Position numbers and translations under genes: made by a program. From Leishmania mexicana MHOM/GT/2001/U1103 (lineage: Eukaryota > Euglenozoa > Kinetoplastea > Trypanosomatida > Trypanosomatidae): DNA of 64,000 bases. The stretch covers positions 434,001 through 498,000 of the forward strand of contig NC_018334.1 of assembly GCF_000234665.1 (NCBI RefSeq). The letters run 5' to 3'. A model generated the notes under the pieces. The model saw only the letters and a program-made list of their open reading frames with translations. It was not told the DNA's origin and ran no database searches. Every line of letters begins with the position of its first letter. Position 1 is the stretch's first letter. Shown here piece by piece: positions 1 to 64,000 of the stretch.

Positions 1-127
1 GACAACCTTGCTCGCACGCCTGCGCACAGCATACCCAATTGCGACACCGCGTCACCGACATGCTGGCGCCGACAAGCATCCGAGGAACACGTCTCTCGCC
101 CTCCAACGGTGCTTAAAACGAGCGCTG

Positions 128-757
128 TCAGATGGTGCGACGCTTCTCAACAAAACTCCGCAACAGCCACAGCTGGCCACCCGCTGCAACAAAGAAGCCC
201 ACGACCTGCATGATGGACCACCAGTGCACGCCCTCACTTGCATGCTCGACAATGGTGCGGTGCTCCTTCTGGTTGTAGCGAATCGACTCCTGCAGTCTGC
301 GCAGGATCTGCGTCTTGTCGAAGAGTGTCTGCACCTTCTTCTCGATTGGGTCGATCTCCTCCTCCCGAACGCCCCGGGTCGGGTCCGTGATGACGCGGAT
401 GTCGAAGCTCACGCTCATGGGCGTCAGCGTCGACTGGGAGTTGTCAAACTCAAAGACGAGGTGGCGTGTCTTGTCCGTTGATGGAAGATTGAGGTACCCT
501 TGTGGGCTGTCCTTCCACGCCTGCAGCACATCTCCCGTTTCACGACATCGAACGCGGACGGGAAAAACAAAGTCAGGGTTCATGTGAAATGCAAACAGCA
601 AATTGTTGCCCGGTGGAACGACATCAGTGACGGAGAAAACCTCGGTCGCCTCAACCCCGACACCGATTGCAGACGCGGGAACAGCGACGGTAGCGACCAG
701 AGCATCCAGTAGCAGCACCAGCACCGACACCGACAGCAACGCACCGTGTCTCTTCAT
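128..757 (-). CDS. p24/emp24/gp25L family transmembrane cargo receptor (GOLD domain)
   Basis: The protein has 209 residues if translation starts at 757. p24 proteins cycle in COPI/COPII vesicles between ER and Golgi and help sort cargo. The start MKRHGALL opens a hydrophobic signal peptide (about residues 5-30). A GOLD-type beta-rich domain follows, with conserved features such as HMNPDF and VFEFDNSQS. Next comes a short heptad region (EKKVQTLFDKTQILRRLQESIRYNQKEHR) and a single membrane segment near WWSIMQVVGFFVAAGGQLWLL. The cytosolic tail is very short and basic (RSFVEKRRTI). Length and layout match the family. The reading frame stays open 36 codons upstream, but that stretch crosses a polypyrimidine tract and precedes the signal peptide, so I chose the inner Met. 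It is the last gene of the window in transcription order. Confidence 0.88.
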   Translation of the reverse strand: MKRHGALLSVSVLVLLLDALVATVAVPASAIGVGVEATEVFSVTDVVPPGNNLLFAFHMNPDFVFPVRVRCRETGDVLQAWKDSPQGYLNLPSTDKTRHLVFEFDNSQSTLTPMSVSFDIRVITDPTRGVREEEIDPIEKKVQTLFDKTQILRRLQESIRYNQKEHRTIVEHASEGVHWWSIMQVVGFFVAAGGQLWLLRSFVEKRRTI

Positions 758-783
758 TTTGCTGTTGTGGAAGGGGGGAAGGT
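758..783 (-). promoter_or_regulatory. candidate trans-splice acceptor of the p24 gene
   Basis: On the minus strand a C/T tract (769-782) is followed by the first AG at 763-762. This lies only four bases before the chosen ATG. If this AG is used the 5' UTR would be extremely short. An upstream AG before the tract is the alternative. Confidence 0.35.
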
Positions 784-2615
784 CTGCGGAGTACTTCAAA
801 AAAATGGCCCCGAAAGCCCGGGGAGAGAGATGTGTAGGTGACTTAGTATCACCTGTTCGGTGCACAGACGTGTACTGTGCGCCTTTAGGGATGCACCGGC
901 ACTGATCACGCGAACGTGAAGAAGAGGGCGCTCAGCCGGAGCTTATAGACACGCACCGATACGCAAAGGCCAGGGAAGGGCAACGAAAAAGGGGACAACG
1001 AGTAGGTCACAACAACAAATTGCCGGATGCACTGCTGCAATGACAACCGCCACTGCCTGCCCTGCGAACAACAAGATAAGTCAGAGCACCGCTTCATCCG
1101 TCATGAGCGACCGCAACGCTGCGCACGCTGTCGTTCAGTTTCCAGGGGGACATCTCCCAGTGGCAGAATAGCGTGGCTTAAAACCCTCTCTCGCTGCTCT
1201 TGAGGTTCAGCCAGCACACGCGGTGCGTATGATCCTTGAGAGCGGGCCAACGCGACACACATGCCAGGAAGCGGTGAACGATACCGCACTGCCCACGCGC
1301 CAAACGCCGTCGCCCTTCCCCCGAGTCCGTCCAGGCGAGACTGGCTGTTACCGCTGTGCGTTCTGCGACTACGAAAAAAAAGAGGCGCCCGTGACGGTGT
1401 GCACTCGAATTTTTCTCTCGATCGCAACCACAACACGTGGCGTGCGAAGAGCGGAAAACAAAACGTGGAGGTGACCGTTATTCGACGAGTGAAGGATGGC
1501 GCACACGCATTCAGTCGTGGAGGCCGTGGAGGAGAGACGAGGGCGATAATACAGGGAAAGAGGAGGGAGGGCTAAGATCCGGGCCGTGCACACAAGGACA
1601 TGTCCCTACGACATGCTATCAGACATTAGTGGACGTGAGGCAAAGAAGGGGGAAGCGGGTACGATGCCATGTGGTCAGCCATGGGCGTCCTCCGACGCCA
1701 CCCCCCCCCTCCCCTCCCCTCTCCCCGCCCGCAACTGAAGAGAAGAAAAGGGAAAGCTGCCAGAGATATAAGCCCGGAGAGCGGAGAGCGTTAGCAAGAG
1801 AAATCACATCACCATCGCCAAACGGTAAAGACCAGGGACAAAGCAAAGGCCTCAAGAGCACGCGCCACAAGTCGCTGGCAGCGCAATACGGACACAGAAA
1901 GGTGAGGTACATGACGGCAGCTGCTGCGCGGACAAGAACCACATCGCGAGCTTCAACGAATGGGGTGATCGCCCTTTTTTTCTATGCTTTCCGCGCCCTT
2001 TTCGTTTTTCGTATCGTCGCCGCGGATGCCGCGTGAGGCCGTCGAAGAAGGTGAGGCGGGATATGAACAAGCGCGCAACAGAAAAACAAACCAAGACGGG
2101 AGGAGGGACAACAAGGCTGTACACGTGTGTGGGTGTGTGCGTGTTGTAGCCGTGTCGCGGCTACTCCCTCCTCGCCACAGCGAGCCCTTACGATGGTGAT
2201 GATGATGAGAGAGCCAAGCACGCGCACATGGAGAAACCAACAGAGAAGGGCGGGGGAGGGTGATAGGGGAGGAGGGAAAAAGCAAGAGAGAGCTCGCAGA
2301 GGACCGCAAAATGATCACACACACACACAGGCAGTGAGAAGATGTTTTAAAACGTGTACAACACAACACAGAAGGGCAAAGAGCTGCACTCGTCCGTGTC
2401 GCTGCGCGTCTCCTCTCGCCGTCTCGCGCGGATGAGTTTGCGCGAGTCTCACCAGCCATAAAAGACGAAACGACAAAGGAGGCAGACAGCAGCGGCAGGG
2501 AGCCGAGGGCACCGACACATTCGTCGCCATCGTGGCCACTTTTTTCTGGAAGGAGCTGATGTAAACCGGTAAGTGACATCCATGCGGTGCCCCGGTTCAG
2601 CCATGTCGTACTTTC

Positions 2616-2640
2616 AAAAAAAAAAAATAATAATAATAAT
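2616..2640. repeat. poly-A run followed by (TAA)n microsatellite
   Basis: Twelve A residues run directly into four TAA-type units. The repeat sits inside the presumed 3' UTR of the amidohydrolase gene. A similar A-run plus ATA/TAA repeat occurs near 16160-16180. Confidence 0.85.
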
Positions 2641-2718
2641 ACCGAAAGTGAGGCCGCAGACACCCTTGCGAGCTCTACAGCAGAAATTCAAAAAAGAATA
2701 TACATATCGACTCTTTCG

Positions 2719-3936
2719 TCACTGCATGAGCAGCTCGTGGATAGTGCCATAGTGCACCTTCACACCAATCTTCATCGCATCCTCATCCACCTTGAACTTC
2801 GCGTTGTGGTTCACCTCAGTGCACCCCCTCCCAGGGTTGTAGCACCCGATGCCCACGTAGTTCGCAGGTGCCACCTTTGCAAACTCGCTGAAGTCCTCTG
2901 AAGGGGACATGCAAGCGGAAAGCTCCACAACGTGGTCTGTAGAGGGCATCACCTGCGTAAGCACTCGCATCCCCACGTCGTACGCGCTGTCCGCGTTCAC
3001 CGTCACATCGTAGCCAGGGAGCCACTTGAAGTCGCACATCGCACCGAACGATCCGCAGATGCCGTGAAGCACGTCAGCGACGGCCTTTTTGGCATCCACC
3101 CGCACCTGTTTGTCCGTGCAGCGCAGCGTGCCCTTCAGCGTCACCCTGTCAGGGATCACGTTGTAGCTGTCAGAGCTAGAGGCTATCGCGGTGATGGTCA
3201 CGATTGGGCACTTGGACGGCGGCATGCGGCGCGATACCACCTGTTGAAGGGCAGTTACGGCAAGGCACGCAATGGCAATAGGGTCGATAGAGCTCTCCGG
3301 CATCGAGGCATGCCCACCGCGGCCGACTATCTCCGCGTGTAGTGTGTCACTGCTGGAGAGAATCGGGCCCTTCCTCACCAAAACAGTGCCCGTAGGAGCC
3401 TTCTCCTCCGGCATAATGTGCTCGGCAAACACCATCGCCACGCCCTCCATGCAGCCCTTCTCGATCATCATCTTGGCGCCACCCGGCGGCACCTCCTCCG
3501 CAGGCTGAAACAGCAGGCGCACGGTGCCTTTGATCCGCCCCGCATCCTCCAGCAGCAGCTTTGTCGCGCCGAGCAGCATCGCCGCGTGCGTGTCGTGGCC
3601 GCACGCGTGCATCACGCCCCGCTTCCTCGACGCAAACGGCACGTCCGTCAGCTCCTCCACAGGCAGCGCGTCGATGTCCGCACGCAGCGCAACAGTCGGG
3701 CCGTCGCCAGCGCCACCCTTCAGGTCAGCAACGACGCAGTTGCTCTCAGGCTGGCTGATGTGCAGCCATTTCCCCTCCGCGTCCATCTTCTGCAGCTCAC
3801 CCATGATGTAGGCCGCCGTCGGCTGCTCCTCGAACGAGAGGTCCGGGTTCTCGTGGATGTAGCGGCGCCAGGCAACCACCTGGTCGTAGATCTGCTCCAC
3901 ACGGCGGTCGAGCTCCTCGCGGTTGATGGCCGGCAT
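2719..3936 (-). CDS. M20D-family metalloamidohydrolase (N-acyl-L-amino acid amidohydrolase/aminoacylase-like)
   Basis: The protein has 405 residues from the start MPAINREEL. The family hydrolyses N-acyl or amide-linked amino acids using two metal ions. The full predicted ligand set is visible: Cys112 and His114 in ACGHDTHAAMLLG, the Glu pair 147-148 in QPAEE, His173 in FAEHI, and His377 in NHNAKFKVDE. Other family marks are RYIHENPDLSFEE, ALRADIDALP and GRGGHASMPESSIDPIA (dimerisation-domain region). I see no signal peptide in the chosen form. The frame is open 65 codons upstream, but that part is Cys/Ser/Pro/Phe-rich and looks like spliced leader-acceptor polypyrimidine DNA, so it was left out. 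Length is normal for HipO/ILR1-like enzymes. The natural substrate cannot be read from the sequence. Confidence 0.92.
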   Translation of the reverse strand: MPAINREELDRRVEQIYDQVVAWRRYIHENPDLSFEEQPTAAYIMGELQKMDAEGKWLHISQPESNCVVADLKGGAGDGPTVALRADIDALPVEELTDVPFASRKRGVMHACGHDTHAAMLLGATKLLLEDAGRIKGTVRLLFQPAEEVPPGGAKMMIEKGCMEGVAMVFAEHIMPEEKAPTGTVLVRKGPILSSSDTLHAEIVGRGGHASMPESSIDPIAIACLAVTALQQVVSRRMPPSKCPIVTITAIASSSDSYNVIPDRVTLKGTLRCTDKQVRVDAKKAVADVLHGICGSFGAMCDFKWLPGYDVTVNADSAYDVGMRVLTQVMPSTDHVVELSACMSPSEDFSEFAKVAPANYVGIGCYNPGRGCTEVNHNAKFKVDEDAMKIGVKVHYGTIHELLMQ

Positions 3937-5480
3937 ATTGTCAGAAGGAAAAGCAACGAAGGAACAGTCACCGTGTCTGTGGTAGATGGGTGCACCGAAG
4001 GACAGATCGAGAGAGTAGAAGAGGTCAAGACGGGGGAGAGGCACACAAACAAAAGAGTGTTGGGAGAGCAACGCTGGAGAGAAGGCAGGCGCGCACACCA
4101 GACAACTTGTAGGACTATTCTGATGGGGCACCCCTTCAGCAGCTACGGATGTACTGCAGCGGGCACGCTACACTCACAAAAAAAAAACGAACAAACACGA
4201 GTAGAGAAGCGAAATACTGTGACCGCGTCAGGCGGGGAGGGGGGTGTGCGTGAAGATGGAAAGCCGTGGCACTTGTCCCTTTTTACGGTTGCTGTTTCGA
4301 GGGGAGACAACCGAAAACAGACACAACGCACCGCGTGAAACCCGGTGGTGATGACGGAGATGGCGCAAGGCACCCACGCACGCACGAGGGAAAGAGAGAG
4401 AGAACGGCACAGTGTGAGCGGAGGAAGCGATATAGAAAGAAGCAGCAGAAGCGCATCGGAGCATGGGTGACGACGGTGACTCGGGGAGGACGCGGAAGCG
4501 GCCCACGACCACGTCCGCATGCTGTGAACGTGTGCATACCCGTTGACCAGTTGCAGACAAAGCATCTCTGCTATCGAAAGTCACACTACGATGAAGTTGA
4601 ACGGCTGCTCGCTTCTCTGAGCAACGCCTGAGAGGTCAAGCGAGAACGGCAACGATGGAGGTGGGCAGTCCTTGTATTGGCGCTTTTCGATGGCGTAAGT
4701 TGGCGCCCATGCGCCTCCCGTGAACGGGAACGGGGACAGCGAAAGAAAAATACGGATACATGTGAGTAGATACGGGAAAGCCAGCGATGTCCCTCTGCGT
4801 CAACGTGAGAGAGGGCATTCAGTGGCTACAAGGCAGTGTCGCTGTGAACAGAGTCCTCGTTTTCATCTCTTCAACGTGTCCACTACAGCATGAGCAAGTC
4901 AACAGATACACGCATACGACCAAAGCTCACCTACCTGTGCTGCACGGCGGCTGTGCCAAGCAACCGGCACAGCCAGCTCCGCTCGCCGTCGCGCAATCAA
5001 GCGCAACCCCAGTGCGTGCAGCGCAGCCCAGGTCCGCGATTACGCTCGGCATCACCGCAACGCAGCAGAGGCGGACGAGCCGTCCGTGCACGCGCATATT
5101 CGTTGCATCGTCGACGCGATGCGTAGCGAGCTGGCACACAGCTGATCACCATCACCACGAGCCTGTCCAGCACAACCCTGTCCGCCCACACCAGCAGTCC
5201 GCAACCGACACCACCCAGGGGCAGGCTGTAGGCTGCTTGGCTTCCCCGCAGAGGTGGTATTAGTGGGCCCTTGACGCCACGCACTGCGCTGGCCGGCATC
5301 CACAGGGGCTGTGAATAAAGCGAGACAATGAACAAGGCTGCTGAAAACGTCCCGGCATAGCTGACAGAAGTACCCCGGGCGCGCCTGCGGTATCCGTCTC
5401 GTCCGGCTGCGTCAGCTCCACATCTGGCAGAGACTCGGTGCTTTTTTTCGCAGAGAAGCAAAAGGCGGCAAACAAGTAGT
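3937..5480. other. intergenic spacer with a SIDER-like repeat
   Basis: This 1.5 kb region carries the 3' UTR of the lipase gene and the splice region of the amidohydrolase gene. Several purine-rich plus-strand tracts (for example 3996-4040) give polypyrimidine tracts on the transcribed strand. The part from about 4930 to 5330 is repeat-derived and is listed separately. I see no further gene. Confidence 0.6.
4930..5330 (+). mobile_element. degenerate SIDER-like retroposon fragment (copy 1)
   Basis: A stretch at 5176-5203 is identical over 28 bases to 44962-44989, and the similarity extends on both sides, including the GGCTGCTTGGC segment downstream. This shows a dispersed repeat. Its setting in an intergenic 3' UTR region and its degenerate state fit the SIDER elements of Leishmania, the extinct relatives of ingi/L1Tc retroposons. 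The element boundaries are estimates. The orientation is assigned by analogy with the copy near 44080-44990. Confidence 0.55.
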
Positions 5481-6416
5481 TCACCCCGCCCGCTCGTTGA
5501 TGAACTTCATCACGTCTGCCATCACCTCATCTCGGCACAGCTCCGTCAGTACTTCGTGCCCGGCACGGTGGTAGGAGGCCAGATGCTTGTCCAGTGACAG
5601 CGCGTTCTCGAAGAAACACTTCGACATCTCTAACGAGCAGAGCTCGTCCTTCTCACCGTGGACGATAAGAAAAGGAAACTTTGCCGTTGACGCGGCTTCG
5701 GCGGCGCGATCCTGCGCATTCAGCATCTCATCGACGAAGCGCGCGCGAAGCATCGCGTTGGAGTAAAATGGGTCCTGCTGCACAAGTTGCACGACAGGCG
5801 TGTTGTAGCTGACGAGTTTGGGGTTGAGCTTGCGCACCGGCACCTTCGGGAACCACTTTGAGAGAAAGCCCGCGAGCGACCGCATAAAACGGGGGACGGG
5901 CGTCGACAGCCCCAGAGCTGGGCCGCTCAGGACGACCCCGCGGAAGCCGCTTGCATCCCTCTCCGCCACCAGAACGGCAATGAGCCCCCCCATCGAGTGC
6001 CCCATAAGAAAGGTTGGCTGGCTCTTGAGGGCCGGGTACCGTGTCTGAATGAACAGAATGAACGCGCAGACGTCGTCGACGAAGTGCGTGAAGCGCTCAA
6101 CGTATAGCCGCTCCCCTTCGCTCCCACCAGTGCCTTGATTGTCCATAGAAAAGACAACGTAGCCCTCCTGGTTGAGTCGGAGCGCGACGGAGTCGTAGCG
6201 GCCGGTGTGCTCGCCCAAGCCAGGCACGATAAAAATGACGCCTTTAATTGGCGGGGTCGGGCAGCTGCCACCGTCACCATGCGGCCACCACTCGTTGAAG
6301 TGCAACCACAGGTTCTGCGCATTTTGCATGTAGTGAGGAAAGAGTTGTGGGTCGGGTGGTGCCCGACCTGGGGTGGCGTACTTGAGGCGGTGACCGCCAG
6401 AGCAGCAGCACGGCAT
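5481..6416 (-). CDS. monoglyceride lipase-like alpha/beta hydrolase (lysophospholipase family)
   Basis: The protein has 311 residues from MPCCCSGG. This Hydrolase_4-type family cleaves monoacylglycerols or lysophospholipids. The catalytic triad can be placed: Ser141 in GHSMGG, Asp257 in HGEKDELC and His287 in RAGHEVLTE. The oxyanion-side segment VPGLGEHTGRY and the DNQGTGGSEGER loop match monoglyceride lipases. The cap region is short. The N-terminal MPCCC is unusual: three adjacent cysteines next to the start resemble an acylation site, which could tie this otherwise soluble enzyme to membranes. An upstream extension of 106 codons is open but is Ser/Pro/Leu/Phe-rich polypyrimidine DNA, so I start at the Met before the CCC motif, where similarity begins soon after. 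Confidence 0.9.
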   Translation of the reverse strand: MPCCCSGGHRLKYATPGRAPPDPQLFPHYMQNAQNLWLHFNEWWPHGDGGSCPTPPIKGVIFIVPGLGEHTGRYDSVALRLNQEGYVVFSMDNQGTGGSEGERLYVERFTHFVDDVCAFILFIQTRYPALKSQPTFLMGHSMGGLIAVLVAERDASGFRGVVLSGPALGLSTPVPRFMRSLAGFLSKWFPKVPVRKLNPKLVSYNTPVVQLVQQDPFYSNAMLRARFVDEMLNAQDRAAEAASTAKFPFLIVHGEKDELCSLEMSKCFFENALSLDKHLASYHRAGHEVLTELCRDEVMADVMKFINERAG

Positions 6417-7113
6417 CGCGTATAACGCGGTAGGTGAGGAGGAAAGAAAACGGGAAGAAAAAAACGCAAAGCAGGGCCTGTGCAGAGGCACAGGCGGAAG
6501 CATGGTACTCAGACACTGAAAAGGGGTTGAAGCGGGAGGGGGGAGGGGACTGAAGAGCTGCGTCGTCAACGAAAGGAGTGCTGTTCGCTTCCTGAGCCAA
6601 GACGAGCGCATGTGTTCGTCCTTTTGTGAAGCAGCACCTCCCGCGCGTGTTGCGTGCCGTGGCGACGGGCAAATAACGATGTGTGAAGAGGCGCGGTCGG
6701 AAGGGCGGCAGAAAGAGAAGATGTGGATGAACATCCGGCAGTAAACGGTAGAAAGAGGGAAGCTTGGACCAGAGAGCCGTCAAGCCGTCACCTGGTGGCA
6801 TGCGCTGCCTTCCAACGCCTCAAGCGCCTCCCCTCTCAGTCTCTCCTCTGTCGGAGTAGATTTGTCGATGGTCAGCAGGGGAGGCGAGGCGGAGAGCATT
6901 CATCACATCGATGATGCCCCCCTCCCCTCCCCCTCGTTGCGTTACAGACAGGGGACGCTCAGTGCAACGGTGCTGCGGAAAAAATGGCACTGGATACGCG
7001 ACACACAAAGACACAAGGGTAAAGCGAGCCATAGGTATAAAAAAGGTCAGTCGACGGCCCAATGATCCGCGCCGTCGCCACACTGCCTATGCCCCCCCCG
7101 CCTCCCTCCCACG
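6417..7113. other. intergenic spacer
   Basis: About 0.7 kb. It holds the 3' UTR of the Trp-repeat protein gene and the splice region of the lipase gene. Plus-strand purine tracts at about 6428-6475 and 6528-6552 give strong polypyrimidine tracts on the transcribed strand just upstream of the lipase start. No gene seen. Confidence 0.6.
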
Positions 7114-10100
7114 CTAAAGCTCACCAACACCCCGTTGAGAAACAGCTGCCGACGTGGCAGCGCTGACGCAGCCCTCTAGCCACACGGCGAGCTGAGCAAT
7201 CTGCGCACGCCGCTGCTCCCACTCCAGAAGGCGCCGCTGCAAGTACCGCCTCCGCTTCGATAGCTCCCTTTTGTGGGCCATATCCTTGGTGGGGGGCGCC
7301 AGTGCCAGCTGTGCTTCGATGGTGGCGAGCTCTGCCTTCTCCGCTGCAATCAGACGTGTGCGGCGCTTGTAATCGCCGAGCGCGTCCCTTGCCCGAGCTC
7401 GTAGGGCGGATGAGTCGCCGGTGGAGGAAGGAAGGCACAGTGGAAACAGCGCCGCATCACTCGTTTGGGGCGCAGCTGATGTGGATGAGGAACGCGACGA
7501 TGAAGACGAGGAAGAGAGCAAGGTGGTATGCGCTGACTGCACACCCCGTCGCGCCTTCCTCTCTGGGGAGAGTACGCCTGCATGCTTCTTACCCCGCTGG
7601 CACCGACCCGCAAAGCTGAGAGGCATGCGACCTTGAGAGAGGATGGCGTTGCCGAGGGTCATTGCAGGAGGCCCATCGCACCGCCGCCGCGCTCTATGGC
7701 CTCGGTGTGCTCGTGGGTCAGGAGAATCGACGCAGCCAGGATCCTCGGCGCGGGGTGCGCTACTGGACGAGTGAGTGAGAGGGGCAAGAGGATCTACGTG
7801 GCGGTGAATATCAAAACCGTAGTGCGTCGGTGGCGACGGCGATGCTGGAAAGACTCCCTCAGATTGCAGAGGAATAGCTGGTGAGGGGAGTGCGGCGGGT
7901 GCTCGTGGTCCATACTCGACACCGGAAGGCTGAGCGGCACCTTCAGCGCAAAACCTACGGAAAGCAGCGCACGAAGGGGACTCGACCGCGGCCGGGACAA
8001 CGTAGCTTGTTGGAGGAGCACAATGAACGCTGTGATACGAAGGCACGGCGCTTGCGCTTGGCGTCACAGACCCCGACGGCGGGACAAGGGTGTCCACGGT
8101 CCGCCACCCACTCCTCGTCGGGACAAGCTCTAAGGTCCAGCTAACCGGGGCACCGTTTGGGACGGCGTAGCAAGGAACTGCTGCTGGCCACACGTTTGGC
8201 GCACCGGCAGGCGACATGCCTCGACCAGGCACCGTAGAAACGGGAGGCGGCGCAGCTTCCTCCCGCTGATGAGCGACATCCGGTCGTGCAGCCGAGCGGT
8301 CACCCTCGCTGCTTACGCGCGGAGTAGCACGCTGCAGTGGCGTAGGCGACTCGCAGTTGGTGCCCACACCAGCATCCACGCGCACCGGCAGAGCGCATGC
8401 CCCGATTCGGCCGCTTGTGTCTGTCGAACGCCAAGAGCTCATCACTTCCTCGTACGAAGGCGGCGGTGGCAGCAACACCTCCATGTCGGCAGCATGCTCA
8501 GGAGCTGAGGCTGCTATCGACCGTGCCGTTCCGGCCGCCTCACTTGGGTAAGACCTCCGGTCAGGCTCAAGAGGCGCCTCAGGAGACGCTACAGGGACAC
8601 TGAGGCCCCCAGTGGGAGCGTGACGGTGGTGGCGAAGGGGTATCGGTGGTCGAAGACACGTTGAGGAGGCCCCCGATGTCTTTGCAGAGACGTCGAGGGT
8701 GCTGTTCTCGTTCGAGGCGATGACGCTGATCTTCGGCTTCACTACCTTTGCGTCGGCACCTCGGCGCCATGCCTCATACTCCAGCGCATCTGCAAGCCCT
8801 GTCGGTGACGCCAGCACGCCGTCTGTGACGTGACGCAGAAACAGGTGCCGCAGCAGCGCCGGCCTCGCGTACCCTTCTGCCACGCGGCGCATTCGCTGAG
8901 CCTTTGCGCGACGGGAGTGCCGGTCGCGCCAGCAGTGAAAAGCGGCACGCACGGCATGCGCCCGCACGACGGACTCAAAGAAGAGCTCCGCCATTCGCAG
9001 ATGCTCGCGACTGGCTTGGCGTCCTCCCAAACGACCGCGCCAGTGCGCCAGGCATCGACGCTGCAGGTGCGGGGAGCTCGTTTCCCTCTCCCAGTGCAGT
9101 CGTATCAGACGGAGGCGGCCTAAGAGGGTCCATCTCTTGTAGTACCTCTGAAGAAGTCCGCGACGCGTGTGCCTCGACTGGAGAGACACGCACGTGACCT
9201 GAAGCCACCATACGTACCATCTCTGTCGAAGAGCCTGCTCCGTGCGCATAGTCACAGTTGATAGGACACTTTCGTACGTGAGCAGCTGGCACGCACGGCG
9301 CTGCATCGCCACTCGCAGCCACTGAATCCACGCATAGCGCAGATGCAGTTCGTCGCAACGACTTTGCTGAGCTGCAGTCCACGCGACTGGCGTGTGAAGC
9401 ATCAAGACGCTCACAAAGAGGCGGCCCCCTTTGCGTTGAAGGGCAAAGCGTTGCCACTGACGAAATCGTGCATCTCGTAAGTTATCCGCCGACGCCTGAG
9501 CCGCTGCCCGTGCGAGTGCCCGATGTGTTGACGTGCGATGCCACCACTCGAAGCACTCCCGGGTGAGAGCCGTTCTCGTCCTCGCCTGCATCTCATCGAG
9601 TCTGCCCCACAGCCTCCTCCGCGCATTTTTCCACCGCTGCCATGTAACAAGCGCACGGTGGCGAAGATGCCGCGCTCGCAGCGCCTCGAGCATTCTTCGC
9701 TGTTGTGCACATTTCGTACGTCGATCATAGCGCCACTGCCACGCGCGGAAGAAGAGGTACACGAGGTTGCGCTGGTAGTAGCCCTCAGCGAAGCATTCGG
9801 AGCGGAAGCGCTGCTGCGCATGGCGTGCTTGCTGCACCTGCCATTGCGTGAAACACTGCTGTAGCAATGAGGAGCGATGCACTGCGTGCGCAATCATGAG
9901 AGCTGCCGCATCCGATAGCACCGCCACACTGTTGCCTCTGCCTGCAGAGGTAGGCTGGGTGTAGACATGCTGCGTCCATACACCCTGCACCGGGGACGTC
10001 ATCGGCGAGCCAGTCTCGCTCCCGCCGTGTTCCTGGCGGTGAACGCTGCCGGCATCTAGTGCGGCACGTCCGCTGCCATCTCCCGCGACGACTCTCAACA

Positions 10101-10434
10101 CTGGCCGTTCTGGTAAAGCCGACAGCTCGATGGATGTCTTCCCATAGTCCTGCCGTCGCTGTAGGTGATGTGATTCACCAAGCTCTGAGGCGTCCACGGT
10201 GAGGTCGCCGCGGTTGTCACTTGTGTGCACAGGAGTCTCGCCATTCGAAAAGGAGGACGTTGGGGCGGAGACGTGAACGGGCTTTGACACCTCCAAGACG
10301 CGGCCATCCTCTCCCCCTGATGGCTGCGAGTCTCCCGCGGCTCCCTGTTCAGCCGAAGCAGCGACGCCGGCCATCGAAGGCACAGCGGGCAAGTCCTCGA
10401 AAGCAGGTCGAAGAAACGGCAGAGGGGACGACAT
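7114..10434 (-). CDS. Sfi1-like Trp-repeat protein with C-terminal coiled coil (putative centrin-binding)
   Basis: The protein has 1106 residues. Residues about 1-190 are low-complexity. From about 193 to 500 there are roughly ten copies of a loosely repeated aromatic/Trp unit followed by basic residues, such as CFTQWQV, FFRAWQW, LVTWQRW, CFEWWHR, RFRQWQRF, IQWLRV, WYVWWLQV, YYKRWTLL, CLAHWRGR and AFHCWRDR, spaced about 20-40 residues apart. This is the pattern of Sfi1 repeats, long helices that bind centrins at spindle poles and basal bodies. Residues about 520-990 are disordered and Pro/Ser-rich with a serine run. The last 100 residues form a charged helical segment (ALRARARDALGDYKRRTRL onward). 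The function is inferred from repeat pattern only. A basal body or bilobe location would fit a flagellate. Confidence 0.72.
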   Translation of the reverse strand: MSSPLPFLRPAFEDLPAVPSMAGVAASAEQGAAGDSQPSGGEDGRVLEVSKPVHVSAPTSSFSNGETPVHTSDNRGDLTVDASELGESHHLQRRQDYGKTSIELSALPERPVLRVVAGDGSGRAALDAGSVHRQEHGGSETGSPMTSPVQGVWTQHVYTQPTSAGRGNSVAVLSDAAALMIAHAVHRSSLLQQCFTQWQVQQARHAQQRFRSECFAEGYYQRNLVYLFFRAWQWRYDRRTKCAQQRRMLEALRARHLRHRALVTWQRWKNARRRLWGRLDEMQARTRTALTRECFEWWHRTSTHRALARAAAQASADNLRDARFRQWQRFALQRKGGRLFVSVLMLHTPVAWTAAQQSRCDELHLRYAWIQWLRVAMQRRACQLLTYESVLSTVTMRTEQALRQRWYVWWLQVTCVSLQSRHTRRGLLQRYYKRWTLLGRLRLIRLHWERETSSPHLQRRCLAHWRGRLGGRQASREHLRMAELFFESVVRAHAVRAAFHCWRDRHSRRAKAQRMRRVAEGYARPALLRHLFLRHVTDGVLASPTGLADALEYEAWRRGADAKVVKPKISVIASNENSTLDVSAKTSGASSTCLRPPIPLRHHRHAPTGGLSVPVASPEAPLEPDRRSYPSEAAGTARSIAASAPEHAADMEVLLPPPPSYEEVMSSWRSTDTSGRIGACALPVRVDAGVGTNCESPTPLQRATPRVSSEGDRSAARPDVAHQREEAAPPPVSTVPGRGMSPAGAPNVWPAAVPCYAVPNGAPVSWTLELVPTRSGWRTVDTLVPPSGSVTPSASAVPSYHSVHCAPPTSYVVPAAVESPSCAAFRRFCAEGAAQPSGVEYGPRAPAALPSPAIPLQSEGVFPASPSPPTHYGFDIHRHVDPLAPLTHSSSSAPRAEDPGCVDSPDPRAHRGHRARRRCDGPPAMTLGNAILSQGRMPLSFAGRCQRGKKHAGVLSPERKARRGVQSAHTTLLSSSSSSSRSSSTSAAPQTSDAALFPLCLPSSTGDSSALRARARDALGDYKRRTRLIAAEKAELATIEAQLALAPPTKDMAHKRELSKRRRYLQRRLLEWEQRRAQIAQLAVWLEGCVSAATSAAVSQRGVGEL

Positions 10435-13400
10435 GACGCATCGAGGCAGCTCCCGGGTAAGGCGCAGGTGAGCAGGTGAGCCCTGTTCGTCGGCAAACAG
10501 TCATGCCAGGACGTTCAATGACACCGATGGCCGTTTCCGGGTGGAAGGATCCCCACCGTGAAGAACATGAAGATGAGGAGGCACTGCAAGCTGCGGCTCT
10601 TCTCGACACCTCTTCTACTCGTAGCTTCTATGGAAAACCAGAGGTTACTGACGCGTACGCTTGTGCTCTATCACTGTGCCCTATCTATCTGTGTCGACGC
10701 ACATCCGCGTGTGCCTCTAGATGTCTACGCGCCTTCCCTCCTCTCTGCAGAGTTTTAGAAGGGCGCAAGGCGCGGATATGTGAGCAGCAATGCACTGTCC
10801 TCTTGGGCAGTTGAGGCGCAGTACACACGAACCAAGCGAGCCTTGGGCATATGCGCTTGCTCATGTAAGAGGTGGTGAGTCAACGAACAGGAGAGAGGCT
10901 CATCGGGAACAGAGAGGTGAAGTCGATAAGGGTCAAGACGCGCAGTGAGCACAGAGGTACCGCGTCGAGGGCACAAATCGGTGCGCTGAAGACTGCGCAT
11001 AGAAAAGGAGGGGGTGGCCATCTTTGATGAAGGGCGCGGCGCAGTTTCAGAAGACGTTGGAAAACGGCCGCAGATGCGCAACACACGCCCGAAAGGCGGG
11101 CGCCACAATTGCCAAGTCCCGTGCGATGGCAAAACGCGGCGTTGAGTTAGACATTGATGACGCGCGTAGGTAGGACTCCCACAACTACGCATGCGTAGCA
11201 CAAGATACGAATTATAACAGCAATCGAAAAAGAAGAAACACCACGATGACGTCGGGTGGCAGAAGGCAGCGTTGGGGAGGAGATTCACCGAGAAACGAAG
11301 ATACGGAGCACGACGGGTGGGAGGGAGGAAGGGAGGGGGGAAGACGCACCAACTCATGGAGACACACTCCAGAGAAAGGAGAGACGTTCGCCGAGTGGTG
11401 CCCCGAGCCTTACCCCCGTGCCGATCTCTCTCTCACACTCTCTCGGCATTGAAGATAACGTTGCGTTTCCGTTTCACCGTACCTTTCCTCACTATTGCCG
11501 TTGGTTGGTTGGTTGGTTTCTTTTTTTGTTTCGGCGGCCGCTGCTGTTCCTGTGGCGAGCGTCCCCTGCGGGCCGTGAACTGTGCCGACACATTCACACG
11601 CGCTGCGGAGGGGGGGGCTAAACCGTGAAGGGGTGCGAGAGAGGCAGAGATCACAGCGGAGAAGGGGCAGGCGTAGTGTCACGCACTTAGGGAGAGAGGG
11701 AGAGGGAGGAGGAGGGAGGGGCGGGGTTCGAGTTCAGCGGAGGCCACAAAAAAGGGGTGTCAACAAAGCAGAGGAAAGAATAATGGCGACGACAGGAACA
11801 ACAACGAAGTTTGACACATCGCCACCCCCACAAGGAAAAGAAAAGGGCGGGGCGGGGGGGTACACTTGGAGAACCGTAGAAAAGAAAAGAGCACGGAGGC
11901 ACGTATTCCGTACTTGGGTCCATGCCGCAGGCGAAGGGTGGGCCCGTTACAACGCAGAATGAGCACGCAATACGATGTGGCGCCGTCTGCGACAATCCAT
12001 AATGTCCAGCAGAAACGTCGCCACTGAGAGTGAATTGTATGCTCTCTTGTACCTGTGCAGGGGTTGTAACGCACCCACGCGTCAGCGCCACACACAAAAG
12101 CGGAGGATGCCAGTCGAAGTACAGACGGAGAGATAGAGAGAGAGGGGGGATGCAGTGACAGAAAATAAATAAAAGGGAGGGAACGAGTGACACAGAGAAC
12201 ACGACGAGAGGAGGACGGTGGGAGAGAGAGAGGGAGAGGGAGAATCAGACGACTACACGCTTATACACACAGACACACATATATTATACATAGACAACTA
12301 TTTATATACATACCTAGTCACATATACGTGTACCGCACAGTGGTGGGGAGGAGGAGGGGGAGAGGGGTGCGCGCGAGTGAGTGAGAGAGGCATCGAAGAA
12401 TAGTCATAAAGCTCATGTTTCTGTGTCTCCCTCTCTCTCTGACCGACTCCCCCCCCACACACACACGCACGCCTGCGAGGAGACAGACACGCAGACCCAA
12501 GCAGGTCGCGGGACTTCCAAACCACGGAAGCAACAGCCTTGGGTCGTGAAGCAGAGGGCATCGAGAAGACGGATGGGGGGAGGTGAGAGGAAAGGAGAGA
12601 GAAGGAGAAGCCTAGGCAAGACAACTATAACGAAAACAAAAGAAAAAAGAAGCGTCAAGAGACAGTCCCGCCCATAAACGAAGGGGCTGACCGGTGTATG
12701 CGGGCAGCGCATCAGGTAGGTTCGACTGCCGTGAGGAGCACGAAGATGCCTGTGCGTGTCATGACAGGCAAGAACAAAAAGAAAGAGAGGGAGAGACGCT
12801 TCCGTGCATTCCAGTCAGCGGCTCGTTCCATGCGGTGCATGTGAGAGTGCACCACAGAGTGGCGCGTGCGCCAAGCGCCGCTCAGCAACTGCCGCGGAGG
12901 AGGGCAACGTGAAACGGAAAGAAAAAAAAGAAGCGAGGGAGGGAGAGGTAAGTGCTTCCAACCTCGATGAACAGATGACGTACCCACGCACACAGACCTC
13001 CCGCTCCTTCATACAGTCACGCACACAAGGGTCCAACATATACAATAGTAAGACAGAGGCACAAGAGAAGCGTACAAAAAGAGAATGAGAGGGGGTTGAG
13101 GCAAAGAAACAGATAAACGAAAACTCAAAAAAAGGCAGAAGAGCGATGGTGACGTGTCTGTGGGGGGGGGGGGCGATGGCGGCGTGGGCAGACTCAAGAA
13201 CCCTCGAGCAGAACGGCGGTGATACAGAGAGAAGCCAACAATATACAAGCAAGGGGTATCCGACACGGCAAAAACCTCACGTATAAATGGGAGTGGGCAG
13301 ACACAGGTAGGCGCACGCACGTGCACATCGACATCAGTACAGCTTTTTCGGGTGAAGGGTGAATATAAGGGGCGCGGCGAGAGCGAGATCCCGGCTTTGT

Positions 13401-13518
13401 ATCGGGGGGTCCCGTCACCGCCGTTGCAGTCATGCAGCCCTCATGGAGAGAAACACATCGGGTGAGTGCGCTTTTTCGATATGTGCACTCACTCTCTCCA
13501 GCAGACCCTGCGGCGCCT
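10435..13518. other. long intergenic spacer, no gene seen
   Basis: About 3.1 kb between the LRR gene and the Trp-repeat gene. It contains an AT-rich island at about 12270-12335, a CT/CA repeat zone at 12420-12475, a run of 12 G at 13162-13173 and many purine tracts. A 200-codon minus-strand frame at 10755-11357 has no recognisable domain and a composition like shifted spacer DNA, so I did not call it. The stretch probably holds a long 3' UTR of the LRR gene. Confidence 0.55.
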
Positions 13519-15423
13519 TTACCGCATCTCTTCTTGCAGATGCGCCTCTGTCGCGAGCAGCTGTTCCAGTGGCTGACGCAGCAGCTCCTCCGCCTCCTGG
13601 CGCAGAACGCGATGCTGCAGGAGTCGGTGGCTTGACCGCTGCGTCACTGCCGTGTCAATGCGAATGTCGCCAACGCCGCCGACTGGCCCGGAGAGCGTAA
13701 GCAAGCTCTGTAGGATGAGCTCACTCTGGCGGCGCCGCCTACAAGGATCGCCGGCGCTTTCCTCGCGCGTGTCAAGCTCGCGGCTGCAAATATAGATGAT
13801 GCAGCTCTGATTCGCCGCGCTCAGGTCGACCTCGCGCAGTGACCTCACCCTCGCCAAAGAGGCAGCCGTGCGGAGGCGGGTGCAGTTTCTGAGGTTCACG
13901 TACTGCAGTGATACACTCTCAGATAATCCCTCGAGCTCGTCTACACCGCTGAAGGACGCGTCCACGGAGGTCAGTTTCAGCAACTCGCCTAGCGGACTCA
14001 AGCTGTGCAGCTGCTGGCACTCGCAAACGGTAAGGTGACGCAGCTCGGGGGCGCACTGCGGCAGCCCAGAGAGCGAGACCAAGCTGCTCTCACCCAAGTC
14101 CAGCTCCTCGAGTTGAGAGAAGGAGGAAGCGGGCGACGGCATGACGGTGCTCAGAATGGGATAGAGTAAGATGCGAGCTAGAGGCGCAGAAGCGTCACCT
14201 GTCGACATTAGCTTTTTTGAAGCGGACAGACTAATCTGCTCGTCAAGGATGGCAGGTGCCGCCACTCTGTCCAGAAAAACGCTTGAGATCTCAGTAGCAC
14301 CGACCGCGCCATGGGGCTCGAGCAGCGCGGCAGACGCGTCCATCGCGTGGAACAGCTCCTGGACGAAGCGGCATCCGCGCAGAGACAGCCGGCGCAGTTG
14401 TGAACACTGCGTCAGGCTTCCCAAATCTCGCACACCGGAATAGCTGCAGTCCAGGTCATGTAGGTTGGGGAACGTTGCCAAGTCCCCCACGTGCAGGACA
14501 ACGCCGCACCAGCGCATCGACACGGAGGTGAGGCGCCTGCAGGCCGAGTAGTTCCCACGCGCGTCCAAAACGCGGCAATCAGACACACGCAGCTCCCTCA
14601 CCTCCGGCAGCTGCGACAGCGCTGCCAGAGAGCGCAGAGAGGCACAGCGACTGAGGCTGATGCACTTGAGGCCCGACAGCGGCAGTAGCGACTCGAGACT
14701 CGTTAGGGCCTTCACGTTGTGCAGCCGCAGAACAGAAACGCTTGTCAGTGAAGGCAGCGGGAGGATCAGAAACTGTGTAAAGGACTCAAACTTCTCGAGG
14801 TGCGTCAGCTGCCCAATGAGCTCCATGGCTGTCTTCGACATTTCCTTTCGATTTGGTGTTACGATGAGCGAGCGCAGGCACGAGATGCCAACGTCGGTGC
14901 GCTGAAACGGCGGCTGGGTGAGGATGTGCAAGATGCTCTCAAAGCCCGCCGGCGGCGCTTCCCTTGCCGTCGCGGTCGCGGAGGTAGTCAACGACAAAGG
15001 TGGGTGGCAAGACGCCACCCGCTTCACATTTACCTCCATGGTCATTGGCTTGCCATCCTCGGTGAACGGCCGCGTCAGCCACCATCCCAGCTGCCGCAGA
15101 TCGGCCTCCAGCTCTTCCTCCGCACCCGACAGGCTGTGGTACTCACAGCTCGCCGTCCAGTCCCAATACACGTAGAGGTCGCTGCGGTGGCGGGTGGACC
15201 CCTCTGCTACACGAGTGCCGGCTACTGCTTCGCGAGCGTAGCGCAGGTGAGGGTGTGCGGCGGCGCAGCAGATGGACGGGATATGCGGCGTGTACTGGAG
15301 CACATCGGTGACCGCTGCTCTGGAGAGCTGCTCCATTGAACGCCTCGAGCTTTCCACAGCCACGGCAGACGTGGCGGTCGCATTCATGCCTGCACTTCCC
15401 TTTGCCATCGGAGTTGGACGCAT
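13519..15423 (-). CDS. leucine-rich repeat protein, conserved hypothetical
   Basis: The protein has 634 residues. Residues about 195-540 are built from irregular leucine-rich repeats, for example LPSLTSVSVLRLHNVKAL, LSGLKCISLSRCASLRSL, LPEVRELRVSDCRVL, FPNLHDLDCSYSGVRDL and CSQLRRLSLRGCRFV. Many repeats carry a Cys after the strand, as in Cys-containing LRR classes. The C-terminal 60 residues are charged and helical (LLQHRVLRQEAEELLRQPLEQLL). There is no signal peptide or membrane span, so an intracellular scaffold is likely, but partners are unknown. Starts at Met1, Met6 or Met13 are all possible. I kept the longest. Confidence 0.82.
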   Translation of the reverse strand: MRPTPMAKGSAGMNATATSAVAVESSRRSMEQLSRAAVTDVLQYTPHIPSICCAAAHPHLRYAREAVAGTRVAEGSTRHRSDLYVYWDWTASCEYHSLSGAEEELEADLRQLGWWLTRPFTEDGKPMTMEVNVKRVASCHPPLSLTTSATATAREAPPAGFESILHILTQPPFQRTDVGISCLRSLIVTPNRKEMSKTAMELIGQLTHLEKFESFTQFLILPLPSLTSVSVLRLHNVKALTSLESLLPLSGLKCISLSRCASLRSLAALSQLPEVRELRVSDCRVLDARGNYSACRRLTSVSMRWCGVVLHVGDLATFPNLHDLDCSYSGVRDLGSLTQCSQLRRLSLRGCRFVQELFHAMDASAALLEPHGAVGATEISSVFLDRVAAPAILDEQISLSASKKLMSTGDASAPLARILLYPILSTVMPSPASSFSQLEELDLGESSLVSLSGLPQCAPELRHLTVCECQQLHSLSPLGELLKLTSVDASFSGVDELEGLSESVSLQYVNLRNCTRLRTAASLARVRSLREVDLSAANQSCIIYICSRELDTREESAGDPCRRRRQSELILQSLLTLSGPVGGVGDIRIDTAVTQRSSHRLLQHRVLRQEAEELLRQPLEQLLATEAHLQEEMR

Positions 15424-16550
15424 GTGCGAAGCACGCCAGTCGTCGCCTTGTTCTGCTTTGGCGTCCTAGCGACTGGGATGGGGGAAAGGTCGAAGGAGGA
15501 GCGGCGGCAGCGAAACAAAAAGGAGAGAAGAGGAAGCCGAGGCAGCTTAACGAGTGTGGGCTCCGCGCAGATGTTTCACGGGTCGTGATGAGCGGTCATG
15601 GGTAGAGGTACCCGCTGGGGAGGAGAAATGGCGGCGGAGGCAAGAGGGCATGATAAGCAGCAACAGGACGCACATGGTAAGCCATAGGTGCACAAGAGGT
15701 GCGCGTACAAGTGACGCGGGGGTAAGCTTTTGACACGGCTGATACCGTTGCGTTGCGTTTCGTTTCGCCTCTCTCATTGAGCCGCGAGTGCGGCAAAGAC
15801 AGCAGCGGGGGCGTGAGACCATGGCCCCTTATCACCCTAGTAAAATGTGCCGCCCGCTCACGCCGCTCGTCGTCTTCCATTTCTGTCTATGTCCATCTCG
15901 AAATAGCGCACGCTTCAAAGACGCAGAAGGGATCACTGCCCACCATTGGATGTGCGCACACGCACGGTGGAGCCCTCCCTTTCCCCACCCCACCTGACGC
16001 GTGCAGAGACGTTACACGCCGCGCGTCCAGGGAGAGCTGCCTGTCGCTCACAAGCAGAGGCGCACAGGAGGAAAAACGATCACGCCAGTGGAGACGGCAA
16101 AACGGGTCGAGGCAATGCGTAGCCCAAGAAGAAGAGAAGGAGGAAGAGAGGGGGAGACCAAAAAAAAATAATAATAATAAGGTGTGCTGGCTAGTTGATG
16201 GGGCAGTTGGATAAAGCAAAGTGGGGTTGGGTGCGCGCCCTCTTGTCTGCCGCTCGCCAGCCGCTGGCAATCGGAGGGAGGGGAGGGCGGTATTTCTCGG
16301 AGGTATGCGCCGTCGTCTGTTGCCGGATTGATGGGCGGGTTGTGTTGCACGCTATCCATCGACCCTGGCCGTTCTGTGGGGCGTCTTGCGAGCGAGATGC
16401 ACAGAAAAGGAGAGGGGCTACGTGCGGGGCCAAAACACGCCCTTGGCGCTTGACGCAGAGCGCTCCAAGCAACCAAGACGAGGATGGCTTCCTGTCAAGC
16501 ACGAGCAGAGCGAAGGGCCGGAGAACGGGTGCTTCCTTTTTTTCTTTCGC
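15424..16550. other. intergenic spacer
   Basis: About 1.1 kb. It contains the 3' UTR of cytochrome b5-like gene 1 and the splice region of the LRR gene. An A-run plus ATA/TAA repeat lies near 16160-16180, resembling the one at 2616-2640. No gene seen. Confidence 0.55.
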
Positions 16551-16913
16551 TTACCGACGACAGAGCACTGCTGCTGTGACGCTGGCGCCGGCGATGCCGA
16601 ACACCAACGCGTTCCAGATCAGCTGCCCACAGAGGCCCTCACTGCCATGTCCATTCAGTGGTGCCTCCGTGGCAGCAGCAGATGGCGTGAGCCGTCGCGG
16701 ACCTGCCGGAGAACCCTCCATCCACTGCTCCAGGAGCTGCACTGCCATATCGGAGTGCCTCGCGTCCACGAACGCCTGCGTGATGTCTTGGTTCACGTAC
16801 TGCAGAATAAGTTGCCGCCCGCCTGGGTGCACGCGCAGGATGAACTCCACCGGTACGAAATAGTGGCTGTTCTTGTACGAGACACACACGCACGGCTCAT
16901 CCGTGGGCGACAT
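16551..16913 (-). CDS. tail-anchored cytochrome b5-like protein 1
   Basis: The protein has 120 residues from MSPTDEPC. It is a compact cytochrome b5-like domain: a beta strand pair (CVCVSYKNSHYFVPVEF), then HPGG with His29, then the acidic helix NQDITQAFVDARHS with His53. The 24-residue spacing between the two histidines equals that of the two haem ligands in cytochrome b5. The normal N-terminal part of the domain is shortened. A linker leads to one C-terminal membrane segment (LIWNALVFGIAGASVTAAVL) ending in CRR, so the protein is probably tail-anchored with the haem domain in the cytosol. A 57-codon upstream extension is Pro/Ser/Arg-rich and was excluded. It is the last of five tandem paralogues in transcription order. 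Confidence 0.82.
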   Translation of the reverse strand: MSPTDEPCVCVSYKNSHYFVPVEFILRVHPGGRQLILQYVNQDITQAFVDARHSDMAVQLLEQWMEGSPAGPRRLTPSAAATEAPLNGHGSEGLCGQLIWNALVFGIAGASVTAAVLCRR

Positions 16914-19535
16914 GGTGACAGCTCGCCGTGGAAGCTGCTGCGAAGAAAAGGGAGATGAGCTTGAGGCAGGCGGTGGCACTAGCGCAACTAGATGGGTGTC
17001 TTCCTGGCGGTGCAGGAACACGGTGGGCCTACTTGGCAACGAGGGCCTGGGTCGGGGTTTGCGTCGAGCGGTGTAAGAGTCCAACGACGCGTCCTCCTTC
17101 GACTGTCACCGAAGTGGCGAGCAGCCAGAAGCGAGCACGGCAAGGAGCAATCAGAGCTTGAAGAAGGGAGCGAGGGAAGCAGGCACCCAAACGCAGCTCA
17201 CCCAGCACGCCCACGGAGGTGGGAAAAAGAAGAGGAGAGGTGGAGAGCTACGCGGGCTTCACAACGGTATCAACGCAGGCGGGAGGGGAGAGAGATACTT
17301 CACGAATAGGGCGCGGGTTCAGTCGACAAGCCGCACGGAAGAGCTGCACGATGCTTTCTACGAGCGCTCCGCCTCGCTCGTCCCTCATTCGGTTCGAATA
17401 AAAGGCGAGGAAAAGATGCACCTCGCTATATTCGCTTTCGTCACCGTAGCGTCTTCCTGCCTTAGCGGGGAGAGGGAGGAGGTGGAGGAGCAGGGAGAGG
17501 GGAGTGCTTGAGCGGGAGAGCAGGTCGGCGAGAGGAACGGGATCAATACATATGTATACATATATAACAAAGTAGCTCTCGTTTCTCGGCTATAGTGCGA
17601 GTATGGGCGACTGTCCGCCCGTACGTGAGAAGATGGCTGTCGTGGGCGTGAAAACGAAGGTGATACGTGTTAGGGAGAGAGGGAGGGAGGAGGGCAAGAG
17701 TACAGCACATGTGAGGTGGGAGGGGTCTCCGTGACCGAATCCGCTCGATTAGAGAAGTCCAACACATCGTCACCCAGATGAGGAGAGTCGAACGATGATG
17801 AGTGATTCTGCGCGCGTTGCGGAACGAGTTCATGCACCTGAGCACGATCCCTTCCACAGCATCGACCTTATCGCCCCCGTCGGTCGCCGCCTTCGCTACA
17901 GCTGCGGTTGGTTCGCTTTCTTTCGTCTGTCGAACTGTTACACAGGTTATCCTTTTTTTTTTCGAAATAGCCCGGGGCGCTGACGCAGAGATACTGAGAG
18001 GGATGACAAGAGATAAAGGCTGGGTGGACCAGAGCAGAGCAAGGGCGCTGTCGACAGCCAGTGCATTCACGCCTTCTATTTCTTTCCTTCAACGGCAGGG
18101 CCGTCCCACGCCTCCCTCCCTCGTGCTGCTATCTCGTGCCTCTCTCTCTCTCGCTCGCTCGCTCGCTGCATTTTGTTTTCTCTACTGTAGATGACTACAC
18201 AAACCGTCGCGGAGGCATGAATGGGTACGAGCGAGGTGCAGCTCTGTGCCATCGGAAAGTAACCCCGAACAGAAAAAAAAACGTAAACACACACACACAC
18301 AGAGAGAGACAGGGAGAGGGGGGAACGAGAGCACGCGTCGTACAAATATAAAGGAAGAGTTTAACGCCGTCACATGACGGCCCGCATCGTCGCCTGCCCT
18401 GTCCCTCTTTCGCACCGCATCACCACACCACTTCCTCCCCCCCTCCCCCCAACCTTTCCATCCGGACGTGCATGAGCCCCAAGCGAGTGCCTTGTGAAGC
18501 GAAAGCAGAGCGAGGGCATGGTCACATCGATGGAGGTGACGCAGGAGCGAAAAAAAAAAGAGGCGAGCGCATCATCGCAAAACGTGAAACGGAAGACATG
18601 CGAATAGGAAAAAAAAACGAAAAAGGAAAAAAGAGGCGCACGCTCACTGATGGCCGCAACTTCTCCGCTCCTGCTCCGCACGCGATGCAGTACCGCCCCG
18701 CCCCCCTCCTTTCTCCCTCTCCCACCACATGCAGCAGACAAAAAGAGTCAGACGCCAAGCCGACGGGGCGTCTCGCTAGGCGTCGCTGCCATCTCTACTG
18801 ACAGACACCGTCGCCCCTTCCTTCTCTGCGCGCGGACGCAGAAAAGACGCGCGGCGAAAGCGCACGTGCCCACATACAGGACCGCCCGCCTGCGCACTTG
18901 TGCGAGCGCGTGACACACCCCACCACCGCGGTAGTGGTGAAGAGGGGTCACGGGAGAGGCGGGAGAAGAGAATCGAAGAGGCAGGAGAAAAGAAAAGGGC
19001 AGGAAAAAGAGGGCGGGTCGGCGCCGTGTTGTCGCTTGCGAGAGATCAACGGAAACACACGCGGGGATGAAGAAACACCTCAGCAGGGGAGGGGCAAGAG
19101 AGAGGGGCAAGAGAGAGAGACGGAGAGAACCGACGGCCTGTTACATATAAATATATATAAGAAGAGAGGCTTCCTCGTCAACTGTGCCAGCTTCACGTCT
19201 CACGTGGTGTGGGTGTGTGCGTGCCTGCGCGCTGCGTTCGATCCTACGGAAGAGAGAAGGCAGACACAGAATCGAGGAAGCAGGTAAACAGAAAAAAAGG
19301 CAACGCGGTGCAGAACGACGAGGTGGAAGCAACGCAATAGAACTATTAGGTTACACATCATACACGCACAGAGACACACACACGCACAGAGGAAGGGGTC
19401 TTTGCCTTGTCGCGCTCCTTGCGCCGATGCGGGTAAGACATAGCAGTGGGTATTTCGCAAGAAAAGAATCTCTGGAGGTTCCTCATGCGCTCGTGTACAA
19501 CTATCAAAGTGAGTACACACCGAGCTTCCCCCTTC
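16914..19535. other. long intergenic spacer between b5-like genes 1 and 2
   Basis: About 2.6 kb without a credible gene. AT-rich islands occur at about 17545-17570 and 19141-19160, a CGCT tetramer run at about 18150-18166 and a CA run near 18288-18301. The frames present are spacer-like. It should contain the long 3' UTR of b5-like gene 2. Confidence 0.55.
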
Positions 19536-19874
19536 CTACGAGCTCTTGCGAAGTACCACGGCAGCCACAACAGCGGCCACGCTGAAGGCAATCGCGGTGC
19601 TGCGCCAACGCCACTCATCCTCCTCGGCGTGGCGCGCCTCAGCGCGCTTCAGCAGATCGGCTTTCTCCGTCGCGGACACGTCGGCGCACCACTCCTCCAG
19701 CATCTCCATGGCGTCCTTTGAGTGGCCGGCCTCCTCAAAAGCTTCCGTGATGTCCTTGTCTACCAGCGCCATGAGGACGGCCTTGCCGCCCGGGTGCTCC
19801 TTCGTCACGAAACTCTCGGGGACCATGTAGTTCTTCCCCTTGAAGTTGAAGTGGAGTGAGTTGATGGCAGACAT
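19536..19874 (-). CDS. tail-anchored cytochrome b5-like protein 2
   Basis: The protein has 112 residues from MSAINSLH, the shortest of the five. The b5-like core reads FNFKGKNYMVPESFV, then HPGG with His27, then DITEAFEEAGHS with His51, keeping the canonical 24-residue haem-ligand spacing. A charged helical neck (EKADLLKRAEARHAEEDEWRW) leads to one membrane span (STAIAFSVAAVVAAVVL) with the basic tail RKSS. This makes it a tail-anchored protein with a cytosolic domain. The 73-codon upstream open frame encodes a run of Phe/Leu/Pro from a polypyrimidine tract and was rejected as coding. The domain is closest in this window to b5-like protein 3 (shared EHPGG and VDKDxTxAFE segments). Confidence 0.84.
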   Translation of the reverse strand: MSAINSLHFNFKGKNYMVPESFVTKEHPGGKAVLMALVDKDITEAFEEAGHSKDAMEMLEEWCADVSATEKADLLKRAEARHAEEDEWRWRSTAIAFSVAAVVAAVVLRKSS

Positions 19875-20750
19875 CCTGATCTCCTCGTGAGGTGGAGCGG
19901 TTGGAAGAGCGACTAGAAATGACGAAGTGCGCGGCAAGCGAAAAAAAAAAAGGAAAATGGGAAGTGTGAGCGTTCGGAGGTGGTGTTGTGCGGATGCTGC
20001 AGCTGGCGTAGGTGGTATGTGTGTGTGTGTGTCCGGGGAGGGGGGAGCAACGGAGAAACCAGCGTCAGAGGTAAGATGAAGTAGAAGAGACACGGAGCGT
20101 CTGCTCTTCGGGCACGGGGAAGGGGCAGCAGAGTCGGAGGAGCCGCGGAGGCTGGATCGCGCTGTCGGCGGAGGTGTTCACTGCCCCCTCTCTTTCAGTT
20201 CCCGTGTAAACACACCAGAGCAGAAGACAACAGCGCCCGGGAAGATGATGCGGGGGAGAGAGGGGGAGGGGAGGGGCACCTGGGCGCAGCAAGTTAGCGT
20301 GAGGACAGAGTAACCGGACCGGATGAATTCAAACCACCTCGGCTTCGCGGACGGTCGACAGGAAAGCGAGCAGCGGCAAAAATACACCCCTACCGATGCA
20401 TGTGCGGTAGCCTCTTTCTTTCTTTATTGTTTCGTCTGCTTCCGACAAGGCAACACCGCGAGCACAAGGTGGGGGAGGGTGGTGGTGGGACAGCGAGAGG
20501 ACGCAGGCCGTGCGGGTGCCGGAAGCACACTTATGCGACATGCGTTGACAAGAAAACGCTTAGGGGTGTGCTATGGGGAAGAGCGAAATGCGATGAAGCG
20601 GGAGCAAAATCTCGCCCTGGAGTGGACGCCAAACGGCGATGGGAGAGAGGACCACAGGAGCTGCCATGTCGAATACAGAGGCCCGGCAATGCGATGCGCT
20701 CGTGTGAATATGGGCCATCAGGGACAGTGTGCCACCGAATTCGCGTAGCA
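19875..20750. other. intergenic spacer between b5-like genes 2 and 3
   Basis: About 0.9 kb. An A-run at 19940-19951 and a GT run at 20017-20031 (CA on the transcribed strand) lie upstream of gene 2, consistent with its splice region. No gene seen. Confidence 0.55.
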
Positions 20751-21224
20751 TCACCTCCTCTTGGTGACTCGAAGGTACACAAACGCAATGGATGCCATCA
20801 AAGCAGTGGCCACGGCAGGCACGAACAGCTTCGGTTTCGAGGGCTCTCTAGCGGTCGTTGGTGCGGTAGCCGCCGGTGCCGCCGAGACTGCTGGTACTGC
20901 TTTAGGCACTGCGGGGGTAACTGCAGCCGCTGGTAGTGACGCCTCAGCGACTGACCCCGCCGTCTTCACCTCTTCCTGCGCTGGGGGAGCCACTGCGGAC
21001 GGGTCAGGCGGGATGCCAAAGTCATACTCTGCATCCAGCCACTCCTCCAGCATTTCCACGGCATTCAGCGAGTGATCAGCGTCCTCGAATGCGTCCGTCA
21101 TGTCCTTGTCGACGTAGGGCATGATTTCATCGCTTCCGCCGGGGTGTTCATGGTCGATGTAGTCCTTCGGAATCAAGTAGCTCTTGCCCCTGAAGAAGAA
21201 GCGGTAGAGAATATTCTCCGGCAT
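20751..21224 (-). CDS. tail-anchored cytochrome b5-like protein 3 with Ala/Pro-rich linker
   Basis: The protein has 157 residues from MPENILYR, the longest of the five. The b5-like core is RFFFRGKSYLIPKDYI, HPGG with His27, then DMTDAFEDADHS with His51, again 24 residues apart. It differs from its neighbours by an inserted low-complexity linker of about 55 residues rich in Ala, Pro and Val. The linker separates the haem domain from the C-terminal membrane segment (LFVPAVATALMASIAFVYL) and the basic tail RVTKRR. The longer linker would let the domain stand further from the membrane. Upstream codons (69 open) are Arg/Thr-rich without similarity and were excluded. Confidence 0.84.
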   Translation of the reverse strand: MPENILYRFFFRGKSYLIPKDYIDHEHPGGSDEIMPYVDKDMTDAFEDADHSLNAVEMLEEWLDAEYDFGIPPDPSAVAPPAQEEVKTAGSVAEASLPAAAVTPAVPKAVPAVSAAPAATAPTTAREPSKPKLFVPAVATALMASIAFVYLRVTKRR

Positions 21225-22383
21225 TGCGTCGTTGTCCCGCTGGTGGTCAGCGTAAAGATCAACGTGTCGGCGTGTAAAGGTGCCGGTGCACGAAACAGGT
21301 AGGCGTTGCCGGCCCGGGATTATGTCCGCACCGATAAATCTCGCTGTAGATGTGCGCGTGCGTCTGTCTCTGCGATCCGTGTGCCATGAGTCTCGAGAGC
21401 GCAGCGACACATTAGCAAGAAGAGTCAGCAAAGATATACGATCAACGGGGAGGGGAAGGGGGGCACGATCCAGAGTTTACGTGAGCAGCGTCAGGTCTGT
21501 AACGAGAGGAGTGATGCAGGGTGTCACCACATGACCGTCTCTCTGTGCACATCAGCTGAAAACCGAGGAAGCGCAGCGGCTACCAGACGCGTGCGAGAGC
21601 AAAGTGCAAGATGGACACACGTGGGGTTTTGTGTCGCGACTGCAACCACACATACAGTGAGAAGCAAATGGGCACCCTGAGCTCATGCCAGTAGCGTCAA
21701 GGGACGCAGGTAGGGGCGTTGTCGCCACCTCCGGCAGTCTTGCTCCTCCAATGTAAAAGAAAAGGGATCAGCAGCCTTTTGTGTTTTGTGTGCGTGCTTT
21801 CATTCGAGGGGGAGGGTATCCGCCGGCCACGCCCAGTGAGAAGCCAACCCAAGCGATGAAAGGAGAGCGAGAAAAGGCGGAGCACGACGGAGCCCGCGAG
21901 CGAAGAAAACAGAAAGACAGCTCAGTCACTCGAGTGTACGGGAAGAGTGCGTGCATGAGAAAGAGAGGGGGGTTGGAGACAGCCAGCGGCGACTAAAGCA
22001 CGTCAATGACCGCGTGGTTCGCTCCTTGACTGCGTCTGCGCGTATGCAGGCATTCCTGTGCCACGTCGAGCGGCGCCGCAGACACATTCTCTCTCTCTCG
22101 TGTCACAAGATGTACCCGGTAAAATAACTAAAAAAGAAAAGAGCATCCAAAGAGGTACACACACGCACACAAACCTGCGTGCAGGAGAACAATCGTTGAT
22201 GACGTAGTTGGCTGGGGAGGTGGAAGCAAAACACTCAGAAAAAAGGAAATAGTTGTATGCGAGTAGAGGAAGAAATGTGCAAGGTAAGTAGTCGATGGCG
22301 CGGAGACACACCGTCTCCACGGAGCTGCTGAAAGTTGCCTCCCTGCGACTCCGTGTAGCAAGGAGCGTACACTAGTAATTCTG
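21225..22383. other. intergenic spacer between b5-like genes 3 and 4
   Basis: About 1.2 kb with no gene. It contains the 3' UTR of gene 4 and the processing signals of gene 3. Nothing distinctive apart from purine-rich plus-strand tracts near 21860-21970. Confidence 0.5.
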
Positions 22384-22776
22384 CTAAGCAGACCGCTGTT
22401 TGCTGCGCATGTACACAGCCATCATCACTGTTACCACACTCAGCAGACTTCCGGCCCGCACACACCAGTTCCAAGTGTATTGGCTGTCCCTCTCGCACGC
22501 CTTCTCGCATAGCAGCTGCAGCTCCTCTATGGAGACAGACTCATCCAGAAACTTCAGCAGCGTGCGCATCGCCTTCTTCGAGTGACCTGCTTCGTTGTAA
22601 GCCTGCGTAATGTCGCGGTTCGCGTACGGCAACAGCAGCTTCTGCCCGTTTGGGTGACGGCGCACAAACGACATGGGCACGCGGTAGGTGCGGCCCTCAT
22701 AGATGTGCCAAATGGACTCCTCTTCCCCGTCCTTCACCTTTGGGGGTGCAACAGTGTGTGTCGCAATGCTCGTCAT
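22384..22776 (-). CDS. tail-anchored cytochrome b5-like protein 4 (HPNG variant)
   Basis: The protein has 130 residues from MTSIATHT. The core reads WHIYEGRTYRVPMSFV, then HPNG with His41, then RDITQAYNEAGHS with His65. Both presumed haem-ligand histidines are present 24 residues apart. However, the nearly invariant second glycine position of HPGG is Asn, and the usual Phe of the AFE motif is Tyr. A helical neck with two Cys (LLCEKACERD) precedes one membrane span (WCVRAGSLLSVVTVMMAVYM) and the basic tail RSKQRSA. The frame has little upstream extension, so the start is well supported. Whether it still binds haem normally is uncertain. Confidence 0.83.
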   Translation of the reverse strand: MTSIATHTVAPPKVKDGEEESIWHIYEGRTYRVPMSFVRRHPNGQKLLLPYANRDITQAYNEAGHSKKAMRTLLKFLDESVSIEELQLLCEKACERDSQYTWNWCVRAGSLLSVVTVMMAVYMRSKQRSA

Positions 22777-25418
22777 GTCGAGACCTTCTGGTGAAGTCTC
22801 TGCTCACGAAGCACGTAGAAAATGTACCGGAGAGCGATACAAAGGGGAAGAGAGACCGTCGCGAAGGGCACAGACAAGAGACCCAACGTCGGTGCTGTCT
22901 GTCAAGCGAAGGAAGGATGGTCGGCTGCACAAGAGAAGTCGCTGGCGAGTGTGCGTGTGTGAGTAGGCGCGTGTGGCAATCCTGGCGCAGGCGAATTCAG
23001 AGCACTTAACCCGCGCGCGCGTCGACGGATTGCAAGCGCAGAAATATGGTGCGAGTGTGACGCCGCCGTGGCGCATTGGAGCGATGCGTAAGGAAGGAAA
23101 TAGCGTAGAGGCGCAGAGAATCCGCAGAAAGAAGAGCGAAGAGTATTTCACCACATCAGTGACATCACCAGCGTGAGAGCTGCGTGCTCAGCTGGCCGGG
23201 TCTTTGCCTGCTGCCTATGGAGCTGACCACCACGACGGCTAAAAGAAAGCCAAGTCGAGAGTGATACACCGCTGCGCGAGAGCAGCGCTCCCACACCACC
23301 GCGCCATGCAGAATGCGCGTTAGGAGGAGAAGATGCGTGCTTTCCGAGTACGCCGTGGAGAGCGCATCCGGGAAGGAGAGAGAGGGAGGCGACGAATGGT
23401 TGCCTCTGCGGCTTTCCCTCGATGGATGCGCCGCTGGTGACTGGTTCTGCAATGGCCCACGCCTCGTCGTTGCTCGCTCACGCTGAAAGAGACGAAAGCA
23501 GGGCAGCGGCGGCGGCGCAACGGGCGCATCACGTCCGTTGTCCGTTCTCTCCGTGTGCGGCGAAGCAGTCGCGCCTCAGAGGGAAAACTCCCGCCTGCTC
23601 TCAGCCCCCTGTGGCTGTGGGAATCCTTCGTGGTCAGAGTAAGCAGAAGGAAGATCCTAGGACAGCGGTGGACGGCGCACCGGATTTCGCCCTGTGTCCG
23701 AGCATCTGAAGCGCCCTAGTTCTGTGGAAGCTCCTGCACGATGACATCCAAGGAGATCCTGTCGCTGGTGAGAGCGGACGTGATGGGGAGCATGGTCCAC
23801 TGAGGATAGTCATAGATACAAACGTGGAGGAAACAGGGAGTGCACCCAACGCAGATGCGAAGGCCTTCGATAAGGGCGTGCCTCGGGAAAGCGTGGCCGA
23901 TGTGGTGGGAGGGGGGAGGGAGGGTGTCGGTACTCGGTCGCCTTTCCCGCAAAGACTGCATCGTGAACACGTGACCCGCACAAAACGGCAAAGTGGGAGA
24001 AAAAGTGGGCCGTGAAACAATCGTTGAGCGGGCACGAGACGAAAAAAGAGGGAGGAGCAGCGCGCGGGGAGTGGGGAGAAGCCAGCAGACGTGCAGACGT
24101 CCGTTCTGGGGGAAGGGGGAAAGGCGGCGGCGAGAGAGGCAGGCGAAAGCCGTTTCCAGCAGCCAAAACCCGCACAAAGAGAGAGAAGGGTGCACCCACG
24201 TGCGCAAGAGATCGATATAGCCAGCGAGTGGAAGTCAAATCCCAACGTCGCCAAGGCCGTCGTGCGATGCGCTCCTCTCCATGTTTCATGTGCTGCCGTA
24301 TAGAGCCGCGACACTGTATGTTTCGCTGCTTGCATCTCTTTCGTTTTTCTTTTCCGTTGCTCACTTTGGCATGGAGGAAGACGGCACACAAAGAATACGC
24401 GGCGAATTACACCCGCAGTGACGCGAGCAGACACCCACGCGGTTTCACTCGGGTGCCAGCTCGTGGAGTTGTTTCGGAAAGGCATCCTGTACGTGTATGG
24501 CGCGCCTGCACGCGAGTACGACACGCCAACTCCGCACGGGAAAAGATGGTACTAAGCGGTAAGAGGTAGTAGTAGTAGGGGGCGGATACGGAGAAGTTAG
24601 GTGAGACGATAACAGGAAAACAATACAAATATATAGATATCTACATAGATAGATATTCCAGGACGGTGGTCAGGCAGACAGCTATCCGCGAGTGCGCACA
24701 TGCACATGCATAGGCGGAGAGCAAGCGCCCCGAACGGTTGGAGGGAGTAGAACGGTGAGCAACGGAAAGGGGGCGTCAGTGACAGCTGAGAGGAGCTGCA
24801 GCCCGGACTTTAGCGTGTGGCATATATCTATGGGGGAGAGTGGCTCGCTTTCCTTGCGGAAGCACCGCGTCGCGGTAAAAGGAGAAGAGAACTGTCATGC
24901 GCAGCGGACGTGTGCACCTGCTGTGCACAGCGCAACCTCTCAAGACGAGCTTGTCGCTCTCCGCGAGAACCGCAACTAGCATGCCCCACGCACATGATAA
25001 AACAACAAGTGATGCAGGCAAGCGCGATAGCGGCAGAGCGGAGCAGGCAAGCAACGGAAGACCGTGACAAGCACAAAAGAGAGGTCCACGCCGCAATGTT
25101 TTGAGCAGAATCCCAAACGCGCGCCGGTAAGCGCAGCAGATGAGGCCGTGGGCGATACCGGAAGCGAAGACGGGATGGCCCAACATGCACGAACAAAGCG
25201 AAAAGAGGGCACATGGCATGCCACACATCACCCCGGCTTTCCCAGTTGTTGCAGGTGGCATGAAAGCATAGAGCACATCATGGCAGCAGCAACAGCAACA
25301 CCAGTCGCGATGGACGAGTAGGGGACACGCGTGAGAGTCAGCGCACCTCGCACATGGTTTATGCCGCCTCTGCTCCACACACGAACAGCATGCAACACCG
25401 AAAACAAAATCCGCCACT
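22777..25418. other. long intergenic spacer between b5-like genes 4 and 5
   Basis: About 2.6 kb. An AT-rich island with GATA-like units lies at about 24625-24660. Minus-strand frames at 23634-24524 and 24776-25462 are long, but their composition is spacer-like and the second overlaps the end of gene 5, so neither is called. The stretch probably holds a long 3' UTR of gene 5 and the splice signals of gene 4. Confidence 0.5.
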
Positions 25419-25826
25419 TCACGCGCGCTGCAGATGACGTCGCAGCGCGTATGCGGCAACACCCATCGCTGCCAGTGTCGTCATCGCCGTGATCAGCGTG
25501 GTTCTCTGGCGCCACCGGCGCATCTCTGTGGTGCAACGACGCTCCTCGTCGTAGCTGTGTGACAGCTTGATCTTGCGTTGATACTCTGCCGGGTTGTAGA
25601 TGTCCCTGAAGCCCTCCTTCGCCTCAGCCTCCTTAAAGGTGTTGAGAAGTGCGTGCGCGTCGGTGGAGTGGTTCATGTCCTCAAAGGCGCTCGTGATGTC
25701 CTGGTTGGCGTACTGCAGGATGTACTCAGCACCGCCAGGGTGTTCGTTCAGCACAAACGACATTGGCACCACAAGACTGGCGCCCCTGTAGACGAGGCGC
25801 ACATAGGTCTCCTCCTTGTCGGACAT
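25419..25826 (-). CDS. tail-anchored cytochrome b5-like protein 5
   Basis: The protein has 135 residues from MSDKEETY. The core reads RLVYRGASLVVPMSFV, then HPGG with His29, then NQDITSAFEDMNHS with His53 (24-residue spacing). A long charged neck (about residues 63-110, including two Tyr in IYNPAEY and HSYDEERR) leads to one membrane span (TTLITAMTTLAAMGVAAYAL) and the basic tail RRHLQRA. The frame continues 33 codons upstream with a sequence that mimics a signal peptide (Leu/Ser/Pro-rich). That part is a polypyrimidine tract followed by an AG (25837-25836) ten bases before the chosen ATG, so I treat it as a trans-splice region. This is the first b5-like gene downstream of the giant gene. Confidence 0.83.
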   Translation of the reverse strand: MSDKEETYVRLVYRGASLVVPMSFVLNEHPGGAEYILQYANQDITSAFEDMNHSTDAHALLNTFKEAEAKEGFRDIYNPAEYQRKIKLSHSYDEERRCTTEMRRWRQRTTLITAMTTLAAMGVAAYALRRHLQRA

Positions 25827-27209
25827 GAAGGGCGGCTGTGAAAGGTGCGCGTCAGCGCGTGTGCACAAACGACTGAGAAGCGAAAGAGAAACCGCCAGTG
25901 GCAGGAGAAGAGGACGGGGCGTCACGTGGCGGAGAGTGTCGGTTGCCTCTTGCTACACTTTACGATCCACTGCTCGCGAATAATAAAAAAATCCGTCTTG
26001 AGCCTTTTCTTTTGTGTGTGACTGCACGGCCCCCACGTGGTGCCGTGGCGGAGAGGCAGAAAGGCGGTGAGGCGGAGAGGCGGTGAGTCGGTGAGGTGGG
26101 GGTACGGCAGGGGGACACGAGGGGTGGGCAAGCACAACGATGCCCTTCGTGTTTGCCCGCGTCATATGCGAATGGAATGCATGGAGAAGGGGGGAAGGCG
26201 GACCATTGTTCGAGAAGAGACGAGAGCACGTACTCGAGGAGGCCGGTGCGTGAGGTCGCAGATGCTGTCATTGCACGCCTACTGCATCAGAGATCTCGAG
26301 TGGGCGACTCACGGAAGCACGGCGGCTGTGGTGCTGCGAAACGGAAGACGAAATCACCCACGGAGAGCAGCATCGCACAGCAGAAAAGGACTTGCCAAGG
26401 TATACGCGTCCGCGGGCCATCACCGTTGCAGCCTACATGCTGCGGCACGTCCGCGGCCCTTTTTTTCTTTCCCGTTTTTCGCCTCCCCTTGTTCCTGCGC
26501 TGTTGTATTTCTCGATTCGGTTGTGCGTGTACGACAGACGTGCACGCCGATGGGCGTCACTCGCACACAAGCGAGGAAGCGCTGTGGCGTAAAAGGAATA
26601 GGGAGAGGCATAAAGGGGGGTGTGGGGCGGCCCAAAAAAACGGAGAGAGACAAAGCGCAACGTGGACAACCGCAGCACACAAAACACGTGATCACGTTGG
26701 AGCCGTCGCCCCTGAACGCTTCTTCCACAGAGTACAGTACAACTCAGGCCGTTTCTGATCGGCACAACAGCGGCGCGCCCCACATTGGAAGATGCAACAG
26801 CAAAAGAGGGGGGGACATCGCCATTACACCACCTCACCGTCCAGCATGGTCGCACATGCCCAGAGCACGCACACACACACACACAGAGAGGAGGGAGAGG
26901 AGGGAGAGGCCCCATTTGAGGACAAAACAAAAGGGCAGGCGTCTTGGAGTGACGCACCGCAGCGTTGTGTGCACTCGTAACGACAACGTGCCAGAGACGC
27001 CACGGAACACGGCAAGAAAAAGGCAAGGCACAGGAGAGCCACAGCCCGCTGACGCGCATCATCAGCGTACGGGCACGACATCACAGCAGAGCTCCCACGC
27101 AAGACGCGTTTCCTCAAACAGGAGCAACAAAATTTGTGCGGCGGCGGGGCCTCTCTCGCTTCCATTTCTGCCTGCGCGTTTCTCTCGTGCCCTCGCCTGC
27201 GTCTTCCCT
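25827..27209. other. intergenic spacer between the giant gene and b5-like gene 5
   Basis: About 1.4 kb. It holds the 3' UTR of the giant gene and the splice region of b5-like gene 5. It includes an imperfect GGCGGTGA-type minisatellite at 26047-26098 and a CA run at 26871-26885. A 448-codon plus-strand frame runs through it into the giant gene but is Arg/His-rich and antisense, so it was rejected. Confidence 0.55.
26047..26098. repeat. imperfect minisatellite with GAGGCGGTGAG-like units
   Basis: Several diverged copies of an 8-10 base purine-rich unit (GGCGGTGA, GGCGGAGA) follow one another. On the transcribed strand this is a C/T-rich tract upstream of b5-like gene 5. Confidence 0.7.
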
Positions 27210-30200
27210 TCAAAAGCGGACGCTGGCGAGATTCGGCCGCGCCTTCTCACACACCTGGCAGTAGAACAACGAGTTTGGGTTGAACTTGCTGCAGCCGCCA
27301 TGTTCCACCGAGCACACCCAGTACCCCTCCGGGCACTCGAAGCCGCCGCCAAACGGAGACCTCTCAGCGCGTCCGCCACCTGACTCCTTCAGTGGACGCG
27401 GGTTTGGTGCCATGCAGATCTCGCACATCGGCTTCGCGCGAGAGTCGTTGATAAACGTGCACACCTCACACTGCCATGGCGCGTCCACACCGTCGTCATC
27501 GCCCTCATCCTCCCCCCCAGCCCTGCCGGCGGCGGCATCGACGGCAGCCAACATTGCCGCATCCTCTGCCTCTCTCACAGACTTTGGCTTCGAGGCCATG
27601 CACATCGAGCACATGTTGCTCGCGATCGGGTTCTGGAATGTGCATGCGTCACACGACCACACAGTGATACTGGCGGACTGCGTCGCAGCTGCAGCCGGGT
27701 GAGGCGCTTGCGCCGCCTCAACCCGTTCGCGCAGCACCTCTGCGCTCAGGGGTGGTATCAAAGCGAAAAGCTCCTCAGCCGAGATGTAGTCCGCTGTCTC
27801 CGCCGAGGCGGCGGCTCCGGGTGGCGCGGACGCAGCGGAACAGCCAACTGCGCCGCGCTTCTGCTGCACAAGGAAGAAGAGCGACTGTGCCACCTCCTGC
27901 ACGCTGAGCGTTTTGAAGACAGCTGGGAAGCTTTCTGTCAGCATCTCCGCCACACGCTCTGCCGAAAACGCAGCAGAACCGCCGCACGCGGAAAACGCTT
28001 GAGAGAGAGCAACAGTGAAGCTGTCGAAGCTGTGCTGCGCCGGCGCCGCCTCGCGGCGCACGCGCTCCGACGCTTTCGGGCGCGCCGCGCGCACCACGAC
28101 CTCCGCCATGTCTTCCATCCCCTGCTGCACCCGCTTGCCGACAGCCAGCTGGCGCAGATACGGTTTTTCAGCCTCAGAGACAAAGAGCACGGCGATTGGG
28201 GCATCCTCCCAGTGGTTGCGACTGCGCCGGCGCACCCGCAGACACTCCATGAAAAAGTGCAGCCGGTCGGACGGCAACATCGCTTCTAGCACCTCCTCCA
28301 ATACGGCAAGCTGCTTGGTGGAATAGAACATGTCGCTGTTCAGGAACCGGTAGAGCAGTACCGCTCTGTCAGCCACGGCGTCGCACGCGCTCGCATCGTA
28401 GCCGCCGCCAGACGAGCTGATCGAGCTCAACTGCATGTGGCGCAGTGCCTGTACGCCTTGGTTGTGCACGACCGCCGAAAAGGGACCGGTGGCGTCCATG
28501 TAGGCGCCGCTCGAGGCGAAGCGCAGCGCAAGGCGGAAGTTCTTCTGCACGTAGCGGGAGTGATGAATGAGCCAGCGCATGGACTCGCCCTCCGCGAGAG
28601 TGAGGAGGCCGGAGCAGACCATCGTCGCCGCCTCGGACGACGACCCGCTGGTGGAGGCTTGTGGGGCAGACTCCGAAAGAGCGGCAGGGGTGGGCACCCA
28701 CTCAAGAAAAAGGAAAACGTTCTTCAGCCGCCGCTCTCCCACGCCATGCCAGTCCAGCCTGAAATAGTTGTCGCTCACGAGGTACTGCGACGACACCTGA
28801 AGCTTCGGCTGGCTGGGTCGAATCTGGAAGCTGTTCAGCTGGTAGAAGCAGCAGCCGTGTGTGGGTCGCACCGTGTCTGCCGCGATCGTGCCGCAGGTTC
28901 GGAGCGTGTCCACTGCCCATCCAATCTGACTCTCGTCGTCGCGCGAAAATGCAGAGATGCGCTGCTCTTCCTGCTCCGCCTCCTGCTCCTGCTCCTGCTC
29001 CGCCTCCTGCTCGTGTACGATCTCCGCGTTCAGGTCCATCGTGTTGTGCACCCCTTCTTGCTCTGCCCCAGTGGCGTCGTTGCCGCTGGCTTCCTTCGCG
29101 GAGGCGCTACTGCCTCCCTCGGCGGCTGCCCGTGAACCCTGAATGCTGCGCCGCATGCGGTCCAGCAACTGCTCCACCAGCCCCTGCGACAAGGCGTCGC
29201 CTTCGATCAGCTCCTGGGAACGCCCCTGCAGGATCTCCTGCAGGTGCTCACTGAAGGATGGAGCCTGGGCAATCCTTCCGGCAACGGGGTATTCGATCAC
29301 CTCCCTGAACTCAGCAATGGCAGCGCGGAGAAGGTCGACAGAGGGGAGCTTCAGCGCCGCATCGGCGATCGCAGCAGATGCGTCCTCTTCCGAACTGGCG
29401 TGTTGGCCCGCCTCAGCCGCGCCGGTGCCCGCTGTCGGTCGTGGCAGGTGAAAGCGCCGGCAGCGCATCCACCCCGTAAAGAGCCCTGCATGTCTGTTCG
29501 CGTACTGAGCATCTTGCAAGAGGTGCGTAACCGCCTTCTTGCGCCACACATTCGCCAGCTCCTGCAGGGAGAGCTTGAAGAACTGCAGGCCCTCAACCCT
29601 CATCGAGTTGAGGAGGAGCCACGCTGGAACGTCCTTGAGCATGTCGTCAGTGCGGTACCGAGACCCCAACGCCTCCTGAATGCGGGAGACCACCTCGGGG
29701 ATCAGATACAAGCACAGCCGCTGCCCCTTGCCAATGCCACGCATGCGATACGCACCCTGCGCATAATCGCGTAAGACGAGATCTTTGCCAAAGGTGATGA
29801 CGGCCACTGCCGTGGACGACTGCTTCACATCCGTGCCGGTCGTGTGCACCTGGTCAAAGAAGGTGAAGCGGCGAGCCAGCGGCACACCGCACTGGGAGAC
29901 CGGAATGACGAGACCGTTGTCCCGCTGCAGAATCATCTGCCGATCCCGCCTGTCGAGAAAGACGACGCCGTCGAACAGAGCTGCTGGCAGCCGCGCCAGA
30001 AGGTAGCGAGCCACCTCCTCGTTGTCCATGTTCGTGATGAGAGCGCCAGCGTCGATGAGGGCTGAGTACGGTGGCTTCGCGGCGGCGATGCGGTCCAGTA
30101 GCCGGAGCGGAGTCCAGCTGTCCGGCAGGACCTCGGCATGGACCACCTCAGGGTTCGTGAGAACCGACAGCACACGTCCGTCACTGCCAGGTTCGTAGAA

Positions 30201-33200
30201 GCACTCACCAAGGTCCAGCGGCAGAATGTTGCTCGGTGTCCCGCTGAAGCCTATCCTCTTTGTGAATAGCATCGAGGAGCCGAGCTCGTGGCCACAGGCG
30301 CTGATCTTCAGTCGCTGAAAGTTCATCGTTCGTGGAAAGATGGTAGAGCACAGGTAGTAGTGGATCACCTCCGGCACACCGTGCAGCAGGTGGTAGAGCG
30401 ACTGCATCTGCGCCTTGTCCGTCACTTGCAGCTGCGACAGCGGCACACCAGCGCGCTCGAATGAGCGAAGTACGTCCTCGCTGTCATCTGCGACGTTCTT
30501 CTCGGTGGCCGCAGCAGCGGCGGTGGTGGCCACCGCCATCTCTGTCTTCTTCGCTGCGGCCGCGCGGTCCGAGGAACTCAGACGCAGCCAGTGCTTGTAC
30601 AGTTTTGCCGCCGGGCGGTGCTCCTTCGGCCCCGCCTGCCGCGCAAAGTCTTGCTTCAGCTGTGTCACGAGCTCCTTCACATCCTGCAGGCGCAGTCCCT
30701 CGTAGCGGAAGGCGAGGATTGTAAGTCCGATGACCACATCCGGATGCGCGAACTCAGAGCTGCGGCTCGGCACGTCCTTCGCGACGAAGGGGACAGCCGT
30801 CATCTTCCGACTGTACGGGATCCGCGCTGAATCACCGCTGAGGGCCAGGTCGTTCGGCTGCAGCACGCCAAAGCTGACCCGATCGATCTTGGCGAGCACA
30901 TGCGGCAGCAAGCGATGCAGCCAATCGTGTGCGAGGTTCAGCAGCTGCAGACCGTAGTGAGGCATGTACGCATTCAACTCGCGAGATACGCAGCTTCCCG
31001 CGTCGTCGCGCTTCACCGGGGAGAGCAAGAACGGCTTGGTCTTCTCGGCAAATACATCCGAGGACACGTAGGCCCAGTTCTGGCGCTCCTGATCTGGAAG
31101 GTGGTCCATCAGATGCTCGTGCAGCCACAGCTGCAGCCACGGCACGAGCACCGGCAGCAGCTGCTCGACGTAGTAGTGGCCGGGGTCGAGCAAGACCAAG
31201 TGCGGCTCTCGCTGAAGGGCGCGCTGGCGGAAACCGGTGAGAATGGCGCTGCGGATTGCGCTCAGAGCGTGCCGCCGCTTCTCCTCCTGAACACCCCTCA
31301 TCTCCGCCAGTGATGAGTCACCCAAGCGCACCGAGCTCGCAATCTGGCTAGACGAGCCGCACTCGAGCTGCCGCTGCACGTCCTCGCACGCTCTCCCCTG
31401 CTGACTCGAAAAAATGCCATCCAAGAGGTGGATAGGCAGCTGCCAACGAGGGCCGCTCATGTCGATGGGGTGCTTGAGACCGATCGGGAAGTTGAGCTCC
31501 GACCGCAGGGGGTGCAGGAGTACATCGACTTCGTCCATGATCAGCACGCCACGCTTCCACAACTCCAGAATCGGAGTGATGGCGTCCGCCAGGGCGGACC
31601 GCTCCATCATCTTGCGACGCAATGCCTTTATGTGAGTAGCATAGCGGTCATCTGCCGCCTCGTCCAGCTCCATGTCTTCCGTGGGCACGCTCTCCATCAT
31701 GTGCAGCTGCTCGATCCCCTTCAGGAAGAGCGACTTGACACACTCTGGTGCGGCGATCACCACTGAGCGGTCTTCCTCAGCAGATTTCAGCTTCTGGTAG
31801 AGCAGCTCCACTCCATCGCTCGTACCCTCCTCATTGCTACGGTCGAACTGCACCGTGTAGATGTGCTTCGTCACGACGACGCCGAAGCAGCGGCGCAGGA
31901 TGCCACGCGTCTGCTCTAGCAGCGCCGTCGGCATCACCTGCGTGATGAGCTGCTGCCCATCAGCGAGGATGAGGGCCAGCAGCGGTCCCACGACGGTGGT
32001 CTTACCTTGGCCCATGATCATCTGCTGTACACGCGACTGACCTTCGCGGATGTTGCGCACAAACCACTCCACCATCTCCACCTGGCGGGCACGCAGGAGA
32101 ATGTTGAAAAGGAACTCGAAGACAAGAAAGCGGGGGTCGAGGGTCGCTCTGAAGGAGCTGCTGCTTGCTTCGCCTGCCGCTCCCCCGGAACCCGACGACG
32201 CCGCCGAGGAGGAACAGTCGGGATGGATGTGGACGTACGTGCGACGTGCCGTCAGCGTATCGAGAGCAGCGTTTGCCAGCTGCTGCAGCCGGCTAGTCAC
32301 GGTCCGGCGAGTGTCCTCTGAGAGAGAGACGCATCTGTCCGACGCACCTGTCGCCTCCTCATCACTTGTGCCAGTCCTTGCGTTTGTCATCGTTGGCGCT
32401 GCTGCTGTGAGCTGTTGGAGTACCGGGGGATCGATCTCGAGCGAGAAGTGCTGCACCAGCTCACGAATGCGTGCCGCGCGGGCCTGCACAGTGCCCTTGC
32501 TGCCAGAAGCTGTCATCTCCGCGTGAGGAGGCACGACACCGCGAAGGTGCCCGAGCAGCTCCAAGAACAAGAGGAGCTGCTGCACCGCCTGCGCCGCCTG
32601 CTCCGCAAAGTACATGCGGTTGCTTAGCAGCATGAGAAGAATGAGCTCCGCCTGAATCTGCTGCAGGGATCCGTGAAAGAGGTTCTCGGCCTTGAGGTCT
32701 CTCTCGAGGGTAGTGCTCAGCAAGCCGGCACACAGCCACTCAAGCGGTACGGCAACACGCGAACGCTCCGCTCGCTGCAGGTAATGCACCAGTCGTCCGT
32801 GATCAAGCGACTGTGCCCCAGCAGCGGAGACGCCGTTGTCGCTGGGAGAGGGCCCCGTAGACGACCTTGGGTGAACATCATTCGCCAAAGACAGCAGCGA
32901 CGAGCGCAGACGCATGACACGATCGGCGTCCTGCCCTCCCAGCGCGTGCAGCTGCCGCACACAGTCGCCCAGCACCGTCACCGCCGTCGTGAGAGACGCT
33001 GTCATGACCGCCACATATGGGGTGGTCAACAGCTCCCGTACGATGTCCTTGGAGAGGCACTGGAAGTAGCGGGGCCGCTGAGCCTGCTGCTGGCCACGGA
33101 AGCGCATGGAGTCCTCCTCCAGACGGTCCAGCATGTTCTGAGCCAGTGGGGTGCGAGAGAGGGGATGAGTCCGAAGATCAAAAGGCAGCACAGACATCGA

Positions 33201-36200
33201 CGGAGACAGCGGCGGCGCAGCTGGCTCGCCCTCAGCGATGACGCCTCGGGCCAGCTGCAACGAACTCAGCGGCTCGGTGCAAAGGGCCTGCAGCGAAGAG
33301 CGGCGCAGTGCCGCTGCGGCCGAGTCGTTCTCCGCGTTGCCATTCTCGAAGTAGTCGACTGAAATGTCTGCCTCATACAACTCCACCTGATCGCGGCCTG
33401 TGTCGCCAGGCACCACGCGGCCACGCAAGTGGTCCCACATAAGCACGGTGACCTTCTGGCTCGCCGGTGTGCGCAGTCGGCTCATCTGGCGCGCCTCGCG
33501 CACTGCCTCGGTAATGTGGTCCGTCTTAAAGTGCCTCTGCGCCACGCGGTGAATGGTGTTGAAGATCTCCGGAATGGTGCCGCGCCGCCGGCGCACCGCC
33601 GTCTCCTGGTCCCCGATGATTGACCCATGAGAGTGCTCATTCGCCTCGTACTCCTCCGTCAGCGACACGCCGCGGGCGAGGATGTAGCGCTCCGCGTTGT
33701 CCGCCGGCGCGGGCCAGTCCGTGTGTGGGAACATCTCCATCATCTGCAGCACCGTGCTGCACCAGGACGGTGCCATCTCTGTCTCACCCCCCTGCTGCTC
33801 CTCACGTCCCCAACGAGAGTGCCGCAGCTGGAACCAGCGCGCGAGCAGCTGCGAGAGGGTGACGCCGACGTGCTCCTCGCCAATCATCGGCACCACTGTG
33901 TTCCGCTTCATGCAGTAGAGAAAGTAAAACCCCTTCTTCGTGTTTGCCCCACCTTCCTCATCCATGAGCAACTGATCTGTCCACAGAAACTCGACAAGTT
34001 TTTCGCCCTTGACCATCTCTGGGCTCTGCAGCTGATAGCAGACGCGCTTTAGCTTCTGCGGGGCGATGCGTTCCCATGGGTACAGCAGCAGCCGCTCCCA
34101 CGGAAACCGGCAGCGCTCCAGTGCGGGAGTTTGCACAACCACCGGCGCCGTCGCCGACTTGCTTGATTGCTTGTGCTCCAGCTTCATAAACCCGGCATAC
34201 AGCTCGAGTTGGCTGCGCACCATTGGGGCCGCCTGAGCACAGCGCTTGAGCAGGTCTAGAACCTCACCGCGCGACAGCCGGCAGTCCTCTGCCACGTGGT
34301 GCTTCGTCATCAAATAGTCCGACAGCTCGGTCGCCAACGGCCACTGGTAGGTGTTCAAGCTGTACTGCACCGCGTGAGCCAGCTTCAGCCGCACCGCGCA
34401 CGCGTCGGGGAAGCGGTCCGCCATGGTGCGCTCGAACAGCGCGAACATAAACCCCTCCTCGGTGGAGAAGCTGCTGTCCGTGTAACAGGACTCGAGGGTG
34501 CGCATGGCGCCTGCGTAGTGCTGTGTCGCGCACTGCATAACGGCGTAGTAGAGCGAGGCCGACAGCGACGGCGGCATCACAAAGCTGCTGCTGCTGTGCA
34601 CGACGTAGACGTAGAAAGGGGACGGCACCGCCTCCCTCCACGTGTAGGACGACCGGTCGAAGAGAAGCATCGGATTAAACGGATCGTCGCCGATCTTCAT
34701 GGGCGCAAAGTCGTGGTTCGGGCACAAAAAGGCGACCTCGCGCGTGCTGTTGCAAAGGAGCAGGCACTGCTGAAACGGCGCCTGTAGCGTCCGCAGCTGC
34801 CGCCAGCGAGCCGCGTGGAAGTCGTCCCACTCGGCGAGGCGCCAGCCCGGCTGATCTGCCAGGAACAGTCGAGCGCGACTGCTTGCGCCGTCTGTGCTCG
34901 TGTAGAAGCGCACACGCAGCCGCGGCATCTCAATCAGCTCTATTTGGACATAACTTCCTGCGTTGGTCGTGTCCTCCACGCGCAGCGAGTGTGCCGCACC
35001 TTCGTCCGCTGAAGCAGCATCGCACTTTGCCTTGTCCGCAGCTGAGCAGCGACGGCCCCACGCCAGAATATGAGAGCAGTCCTCGATGCGCGTGAGCATC
35101 TGCAGCAGATGCGAGAGGTTCCGGCAATGCAAAAGGTTCACCAGCACGTAGTCGCACGTCTCCACTGCCCGCTGTGTCTTCGCTACCATCTGCGCTAGTT
35201 GGTGCCTCTTGCCACTACCCTCTTCGCCGCCGGCCTTCGTATCCTTCACCATGGCGAGCAGCGCATCGGCGTTTGCAGTGGAGGAAGCCCATGTCAACGC
35301 CGACGCAATGTCGCCTCGAGCCTGCCGCAGCAGCTGCACGCACACGCCCTTGGGAAGATGGGAAAGTGCCTCATGGAGCAGCGCCACATCGGCGTCCGCG
35401 ATCCGCATTGGGGCACTGCCGCTCTCGTCTTCCTCGTTTGCGTGAAGAGCGTCCGTCGACAGCTCCATCGAGCCGTCGACACTCGTGGCGCGTTCCAGCA
35501 TAAGGCGGTGCGCGGCACCCTGGGCCTCCACCATGGTCTTGGTGCGCGCCGCATCGGCTGCTGCGTCAGCCGACGATGCCGCCCGCTCCGCCTCGACGAT
35601 GGCAGAGTGACCCTTGTCATTGCGGCGTACCACCACACACGCCGACGATGTTGCCAGTGGTGAGGCAGCCTCACCAACTGAGCCGCTACCACGTCGACCT
35701 ACGTGCAGGTGAACCTCGATGCTGTAGTTGAACCAGTGGTCCATCACCTCTCCCCGCGCCGGCTTGCGCTTTCCGGCGCCGGACGCGGCCGCGTCCGGCA
35801 GGACGGAGGCAGTCTCGTTCTCCTCCGAGAGCGGGTACCCGCGCAGCACATCGTCCTCGCCATGCCACATGAAGAACGACTCCAGCAGCACACTTGGAAT
35901 CAGCCCCTGCAGCAGCCTCGCCGGAATGTACACCTCACGGCCACGGATTGCCTCATTGTAGCGATGGATCTCTAGCGTGCTTTCGTTGAAGATGCGCCTC
36001 TTCAGCTCGCCGGCCTGAAACGCCGTCACCGCCAGCGACTCGCGCGTGCGTGCCCCTGTCAGCAGCGCCATGCTGTGCAAGCAGTAGTGCTGGTTTGTGC
36101 TGTAGACAAGCGAGCGGTACAGCTTGCGGGCGTGCGGCACGAGGTTGTATACTTCGATGCGTGGCTGCGGGTAGCGGTAGGCTACGGCCTCCTTCCACGT

Positions 36201-39200
36201 TGCCCGATCCGTCTCGCCTTCGTACTGGGGGGCGTCGTTCATGAGGAAGCGCATCTCGTAGTGGTGCAGCGCAGGCACCATCAGGCGCTCCCCCTCCTCC
36301 TCGTTGCCGGCGTCGCTGGCTGCCACCGTCGACAGCGCAGGGGCCAGAGGGTAGAACCGCATCCCATTCGGGAACGCGGCTCGCAGAATGTCTCGCAGCA
36401 TGTTGACAGCCCACCGCTCCTCCTTGTGCGGCCAGGGGGTGTCGTCCTCCACGGCGATGACACGATCGTAGGTGACGTTCTCGAAAAGAGCGCTCTCGAC
36501 CGACTCCGCTGGCCAGTTTCCGGCAATCACAAACGGGTGATGCACACCTTGATCGGACAGGTCCGGCGGTGCCGTCCATTCAATCACGTCGTACGGCGTG
36601 CCTACCAGATGCACCCAGTGCCGGTGCTCGTGGCGACTCACCAGACCACACTGCAGGGCGTCCTTGCCCAAGATGTTCTCAAAGTCGGTGAAGTGCGACA
36701 TGCTGTCCGGGACGGGCTTCAGCTCGTCGTTGCGCCAAAACAACTCGCACGTCTGAGCATGGAAGAAGAGCCCGCTCGACGCCGGCCCTTTGTAGACACC
36801 AGGAGCCGAGATGGACCACAGCGGCGTTTCCTCGCGCTGCGGACAGCGCTCGTGAGGGGCGTGGCCCTCGTCATCGTCGTCCATCATAGCATCCAGGTTC
36901 ACGGCGCTTGCGCGGGCTGACACGCTCGTAGAGCGGCTGCGGCGAAGGCGCCTGCGGTCGTGCAGTGTGCCTGGCGCAAGCGCACCACCTTCAGACTCGG
37001 CGTGGTCGCGGAGAACGGACTGAACGATCGACAGGAGCACAGTGCCGCGCCGCTGCGGCGTCATCTCGTCCAGAAATGACGTGATCAGATGGTGATCCTC
37101 CAGCAGGTCGCAGAAGAGCACATTTTCCGGCACATCGGCTGGCGGCAGCTTCAGCAGCTTCGACTCAGTCGTACTGCTCGGGTCGCTGTGTATCAAGTTT
37201 GGAATGCGCACCGTGTCGTTGTAGTTGCGGCTGCGAATCTGCACAAAGACAGCGCGGCGACGTCCGCCACTCATCATAAGCTGCTTGCCCTGCTCAAGAA
37301 GTTCCTTGGAGACGCGCGACGTGTTCAAACCCTGTGCCTGCAGGAAGCGCAGCATCTTTTCCTCCGGCGTGAGTAAGTTGTCTCCCTCCTGGGCCGCGAG
37401 CTGGCTGCGCTGCATGCCCATGCCAAACCCGTGGCGCGCTCGCACAAACGCATACGACCGGAGCATGCGAATCAGGTGCGCATGCGGGTCCTCCGCAAGC
37501 GAGGCGCTGGTTGCCCCGGACCGCAAACTCCCACGCTGCCCACCACCCGCGCCAAAAGACGCCGACGACGGCAGTGCGTCGTACCCTTTCCATAGCGCGC
37601 GGTCCACCCGACTCATGTGGGCGTGAATGACGCACTGCGTCGGCGTGTCGGTGTTCTCCTCACTCTCCTCCAGCCACGCCCACAATAACGGCTGCACCGT
37701 GGTGACAAAGAACTGCAGAAAGTGGCGGTGATACTCCTCTATGACACCCAAGGCGCACTGTCTGCGGCGGCTCTCCTCAGCCTCCTCGCTTTCCTCCGTC
37801 TTTTGCGAGGCAGCCGGTGCCGTGCGGGAGGCCTCCGCCTGCCGCTCCCGCTGCTGGTGGGCAATGAAGCGGCAAAAGGAAAGCACATCACACAGCAGCC
37901 CGACGACAAAGAGGACGTAGGAGGCATTACTGCTGTACACGGAGCTGGGACCAAGCTCTGTGATGCTCTCCAAGAGGCTCCGCAGGGGGCGAAGCACGCT
38001 TGTCGGCGCGTGCGTCAGCTCGCTCATAAGCAGCCCATACGTGGTTCCAAGGCAGTCCTCGTAGTTTTGCTGGCTCAGGTCGCCGCGTAGCCGACGCAGC
38101 TCCACCGTCTCGCGCTGCTCCTTGCTCAGCCGCATAGGAACGGAACGGGGATCCGCGTGGCTCAGCACGGCCGGCGAGGCGTACGCAGCCGGTTCGAACA
38201 GCACCGCACGCAGCACCTCTTGCACTTCGTACACAAACAGGTATGTATGGCGGTCCTGCGAAGCGAAGAAGTCAAGGACGAGCGGGATCCGCACATACGG
38301 CGCGGTCAGGCATGATAGCAGCACCTCCGACTCTTCCACATTCATCGTGCCGGCAAATGTCGGCAGCACCTTTGCGTGCAGCACGTCGTCCTCGGTGGGG
38401 TGGTCCACCTCAATCATTCGTGACACGTCGATTGGCGAGTGCAGCGCCAGGCCCTCGCCGTACATCACCTCGCGGTCGCCAAAGCCCTTGACGGCAATGT
38501 CAGCAATATCCATGTCACGCCCACGCACCATCAGGCACTCCCACCGCGGCGGTGCTGGGCGGGTTCGCCATCCGGCGCTCATCTGCCGCCCCGGTGCGTC
38601 CTCCTCGAACGAGATGCGCCACGAGGCGAGTGCGTCGAGCTCCTTGCGGCGGTGCAGCAGCTGTGCATCGCGCATTTCCATGGTGCCCATAAACTTCGCC
38701 AGTAGCGTCATGTCTCGCATCATCCCAAATGCCGGATGCTCCTTCGCCAGCGGTGAGCGATTGCTGCACAGCCACTCCATCAGCTTCTCCATCTCCGACG
38801 AGCCACCCCCAAAGAGGCCCCCGGACTGCTCCAGTGAGTACCCCGCGTTGGCCAACACTGATTTGAGGAAGTCGACGGTGTGGCTGCCCTTGAAAAGCTC
38901 CAGCTTGTCAGGCATCCGCAGGTCGAACAGCTCGTGACCAGGCCGCATCTTCTGCTGCTCCTCTATGTACCGCAGCATGGCGGAGCGAATCGGGAGCAGG
39001 TGCGGGCGAGTCAGCTGCAGTGCCGCTGCAACGGACGTAAAGGCAACGTTCTGCTTGCCCTGCGTGGTGGAAAGGAAATAGCCGCAGCCGCCACCGGTGT
39101 TCAGCAGCATGGAAATCATGCGGCACTTGTCGCTGCCTTTCACCTGCCGAAGAATGGCATCGAAGACGAGCAGCATGTCCATCGACATGAGGCACCGCTC

Positions 39201-42077
39201 CGCATCGAAGCTGCGAGTCGGCGTCTCGACAGCCTGCCAGGCATTCACCAGCGACAGCATGAGGTAGTACACGCACTCCAGCATCGTCAGTTGCGGGTCG
39301 GTGGCTTGTGGGTGCGGCACCACACCTTCCTCCCCGGCCGGTGGCTGGAGCGCCGGTGGAATAATGTCCTCTGTATAGAAGCTAGACACGCACCACCGCT
39401 CCTCTTGCGGCACGGCATCGATGGTATAGCTCGCGGGCAGGGGCACAGGGATCAGCGTGGAGAAGATCCACGTGATGAACTCGATAATCTGCAGCTGTAC
39501 GGCGACGCGAGAGGCGGTGCCGCTGTTGCCGGCGCGCCTCCACAGCATCTCCACGACGCTTCTCACGCGCGGCAGGAGCGCGAACAACTCGGCGTAGTTT
39601 GTTGCCTTTGCCAGGTCATTGATGTCAGGCAAGGACGGAACGGACGACTGGAAAGCTGGGCCGTAGTACGCGGCGACCGACACCTTGGGGAGGAGCTCAG
39701 CGTTCTGGAAGACACCTTCACGAGCAGCGTCGATGGGCTCCTGCACCATGGCGTCCACCGTACGCTGCGGACATGACGATACTGTGGATACGCCACCCGT
39801 GACGCTTGCAGCGCTCGCCGTCGTGCTGGTGCGCACCTCGCTGGCTGCCTGAATCAGCTCCTGCACGTCATCCTGCGGAAGCGCGTCAACCACTGCCTCG
39901 ACGGCGTGCACGAGCTCCACAACGTGTTGCACCACGGCATCACTGCCAGCGACCGGAGGCTGACCACGGTCCAGTCGCTTCTTCGTGTGGTGAGCCAGCT
40001 GACTGGCACCAACGCGTAGAAGCTGCACGTCTGTGGCAGAGAGAGGGACCGCGCCTTTCCATGGACCATCCGGGAATTGAGCCGCCTCCGGGTCGGACTG
40101 AAGCGCTGAAATGCCCTGCCGGTGCAGTAACTCTCCGTCTCTCTGGAAGACGAGAAGCTCCGGTACTTTGACCAGCTCCATCGCGTTGAGCACGTCAACA
40201 CACGGGTATGTAGCGCGCGGAAAGTCGAAGAGGGCACAGTGCTCCTCGTAGTCATCCTGCGTCTCGTCGCAGCTGAGGAAGATGACCTCGACGGTGTCGG
40301 GGCCGCACTTCTGCTTCATCACTGTGACTGCCTCCGCCAGCAGCGTCGACGTCTCCTTGCCGCTCGGGGCCCTCAGGCTCCCGACAAACAACAGCACCAT
40401 CTTGTCGCGGAAGTCGGTGTCGGGTAAGATCTTGTTCTGCTTGTCCTTGATGTACACCCGGCTGTCTGTGAGACGCAGCCACACAGCGCTCAAGGACAGG
40501 TTGGCGGTCGTGTCATGGATGCCGGCTGCCTTGAGGCGATCAAGCGCAGCACGCAGCTGAGCGTCCTTGCTGCTCGGTGGCGGCGACCTAGATGCCGTCT
40601 GCGCGGCCTGGAAACTGTCGGGGCGTGTCACGGGAGTCGGGTTGGACAGAAAGCGGCGCGAGTAGCGCGAGAGGTCCTCAGCGGCCCGCGCAAAGAACTC
40701 GTACTTGAGCACGTACTTGATGCGCTTCTTCTCGAGAGCCGTCAACGCAGGGTAGTACTGTTCTAGGATATAGCAGAAGGCGGTGATGACGGATTTGACG
40801 CCGCTGGAAGAGCTGCAAATGGGGCTCGCCGCATTACGGTAGATGAACGGTGTGAACGGCGAGTCGGTCGACGACGCAGGCGAGGGCGACATCTGCTGCT
40901 CGCTATCCGCTGCGCCGCCTGTCATCTGCAGAATCATCTCGGTGGTGAAGCGGGTGGTCGTCAGATGCAGGGAACTCGCTTGGCCACTCCTGTTTGTGTT
41001 CACGTCGTCATCGCGGTGTCGCCCCTCTGGCAGCTTCTCCACCAGCCACGGCAGCAACACATCGTAGAACACTTCAGCACGGATGAACTCCGACTGGTTC
41101 TGCGGGTCGTTGCGCCGCATCCACAGCGACAGCAGCAGCAGCCAAAACGTTTTGTCCTGCAGCCGAGTCGATGACACGTCTTGGAACTTGAGAATGGGGC
41201 AGCTCATTATCTTCTCCGCCGTCTGCCAGCGCGGGTGGTAGCCCTGTCCTTCGCTGCCGCGATTGACGACGACAAAGTCAAACACCTCAGCTGCCCTGCG
41301 GTGCACAAGGAGAAACATAATCGTGTACGACTGAGTGCCAATCCAGCCAGATGGGATCATCGTCCACTCCCCGGTCGGCAGACTCGTGATGCGATGCACA
41401 CACCTGCCCACCACCTCCAGAACGGTCGCCGGCTGCACCGCCTTGCTAGCCTCTACCGTGAAGTCGTAACAGGAGCGGATAGCGCCGTGTGCGCGCTGTA
41501 TGGCGGTGCGCAGATCCATAGGGATGTCCTGCAGAAAAGGATGAGACACTTCGGCGGCACCTCTCTGGCCCAGCGCCTGTAGCAGCTTCGTGCTGGCGGC
41601 GGACGGGTTGGGCCTACTGCCTGCGCCGAGGGTATTGAGACGGCAGAGAATGACATCCATGCAAAGCAGTGTCAGGAGCGTCGTGCCACCCTCCAGGGGT
41701 TCGCCGCGGCCGGCCACGTACGGGTCCGCCAGGAAGCCGCCATACGCGGGCAGGCGCCAAAAATGGTAGGGCAGGTTACGCAGCCGGCGCTCTCGCTCCT
41801 CCTCCTTCTTTTTCTCCTCGGCCGACGGCGCGTTGGCCTTGACGACCTCCACTGCTGCCGACCCGACGAGCATCAGCTTCGTCTTCTCCTTGATCCCCAG
41901 GGCGGACAACAACGTGTCATCCGGCTTCGCTTGCAGGTTTGGCTTGCCCAGCAGCTTCTGTAGAGGAGGAAGGACATTGGTGGCATCGTAGATGGCTGCC
42001 TTGAGGGTTCCCAGCGTCGCATCCTCCGGCACCTCGATGTCGTGCTTGGCAGAACCAAACTTCACTTCAATGCGCAT
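27210..42077 (-). CDS. giant protein: ubiquitin-like domain, degenerate thioredoxin-like segment, DUF3638/DUF3645-type P-loop helicase-like core, NZF-like zinc fingers
   Basis: The protein has about 4955 residues in one uninterrupted frame, starting at MRIEVKFGSAKHDI, where a ubiquitin-like fold (residues 1-75) begins at once. Around 530-680 lies a tryparedoxin/thioredoxin-like segment (DKMVLLFVGSLRAPSG) that lacks the redox CxxC. Near 2225-2265 is a possible UBA-like helical segment. Lys3359 sits in a Walker A motif MGQGKTT, residues 3515-3518 are DEVD (Walker B), and near 4110 a helicase motif VI-like AYRMRGIGKGQ occurs. This is the layout of the poorly studied DUF3638/DUF3645 family. A Gln/Glu-rich linker lies near 4350-4372. 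Three RanBP2/NZF-like zinc fingers close the protein (about 4803, 4866, 4920). The first two contain CTF, the Thr-Phe dipeptide linked to ubiquitin binding in NZF fingers. A ubiquitin-related role is an inference. A 234-codon upstream extension is low-complexity and was excluded. Confidence 0.9.
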   Translation of the reverse strand: MRIEVKFGSAKHDIEVPEDATLGTLKAAIYDATNVLPPLQKLLGKPNLQAKPDDTLLSALGIKEKTKLMLVGSAAVEVVKANAPSAEEKKKEEERERRLRNLPYHFWRLPAYGGFLADPYVAGRGEPLEGGTTLLTLLCMDVILCRLNTLGAGSRPNPSAASTKLLQALGQRGAAEVSHPFLQDIPMDLRTAIQRAHGAIRSCYDFTVEASKAVQPATVLEVVGRCVHRITSLPTGEWTMIPSGWIGTQSYTIMFLLVHRRAAEVFDFVVVNRGSEGQGYHPRWQTAEKIMSCPILKFQDVSSTRLQDKTFWLLLLSLWMRRNDPQNQSEFIRAEVFYDVLLPWLVEKLPEGRHRDDDVNTNRSGQASSLHLTTTRFTTEMILQMTGGAADSEQQMSPSPASSTDSPFTPFIYRNAASPICSSSSGVKSVITAFCYILEQYYPALTALEKKRIKYVLKYEFFARAAEDLSRYSRRFLSNPTPVTRPDSFQAAQTASRSPPPSSKDAQLRAALDRLKAAGIHDTTANLSLSAVWLRLTDSRVYIKDKQNKILPDTDFRDKMVLLFVGSLRAPSGKETSTLLAEAVTVMKQKCGPDTVEVIFLSCDETQDDYEEHCALFDFPRATYPCVDVLNAMELVKVPELLVFQRDGELLHRQGISALQSDPEAAQFPDGPWKGAVPLSATDVQLLRVGASQLAHHTKKRLDRGQPPVAGSDAVVQHVVELVHAVEAVVDALPQDDVQELIQAASEVRTSTTASAASVTGGVSTVSSCPQRTVDAMVQEPIDAAREGVFQNAELLPKVSVAAYYGPAFQSSVPSLPDINDLAKATNYAELFALLPRVRSVVEMLWRRAGNSGTASRVAVQLQIIEFITWIFSTLIPVPLPASYTIDAVPQEERWCVSSFYTEDIIPPALQPPAGEEGVVPHPQATDPQLTMLECVYYLMLSLVNAWQAVETPTRSFDAERCLMSMDMLLVFDAILRQVKGSDKCRMISMLLNTGGGCGYFLSTTQGKQNVAFTSVAAALQLTRPHLLPIRSAMLRYIEEQQKMRPGHELFDLRMPDKLELFKGSHTVDFLKSVLANAGYSLEQSGGLFGGGSSEMEKLMEWLCSNRSPLAKEHPAFGMMRDMTLLAKFMGTMEMRDAQLLHRRKELDALASWRISFEEDAPGRQMSAGWRTRPAPPRWECLMVRGRDMDIADIAVKGFGDREVMYGEGLALHSPIDVSRMIEVDHPTEDDVLHAKVLPTFAGTMNVEESEVLLSCLTAPYVRIPLVLDFFASQDRHTYLFVYEVQEVLRAVLFEPAAYASPAVLSHADPRSVPMRLSKEQRETVELRRLRGDLSQQNYEDCLGTTYGLLMSELTHAPTSVLRPLRSLLESITELGPSSVYSSNASYVLFVVGLLCDVLSFCRFIAHQQRERQAEASRTAPAASQKTEESEEAEESRRRQCALGVIEEYHRHFLQFFVTTVQPLLWAWLEESEENTDTPTQCVIHAHMSRVDRALWKGYDALPSSASFGAGGGQRGSLRSGATSASLAEDPHAHLIRMLRSYAFVRARHGFGMGMQRSQLAAQEGDNLLTPEEKMLRFLQAQGLNTSRVSKELLEQGKQLMMSGGRRRAVFVQIRSRNYNDTVRIPNLIHSDPSSTTESKLLKLPPADVPENVLFCDLLEDHHLITSFLDEMTPQRRGTVLLSIVQSVLRDHAESEGGALAPGTLHDRRRLRRSRSTSVSARASAVNLDAMMDDDDEGHAPHERCPQREETPLWSISAPGVYKGPASSGLFFHAQTCELFWRNDELKPVPDSMSHFTDFENILGKDALQCGLVSRHEHRHWVHLVGTPYDVIEWTAPPDLSDQGVHHPFVIAGNWPAESVESALFENVTYDRVIAVEDDTPWPHKEERWAVNMLRDILRAAFPNGMRFYPLAPALSTVAASDAGNEEEGERLMVPALHHYEMRFLMNDAPQYEGETDRATWKEAVAYRYPQPRIEVYNLVPHARKLYRSLVYSTNQHYCLHSMALLTGARTRESLAVTAFQAGELKRRIFNESTLEIHRYNEAIRGREVYIPARLLQGLIPSVLLESFFMWHGEDDVLRGYPLSEENETASVLPDAAASGAGKRKPARGEVMDHWFNYSIEVHLHVGRRGSGSVGEAASPLATSSACVVVRRNDKGHSAIVEAERAASSADAAADAARTKTMVEAQGAAHRLMLERATSVDGSMELSTDALHANEEDESGSAPMRIADADVALLHEALSHLPKGVCVQLLRQARGDIASALTWASSTANADALLAMVKDTKAGGEEGSGKRHQLAQMVAKTQRAVETCDYVLVNLLHCRNLSHLLQMLTRIEDCSHILAWGRRCSAADKAKCDAASADEGAAHSLRVEDTTNAGSYVQIELIEMPRLRVRFYTSTDGASSRARLFLADQPGWRLAEWDDFHAARWRQLRTLQAPFQQCLLLCNSTREVAFLCPNHDFAPMKIGDDPFNPMLLFDRSSYTWREAVPSPFYVYVVHSSSSFVMPPSLSASLYYAVMQCATQHYAGAMRTLESCYTDSSFSTEEGFMFALFERTMADRFPDACAVRLKLAHAVQYSLNTYQWPLATELSDYLMTKHHVAEDCRLSRGEVLDLLKRCAQAAPMVRSQLELYAGFMKLEHKQSSKSATAPVVVQTPALERCRFPWERLLLYPWERIAPQKLKRVCYQLQSPEMVKGEKLVEFLWTDQLLMDEEGGANTKKGFYFLYCMKRNTVVPMIGEEHVGVTLSQLLARWFQLRHSRWGREEQQGGETEMAPSWCSTVLQMMEMFPHTDWPAPADNAERYILARGVSLTEEYEANEHSHGSIIGDQETAVRRRRGTIPEIFNTIHRVAQRHFKTDHITEAVREARQMSRLRTPASQKVTVLMWDHLRGRVVPGDTGRDQVELYEADISVDYFENGNAENDSAAAALRRSSLQALCTEPLSSLQLARGVIAEGEPAAPPLSPSMSVLPFDLRTHPLSRTPLAQNMLDRLEEDSMRFRGQQQAQRPRYFQCLSKDIVRELLTTPYVAVMTASLTTAVTVLGDCVRQLHALGGQDADRVMRLRSSLLSLANDVHPRSSTGPSPSDNGVSAAGAQSLDHGRLVHYLQRAERSRVAVPLEWLCAGLLSTTLERDLKAENLFHGSLQQIQAELILLMLLSNRMYFAEQAAQAVQQLLLFLELLGHLRGVVPPHAEMTASGSKGTVQARAARIRELVQHFSLEIDPPVLQQLTAAAPTMTNARTGTSDEEATGASDRCVSLSEDTRRTVTSRLQQLANAALDTLTARRTYVHIHPDCSSSAASSGSGGAAGEASSSSFRATLDPRFLVFEFLFNILLRARQVEMVEWFVRNIREGQSRVQQMIMGQGKTTVVGPLLALILADGQQLITQVMPTALLEQTRGILRRCFGVVVTKHIYTVQFDRSNEEGTSDGVELLYQKLKSAEEDRSVVIAAPECVKSLFLKGIEQLHMMESVPTEDMELDEAADDRYATHIKALRRKMMERSALADAITPILELWKRGVLIMDEVDVLLHPLRSELNFPIGLKHPIDMSGPRWQLPIHLLDGIFSSQQGRACEDVQRQLECGSSSQIASSVRLGDSSLAEMRGVQEEKRRHALSAIRSAILTGFRQRALQREPHLVLLDPGHYYVEQLLPVLVPWLQLWLHEHLMDHLPDQERQNWAYVSSDVFAEKTKPFLLSPVKRDDAGSCVSRELNAYMPHYGLQLLNLAHDWLHRLLPHVLAKIDRVSFGVLQPNDLALSGDSARIPYSRKMTAVPFVAKDVPSRSSEFAHPDVVIGLTILAFRYEGLRLQDVKELVTQLKQDFARQAGPKEHRPAAKLYKHWLRLSSSDRAAAAKKTEMAVATTAAAAATEKNVADDSEDVLRSFERAGVPLSQLQVTDKAQMQSLYHLLHGVPEVIHYYLCSTIFPRTMNFQRLKISACGHELGSSMLFTKRIGFSGTPSNILPLDLGECFYEPGSDGRVLSVLTNPEVVHAEVLPDSWTPLRLLDRIAAAKPPYSALIDAGALITNMDNEEVARYLLARLPAALFDGVVFLDRRDRQMILQRDNGLVIPVSQCGVPLARRFTFFDQVHTTGTDVKQSSTAVAVITFGKDLVLRDYAQGAYRMRGIGKGQRLCLYLIPEVVSRIQEALGSRYRTDDMLKDVPAWLLLNSMRVEGLQFFKLSLQELANVWRKKAVTHLLQDAQYANRHAGLFTGWMRCRRFHLPRPTAGTGAAEAGQHASSEEDASAAIADAALKLPSVDLLRAAIAEFREVIEYPVAGRIAQAPSFSEHLQEILQGRSQELIEGDALSQGLVEQLLDRMRRSIQGSRAAAEGGSSASAKEASGNDATGAEQEGVHNTMDLNAEIVHEQEAEQEQEQEAEQEEQRISAFSRDDESQIGWAVDTLRTCGTIAADTVRPTHGCCFYQLNSFQIRPSQPKLQVSSQYLVSDNYFRLDWHGVGERRLKNVFLFLEWVPTPAALSESAPQASTSGSSSEAATMVCSGLLTLAEGESMRWLIHHSRYVQKNFRLALRFASSGAYMDATGPFSAVVHNQGVQALRHMQLSSISSSGGGYDASACDAVADRAVLLYRFLNSDMFYSTKQLAVLEEVLEAMLPSDRLHFFMECLRVRRRSRNHWEDAPIAVLFVSEAEKPYLRQLAVGKRVQQGMEDMAEVVVRAARPKASERVRREAAPAQHSFDSFTVALSQAFSACGGSAAFSAERVAEMLTESFPAVFKTLSVQEVAQSLFFLVQQKRGAVGCSAASAPPGAAASAETADYISAEELFALIPPLSAEVLRERVEAAQAPHPAAAATQSASITVWSCDACTFQNPIASNMCSMCMASKPKSVREAEDAAMLAAVDAAAGRAGGEDEGDDDGVDAPWQCEVCTFINDSRAKPMCEICMAPNPRPLKESGGGRAERSPFGGGFECPEGYWVCSVEHGGCSKFNPNSLFYCQVCEKARPNLASVRF
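28966..29018 (-). repeat. coding Gln/Glu repeat in the giant gene
   Basis: Imperfect CTC/CTG trinucleotide repeats on the plus strand encode a Glu/Gln-rich linker (HEQEAEQEQEQEAEQEEQ). The linker lies between the helicase-like core and the C-terminal part. It is likely a flexible or helical spacer and may vary in length between strains. Confidence 0.85.
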
Positions 42078-43621
42078 TTTTAAAGGCGAAGTGTGAGTGT
42101 AGGTGGAAAAGGAGGAGGGGGTGTCGGTCCGTGTCAGCGTGTGAGAAGCGCGCAATCCTCCGATGGCGATTGCGAGGTGGTGAAGGGTTGGGCCACAAGA
42201 TGCATATAAAAGAGAACGTGAGAGGAAGTCAAGGATGAAAAGAACAGAGAGCGAAAAAGCCGATGCTGAGGGCACAGACACAGAATCGCAGCCGCCAGTG
42301 GCAGCTCTGCCTGTGGTATTCCCTCCTGGCTTTGATGCCACGAGACAGACGGCTGGGCCTCTCCCACCGCAGATAACAACAACAGTAACAAAAGGAGCGG
42401 TGCTTCCACAAGAGAGCCACGAGGAAGGCAAAGAACAGCTCACCAAGGCGCACAACGCACGGACGACAGAATATATATAAAAAAAAACAGCAACAAACAA
42501 CGAAAAAAGGGGGGATGACAACGATGGAGCACAGCACAGCTGCTGTCCGTAGACAAGGAAAGTCCCTCTCTCTCTCTCTCTCGCTTTCTCTCGTTCTCGT
42601 CTTTCCTGACCTCTCTTTGTTTCTCCTTTTGAGGTAATGAGGTGGGCTGGAGATGATGTGTGTGGGTGTGTGTGGGCGGGTGGAGGGGGCAAGAAAGGGC
42701 AACAAGTCGGAAGACACTTCGATGCGTAACGTCGATCCTTCCTCCTCTCTCCCTCTCTGTGGTCGTTCCTTTCCTTCACTACTTGAAGTTTTTTGTTTTT
42801 CGAGCGTGCTCGCCCCCTCTTTGAAGGCGCTTTGTTATTGTCCTCGTAAGAGAGCGAGCGTCACACGTCCGCGCAGACTTTTCGATGAACAAGAGCGTTG
42901 CTTGTGAGAGAAGGAGGTGGAAGAAGGGGGGTGACGTGGCAGCTCTTCGGCGTCAACAAAGGTCTGTCACCCTATAGTAGAAGAGGATGCAGAACAACAA
43001 GGGTCGCGGAGGCGTGAAGGGGGACTTTCGAGGGAATGCTCAAGCCAGTGTGTGCAAGGATCCAAAGGGAAGAAAAAGGCCAATTTTTTTCTTTGTTGTT
43101 GTGTTGTATTGTTGTTGGGGGGGTAGAACGCGCGACGGACTTTTTCGTTGCTTGCTTCTCTCCCTTGCTCTTCCGCACACGCATGGGGTGACAAAAAAGG
43201 GGAGAAGCCACGGCAGAGAGAGAGAACGGTAGCGCAAAGCGGCAGGGGAGGGGGAGGGAGAGGAGAGAAGCAAGATGAGGTGGTGAGATACAATGCGTGA
43301 CAAGCCATCCTGGCGAGCCCGAGCCTGGAACACGGAGAACCGCATGGGGAGCATGGGGTAGGCATGGCCGAGGCAGGTACAACAAGTACCGATGGCCCCT
43401 TCCACGGCATTGGATGCGACACATGCGCGTCTCCCCTGAGCACGGCCACAAAGAGGGCAGGAGCATCTGCACCGTTGCCCTATATGCCGCCGCTTCCGAG
43501 TTCCCCGGGAGGGGTGCGTTGACTTCGATACCCTTGAAGGATCTTCTCCGATGGGTTGTCTTTTTTTTCCTGTTTGTGCGGCCTTAAGCACCCCGACCAC
43601 GCACAACGCAACAGAGCACGC

Positions 43622-43645
43622 TTATATATATATATAATATATATC
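43622..43645. repeat. AT dinucleotide island
   Basis: An uninterrupted run of alternating T and A with one shift lies inside otherwise mixed sequence. It is near the end of the SIDER-bearing spacer, on the side of the giant gene. Confidence 0.8.
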
Positions 43646-44069
43646 AAAGGAAAATGGTTTTCGTTTTTTTTCTCCCGGTCACGCCGCCTTTCGTACTGTC
43701 CACATGAACTAAAAACGGGCCAGCTTTCGGCACTTCCTATTATATCGCTCTCTCGGCGTGACCAGCGGTGGTCATGCTCTCTGTTTTGCCGTTGCGCCAG
43801 TGCACTCCTGAGTACGCGCCGTAAAACAGGTTTCGTAAAAAGGAAATATATTTTTTTTTCGTTTTTAAAGCACGAGAGATATGCCATCCATTTCGCATTC
43901 CTCCCTCTTTAATCGGCTCCGTCGACTTGAAACCGACGGCGCTGCATCGATCATACCCGTTCATTTCGTTGTTTCAAAGGGAGCGAAGTCGCAGTGGAGG
44001 TGGCAGTACGTTACTCTCTCGATAAGAACAAGACTTTCATCGTTCTCTTTTGCACTGTGTCCGTCTACC

Positions 44070-44588
44070 CATACAACGAGAGTGGACAGCCTTTTCAGTG
44101 CGTGGCGCCTCAGGGTCCAGTGCACCTCATCTATGCCTCTGCCAAATGCCGAGCCACCTGTGGTGGTGGCAGGCCCAGGCGCCTAGGACGCAGGGAAGCC
44201 AGGTCGATTCGTCGCTACTGATGCCAGCGGCCAGGCAGTGGGTGGCGCTGCGTCGGATCGACCTGCGACAGTGGACACACTCGTGCCATCCATGCGATGG
44301 GCAGGGCGTGTGTCAACGCTGCTCGAGCGTATCCCCACCCCCGGCCCTCACCGACTACTGGCGAGCGGGCCTGAGCCACCCCGAGGGAGATGCGGCAGGT
44401 GGCGCCTGCGAGACGTGGAGTGGGTAGCGCTTGAGACGGAGGTCGTGTTGAGATGACTGAACCGGCACACTCCTGTCACAAGCATCTACCGCTGCGCCCC
44501 ACCACGCCATGAGGCGGTGTCTAAGCAATGGTAGAGCGGCGTTTGACTCGCTGTGAAGCAGAATGAACACAGCGAGTGGAAAAAAAAG
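44070..44588 (+). mobile_element. SIDER-like retroposon with A-rich 3' end (copy 2)
   Basis: About 0.52 kb, the usual size of Leishmania SIDERs, ending in a run of eight A at 44580-44587 as expected for a retroposed element. Part of it (44181-44274) aligns with 53240-53334, including the shared GGCGCTGCGTCGGATCGA. The segment 44080-44100 is repeated exactly in inverted orientation at 54441-54461. No coding capacity is visible. SIDERs in 3' UTRs are known to affect mRNA stability. This copy is antisense to the pyrophosphatase transcript. The 5' boundary is an estimate. Confidence 0.65.
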
Positions 44589-44639
44589 CAAAACATCAAA
44601 CCACAAACACGTCCGCACACAGTCGAATACAACCGCAGC

Positions 44640-45110
44640 TCACGCCAACCTTCGCAGACACACGGCTGAGCCCTCGTCGTCCCGCACGAGCTGTCCTGCC
44701 GTCGAGCCGGGCCACGCGCCTAGCGGGCTCCTCTCGTCCTTCCTCGCCCCTCCTCCGGATGCGTGCTGCGCCACAGGCACCACACGCACCCGCGTGGGCC
44801 GCGCACGTCGACCTACGCGGGCAGCGCCCATGAGTTCATTCCCCAACGGCGTTGCTGCCTGGGGAAGGGAGAGAGGCGTGCCTGGATGGCCTGCCCGCGT
44901 GGGCCGCCACAGGCGCGACGCAGCCACGACCGCCAGTGTCTCCGGCACAGCGTCAGCCCAGCCCTGTCCGCCCACACCAGCAGTCCGCAGTCAGCACCCA
45001 AGGCCAGGCCGCAGGCTGCTTGGCGTCCCCCACAGAGTGGTCTACGGAACCATGATGCCACGTGCAGAGGTGTGCCCCCTGTCATCAGGATCACACGACG
45101 CATAGGGGGG
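44640..45110 (+). mobile_element. second SIDER-like or related repeat next to copy 2
   Basis: Just after the A-rich end of copy 2 the sequence continues into another repeat, since 44962-44989 matches 5176-5203 exactly and the flanks are similar. It may be a second, tandem degenerate element or a different part of the same family. Boundaries are approximate. Confidence 0.5.
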
Positions 45111-46622
45111 AGGGAGCAAAGAAGTTGAGAGGGAGTACAGCGCCCCTCTGTCGTGTCTTGTTCGGGCTGGAACCTTCTCATCTTTCGTTTCCTTCTTTAG
45201 CTTTCTTTTTGATTTCCGCCACCGCCAACACAGCCGCGTTCTCTCACTGCACCACGTGTCTGCTCAGTCCAAGCGCAGCATGCGAGTCCCAAGCCGCAGG
45301 ACACAGCACGCACATACACGGCGAGAGATGGCATGAGAATCAAGAGGCACACTCCGGTGAGGTCTGCTGTGTCCCAAGCGAGGAAAACAATGCGCGTGCA
45401 GACATGGTGAAAAAAAAAAGGTGCGTGGCATGCAGTTACATGGCTAAGGCAAATCCTCTTCCACTTTCATTGCAGACATTCGCGCACGCAGACCCACGTA
45501 CACAAGCGAATATCGGTTTGTAGGTAAAAGGAATCTCTCTGCCTTGCCACAACGTCGAAGATGGGTCCCCCCCCCACTTCTCCTCCTCCGGCTTTTTTCA
45601 CTAACCTGTTCTTGATTGTCGTCTCCTCCTCCGCCTCACAGTGTGGGTTATTGTGTCACGTCTCCGTCGCCGATCACCTTTTCCTTGCCGCCTTTGTCCA
45701 AGGCTGTAACGGGCGGAATGCATGAAAAACACCGCAGGCAGCTTCGGCTCTCTCTCCCTCGCTCACTCGCTCTCTCCGCCGTCGGCCTGACGCCGGTGGT
45801 TTTGGATCAAGGTGGAGCGCTCCCACAAACGTGCAGCAGTTTTATTTTTACTTTTTGGGGGGGGGAGGAGGCAGAGACCTCCACCAGCAGGCGCTGCCAC
45901 GAGAGGGCATGGGACGGGTAAGAAAACGCGGCGAAGGGTAGGAGAGCCTGCGCACGGCGAAAGAAAAGGGGGAATGCAATGCAGAAAGAAGACGAGAACA
46001 GAGAAAGCAGCGATACGCACGGAGGACAGGCCACCACCACCACCACCACCCCCGTCTAAACCTCCTCCTCCCCCCTCCCTCCTCTCCCTTCCCTCCTCCA
46101 GGAAAAGAAATGGGGAGAGGGACGCACAGGCCCACACACGGACACACACACACAGGTGCAGATATGGCGAAATGAGTAGAGGCGAAAATGAAGAAGATAC
46201 ACAAGGAAAAAAGAGGGGACAAGGAAAAACAGAAGAGAAGAAACGGCGCGCGCGTGTGATGACATTCGATGTATATAAAACTGAAGCGTGAGTGGGTTGG
46301 GGGCAAGAGTGAGAGACAGAAAAGGGGAGGTATGCCATGCTCAGCGATTGGATACATGCGCTCCCACCAAACCCGTCCCCTTCCTTCCTCTCCCCCACCC
46401 ACCCAACCGACGCACTCGCTCATGAATTACTCCGGTCATTGGCGTCCTCTTTCGTCCCCTCCCTCCCGCTTCGGCCACAGTGGTCTCCATGTCGACGGCA
46501 TCGCCTGGGCTGAGAAAAGAGGTGACAAGACGGTAATAACAGCAAAGCAAAACACGCGCACACCAAAAAAAAGAAAAACGGGCGGAAGAAGGAGTTCGTT
46601 CGTGTCACTGTTCATGATTTCC

Positions 46623-46648
46623 TGTGCGTGTGTGTGTGCGTGCGTGTG

Positions 46649-46688
<40 letters not shown>
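46623..46688. repeat. long (TG)n microsatellite
   Basis: About 33 TG units with a few CG interruptions. It lies about 0.5 kb past the pyrophosphatase stop, in the presumed 3' UTR, where the transcript would carry a CA repeat. Confidence 0.93.
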
Positions 46689-46689
<1 letters not shown>

Positions 46690-47197
46690 CCCTTCCAGCT
46701 CGGCACGTAGACAAAAACAAACGGAAAGGAAGAGAAGGGCAAAGCACACGTGAAGAAGAAAGGAGGGGGGAGGGGCGGTCCGGCCTCACTCTGGGCGGGT
46801 GGCGACTAAGATGCGGCACAAAAAAAGAAGACAAAAAAGAGGAGGGAGGAAAAGAGGGAGGGAGGGAGGGAAGGGGGGGGCACCACTCCTATCAACAAAT
46901 ACGCGCAGCCTTTTTTTTCCCTTTTTCCTTTTGCGACTCCTCCTCCTCCTCCTCCCCCCCTCCCTCCCTCCCTCGCATTTTCCGACGATTCGTGCTTCGA
47001 CCATGATGTGTGTGTGCACGCGTGCACGTGGTTATCGGGTGACGACTCTCTCATGGAGAAAGGAAAAAGACCCGAGTCGTGATACTAGGAAGAGAATGGC
47101 GATGTGCACTAATATAGAGAGAGAGCGACACACAAGATGCTGGCCCCGTGGCGTTTCTGTACGCTGCGAAGCAAGCCTGTCCACAGCACCCTCAGTC

Positions 47198-49606
47198 CTA
47201 TTCGATGAGATTCAGCAGAATGCCGCCCATCTTCGACTGGAACACCGGTGCAAACACAACGGAAATGATGGCCATGAGCTTGATGAGAATGTTGAGCGCC
47301 GGGCCAGAGGTATCCTTGAGCGGGTCGCCGACGGTGTCACCGATGACGGCGGCGCCGTGCTGCGGGGAGCCTTTGCCCTTGTTTTTGTCGCGCAGGCCAC
47401 CCTGCTCAATATACTTCTTCGCGTTGTCCCACGCACCGCCGGTGTTGGAGGCGGAGATAGCCATCTGCACGCCTGACACAATCGCGCCGGGCAGCATACC
47501 GGCCAGAGTGTACTTCCCGAAGAGAATGCCCATCAGGATCGGGGACAGCATCACCAGCGCCGCTGGCGGAATCATCTGGTTCAGTGCAGCCTTAGTGGCA
47601 ATGGCCACACAGCTCTCGTAGTCTGGCTCCTTGCGGCCCTCAGCCACCTCAGGATCATGGAACTGACGGCGAATTTCGTTCACCATGTCCATTGCCGCAA
47701 CGCCGACAGACTTCATCGTCATTGCGGAGAACCAGTACGGCAGCATGGCGCCGAAGAGCAGGCCAGGCATCACGCGCGCGTCGAGGATGTTCACCACGGG
47801 GATCGCCACACGCGACACGTAGGCGCCGTAGAGTGCCAGCGCGACAAGCGTAGCCGAGCCAATGGCGAAGCCTTTGCCGATGGCAGCGGTTGTGTTGCCA
47901 GCCGCATCCAGCGCATCCGTGATCTCGCGAATCTCGTGACCCATGTGCGACATCTCCGCAATACCGCCGGCGTTATCGGAAATGGGGCCGTACGCGTCGA
48001 TCGTCAGGGCGATGGACATCGTCGAGAGAATACCGAGCGCGGCGAGGGCAAAGCCGTATACGCTGCACATGCGGTAGGACACATAGATCGTCGTGCACAT
48101 GGCGAGGATCGGGGGCACCACAGAAAGGTAACCGAGTGCCAGACCGTAGATGATGTTCGTAGCGGCACCTGTCTCGCATGCCTCCGCAATCTCCTGCACT
48201 GGGCGGTAGGCATTGGAGGTGTAGTACTCGGTTGTATAGCCGATGACAAGGCCAGACCAGAGACCGCACAAGACGCAGATGAGGGCGCCCCAGCGAGAAC
48301 TCACCATGTCGCCCACGTTGAAGGTCGGCGGCAGCGCCACTTCCGTGAGGAGGATCAGCATCACCGTCGCGCCGACCGTCGACAACAGCAGCTGACGCTT
48401 CAGGGCCGGCTCGATGTCGTGAGAGCGGTGCACACCGCTATTTGTGGCACCTATAGTGGCCACTGCAATGCACACGAGCACACCGACGGCCGTGATGAGC
48501 AGCGGGTACATCATGAATGTGAAGGAGGCCGTCAGCTCAGCAGAGCCGGCCGCCACGACGAGTGCAGCGCATGACGCCTCGCCGAAGCTGCCAAAGAGGT
48601 CAGAGCCCATGCCAGCAATATCACCCACGTTATCACCGATGCAGTCGGCAATCACGCCAGGGTTGCGCGGGTCGTCCTCAGGGATATTGTTCTCCACCTT
48701 GCCCACAAGATCAGCGCCAACATCGGCAGCCTTGGTGTAGATGCCGCCACCGACACGACCGAAGCAGGCGATAGCCGACCCGCCAAGACCAAACGCCGCC
48801 ACGCATTCGTACAGCTCCGGTATCGTAGTGACATCGCTGCCAAAGTACGCCGCCACAACCTTCACGGTGGCGAATAGCGCGAAGAGACCCATCGAGGTGA
48901 GCCCAAAGCCCATCGTGATGCCGCCGCGTAAGGCCGTCTGGAAGCCGAGCCTAAAACCACTGGACTGATCGCCGTCATCACCGCCAGAAGTCGCCATCAC
49001 AGCCGTGCGCGCGTTCGTGTACACGGCAATGCGCATGCCGATCCAGCCTGCCCCCACTGACGTGACTGCACCCATCAGGAAAGCAAACAGAGAAAGGCTA
49101 GCGTTCATCCATGGCGACTGCGGTGGCATGTGGCCCTCCTGAGGCGAAGAGAGCGCGATGCCGAGAAGGAAGAAGATCAGTGTGCCGAAGCCAGACATGA
49201 ACACAGCCATGTACTTATACTCGGACATCAAGAACGCTGTGGCACCTTCGGATATGCGAGTGTAAATCACGTATACGTTGCGCATCACCTCGTCCGTGAG
49301 ATGGGCATTGCGCAGGCCCTGATCCTTACCAGGGGTAATCTTGATGAACGAGAGGGCGTACCACCAGTACATGGCAAAGGAGAAGCCCACTGCCGCCGCC
49401 ACGAGGATCACAAAGGACGCTGTCCCAGCCGACATCAGCGGGCGTGCTAGCGGCGGCACTTGGATGTCACCCACATTCTTGCCCACGGCGTTCTTCGCTA
49501 AGTTAGTATTTACCGGCGTCACAAGCGAATTCAGTGGCTCCTTGGCCACAACAGCTACCGCGAGGAGAGCAACGGCAAGAGGGACAATCAAAAGCCTCCC
49601 AGCCAT
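47198..49606 (-). CDS. VP1: vacuolar-type H+-translocating inorganic pyrophosphatase, K+-dependent type
   Basis: The protein has 802 residues, typical of V-H+-PPases. The enzyme pumps protons using pyrophosphate hydrolysis and in trypanosomatids acidifies acidocalcisomes. A hydrophobic N-terminal signal-like segment (LLIVPLAVALLAVAVVA) is followed by about 16 membrane spans. The pyrophosphate-site signature DVGADLVGK starts at Asp295, followed by DNVGDIAGMGSDLFGS. A second acidic cluster (DAYGPISDNAGGIAEM) and the C-terminal DNAKKYIEQG and GDTVGDPLKDTSGP segments are also intact. The GNTTAAIGK segment (570-578) has Ala at the position that is Lys in K+-independent enzymes, so it is the K+-stimulated class I type. 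The start at 49606 is the signal-peptide Met, with a splice-acceptor-like tract just upstream. Confidence 0.98.
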   Translation of the reverse strand: MAGRLLIVPLAVALLAVAVVAKEPLNSLVTPVNTNLAKNAVGKNVGDIQVPPLARPLMSAGTASFVILVAAAVGFSFAMYWWYALSFIKITPGKDQGLRNAHLTDEVMRNVYVIYTRISEGATAFLMSEYKYMAVFMSGFGTLIFFLLGIALSSPQEGHMPPQSPWMNASLSLFAFLMGAVTSVGAGWIGMRIAVYTNARTAVMATSGGDDGDQSSGFRLGFQTALRGGITMGFGLTSMGLFALFATVKVVAAYFGSDVTTIPELYECVAAFGLGGSAIACFGRVGGGIYTKAADVGADLVGKVENNIPEDDPRNPGVIADCIGDNVGDIAGMGSDLFGSFGEASCAALVVAAGSAELTASFTFMMYPLLITAVGVLVCIAVATIGATNSGVHRSHDIEPALKRQLLLSTVGATVMLILLTEVALPPTFNVGDMVSSRWGALICVLCGLWSGLVIGYTTEYYTSNAYRPVQEIAEACETGAATNIIYGLALGYLSVVPPILAMCTTIYVSYRMCSVYGFALAALGILSTMSIALTIDAYGPISDNAGGIAEMSHMGHEIREITDALDAAGNTTAAIGKGFAIGSATLVALALYGAYVSRVAIPVVNILDARVMPGLLFGAMLPYWFSAMTMKSVGVAAMDMVNEIRRQFHDPEVAEGRKEPDYESCVAIATKAALNQMIPPAALVMLSPILMGILFGKYTLAGMLPGAIVSGVQMAISASNTGGAWDNAKKYIEQGGLRDKNKGKGSPQHGAAVIGDTVGDPLKDTSGPALNILIKLMAIISVVFAPVFQSKMGGILLNLIE

Positions 49607-49634
49607 CTTTACGCCTGCTAAGAAGAAAGAGAGT
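49607..49634 (-). promoter_or_regulatory. candidate trans-splice acceptor of the pyrophosphatase gene
   Basis: On the minus strand a pure C/T tract (49620-49633) is followed directly by AG at 49619-49618, then by a second AG at 49616-49615. Either would give a 5' UTR of about ten bases before the ATG at 49606. The tract-AG-ATG order is the normal layout, but the leader would be unusually short, and sites further upstream are possible. Confidence 0.4.
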
Positions 49635-50194
49635 CACAAATGGGTGTGCGGGGAATTCCTACGTCTTATATAGGGGAAGGGATACACGAGAAAGAGAAGA
49701 AAGGCGATATCTTACTGATCGAGAATACTGCGTTTGGCTGAGACGTAAGGGGAGAAAAGAAGGCAACAACAGACAGAGGAGTGATGCGCATGTGCAAAGA
49801 GTCGAAGAAAGGCAGCAGCGCAAGTTCTCTGGTCACGTCGACCACGAAGACATCCAGCGGTGTCACAGGAACATATGCAGCACTTATTTGGCGTTGCCAG
49901 TAAGACGGAATCCTTTGAAACTCGGTGATAGCGAGATGCGCGTTTTCGTTTTTTTTGCTCCTGTCCGCAGGTGCTCTGTTATACATCGAGGATTTCCACA
50001 AGAGACAGCGAAGAAAACGAACAGCAAAGAATGAAAAGAAAGTCTTCCATCCGCCACCAAAGCGAAGAGCACGCTGTTCGGTATTCTCTTTTTTAATGTT
50101 TTCCGGCGCGAGCGAAAACGCAAAGCGGCTCTTCTGAGACGGTAGCCACGCACACCCGACACATACACAGGCACCCGTTTGGTTCCTATGGCTG
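49607..50194. other. short intergenic spacer
   Basis: About 0.6 kb. It holds the 3' UTR of the 899-residue LRR gene and the splice region of the pyrophosphatase gene. The base composition is less GC-rich than most spacers here. No gene seen. Confidence 0.6.
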
Positions 50195-52894
50195 TCACAA
50201 ACACCGCTGAATCGTTTTCCTTTCAAGAATGCCCCGCAACTCGCGTGTGGCGAGTGCAGAGAGAAGGGTTCCCTTCATCACTACTGTCTCGATGCAGGCC
50301 AGCGATGACACAAGCTCTTTGAGAGCAGGAAACGCAGCGTTTGTAAACGGGTTGTAAGACAAATCCAGGTGCACTAGGTTTGCGCCTGCCGGCCCTCGAA
50401 TTGCGCGGCATAGGTCACCAATGTCATCACTCTCCAGGTCATTGTTGCAGACAGAGAGAGAAACGAGATGGTTGCCGTTGTACTGCAGCAGGTCCAGCAC
50501 CGGACTCAGACCCTCCACGCCCACATAGTTGCTGGAGAGATCGAGAGTAGCGAAGTAGTCTGCAGCATTGTCACTGAGCTCGCGCACCACACTGGGGTTC
50601 GGACTCACACCATGGCATCGGCACGCTTGGCGGTAAACATCAGCGACAGGGGTTCCAGGTGAAAACTCTTTGACCGGCAGATCTGCCGTACTCTTTCGCG
50701 ACTGCGCCAACACATCCATAACAGAGGAGCGCCGCCATGCAGTATCCGTAGAGCTGGTGCTTGCCGTCTGCAGTGGGACCGAGCTTCCAATGGCTCCTGC
50801 ATAACGGCTTATAGAGCCGCAGAAACCCTTGTTGGCTAGGCTTGCCTTATTCGAAATGCTTGCCAGCGCTGCCTTCGCCCAGCACTCTGGTTGTGAGGCA
50901 GATGCTGCTTCAGCTGACTGTGCCTGACTGCGCTTTTCCTCTACTGCCTCATACCCGGTAGCACTCACCGCTTGGGCAAGTAACTCTACTCTCTTGAGTA
51001 ACTGCTCGTCGGTATTGGCTAATGTTGCCGCGTCCTTTGCAGTGTCGCCTGTTTTGGTGGCGACTTGAGAGAGCTGCATACGGATTTGTTTGAGGGACTC
51101 AAACTGCTTGTCTGCCCGCATGGTCGAGTACATTGTCCCCAGCAAAACACCCCTCACGCGAACCGGTAGACACGGTAGCGTTTCGCGAATCTCAAGCGTC
51201 TTTTCCCACAGCTGTTTGCTGTAGCTAGTGCAGGCTTCACGGAAAAGTCGCATATTCCTCGCCTTCATTGTGGGGGAGTCTTTGAGTGAAAGCAGCGGAC
51301 GAACCTCTTCCAGGAAGAAGCGCGTGGTCCGGTCGTTGTTGCGCACATCGAGATCTTTGAGAAACACATTTGGATACGGAGATTCACACCGAAAATTGCA
51401 CTGTGCCATTGCCTGGATAAGCGATGCCTCATCCAGGCCAAGCTTTTGCTTCAGTCGATTCCAAAACAGCACCGTTTCCCCGGGGCTGCTTCTGCCGCAC
51501 TCCACTGGTTTTTCTTGGGCAGCGGGCAGCTTCTTTGCTAGTGCAGGAGCATCATCGATGTCTGAGGTGGTGGTCTCAGAAGTCTTGTCAGCGCCACACC
51601 AGCTTTCCAATCGCCTCCCTTTATTGCCGGGTGCCCAGCCCAATACGGCTCGCTGTTCTTTGCGTTGCTCTGCCACAAGGTTTCGGACGCTCTCTTCAAC
51701 GTCTCCAATGGGCGCTGCGACTGCAGCGATGCCGGAGAAGGCATCAACTCCCTCCGACATGGCAGTCAGCGCGAAAGCGTCTTCAGCCGAGACAGAGCGA
51801 GGTGTGTACGGCGACACTTGCGCAACCTGTACCATCGTTTTCGCTTCCATGCTGACCGGTAGGGTGGAGGTAGCTTTGCTTGAACAGCTGAGGGTGACGA
51901 ATTCATCACTGGGGAAAGCAGAAGGCTCTATGATGCTTGGTGCTCCTGGGCTTGTCGTTGTAGCTTCTGCTAAAACCTTCTCAGCATAGGAGGACATCGA
52001 GCTGCGAAGAAACGCCAGACACTCTTCATGTCTGTCTGCAGCGACAGCTAAACTTGCCGCTGCTTGAGGGAATTGCTTCGCAAAGCGGGTATTAAGTGCT
52101 ACACTTCTCGCGACGTCACCAAGTTGTGTCTGTAACGCTGAGGCCACATAATCAGCGATCTCGTTGGCGGTAAGGTTACCTGGCGTGCGGAAGAGCTGCA
52201 GCGTGTTGTTCGCCATACAGGCTTCAATGTTGGTGGAAATCGCGTGCGACACAACGGTGATGAGTTTTGATTCGATGGTGAGAGAGAGGTCGCAGACAGC
52301 AAGTGCGTAAGAGCTATTTACATCTTCCCAAGCGAGTCTTCGGAAACTGTCGATAAGAGTCTTGTGAACGTTGCAAAAAGAGTTAAAAAAGGCACTGTAC
52401 ATTGCCATGAAAAGCGTGCGCAGAGCTGTCAGTGGATGATCCACTATGTTCAACCACTCCTGGAACGATGGCTGCGCATGACACAGCTTGGGTTGAAGCT
52501 GAGTGACAAGCGCGTCGAGGTGCTGCAAAAACGGGTTTATTGCCCATTGTTTCACTGTTTGTTGAGTGCAGTATTGCTCAAGGCGCGGCGCAAATGATCT
52601 AGTGTCAATGGCAGCGTCTGTAGGAAGCTCAAGATTATGCGTCTCACATGGGACGCTGCACCAGTGTCCTGGGAGAAAAAAGAGAAGAGTTTCACGCAGA
52701 AACGCGTTGACTGAAATGAGCTGGCCGAGCTGCCCTGCCCAGAGGCTGATAAAGGTCATGCGTATATCTTTAGATGCAGCAATGTGGGGAGTTGGCGGCG
52801 CTAAATTGTCCTTGTGGTGCTTGGCATGCGTGGGCTGCGGAGCGGCAGCGCCAAAGCTGAGTACTGTCAGCCGCAAAAGCGTTTCGGCTTCCAT
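50195..52894 (-). CDS. large protein with C-terminal leucine-rich repeats, conserved hypothetical
   Basis: The protein has 899 residues. Only the C-terminal 110 residues are recognisable: RNase-inhibitor-like leucine-rich repeats such as DYFATLDLSSNYVGVEGL, NHLVSLSVCNNDLESDDI and ANLVHLDLSYNPFTNAAF. The N-terminal 300 residues are helical with aromatic clusters (FISLWAGQLGQLI and PLTALRTLFMAMYSAFFNSF). The middle (about 350-480) is low-complexity, followed by a further helical block (VFLKDLDVRNNDRTTRFFLEE and ARNMRLFREACTSYSKQLWEK). There are no membrane spans. By eye its codon use is richer in A and T at third positions than its neighbours. The start at 52894 is the first Met of the frame, preceded on the minus strand by C/T tracts and AGs. 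The role is unknown. Confidence 0.83.
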   Translation of the reverse strand: MEAETLLRLTVLSFGAAAPQPTHAKHHKDNLAPPTPHIAASKDIRMTFISLWAGQLGQLISVNAFLRETLLFFLPGHWCSVPCETHNLELPTDAAIDTRSFAPRLEQYCTQQTVKQWAINPFLQHLDALVTQLQPKLCHAQPSFQEWLNIVDHPLTALRTLFMAMYSAFFNSFCNVHKTLIDSFRRLAWEDVNSSYALAVCDLSLTIESKLITVVSHAISTNIEACMANNTLQLFRTPGNLTANEIADYVASALQTQLGDVARSVALNTRFAKQFPQAAASLAVAADRHEECLAFLRSSMSSYAEKVLAEATTTSPGAPSIIEPSAFPSDEFVTLSCSSKATSTLPVSMEAKTMVQVAQVSPYTPRSVSAEDAFALTAMSEGVDAFSGIAAVAAPIGDVEESVRNLVAEQRKEQRAVLGWAPGNKGRRLESWCGADKTSETTTSDIDDAPALAKKLPAAQEKPVECGRSSPGETVLFWNRLKQKLGLDEASLIQAMAQCNFRCESPYPNVFLKDLDVRNNDRTTRFFLEEVRPLLSLKDSPTMKARNMRLFREACTSYSKQLWEKTLEIRETLPCLPVRVRGVLLGTMYSTMRADKQFESLKQIRMQLSQVATKTGDTAKDAATLANTDEQLLKRVELLAQAVSATGYEAVEEKRSQAQSAEAASASQPECWAKAALASISNKASLANKGFCGSISRYAGAIGSSVPLQTASTSSTDTAWRRSSVMDVLAQSRKSTADLPVKEFSPGTPVADVYRQACRCHGVSPNPSVVRELSDNAADYFATLDLSSNYVGVEGLSPVLDLLQYNGNHLVSLSVCNNDLESDDIGDLCRAIRGPAGANLVHLDLSYNPFTNAAFPALKELVSSLACIETVVMKGTLLSALATRELRGILERKTIQRCL

Positions 52895-53189
52895 CCTGAT
52901 GAGGGGGCTGGGTGGATGAGTAGAGAATTACCGTAGAAGAAAGAGTAAGACAGTTGGTGGAGCAACAGGAAGGAAGAGTGGTACCAGGAAAGACAAGGTA
53001 GCCAGTGTACGAATCAAGAGTTTCTAAGCAGTGTGCAAGTGATTTCCACTGAGGATGACGCTTGCTGCGCTTTGGCAAAGTTGCTTTGTTTCCGTTCTAA
53101 AGTTCACTGCTGCTGCCATGCACGCGTCAGGGGTGCATGCATTTGAACAAAAAGCATCTCCACACTGCTTCTTGGTTTCAAGAACTCTT

Positions 53190-53640
53190 TAAAGCTCCCG
53201 ATGACGGGGGGAGACCACAGTATGCTGTTCAGGGTTCGGCGCCTAAGACGCAGGGAAGTCACAGCGATTTATCGCTACCGATGCCTACGGTCAGGCCCTG
53301 GATGGCGCTGCGTCGGATCGAGCTGCGACAGTAAATATGCTTTCGCCACCCATGCAGTGGTCACGGTTTCAACGTGGGTCTAACGCGTCTCGCCCGGCGC
53401 TCGCGCTGCCTACCCCCCGGGGGTCACGGCCACCCCGGGCGGCGCGCCGGGTGGGGACCGGCCTGGCGGGGCGTGTGGGTAATGACTGAGGCCAGGCGGT
53501 GCCCAGACAACTGGGTCAGCTCACTGCCTCAACACGTATCCATCGCTGCTGCGCACCGCGTAAAGGGCGGCGGCAGGCAGATCAAGAGCTGGGTCTGATC
53601 TGCCTGCCGTGTGACGGGGGATGGGCACGTTTGTGAAGGA
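53190..53640 (+). mobile_element. degenerate SIDER-like retroposon (copy 3)
   Basis: The segment 53240-53334 aligns with 44181-44274 with most bases shared, including an exact GGCGCTGCGTCGGATCGA. The part that follows is very GC-rich (53375-53480). No A-rich tail is visible. It ends close to the tRNA-Gly gene. Boundaries are estimates. Confidence 0.6.
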
Positions 53641-53887
53641 AAGGGTGTCTCACGGAATGCGCACACGAGGCCAACGAGAGGTTTTTCTCCTCTTACCACG
53701 GTGCATTTTGTTGAATGGCGAAAGAACATGCGACCAAGATGACGAAACGGAAGCTCAGGGAACCGCTCGCGGGGAGCAAAACCTTCGCTGAGCCCCCTCA
53801 CCCCCTTCGAAAACGACGAGGAAGAGGTTAAGGTTATCGGCTAAGCGCTCTAGGGAGTGTCAGGTTCTGTTTCTGGTTTACAGCACG

Positions 53888-53958
53888 GCGCAGTTGGTCT
53901 AGTGGTAGAATTCTCGCCTGCCACGCGGGAGGCCCGGGTTCGATTCCCGGACTGCGCA
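53888..53958 (+). tRNA. tRNA-Gly(GCC): tRNA-Gly (GCC)
   Basis: The cloverleaf folds by eye. The acceptor stem GCGCAGT pairs with ACTGCGC, the A box reads TTGGTCTAGTGGT, the anticodon loop contains CTGCCAC with anticodon GCC, and the B box is GGTTCGATTCC. The discriminator base is A at 53958. A T5 run at 53964-53968 is a Pol III stop. It is the only plus-strand gene called in the window and converges on tRNA-Glu. Confidence 0.97.
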
Positions 53959-53963
53959 CACCC

Positions 53964-54005
53964 TTTTTCCCCACCACCCTTGGGTGGTGGGGGTGGGTGG
54001 AAAAA
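53964..54005. terminator. back-to-back Pol III terminators with a hairpin between the two tRNAs
   Basis: T5 at 53964-53968 ends the Gly tRNA, and A5 at 54001-54005 is T5 on the minus strand and ends the Glu tRNA. Between them is a perfect 9-base inverted repeat, CCACCACCC at 53971-53979 and GGGTGGTGG at 53982-53990, with a two-base loop. The T5/A5 runs extend the symmetry imperfectly. Confidence 0.85.
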
Positions 54006-54007
54006 GT

Positions 54008-54079
54008 TTCCGATGCCGGGGATCGAACCCGGGTCTAGCGGGTGAGAGCCGCTTGTTCTATCCACTATACCACATCGGA
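54008..54079 (-). tRNA. tRNA-Glu(CTC): tRNA-Glu (CTC)
   Basis: Read on the minus strand, the acceptor stem TCCGATG pairs with CATCGGA, the A box reads TGGTATAGTGG, the anticodon loop is CTCTCAC with anticodon CTC, and the B box is GGTTCGATCCC. The discriminator base is A at 54008. A T5 terminator follows at 54005-54001. The gene faces the Gly tRNA with 49 bases between the mature ends. Confidence 0.97.
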
Positions 54080-54289
54080 ACTGAAGGATAAAACGATAGC
54101 CGGCTAGGTGTGCTCTGCCGTAGCCGGGCCCATGCGCCAGGGGTGATGCCGCGGGTGGCGTGGGCAGTCGGCGAAGCCGCGCTTCACGGTGGCCAAGGGA
54201 CACGGGCACGGGACAGGGGGAGGAGGAAGGGGGGTGGGGCAAGGGGAAGTGGATAGAAACTGCCGATGCATTCTTCATTTTACGGAGAC

Positions 54290-54490
54290 CCATCCTCGTA
54301 AATGGAGCATGATTCAAATGTCACTGTACCCCCAGCCTGCCACACAACCATCGGCGTGGTGCAGAGCAGCGGTAGCTAGACGTCACCGCAATGAGCAAAC
54401 TCGGTCATCTGAGAGCGCGTCCATCGCCCCAAGCTCCACCCACTGAAAAGGCTGTCCACTCCCGTCGTAGGGGAACTGACAAGGCATTGG
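54290..54490 (-). mobile_element. inverted SIDER-like retroposon fragment (copy 4)
   Basis: The stretch 54441-54461 is the exact reverse complement of 44080-44100, near the 5' end of copy 2. Sequence further left on the minus strand remains loosely alignable (GTGGCAGGC). It is therefore oriented opposite to copies 2 and 3, in the sense direction of the local transcription unit. Its extent is uncertain. Confidence 0.5.
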
Positions 54491-54735
54491 GGAAGAAGAA
54501 AGCGCGAACCATGATGTTAACGATCTGAGCCGCTCCTTGTCGGGTGGCGCATCACTCTGTCACGCAGTTCAAGCGACCATCAGCATCAGGGCATCCTGCA
54601 TGTTAGCGGCGCTGGTTGCGTCGGTGGGGCGAGCGTCTTTTTTTGTTTGTTTGTTCCTTCGTTCGGATCGAGGCAGATGTGCGCAGATAGTCATATTGAC
54701 CCGCGAAAAAAAAAATCGGGAAGAACAAAATTTGG

Positions 54736-54758
54736 AGACACACACACACACACACCCA
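54736..54758. repeat. (CA)n microsatellite
   Basis: A short run of CA units beside A-runs, in the spacer downstream of the 1288-residue gene. Confidence 0.8.
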
Positions 54759-55845
54759 CACGAAAAAAAAGGAAAAAAGGACGACGAGGGCGCGTGCAGC
54801 GCTGACACTTTTGGACGGGACAACAACACGGAAACGTCACTGCCTTATGGGGAGAGCGTGGATACAACAACAGCGACGGCAACAACGAAAACGAAAAGCC
54901 AAAAAAAAGGAAAACCAAAAATAATTAAATAAAAAGTCGTTGCGGCTCATGGGGTCATGCGGATATATTTTGCCATGGGGGTGCAAGCAAGCGCGAGAGA
55001 TCCATAGGCTGGAGCGCACAGGAGTCGGGGCACAGTGCAGAGGAAGAGTTTCATGTGCGCCGGTTGCGCTTATCGGCGACAGCCCCCCCTCCCTCCCCAC
55101 TCCACCTCACCGAAAAAAAAGGATATGAAAAATGCAGCGCGTCAGGCATCTGTGCCATGACTAGGGCGCCGTATCAGACCCCGCGTCCCAGCTGCGAAAT
55201 AGGTGGAAAAACTGGAGAAGGAATGAGAAGTTGGTTACCGATGAAGAAAACCTGCGTTCCACAGTCACTGGCCATTGTATACCAGGGAGTATGATGTGCA
55301 GCCTCAACCCTGCAGTGCATCTCCGCCCGCACCGGGACGAGCACGGGGAGCCCTCATCTGTGGCCAAACACGCCGTCTCCAGTAGACCTGTAAAGCGCGA
55401 TTGCGCGGAGGCAAAATGACGGAAGGTATGCAAACATGCCATACGATGGGCATGACATACAGTCCGCTGCTCTTCGTCTCCGCGTGCTCCCCTCGCGCGA
55501 GGTTGCCTCACTTTCGCACTGCTGCGAGAACACTGCAGAGCCCCTGTGAACGGCAGAGACTGGCTGGAGAGCTCGCGCGCATTCGATGAAGCACAAAAGA
55601 GGAGGCGCGAAAAAAAAGGGATCGCGAGAATAAAACGGAAACGAAAACGCCCGAGCGGGGAAACGACCGTCCTGGGACTGGAATGAGGTGGAAGGGCACA
55701 TGGCAGAGCGAGAGAAGTAAATACGCCACGGGCCTCGCGTCTTGCCAACGACGCCGCCCGTCGCGCATACGCCACAGCAAAAAAAAAGTGATAAAAAACG
55801 AGAACACGCACCAACCCCACTAGTGGGGCATGATGTCAGTGGGCG

Positions 55846-58800
55846 CTAGTGTGTCGCGGTGGCGGTGACGCCGCTGACGGATGAGGTGGATGCTGGACTG
55901 CGATGGACTCCCGCGCCGCGCTTTTCGAGAGCGCACGCCAATTCGCTGACGTCCCCCTCATCTTCGTCTTCGTCCTCCTCGTCCTCCTCACACTCCTCGT
56001 CCTCCACCTCCTCCCAGTACCACTCGTCGCCGTTCTCATCCGTGTACACCTCGCCGTAGACGCCGTCCTCGCTGTCCACGTCGTCCTCGTCGATTCCGGC
56101 AGCCCGTGCCCACTCCTCCGCGCTCACACCTGCCGCCATCGCGGCTGCGCGGGCACGACGCTGCGCGTTTGTGTACCCAAACGTGTTCGCCAGTGGCCGG
56201 TGCATCTTGCTCCTATCCGGCGCGAAACGAAGGGTTGTCCCAAGGAAGATGCTAAAGGGGGCAGAGGGGGTGGAGGCCCTACTCTGCACCCCAGACGCCG
56301 AGTTCCGGCTCAGCGCCGTCCTCGAGCCTCGCACGTTCGAGTTCAACGGCAGCGAGGAAAAACTGGAGTCTATGGCAAAGCCGTACTGGTCTAGATTATC
56401 AGGCGAACTGAGGCTCTTATTCACGTGCGAGTCAGGAAGGATGCTGCTCGGCACGGACGACGTGACCTGGGCGACCGGGTGCGTGTTCGCTGCGATGTAG
56501 GGGTCAAAGGTAACGTGCGGTCGCGCGCCGCCGCCACCGATCTTCGCCGTGGTGGAGAGCTTCAGCATCGAGTACTCGGACTGCGGCTTCTGGTTCAGCG
56601 GCAGCACTTTTGTATCAGTGAGCGAGGACGGAATCGCCCCGCTGCCGCGCGGGATGCTGGCCGCCCTCACAACAACGTCCATGCTGCTCAGACTGTCCTC
56701 CTTGTCGAGGTAGAACACTATGGAGCTGCTGCTGCGGGCCCCGCGACGGGCGTCGAAGCCGGCAGGGTGGAAGCCCTCCAGCAGGTTGTCGTACTCCTCC
56801 TCGCTCTCATCATCACTGTTATCCTTCCATGCGAGGTCGAGCTGTGCGCTCAAAGGCGCCGCGACCGCTTCTGGCTTCGCTGCCGCCGGCGTCGGTGGGG
56901 TCTCTCTTAAGGGCTGGAAGGGCTTTGCGGAGCTGGGGGTCGCGGTCAAGTAGGCGTGGCCGTTTTCTCTCCGTGGCGAGGACACAAGCGAGGGTCCTCC
57001 ATAGGATGTGCCCTGCTGCTTCACGGATGCGCTGGCGGGTGTTAGGATGGTGCGGGGCACCTGGTAAAAGTTGTCCTCATCCCCGTTCTCGTCTTCATCA
57101 ACGTACGCACCGACTACGCGCTGGCGGCTTGCCGGCCGCACCGTGCGTACGTGTTTCGCTGACGACTTGCTCTGGTTGGGTATCGCGGATGTGACCTCCT
57201 CGTCTTTTCTCGCGTCAGTAGCCTTGTCAGCCGTCTTCCCAGACGCTGCGCCGAGCACATCCGCGACGCTCAGCGTCACACCTTCCGATACGCTGATGCT
57301 GACATCGTTTTGCCTCTCCGCCTTGACGGTAGCACTGCCGGCAGTGCCGTTGCGCGACGTCTCCGGCTTCTGTGGCTTCTGCTCTTTCTGTGACGACCCC
57401 TGCTGGGCTTGTACCACCTCGCCGGCGGGCGTGGGTGTGGCTGCGATGCGCTGCGGCGGCTTTGTGTTGAACTGCAGCGTGGACAGCATGCACGACCCGT
57501 AAAAGTCAAATCCGGCTGCCTCGTCGAGGAGAAGCGACATGCTTGAAGGCGTGTTCTTGTGCAGGTCCTGGCTCCCTGCGGCGGATGTAGCGACCGGATC
57601 CGGAGCGCAGGACAGCGGCGGCGGCGAGACTTCCGCCAGCCGCGGCTCTGAAGTCTGGTGGTGGTGGAGAGGTGGAGGCGATGGAATGTGTGGCGCCTGC
57701 GGTCGGGGCTTGATCGTCTCGCAACTGGACGGTCTAGGCGTCGCCGATGGCGCGCCTGCCTCCGACAGCAACCTCGCATCGTTGGCCCTCCCCTCCGCCG
57801 CGCACCCGCCGTTGCTGAAGCTGCAATGGCAGCCCGAGTCTGAGGGACCGTTCGGGGACACGGCACCAGAACCAGTTGCCACCGGGTCCTTCAAAGGCTG
57901 CACACTCACATCGCCCTTCTTGTCATGCCCAGGCAACGGCGAGGCGTGTTCGGTGCTTCTCGCCGAGGAACGAGCAGTTGACTTTCCATCGTCACTGCCA
58001 GACGGAGGCAGTCCGCTGAGCAGCACCGTGGCGCTGATGCTCAGCGACTGTTCGCTCGCCGAACGCACCCCGGGCGCGGCAGAGTGCACGTCCGGCGTAT
58101 TACAGCGCACCTGCAGCAGGCGGCGGCCTTTGCGCATCTGCACCGACTCCCTCAAGTTCGACGGCGGCGGCGTGTGCGCGCGGCTGAGGAAGGACGGCGT
58201 GCGGCGCAGAGCTTCCTGCTGCTCCGTCGACAGAGTTGATGCGTGGCGATTCAGCGGACGCGGCACGTCATCTAAGCTGAGACTGAAGCTGCTGACGGCT
58301 TTGACCGTGGTGCGGGGCGTCGACGACCGGGTACTTGGGCACTGCGATCGACGCACCGAGGAGGGATTCTCAAGAGAGGCCATCACCTCAATCGAACTCT
58401 GTGTGCTGTGATTGCTGTGCATACTACTCGCGCGACGCGTGCTCTTCTGCAGAGTGCCGGCCGTTCCGCGGAGAGAACCCAACTCGTCCACGCTCATCGG
58501 GGGTGGGATGGGGACAACGTGGGCGATGACAGGGATGTTGCTCTTTGAGTTCGGCTGGCTGCCGACAACGCCGTCTGCGAACCCGGCGACCAGCTCGCGC
58601 CCCGTGTCGTGAGCGCTGCTTCCAGTGCATTCGCCGTTCCCCTGGCGCTCCTTGCAGAAGGGGTCGAGCGTCACCCCGCGGGTGCAACTGTTGCCCCCGC
58701 CCACACCTGCGGCTGCGTTGCCCTTGATGGGCGCTGCCATGGTGTCGTTGCTCAAGTTGCTGTTCGTTCTCGTGGAGATGGGTCCGCCAGAGACGCTGCG

Positions 58801-59712
58801 TACCCCTTCGTGTAAATTTTTGTGGCGCTTCAGGGCGCGAAAGGAAGATCCGGGCTGCTTCGGCACGGACTCCATAGCGGTGAAGACGGGGAAGGAGGTG
58901 GTTTTCGGCGGCAGAGGCTGCGGAGCGGGCGGAACAGCAGCCGGGGCGGCAAGACGCGACTTCAACAAAGCAGGCGTCTGTCCCTTTTCAGCACCGGTGG
59001 CGGTCATACTCGGCGGCGAGGGGACTGCCGTCCTATTGGGGAACCCTATTGGCGGTTTCTCGCCATTATACTCAGGCAGCGGCGACACGAAGTGGACGGA
59101 AGGCCTCCGCACTGTGCAGACCTCGGAGGGCGACAGCCGCGCCACAGGAGGCTGCTGTATCGGGGAGGTAAGATCCGACCGTGGAGTTGCTGGTGTGCTG
59201 TTCATCGTCGCGGACTTCGATGCCGGTGGATCGGTTGCAACAGACCTTCGAACTGACAATGCAGCGGTTGTGCCATGCACCGGAAAGCCGCTGCTGCCAC
59301 TGGTCCGCCTGTTTGGGACGCCCGTTAAGGCACCACTGACTCGTTGAAGCTGTGGCATCGATACCTCGCCCGCTTTCTCGCATTCCAAGGCTTGCCGTTG
59401 CGCTTGTTGCTGCTGGGAGCCGCTGCTACTGACGCTGTCGACGTGCGATCGGCTGTTCGTGGACGGCGACTGAGGACTTTGAAGCGACAACGGGGGCGCA
59501 CGATCCCCTGTGCTGGTGCGGTTGTTCGCGCCGCCTTGTCGATTCCGCGAGGGGGAGCTGGGAGAATGGCGCAAGTTAAGCGTGCCTGCCGTCTCGGCGC
59601 CGTCGCCAAAGGCATTCTTGTGGGAGTTATTCGGGTCCGGGAGCCCGCTCGTCGCCTTCTTAGGCGAGGCGGCATTCTTCTTCTTCGGTTTGGGAAAAGA
59701 GAATAGCTGCAT
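55846..59712 (-). CDS. large disordered protein with acidic C-terminal region, conserved hypothetical
   Basis: The protein has 1288 residues from MQLFSFPKPKKKN. The N-terminus is basic (KPKKKNAASPKK). Most of the chain is Ser/Pro/Thr-rich and predicted disordered by composition, with many SP and TP sites suited to phosphorylation. Two related acidic motifs stand out: VDEDENGDEDNFYQVP in the middle, and VYTDENGDEWYWEEVEDEE followed by a long Glu/Asp run near the end. A folded-looking block precedes the acidic run (FAPDRSKMHRPLANTFGYTNAQRRARAAAMAAGVSAEEWARAAGI). I do not recognise the family. A cytoskeletal or signalling scaffold is possible but unproven. Confidence 0.8.
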   Translation of the reverse strand: MQLFSFPKPKKKNAASPKKATSGLPDPNNSHKNAFGDGAETAGTLNLRHSPSSPSRNRQGGANNRTSTGDRAPPLSLQSPQSPSTNSRSHVDSVSSSGSQQQQAQRQALECEKAGEVSMPQLQRVSGALTGVPNRRTSGSSGFPVHGTTAALSVRRSVATDPPASKSATMNSTPATPRSDLTSPIQQPPVARLSPSEVCTVRRPSVHFVSPLPEYNGEKPPIGFPNRTAVPSPPSMTATGAEKGQTPALLKSRLAAPAAVPPAPQPLPPKTTSFPVFTAMESVPKQPGSSFRALKRHKNLHEGVRSVSGGPISTRTNSNLSNDTMAAPIKGNAAAGVGGGNSCTRGVTLDPFCKERQGNGECTGSSAHDTGRELVAGFADGVVGSQPNSKSNIPVIAHVVPIPPPMSVDELGSLRGTAGTLQKSTRRASSMHSNHSTQSSIEVMASLENPSSVRRSQCPSTRSSTPRTTVKAVSSFSLSLDDVPRPLNRHASTLSTEQQEALRRTPSFLSRAHTPPPSNLRESVQMRKGRRLLQVRCNTPDVHSAAPGVRSASEQSLSISATVLLSGLPPSGSDDGKSTARSSARSTEHASPLPGHDKKGDVSVQPLKDPVATGSGAVSPNGPSDSGCHCSFSNGGCAAEGRANDARLLSEAGAPSATPRPSSCETIKPRPQAPHIPSPPPLHHHQTSEPRLAEVSPPPLSCAPDPVATSAAGSQDLHKNTPSSMSLLLDEAAGFDFYGSCMLSTLQFNTKPPQRIAATPTPAGEVVQAQQGSSQKEQKPQKPETSRNGTAGSATVKAERQNDVSISVSEGVTLSVADVLGAASGKTADKATDARKDEEVTSAIPNQSKSSAKHVRTVRPASRQRVVGAYVDEDENGDEDNFYQVPRTILTPASASVKQQGTSYGGPSLVSSPRRENGHAYLTATPSSAKPFQPLRETPPTPAAAKPEAVAAPLSAQLDLAWKDNSDDESEEEYDNLLEGFHPAGFDARRGARSSSSIVFYLDKEDSLSSMDVVVRAASIPRGSGAIPSSLTDTKVLPLNQKPQSEYSMLKLSTTAKIGGGGARPHVTFDPYIAANTHPVAQVTSSVPSSILPDSHVNKSLSSPDNLDQYGFAIDSSFSSLPLNSNVRGSRTALSRNSASGVQSRASTPSAPFSIFLGTTLRFAPDRSKMHRPLANTFGYTNAQRRARAAAMAAGVSAEEWARAAGIDEDDVDSEDGVYGEVYTDENGDEWYWEEVEDEECEEDEEDEDEDEGDVSELACALEKRGAGVHRSPASTSSVSGVTATATH

Positions 59713-61145
59713 GGCGAAGTGTCGTCAGCGACCCGCTTTTCCAATTCGCGTTCTGGCCGTTGGGCAGTGACCAGAGAAGCCGTACGACTCGCCAGGTCTG
59801 GGGGAGAAGTGGGGGCTGCGGGGCCCTGTCGCTGTGTGTACGTACCCACGAGGAAAAGGACGGCAAATGATGACGCGGTGTATCGGGCACCTGGGCAGAG
59901 TTCATGTTCAGCAGTAAGGCAGGCGACGAAGATGGGATATGCAGGAAAGGAAAACACAAGAGAGCAGCATCCGACCCACCCGTCCGGTGGGCGAGGCCGC
60001 GAAGGAAACAAGGAGTGAAGAGAGGACGTGCTGGTGCGGTCAGTGCGGGTGGAGACAGACAGACGCACGCAAGACCAGAGAGTGAGGAAGAAGATATAAT
60101 GTACACTGGCGAATCAGAGCGAATCAGATGCAAAAAAAATGGCCACAACACCAAAGGAAAAAATGCCCCGCACCCACCAGAGAGCGTGCGTCTGTGCAAT
60201 TCCCAAAGGGCGGCGGTGGCAGAGGTTGTGGCGAGTCTCCTCCCTCCCCACCTCTGCCTTTCCGGGCCCTTCTGTAAGCGGGGAGGAAAGGATGCCTGGC
60301 GCTAGAGAGAAGGGCTGTGGTGGGTGTGCGCACGAGGGAGGGGGCCGAGAAAAAGCAGGGATACGAACAACAAGGAGGGGGGAGGAAGAAAGCAATGAAG
60401 GGCAGAGAGACATCAACCGATGCGCTGGAGTACTGTATGTGACTCCGGTGGTGTATCGTGCGCAGCTAACATCATCGGCGGAGGGAACGGGTGAAGCGAG
60501 GAGATGAGAACGATGAAGAGAGAGGGAGTGGAGGGCCATACGCTGCAGTAGTGACGGTGCTTCGTCATCTCCATCACACAGTGCCAAACACACAAGGATG
60601 AGCTGAGAAAGAAATCTACAAACAGTAGAGTGAGAGGGCTTGAGTTCGTGGAGTCTCTGATGTTTGTCTGGTGGTTGCTTCGTTGCGTGCTATACCGCGT
60701 GCAGAGCGATGGATGAAACCAGCGGGCGCCGATGAGGAGACAAACGGCTGAGCCTTTTCTTCGTTTTTTTCTCTTGCAGAGAACATGCCGCATTGTCCTT
60801 CTACAAGCGATGGCAGTTCAGCAGGCGCATAGACGGCACATGCTTTCACCCCATACGCAGACACACCCCCGCAGAGGATCCAGAGCGGCATCCCGACTGT
60901 TTTCACAGTGGAGTGCCTCCGTCCAGAAAAAAACGAAAGAAAAAGGTATAAGTGGTGTATCAAGTAGCGCAGCTGCTTGTGAGTCACAACAGCGCCAGAG
61001 GTACTCACAGATACGCCATGGACTTTGAGATGCGCCATCGCCAGTCAGCATAGGGCATCAAGCAATCGTGTCCGTCATTCAAGCCCACAATGACGAGACA
61101 TAGTGAGCACGCTATCGATACGCAACAAAAAAAGCCGTAGCGCCG
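59713..61145. other. intergenic spacer
   Basis: About 1.4 kb. It contains the 3' UTR of the coiled-coil gene and the splice region of the 1288-residue gene. Purine-rich plus-strand tracts (for example 60292-60400) give C/T tracts on the transcribed strand. No gene or repeat of note. Confidence 0.55.
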
Positions 61146-64000
61146 CTACCCACCCATTCGACGCCTCGACATGAGGGCCTCTGCTTCCGAGCGGCTGCGC
61201 TCGAGCAGCGGCGGGATTGCCTCCAGCTCCTTCGTGGACTTCTCGATGACGTCGGCAATGTTCCCCTGCATCCGCGCCAGCATTTGAATGCGGGCGGCGC
61301 GTGCATCACGGCGGCGTTTGCGCTCTGCTTTTTGCTTCTCGCGCAGTGTTTGCAGCTCCATCACCATTCGCAGCTCCCCCGACTGATACCGCTCCACCTC
61401 TTCACGGAGGCGGTGTACCTCGTGCCGTAGCTCAATCGTGCTCAGCTGCTCCACCGGCCGTGATTGGAGAGCTGAAGGAGCGCGGCTGTACTGGCTGAGG
61501 ATGGAACGTTCCGCCGCATTCGCTGCCGCTGCAGAGGTCGCTCCACCGCCGCCACCTCCAAAGCTCGGAAAGCCACTAGTCCCTGGACTGTGCGGGTACA
61601 CGTCCACCGACAGTCGAGACGCGCTGCCATAGACGGTGTTTACGTTGGTGGTAATCGTCATCGCATCCTCGTTCGTCTGAGACCTCACCTCTGCATCGGC
61701 AGCACCTGGCGCTGAGTCGCTGCCAAAGACGTCTTGCACGCTGAGCGTGTGTTGCGCGTGTTGCAACGGCGCACTCGTAGATGCTAAGAGAGGTTGCTGG
61801 GCTTGGGAAAGATTGGAGTTAACGATGGGGGAGGCGGATGGCAGCGGTGTGGATACATTCAGCTGCGACGCCGGCGATTGGGACGGAAGGAACTGCGTAT
61901 GGGTGAAGAGGAGACGCTGCTGGGTAAGCAGCTCCTGCTCCTCAGCGCGGGCCTCCGCTGCCTCCAGCCTCTCCCACACTTCTTCGAGCTCGTGCTTCTG
62001 CGCCAGTACCATGTGCTCCGCCTCACTTCGCCGGTGCAGGGCGTCGTTGAGCTGTTCCTCCAGCTGGTGTGTCTCTTGCCGCTGAGTTTCCAGCTCGTCT
62101 GAGACGGCGCACAGGCGGGCCTGGAGGTCGTCATACATTTCCTGCGTTATCATTGGCGACGACAAAGGTTGACATGGCGACACAGCAACACCTCTCAGTG
62201 ATCGCTGCCGCGGCGTGTCGCTGGCGGAGCATGGTGCGGTGCCAGTCTCCTCCGTTGACGGTGACGGCACCACAGTCATGTGCGAGTAGTCGCCAGGCGC
62301 GGTTGCAAGGCGGCTACTTTTGGCTGCTTTCGGTGTTATAGAGACGGCTGTTAGTGATGGCGAGCGGCGGCGCCACTCACTTGCCTCGATGAGAAGCTCA
62401 GAGATACGCTGGTGTGCTGCCGTCAGCTGATCCTCAAGCTCTTCGACGACGCTGCGGTCAACAGTGTCGCGCGGGGTCGACGAGCGCCGCGCATACCGGC
62501 CAGACCCAGCCTGGGATGCTCCGTCACTTTGTGCACCGTCTGCCGTGGCACGCCGCGAGGATGGCACATACCAAGAGCCTCTATCGCATCGCTCCTGTAG
62601 GAGGCGGTCGCGCTCCTCCGTGACGCGACGCAGCTCTGTGTGTTTCGCATTCAGTTCATCGCGCAGCAGCTGCACTTCCGCCTCTTTCGGGTTCTGCTGA
62701 AGGGCGGCGGAGAGGCGGGCCTCGAGCAGCCGCGTTTTTTCTTCTGCATCCTCTGCGCGCTGCCTTGCGGCTGTGACTTCAGTGACTGGAACAAGGGCTG
62801 CATTGCTCACACCCGTAGAAGCCGCAGCCGCAGCTTTGGGGCTGAGCTGACGGTTGTTCGTGGACCAGTGCCCCCCAGTGCCGTGGTCGCTGCCGCCACT
62901 GTTGTTGGCGCTACCAGATGATTCCTTGCGCAACTCGGCAAGGTTCAGCGCAGATACTGCACGATCCTGCGGGGTAGCGGTGGACACCACCGCCGACGGC
63001 ACCAGTGCCTTCGCCACTGTCGATAATATCAGACTCGCAGAGCTGGAAAACTCTATTTGTTTGCCACGTGGCTGGTGCGTGTACACTCCTATTCGCGGCG
63101 CTTCTTCCTCTGGCAAGGCGCAGGCCACCCACGATGTGGGCACGACCAAAGCCGGCACAATAGTCACTGCACCCTGCGACGAGTCCTGCGCACCGCGAGG
63201 AGGCGAGATGGCCAGCGCCTCAGCCTCGGCTATAAGAGCATCTACAGCGGCCAGTTCTTCTTCGGCCATCTGCACGTACTCCATTTGATCCTTGCGCTCC
63301 TTACGCAGAGCCGCCTCTGCCACGGAGTCGAGCTTCTTTGCTGGCGGCGATGCGATCTCAAGTGCCCGCGCCATCTCCTTCGACTGCCGCGCAGCACCTG
63401 GGCTCTGCGATAGTGTTGCCGCGAGCGCTTGCTGCGTCGCCTTCAGCCGCCGCTGAGCCTCTGTCGCCTTGGCGAGCGCGTCGACCCACTGGTACAGGGT
63501 GGCAGCGGTCTTGTGCTCCTTCGCGACAGCCGCCACGGTCGGCCACGACTTCAGAAAACGCAGTACCCGCTGTGTATCATCGACTGTCACACTCACGGAC
63601 TTTACGGCAGCCAGTCGTTTGGGTAAAGAGACTGCCTGCACTATCGCGTCATCAAATGACGCACACGTGCTGTCGTGCAGCGGGGCCACAGCAGTTTCTA
63701 TGAGACTCACCAACGTCTGCGAAGACGAGCTGCTGTGGCGCCGCTGTAGGTCGGCCCATGCGAACGGCTTCACTGTTCGCAGTCCGGCGCGTGCGAGTAG
63801 CAGCACCTTCTCGGCAGCGTCGGCGGCCTTCGCCATGTCATCGACGGTCCTTCGAGCCGCATCGAGATGCTCCTTTAGCGGAGACGGTTCCCGCAGTGTG
63901 TTAGGTTTGGTTGCTGATGTGACACTGCTGTTTTTCTCCTGCATATTCTCACGAAGAAGCTCGTCGATTTCTCGTACTCGGTCTCTGCTAGATCCGAGGC
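61146..64000 (-). CDS. coiled-coil protein, conserved hypothetical (5' end beyond the window)
   Basis: At least 951 residues. A Met occurs at 63944, but the frame stays open from there to the window edge, and the upstream codons read like real protein (DRVREIDELLRENMQEKN). The true start therefore probably lies beyond 64000. Coiled-coil segments are evident in several places: EAALRKERKDQMEYVQMAEEE, RQRAEDAEEKTRLLEARLSAA, ELETQRQETHQLEEQLNDAL, HELEEVWERLEAAEARAEEQE, and near the end RHEVHRLREEVERYQSGELRM. Linkers are Ser-rich. The C-terminus is basic (KAERKRRRDARAARIQMLARM). No membrane spans. A cytoskeletal role is plausible for such a protein in a flagellate, but I do not recognise the family. 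Confidence 0.82.
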   Translation of the reverse strand, partial: LGSSRDRVREIDELLRENMQEKNSSVTSATKPNTLREPSPLKEHLDAARRTVDDMAKAADAAEKVLLLARAGLRTVKPFAWADLQRRHSSSSSQTLVSLIETAVAPLHDSTCASFDDAIVQAVSLPKRLAAVKSVSVTVDDTQRVLRFLKSWPTVAAVAKEHKTAATLYQWVDALAKATEAQRRLKATQQALAATLSQSPGAARQSKEMARALEIASPPAKKLDSVAEAALRKERKDQMEYVQMAEEELAAVDALIAEAEALAISPPRGAQDSSQGAVTIVPALVVPTSWVACALPEEEAPRIGVYTHQPRGKQIEFSSSASLILSTVAKALVPSAVVSTATPQDRAVSALNLAELRKESSGSANNSGGSDHGTGGHWSTNNRQLSPKAAAAASTGVSNAALVPVTEVTAARQRAEDAEEKTRLLEARLSAALQQNPKEAEVQLLRDELNAKHTELRRVTEERDRLLQERCDRGSWYVPSSRRATADGAQSDGASQAGSGRYARRSSTPRDTVDRSVVEELEDQLTAAHQRISELLIEASEWRRRSPSLTAVSITPKAAKSSRLATAPGDYSHMTVVPSPSTEETGTAPCSASDTPRQRSLRGVAVSPCQPLSSPMITQEMYDDLQARLCAVSDELETQRQETHQLEEQLNDALHRRSEAEHMVLAQKHELEEVWERLEAAEARAEEQELLTQQRLLFTHTQFLPSQSPASQLNVSTPLPSASPIVNSNLSQAQQPLLASTSAPLQHAQHTLSVQDVFGSDSAPGAADAEVRSQTNEDAMTITTNVNTVYGSASRLSVDVYPHSPGTSGFPSFGGGGGGATSAAAANAAERSILSQYSRAPSALQSRPVEQLSTIELRHEVHRLREEVERYQSGELRMVMELQTLREKQKAERKRRRDARAARIQMLARMQGNIADVIEKSTKELEAIPPLLERSRSEAEALMSRRRMGG

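What the first reader, a model, noticed from the sequence alone, without database searches (positions are those of the whole stretch)
27210..42077. A 14.9 kb gene joining ubiquitin-like, helicase-like and NZF-like modules
Seen: one open frame of about 4955 residues begins with a ubiquitin-like domain and ends with zinc fingers of the NZF type, with an intact Walker A (MGQGKTT), DEVD box and an arginine-rich motif VI-like segment in between. Known: DUF3638/DUF3645 proteins are a widespread but uncharacterised eukaryotic family of very large ATPase-like proteins. Inference: an ATP-driven machine that reads or handles ubiquitin signals, which makes this the best candidate in the window for an undescribed system.
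Basis: partly seen in the sequence, partly recalled or inferred. Interest (0 to 1): 0.75.

Follow-up and report, generated by a model that had tools for sequence, protein, structure and literature searches.

The report
Giant ubiquitin-reading SecA-like ATPase in Leishmania
A Leishmania gene of nearly 15 kb makes a giant protein that joins several parts resembling known ubiquitin binders to a motor whose predicted shape is closest to SecA, the bacterial protein-threading engine; it belongs to a widespread, little-studied eukaryotic family, so its function is worth testing.

The parts
27210..42077 (-). Whole gene, 4955 aa
   Evidence: orthologues
41859..42077 (-). Ubiquitin-like domain, aa 1-73, nearest UBLCP1's
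   Evidence: Pfam 24.3 bits against a cut-off of 25.4; UBLCP1 E 3e-6
40131..40403 (-). Thioredoxin_8 / nucleoredoxin-like domain, aa 559-649, without CxxC
   Evidence: 46.1 bits, cut-off 27; alignment
35265..35411 (-). UBA-fold domain, aa about 2223-2271
28758..32195 (-). Motor core folded here, aa 3295-4440
   Evidence: AlphaFold2 pLDDT 81.9, pTM 0.82
31413..32153 (-). DUF3638, aa 3309-3555
   Evidence: 108.9 bits; same place
31995..32015 (-). Walker A MGQGKTT, aa 3355-3361
31524..31535 (-). Walker B DEVD, aa 3515-3518
30720..30815 (-). DUF3645, aa 3755-3786, in the helical insert; its stretch 3763-3775 is conserved but of low predicted confidence
   Evidence: 56.7 bits; conservation; pLDDT under 50 at model residues 469-481
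30237..30251 (-). Motif III-like GFSGT, aa 3943-3947
29829..29846 (-). Motif V-like HTTGTD, aa 4078-4083
29721..29750 (-). Motif VI-like YRMRGIGKGQ, aa 4110-4119
27585..27659 (-). NZF 1 (CTF), aa about 4807-4831
27399..27476 (-). NZF 2 (CTF), aa about 4868-4893
27243..27320 (-). Third, variant finger with a longer first knuckle, aa about 4920-4945
   Evidence: sequence; pattern in 78 of 120 relatives

Best explanation
This is the Leishmania member of a widespread, probably ancient family of giant superfamily-2 ATPases that read ubiquitin. Its NZF fingers and UBA domain would hold ubiquitin on a target, its ubiquitin-like domain would dock it to the proteasome or another ubiquitin receptor, and its motor would use ATP to pull on the target. 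Because the motor's predicted fold is closest to SecA (two RecA lobes, a large insert after Walker B, a helix of about 50 residues after lobe 2), I think the substrate is most likely a polypeptide that is threaded or unfolded. Shown by computation: gene, domain order, superfamily-2 fold, SecA as nearest solved fold, UBA fold, NZF signatures. Inferred: ATP hydrolysis, ubiquitin binding, proteasome docking, polypeptide as substrate.
Confidence: 0.45

Rival explanations
1. A ubiquitin-guided nucleic-acid remodeller: the motor acts on RNA or on ribosomes that carry ubiquitin, in the manner of the ASCC/RQT ribosome-splitting helicases (recalled), with the NZF and UBA domains as readers.
Against: The first 16 SecA rows rank clearly above all nucleic-acid enzymes in the fold comparison, with longer alignments. 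The fingers carry the T-F dipeptide of ubiquitin-binding NZFs (meaning recalled). Apart from ResIII and the fingers, I see no nucleic-acid-binding family among the 25 of 43 families shown for 11 members.
Confidence: 0.3
2. A redox or ubiquitin scaffold: the nucleoredoxin-like domain and ubiquitin readers organise partners, and the motor works only as a nucleotide switch.
For: Thioredoxin-like domains flagged in 76 of 120 relatives; a WCxxC is present in 27 of 120; great size.
Against: The Leishmania domain has lost CxxC, while motor motifs are strongly conserved.
Confidence: 0.1
3. A deubiquitinase, as its automatic database name 'ubiquitinyl hydrolase 1' says.
For: The UniRef name on many of the listed relatives; some conserved Cys and His, for example C2599, H2494, C3959, H4078.
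Against: No protease domain in Pfam for the query or among the 25 of 43 families shown for 11 members. C3959 and H4078 lie inside the ATPase core.
Confidence: 0.05

Closest known systems
DUF3638/DUF3645 giant proteins (Pfam PF12340, PF12359; many named 'ubiquitinyl hydrolase 1' in UniRef)
   Same: Same family: both Pfam domains above cut-off; 40-95% identity over the core to the 120 listed relatives
   Different: Leishmania has a thioredoxin-like domain without CxxC and a UBA below Pfam detection; other members add EF-hands, AZUL or clear UBAs
SecA preprotein translocase
   Same: Nearest solved fold; DEVD, a GxSGT/TGT-type motif III, GTD-type motif V; long helix after lobe 2 (SecA features recalled)
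   Different: No significant profile match; insert of about 375 residues, helical; ubiquitin modules; giant size
Other superfamily-2 enzymes (DEAD-box, DinG, SNF2)
   Same: Two RecA lobes, motifs Ia and Ib, profile match of the first lobe to DEAD-box helicases
   Different: Lower fold score and shorter alignments than most SecA rows
UBLCP1 (its ubiquitin-like domain)
   Same: N-terminal ubiquitin-like domain, E 3e-6
   Different: No phosphatase domain matched
ASCC/RQT ubiquitin-reading helicase complex (recalled)
   Same: Superfamily-2 motor joined to ubiquitin readers
   Different: There the readers are separate subunits; here everything is one chain

Membership tests
DUF3638/DUF3645 | Both Pfam domains over cut-off in one chain | tested here: met
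   108.9 and 56.7 bits
Superfamily-2 ATPases | Walker A, DExD, motifs V and VI in order, two RecA lobes | tested here: met
Superfamily-2 ATPases | ATP hydrolysis | not testable with these tools
   needs purified protein
SecA | Sequence-profile relation to SecA | tested here: not met
   core 1.5%, first lobe 4.8%, second lobe 0.3%; 0.8%
SecA | Nearest fold is SecA | tested here: met
SecA | Alpha/beta cross-linking domain after Walker B (recalled) | tested here: not met
   no strand of three or more residues between model residues 243 and 625; from a model, without superposition
SecA | Polypeptide translocation | not testable with these tools
   needs purified protein
NZF ubiquitin-binding fingers | WxCxxC(T-F)xN...CxxC | tested here: met
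   two fingers with TF
NZF ubiquitin-binding fingers | Binds ubiquitin | not testable with these tools
   needs binding assay
Ubiquitin-like domain | Pfam ubiquitin over cut-off | tested here: inconclusive
   24.3 against 25.4 bits; UBLCP1 E 3e-6
UBA | Three-helix UBA fold | tested here: met
Nucleoredoxin/thioredoxin | Thioredoxin_8 match over cut-off | tested here: met
   46.1 bits
Nucleoredoxin/thioredoxin | CxxC active site | tested here: not met
Deubiquitinase | Cysteine-protease or metalloprotease fold | tested here: inconclusive
   2659 of 4955 residues were not folded

The most novel reading that the evidence does not exclude
Eukaryotes have kept, probably since their last common ancestor, a SecA-type polypeptide-threading motor that is aimed by ubiquitin: a third class of ubiquitin-directed unfoldase beside Cdc48/p97 and the proteasome's own ATPase ring, built as one chain of 4000-5000 residues and also carried by some giant viruses and a few Gammaproteobacteria.
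Probability: 0.3. Interest if true: 0.87.

Novelty: new variant of a known kind. Interest (0 to 1): 0.6.

Why it matters
If the motor threads polypeptides, a family listed here from kinetoplastids, oomycetes, a choanoflagellate, an amoeba and other protists, and present in giant viruses, would be an unrecognised branch of ubiquitin-directed protein remodelling. Even if the substrate is RNA, one chain that joins ubiquitin-reader modules to a superfamily-2 motor makes the function of a 'domain of unknown function' directly testable, with a clear choice between polypeptide and nucleic acid. Its automatic name, ubiquitinyl hydrolase, may mislead.

Tried and rejected
SecA by sequence: hhalign of the core against 30 SecAs and then 43 gave no significant match; the DEAD-box control did better. 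So I rejected 'member of SecA' and kept 'SecA-like fold'.

A PDB profile search with the core alignment returned EF-hand proteins, I think because some members of the alignment carry EF-hands; uninformative. NCBIfam and PHROGs gave nothing useful. Viral contig scan: 79 stretches matched a pattern, none was a relative by tblastn, although the viral structure library holds DUF3638 proteins of giant viruses, so the scan was insensitive. Bacterial and archaeal genome scan: 29 stretches matched a pattern, 2 were relatives.

Literature: I searched T. brucei gene numbers guessed from recalled synteny and met Tb927.8.8000, an axonemal protein whose L. mexicana counterpart is LmxM.30.0090; I could not tie it to this gene and did not use it. 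The trypanosome 'nucleoredoxin' of PMC9464253 is gene 10.3970, another gene. The text of the Leishmania VCP interactome paper holds neither 'LinJ.31' nor 'LINF_31'. A search with guessed Leishmania gene numbers listed 10 of 279 papers, none with those numbers. Passages only were read in PMC12615304, PMC5423893, PMC6237848, PMC3482391, PMC8195603, PMC9464253, PMC7403338, PMC11971395, PMC2212663 and PMC10270622; every other paper was seen in search listings only.

P0119 ('Anaerolineaceae') shares 42-43% identity with the Leishmania core. I take it for a misbinned eukaryotic contig and do not count it as bacterial; that is inference.

Rows dropped or chosen: one search listed 120 of 255 proteins, one search listed 120 of 261. 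One search used 33 of the 120; the fold alignment A3 used 62 of the 120; A6 used 18 rows. In one search, 43 of 59 fetched SecA loci passed my motif filter and 30 of 30 DEAD-box loci did. The domain flags counted were typed by hand from the listing.

Full report
What is there. The window lies in a 32.0 Mb genome of 545 contigs. The nearest relatives of the protein are those of Leishmania infantum and L. donovani (95% over residues 3250-4350) and L. panamensis (89%), so this is a Leishmania (inference). The finding's coordinates hold one open frame on the minus strand, ATG at 42077 to stop at 27210, 4955 residues. The L. infantum and T. brucei proteins begin with the same MRIEVKF, which supports the start.

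The family. 255 proteins passed E 0.001 among 1045 scored, and the best 120 were listed; names among them include kinetoplastids, oomycetes, the choanoflagellate Monosiga, the amoeba Pelomyxa, the labyrinthulid Hondaea, the dinoflagellate Durusdinium, Thecamonas and the chlorarachniophyte Amorphochlora. In a 34-sequence alignment conservation is strongest in the motor. In the 120, an NZF pattern occurs in 113 (241 fingers, 115 of them with T-F), against 0 of 120 reversed and 0 of 600 shuffled sequences. Pfam flags put a ubiquitin-related module (UBL, UBXL, UBA, NZF or AZUL) in 87 of 120 and a thioredoxin-like domain in 76 of 120. Distant bacterial members exist: 6 of 369 genomes in the class of a Gammaproteobacteria MAG are over the Pfam cut-off (8 of 369 at E 0.001), in open frames of 3213-4201 codons, up to four per genome, and 4 of 11 genomes in its order. 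The viral structure library gave nine hits at E 0.001 or better, seven of them named DUF3638 or ubiquitinyl hydrolase, from giant viruses.

Evidence against. Profile comparison does not connect the family to SecA: 0.8% for the core against 30 SecAs. Against 43 SecAs the core scores 1.5%, the first lobe 4.8% and the second 0.3%; against 30 DEAD-box helicases 45.2%, 75.3% (P 2.5e-5, 91 columns) and 0.3%. Pfam ResIII matches 2 of 11 diverse members weakly. So the family is a superfamily-2 ATPase of its own whose fold, not its sequence, is nearest SecA.

How it most likely works. Shown: domain order, conservation, predicted fold. Inferred: NZF and UBA hold ubiquitylated targets; the ubiquitin-like domain, nearest UBLCP1's (a proteasome-docking domain, recalled), ties the protein to a receptor; ATP drives pulling on the target. 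I put 0.45 on polypeptide and 0.30 on RNA or ribosomes. The broader claim, an active superfamily-2 ATPase that reads ubiquitin, I hold at about 0.8 (judgement).

Literature. The library searched holds four papers with DUF3638 and two with any of PF12340, PF12359, DUF3645, DUF6606 or PTHR13367. The passages read only mention the domain; one says that its molecular mechanisms remain undefined (PMC12615304, passage). Searches joining SecA and ubiquitin listed one paper and 15 of 90; none of the listings seen concerns this family. One passage says that Amoebophilus effectors combine ubiquitin-system domains with 'SecA-like helicase-related domains' (PMC3482391, passage), which may be a related observation. 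The library lacks most subscription papers, so novelty in print is not proven.

Noticed in passing
window 40131-40403: The thioredoxin-like domain lacks CxxC in Leishmania, while several relatives keep WCPPC, WCGPC or WCEPC; a redox role was probably lost in this lineage (inference).
   Followed up: partly
L003 162-11498; L005-L010, L101-L105, L108-L110: Giant DUF3638 genes in a few Gammaproteobacteria (6 of 369 genomes of the class over cut-off), up to four per genome; one lies beside an ankyrin-repeat gene in a 1.3 Mb genome; L006 and L109 carry GMTGT.
   Followed up: partly
viral structure library: Giant viruses (Harvfovirus, Fadolivirus, Hyperionvirus, Hokovirus with four entries) have DUF3638 or ubiquitinyl-hydrolase-named proteins that match the motor model.
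   Followed up: no
L002 / protein P0119: A contig filed as an Anaerolineaceae bacterium encodes a family member that looks eukaryotic, probably a misbinned contig.
   Followed up: partly
window 28920-29024, aa about 4352-4386: An acidic EQEAEQEQEQEAEQEEQR segment after the motor, with several residues conserved in the 34-sequence alignment; a helix is predicted there with pLDDT under 50.
   Followed up: no
window 15424-27209: Nearly 12 kb without a minus-strand frame of 300 codons or more, beside the giant gene.
   Followed up: no
window 47198-49606; 5481-6734; 2719-3936; 13519-15423: Neighbours on the same strand: H+-pyrophosphatase, alpha/beta hydrolase (Hydrolase_4), M20 peptidase, leucine-rich-repeat protein.
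   Followed up: partly
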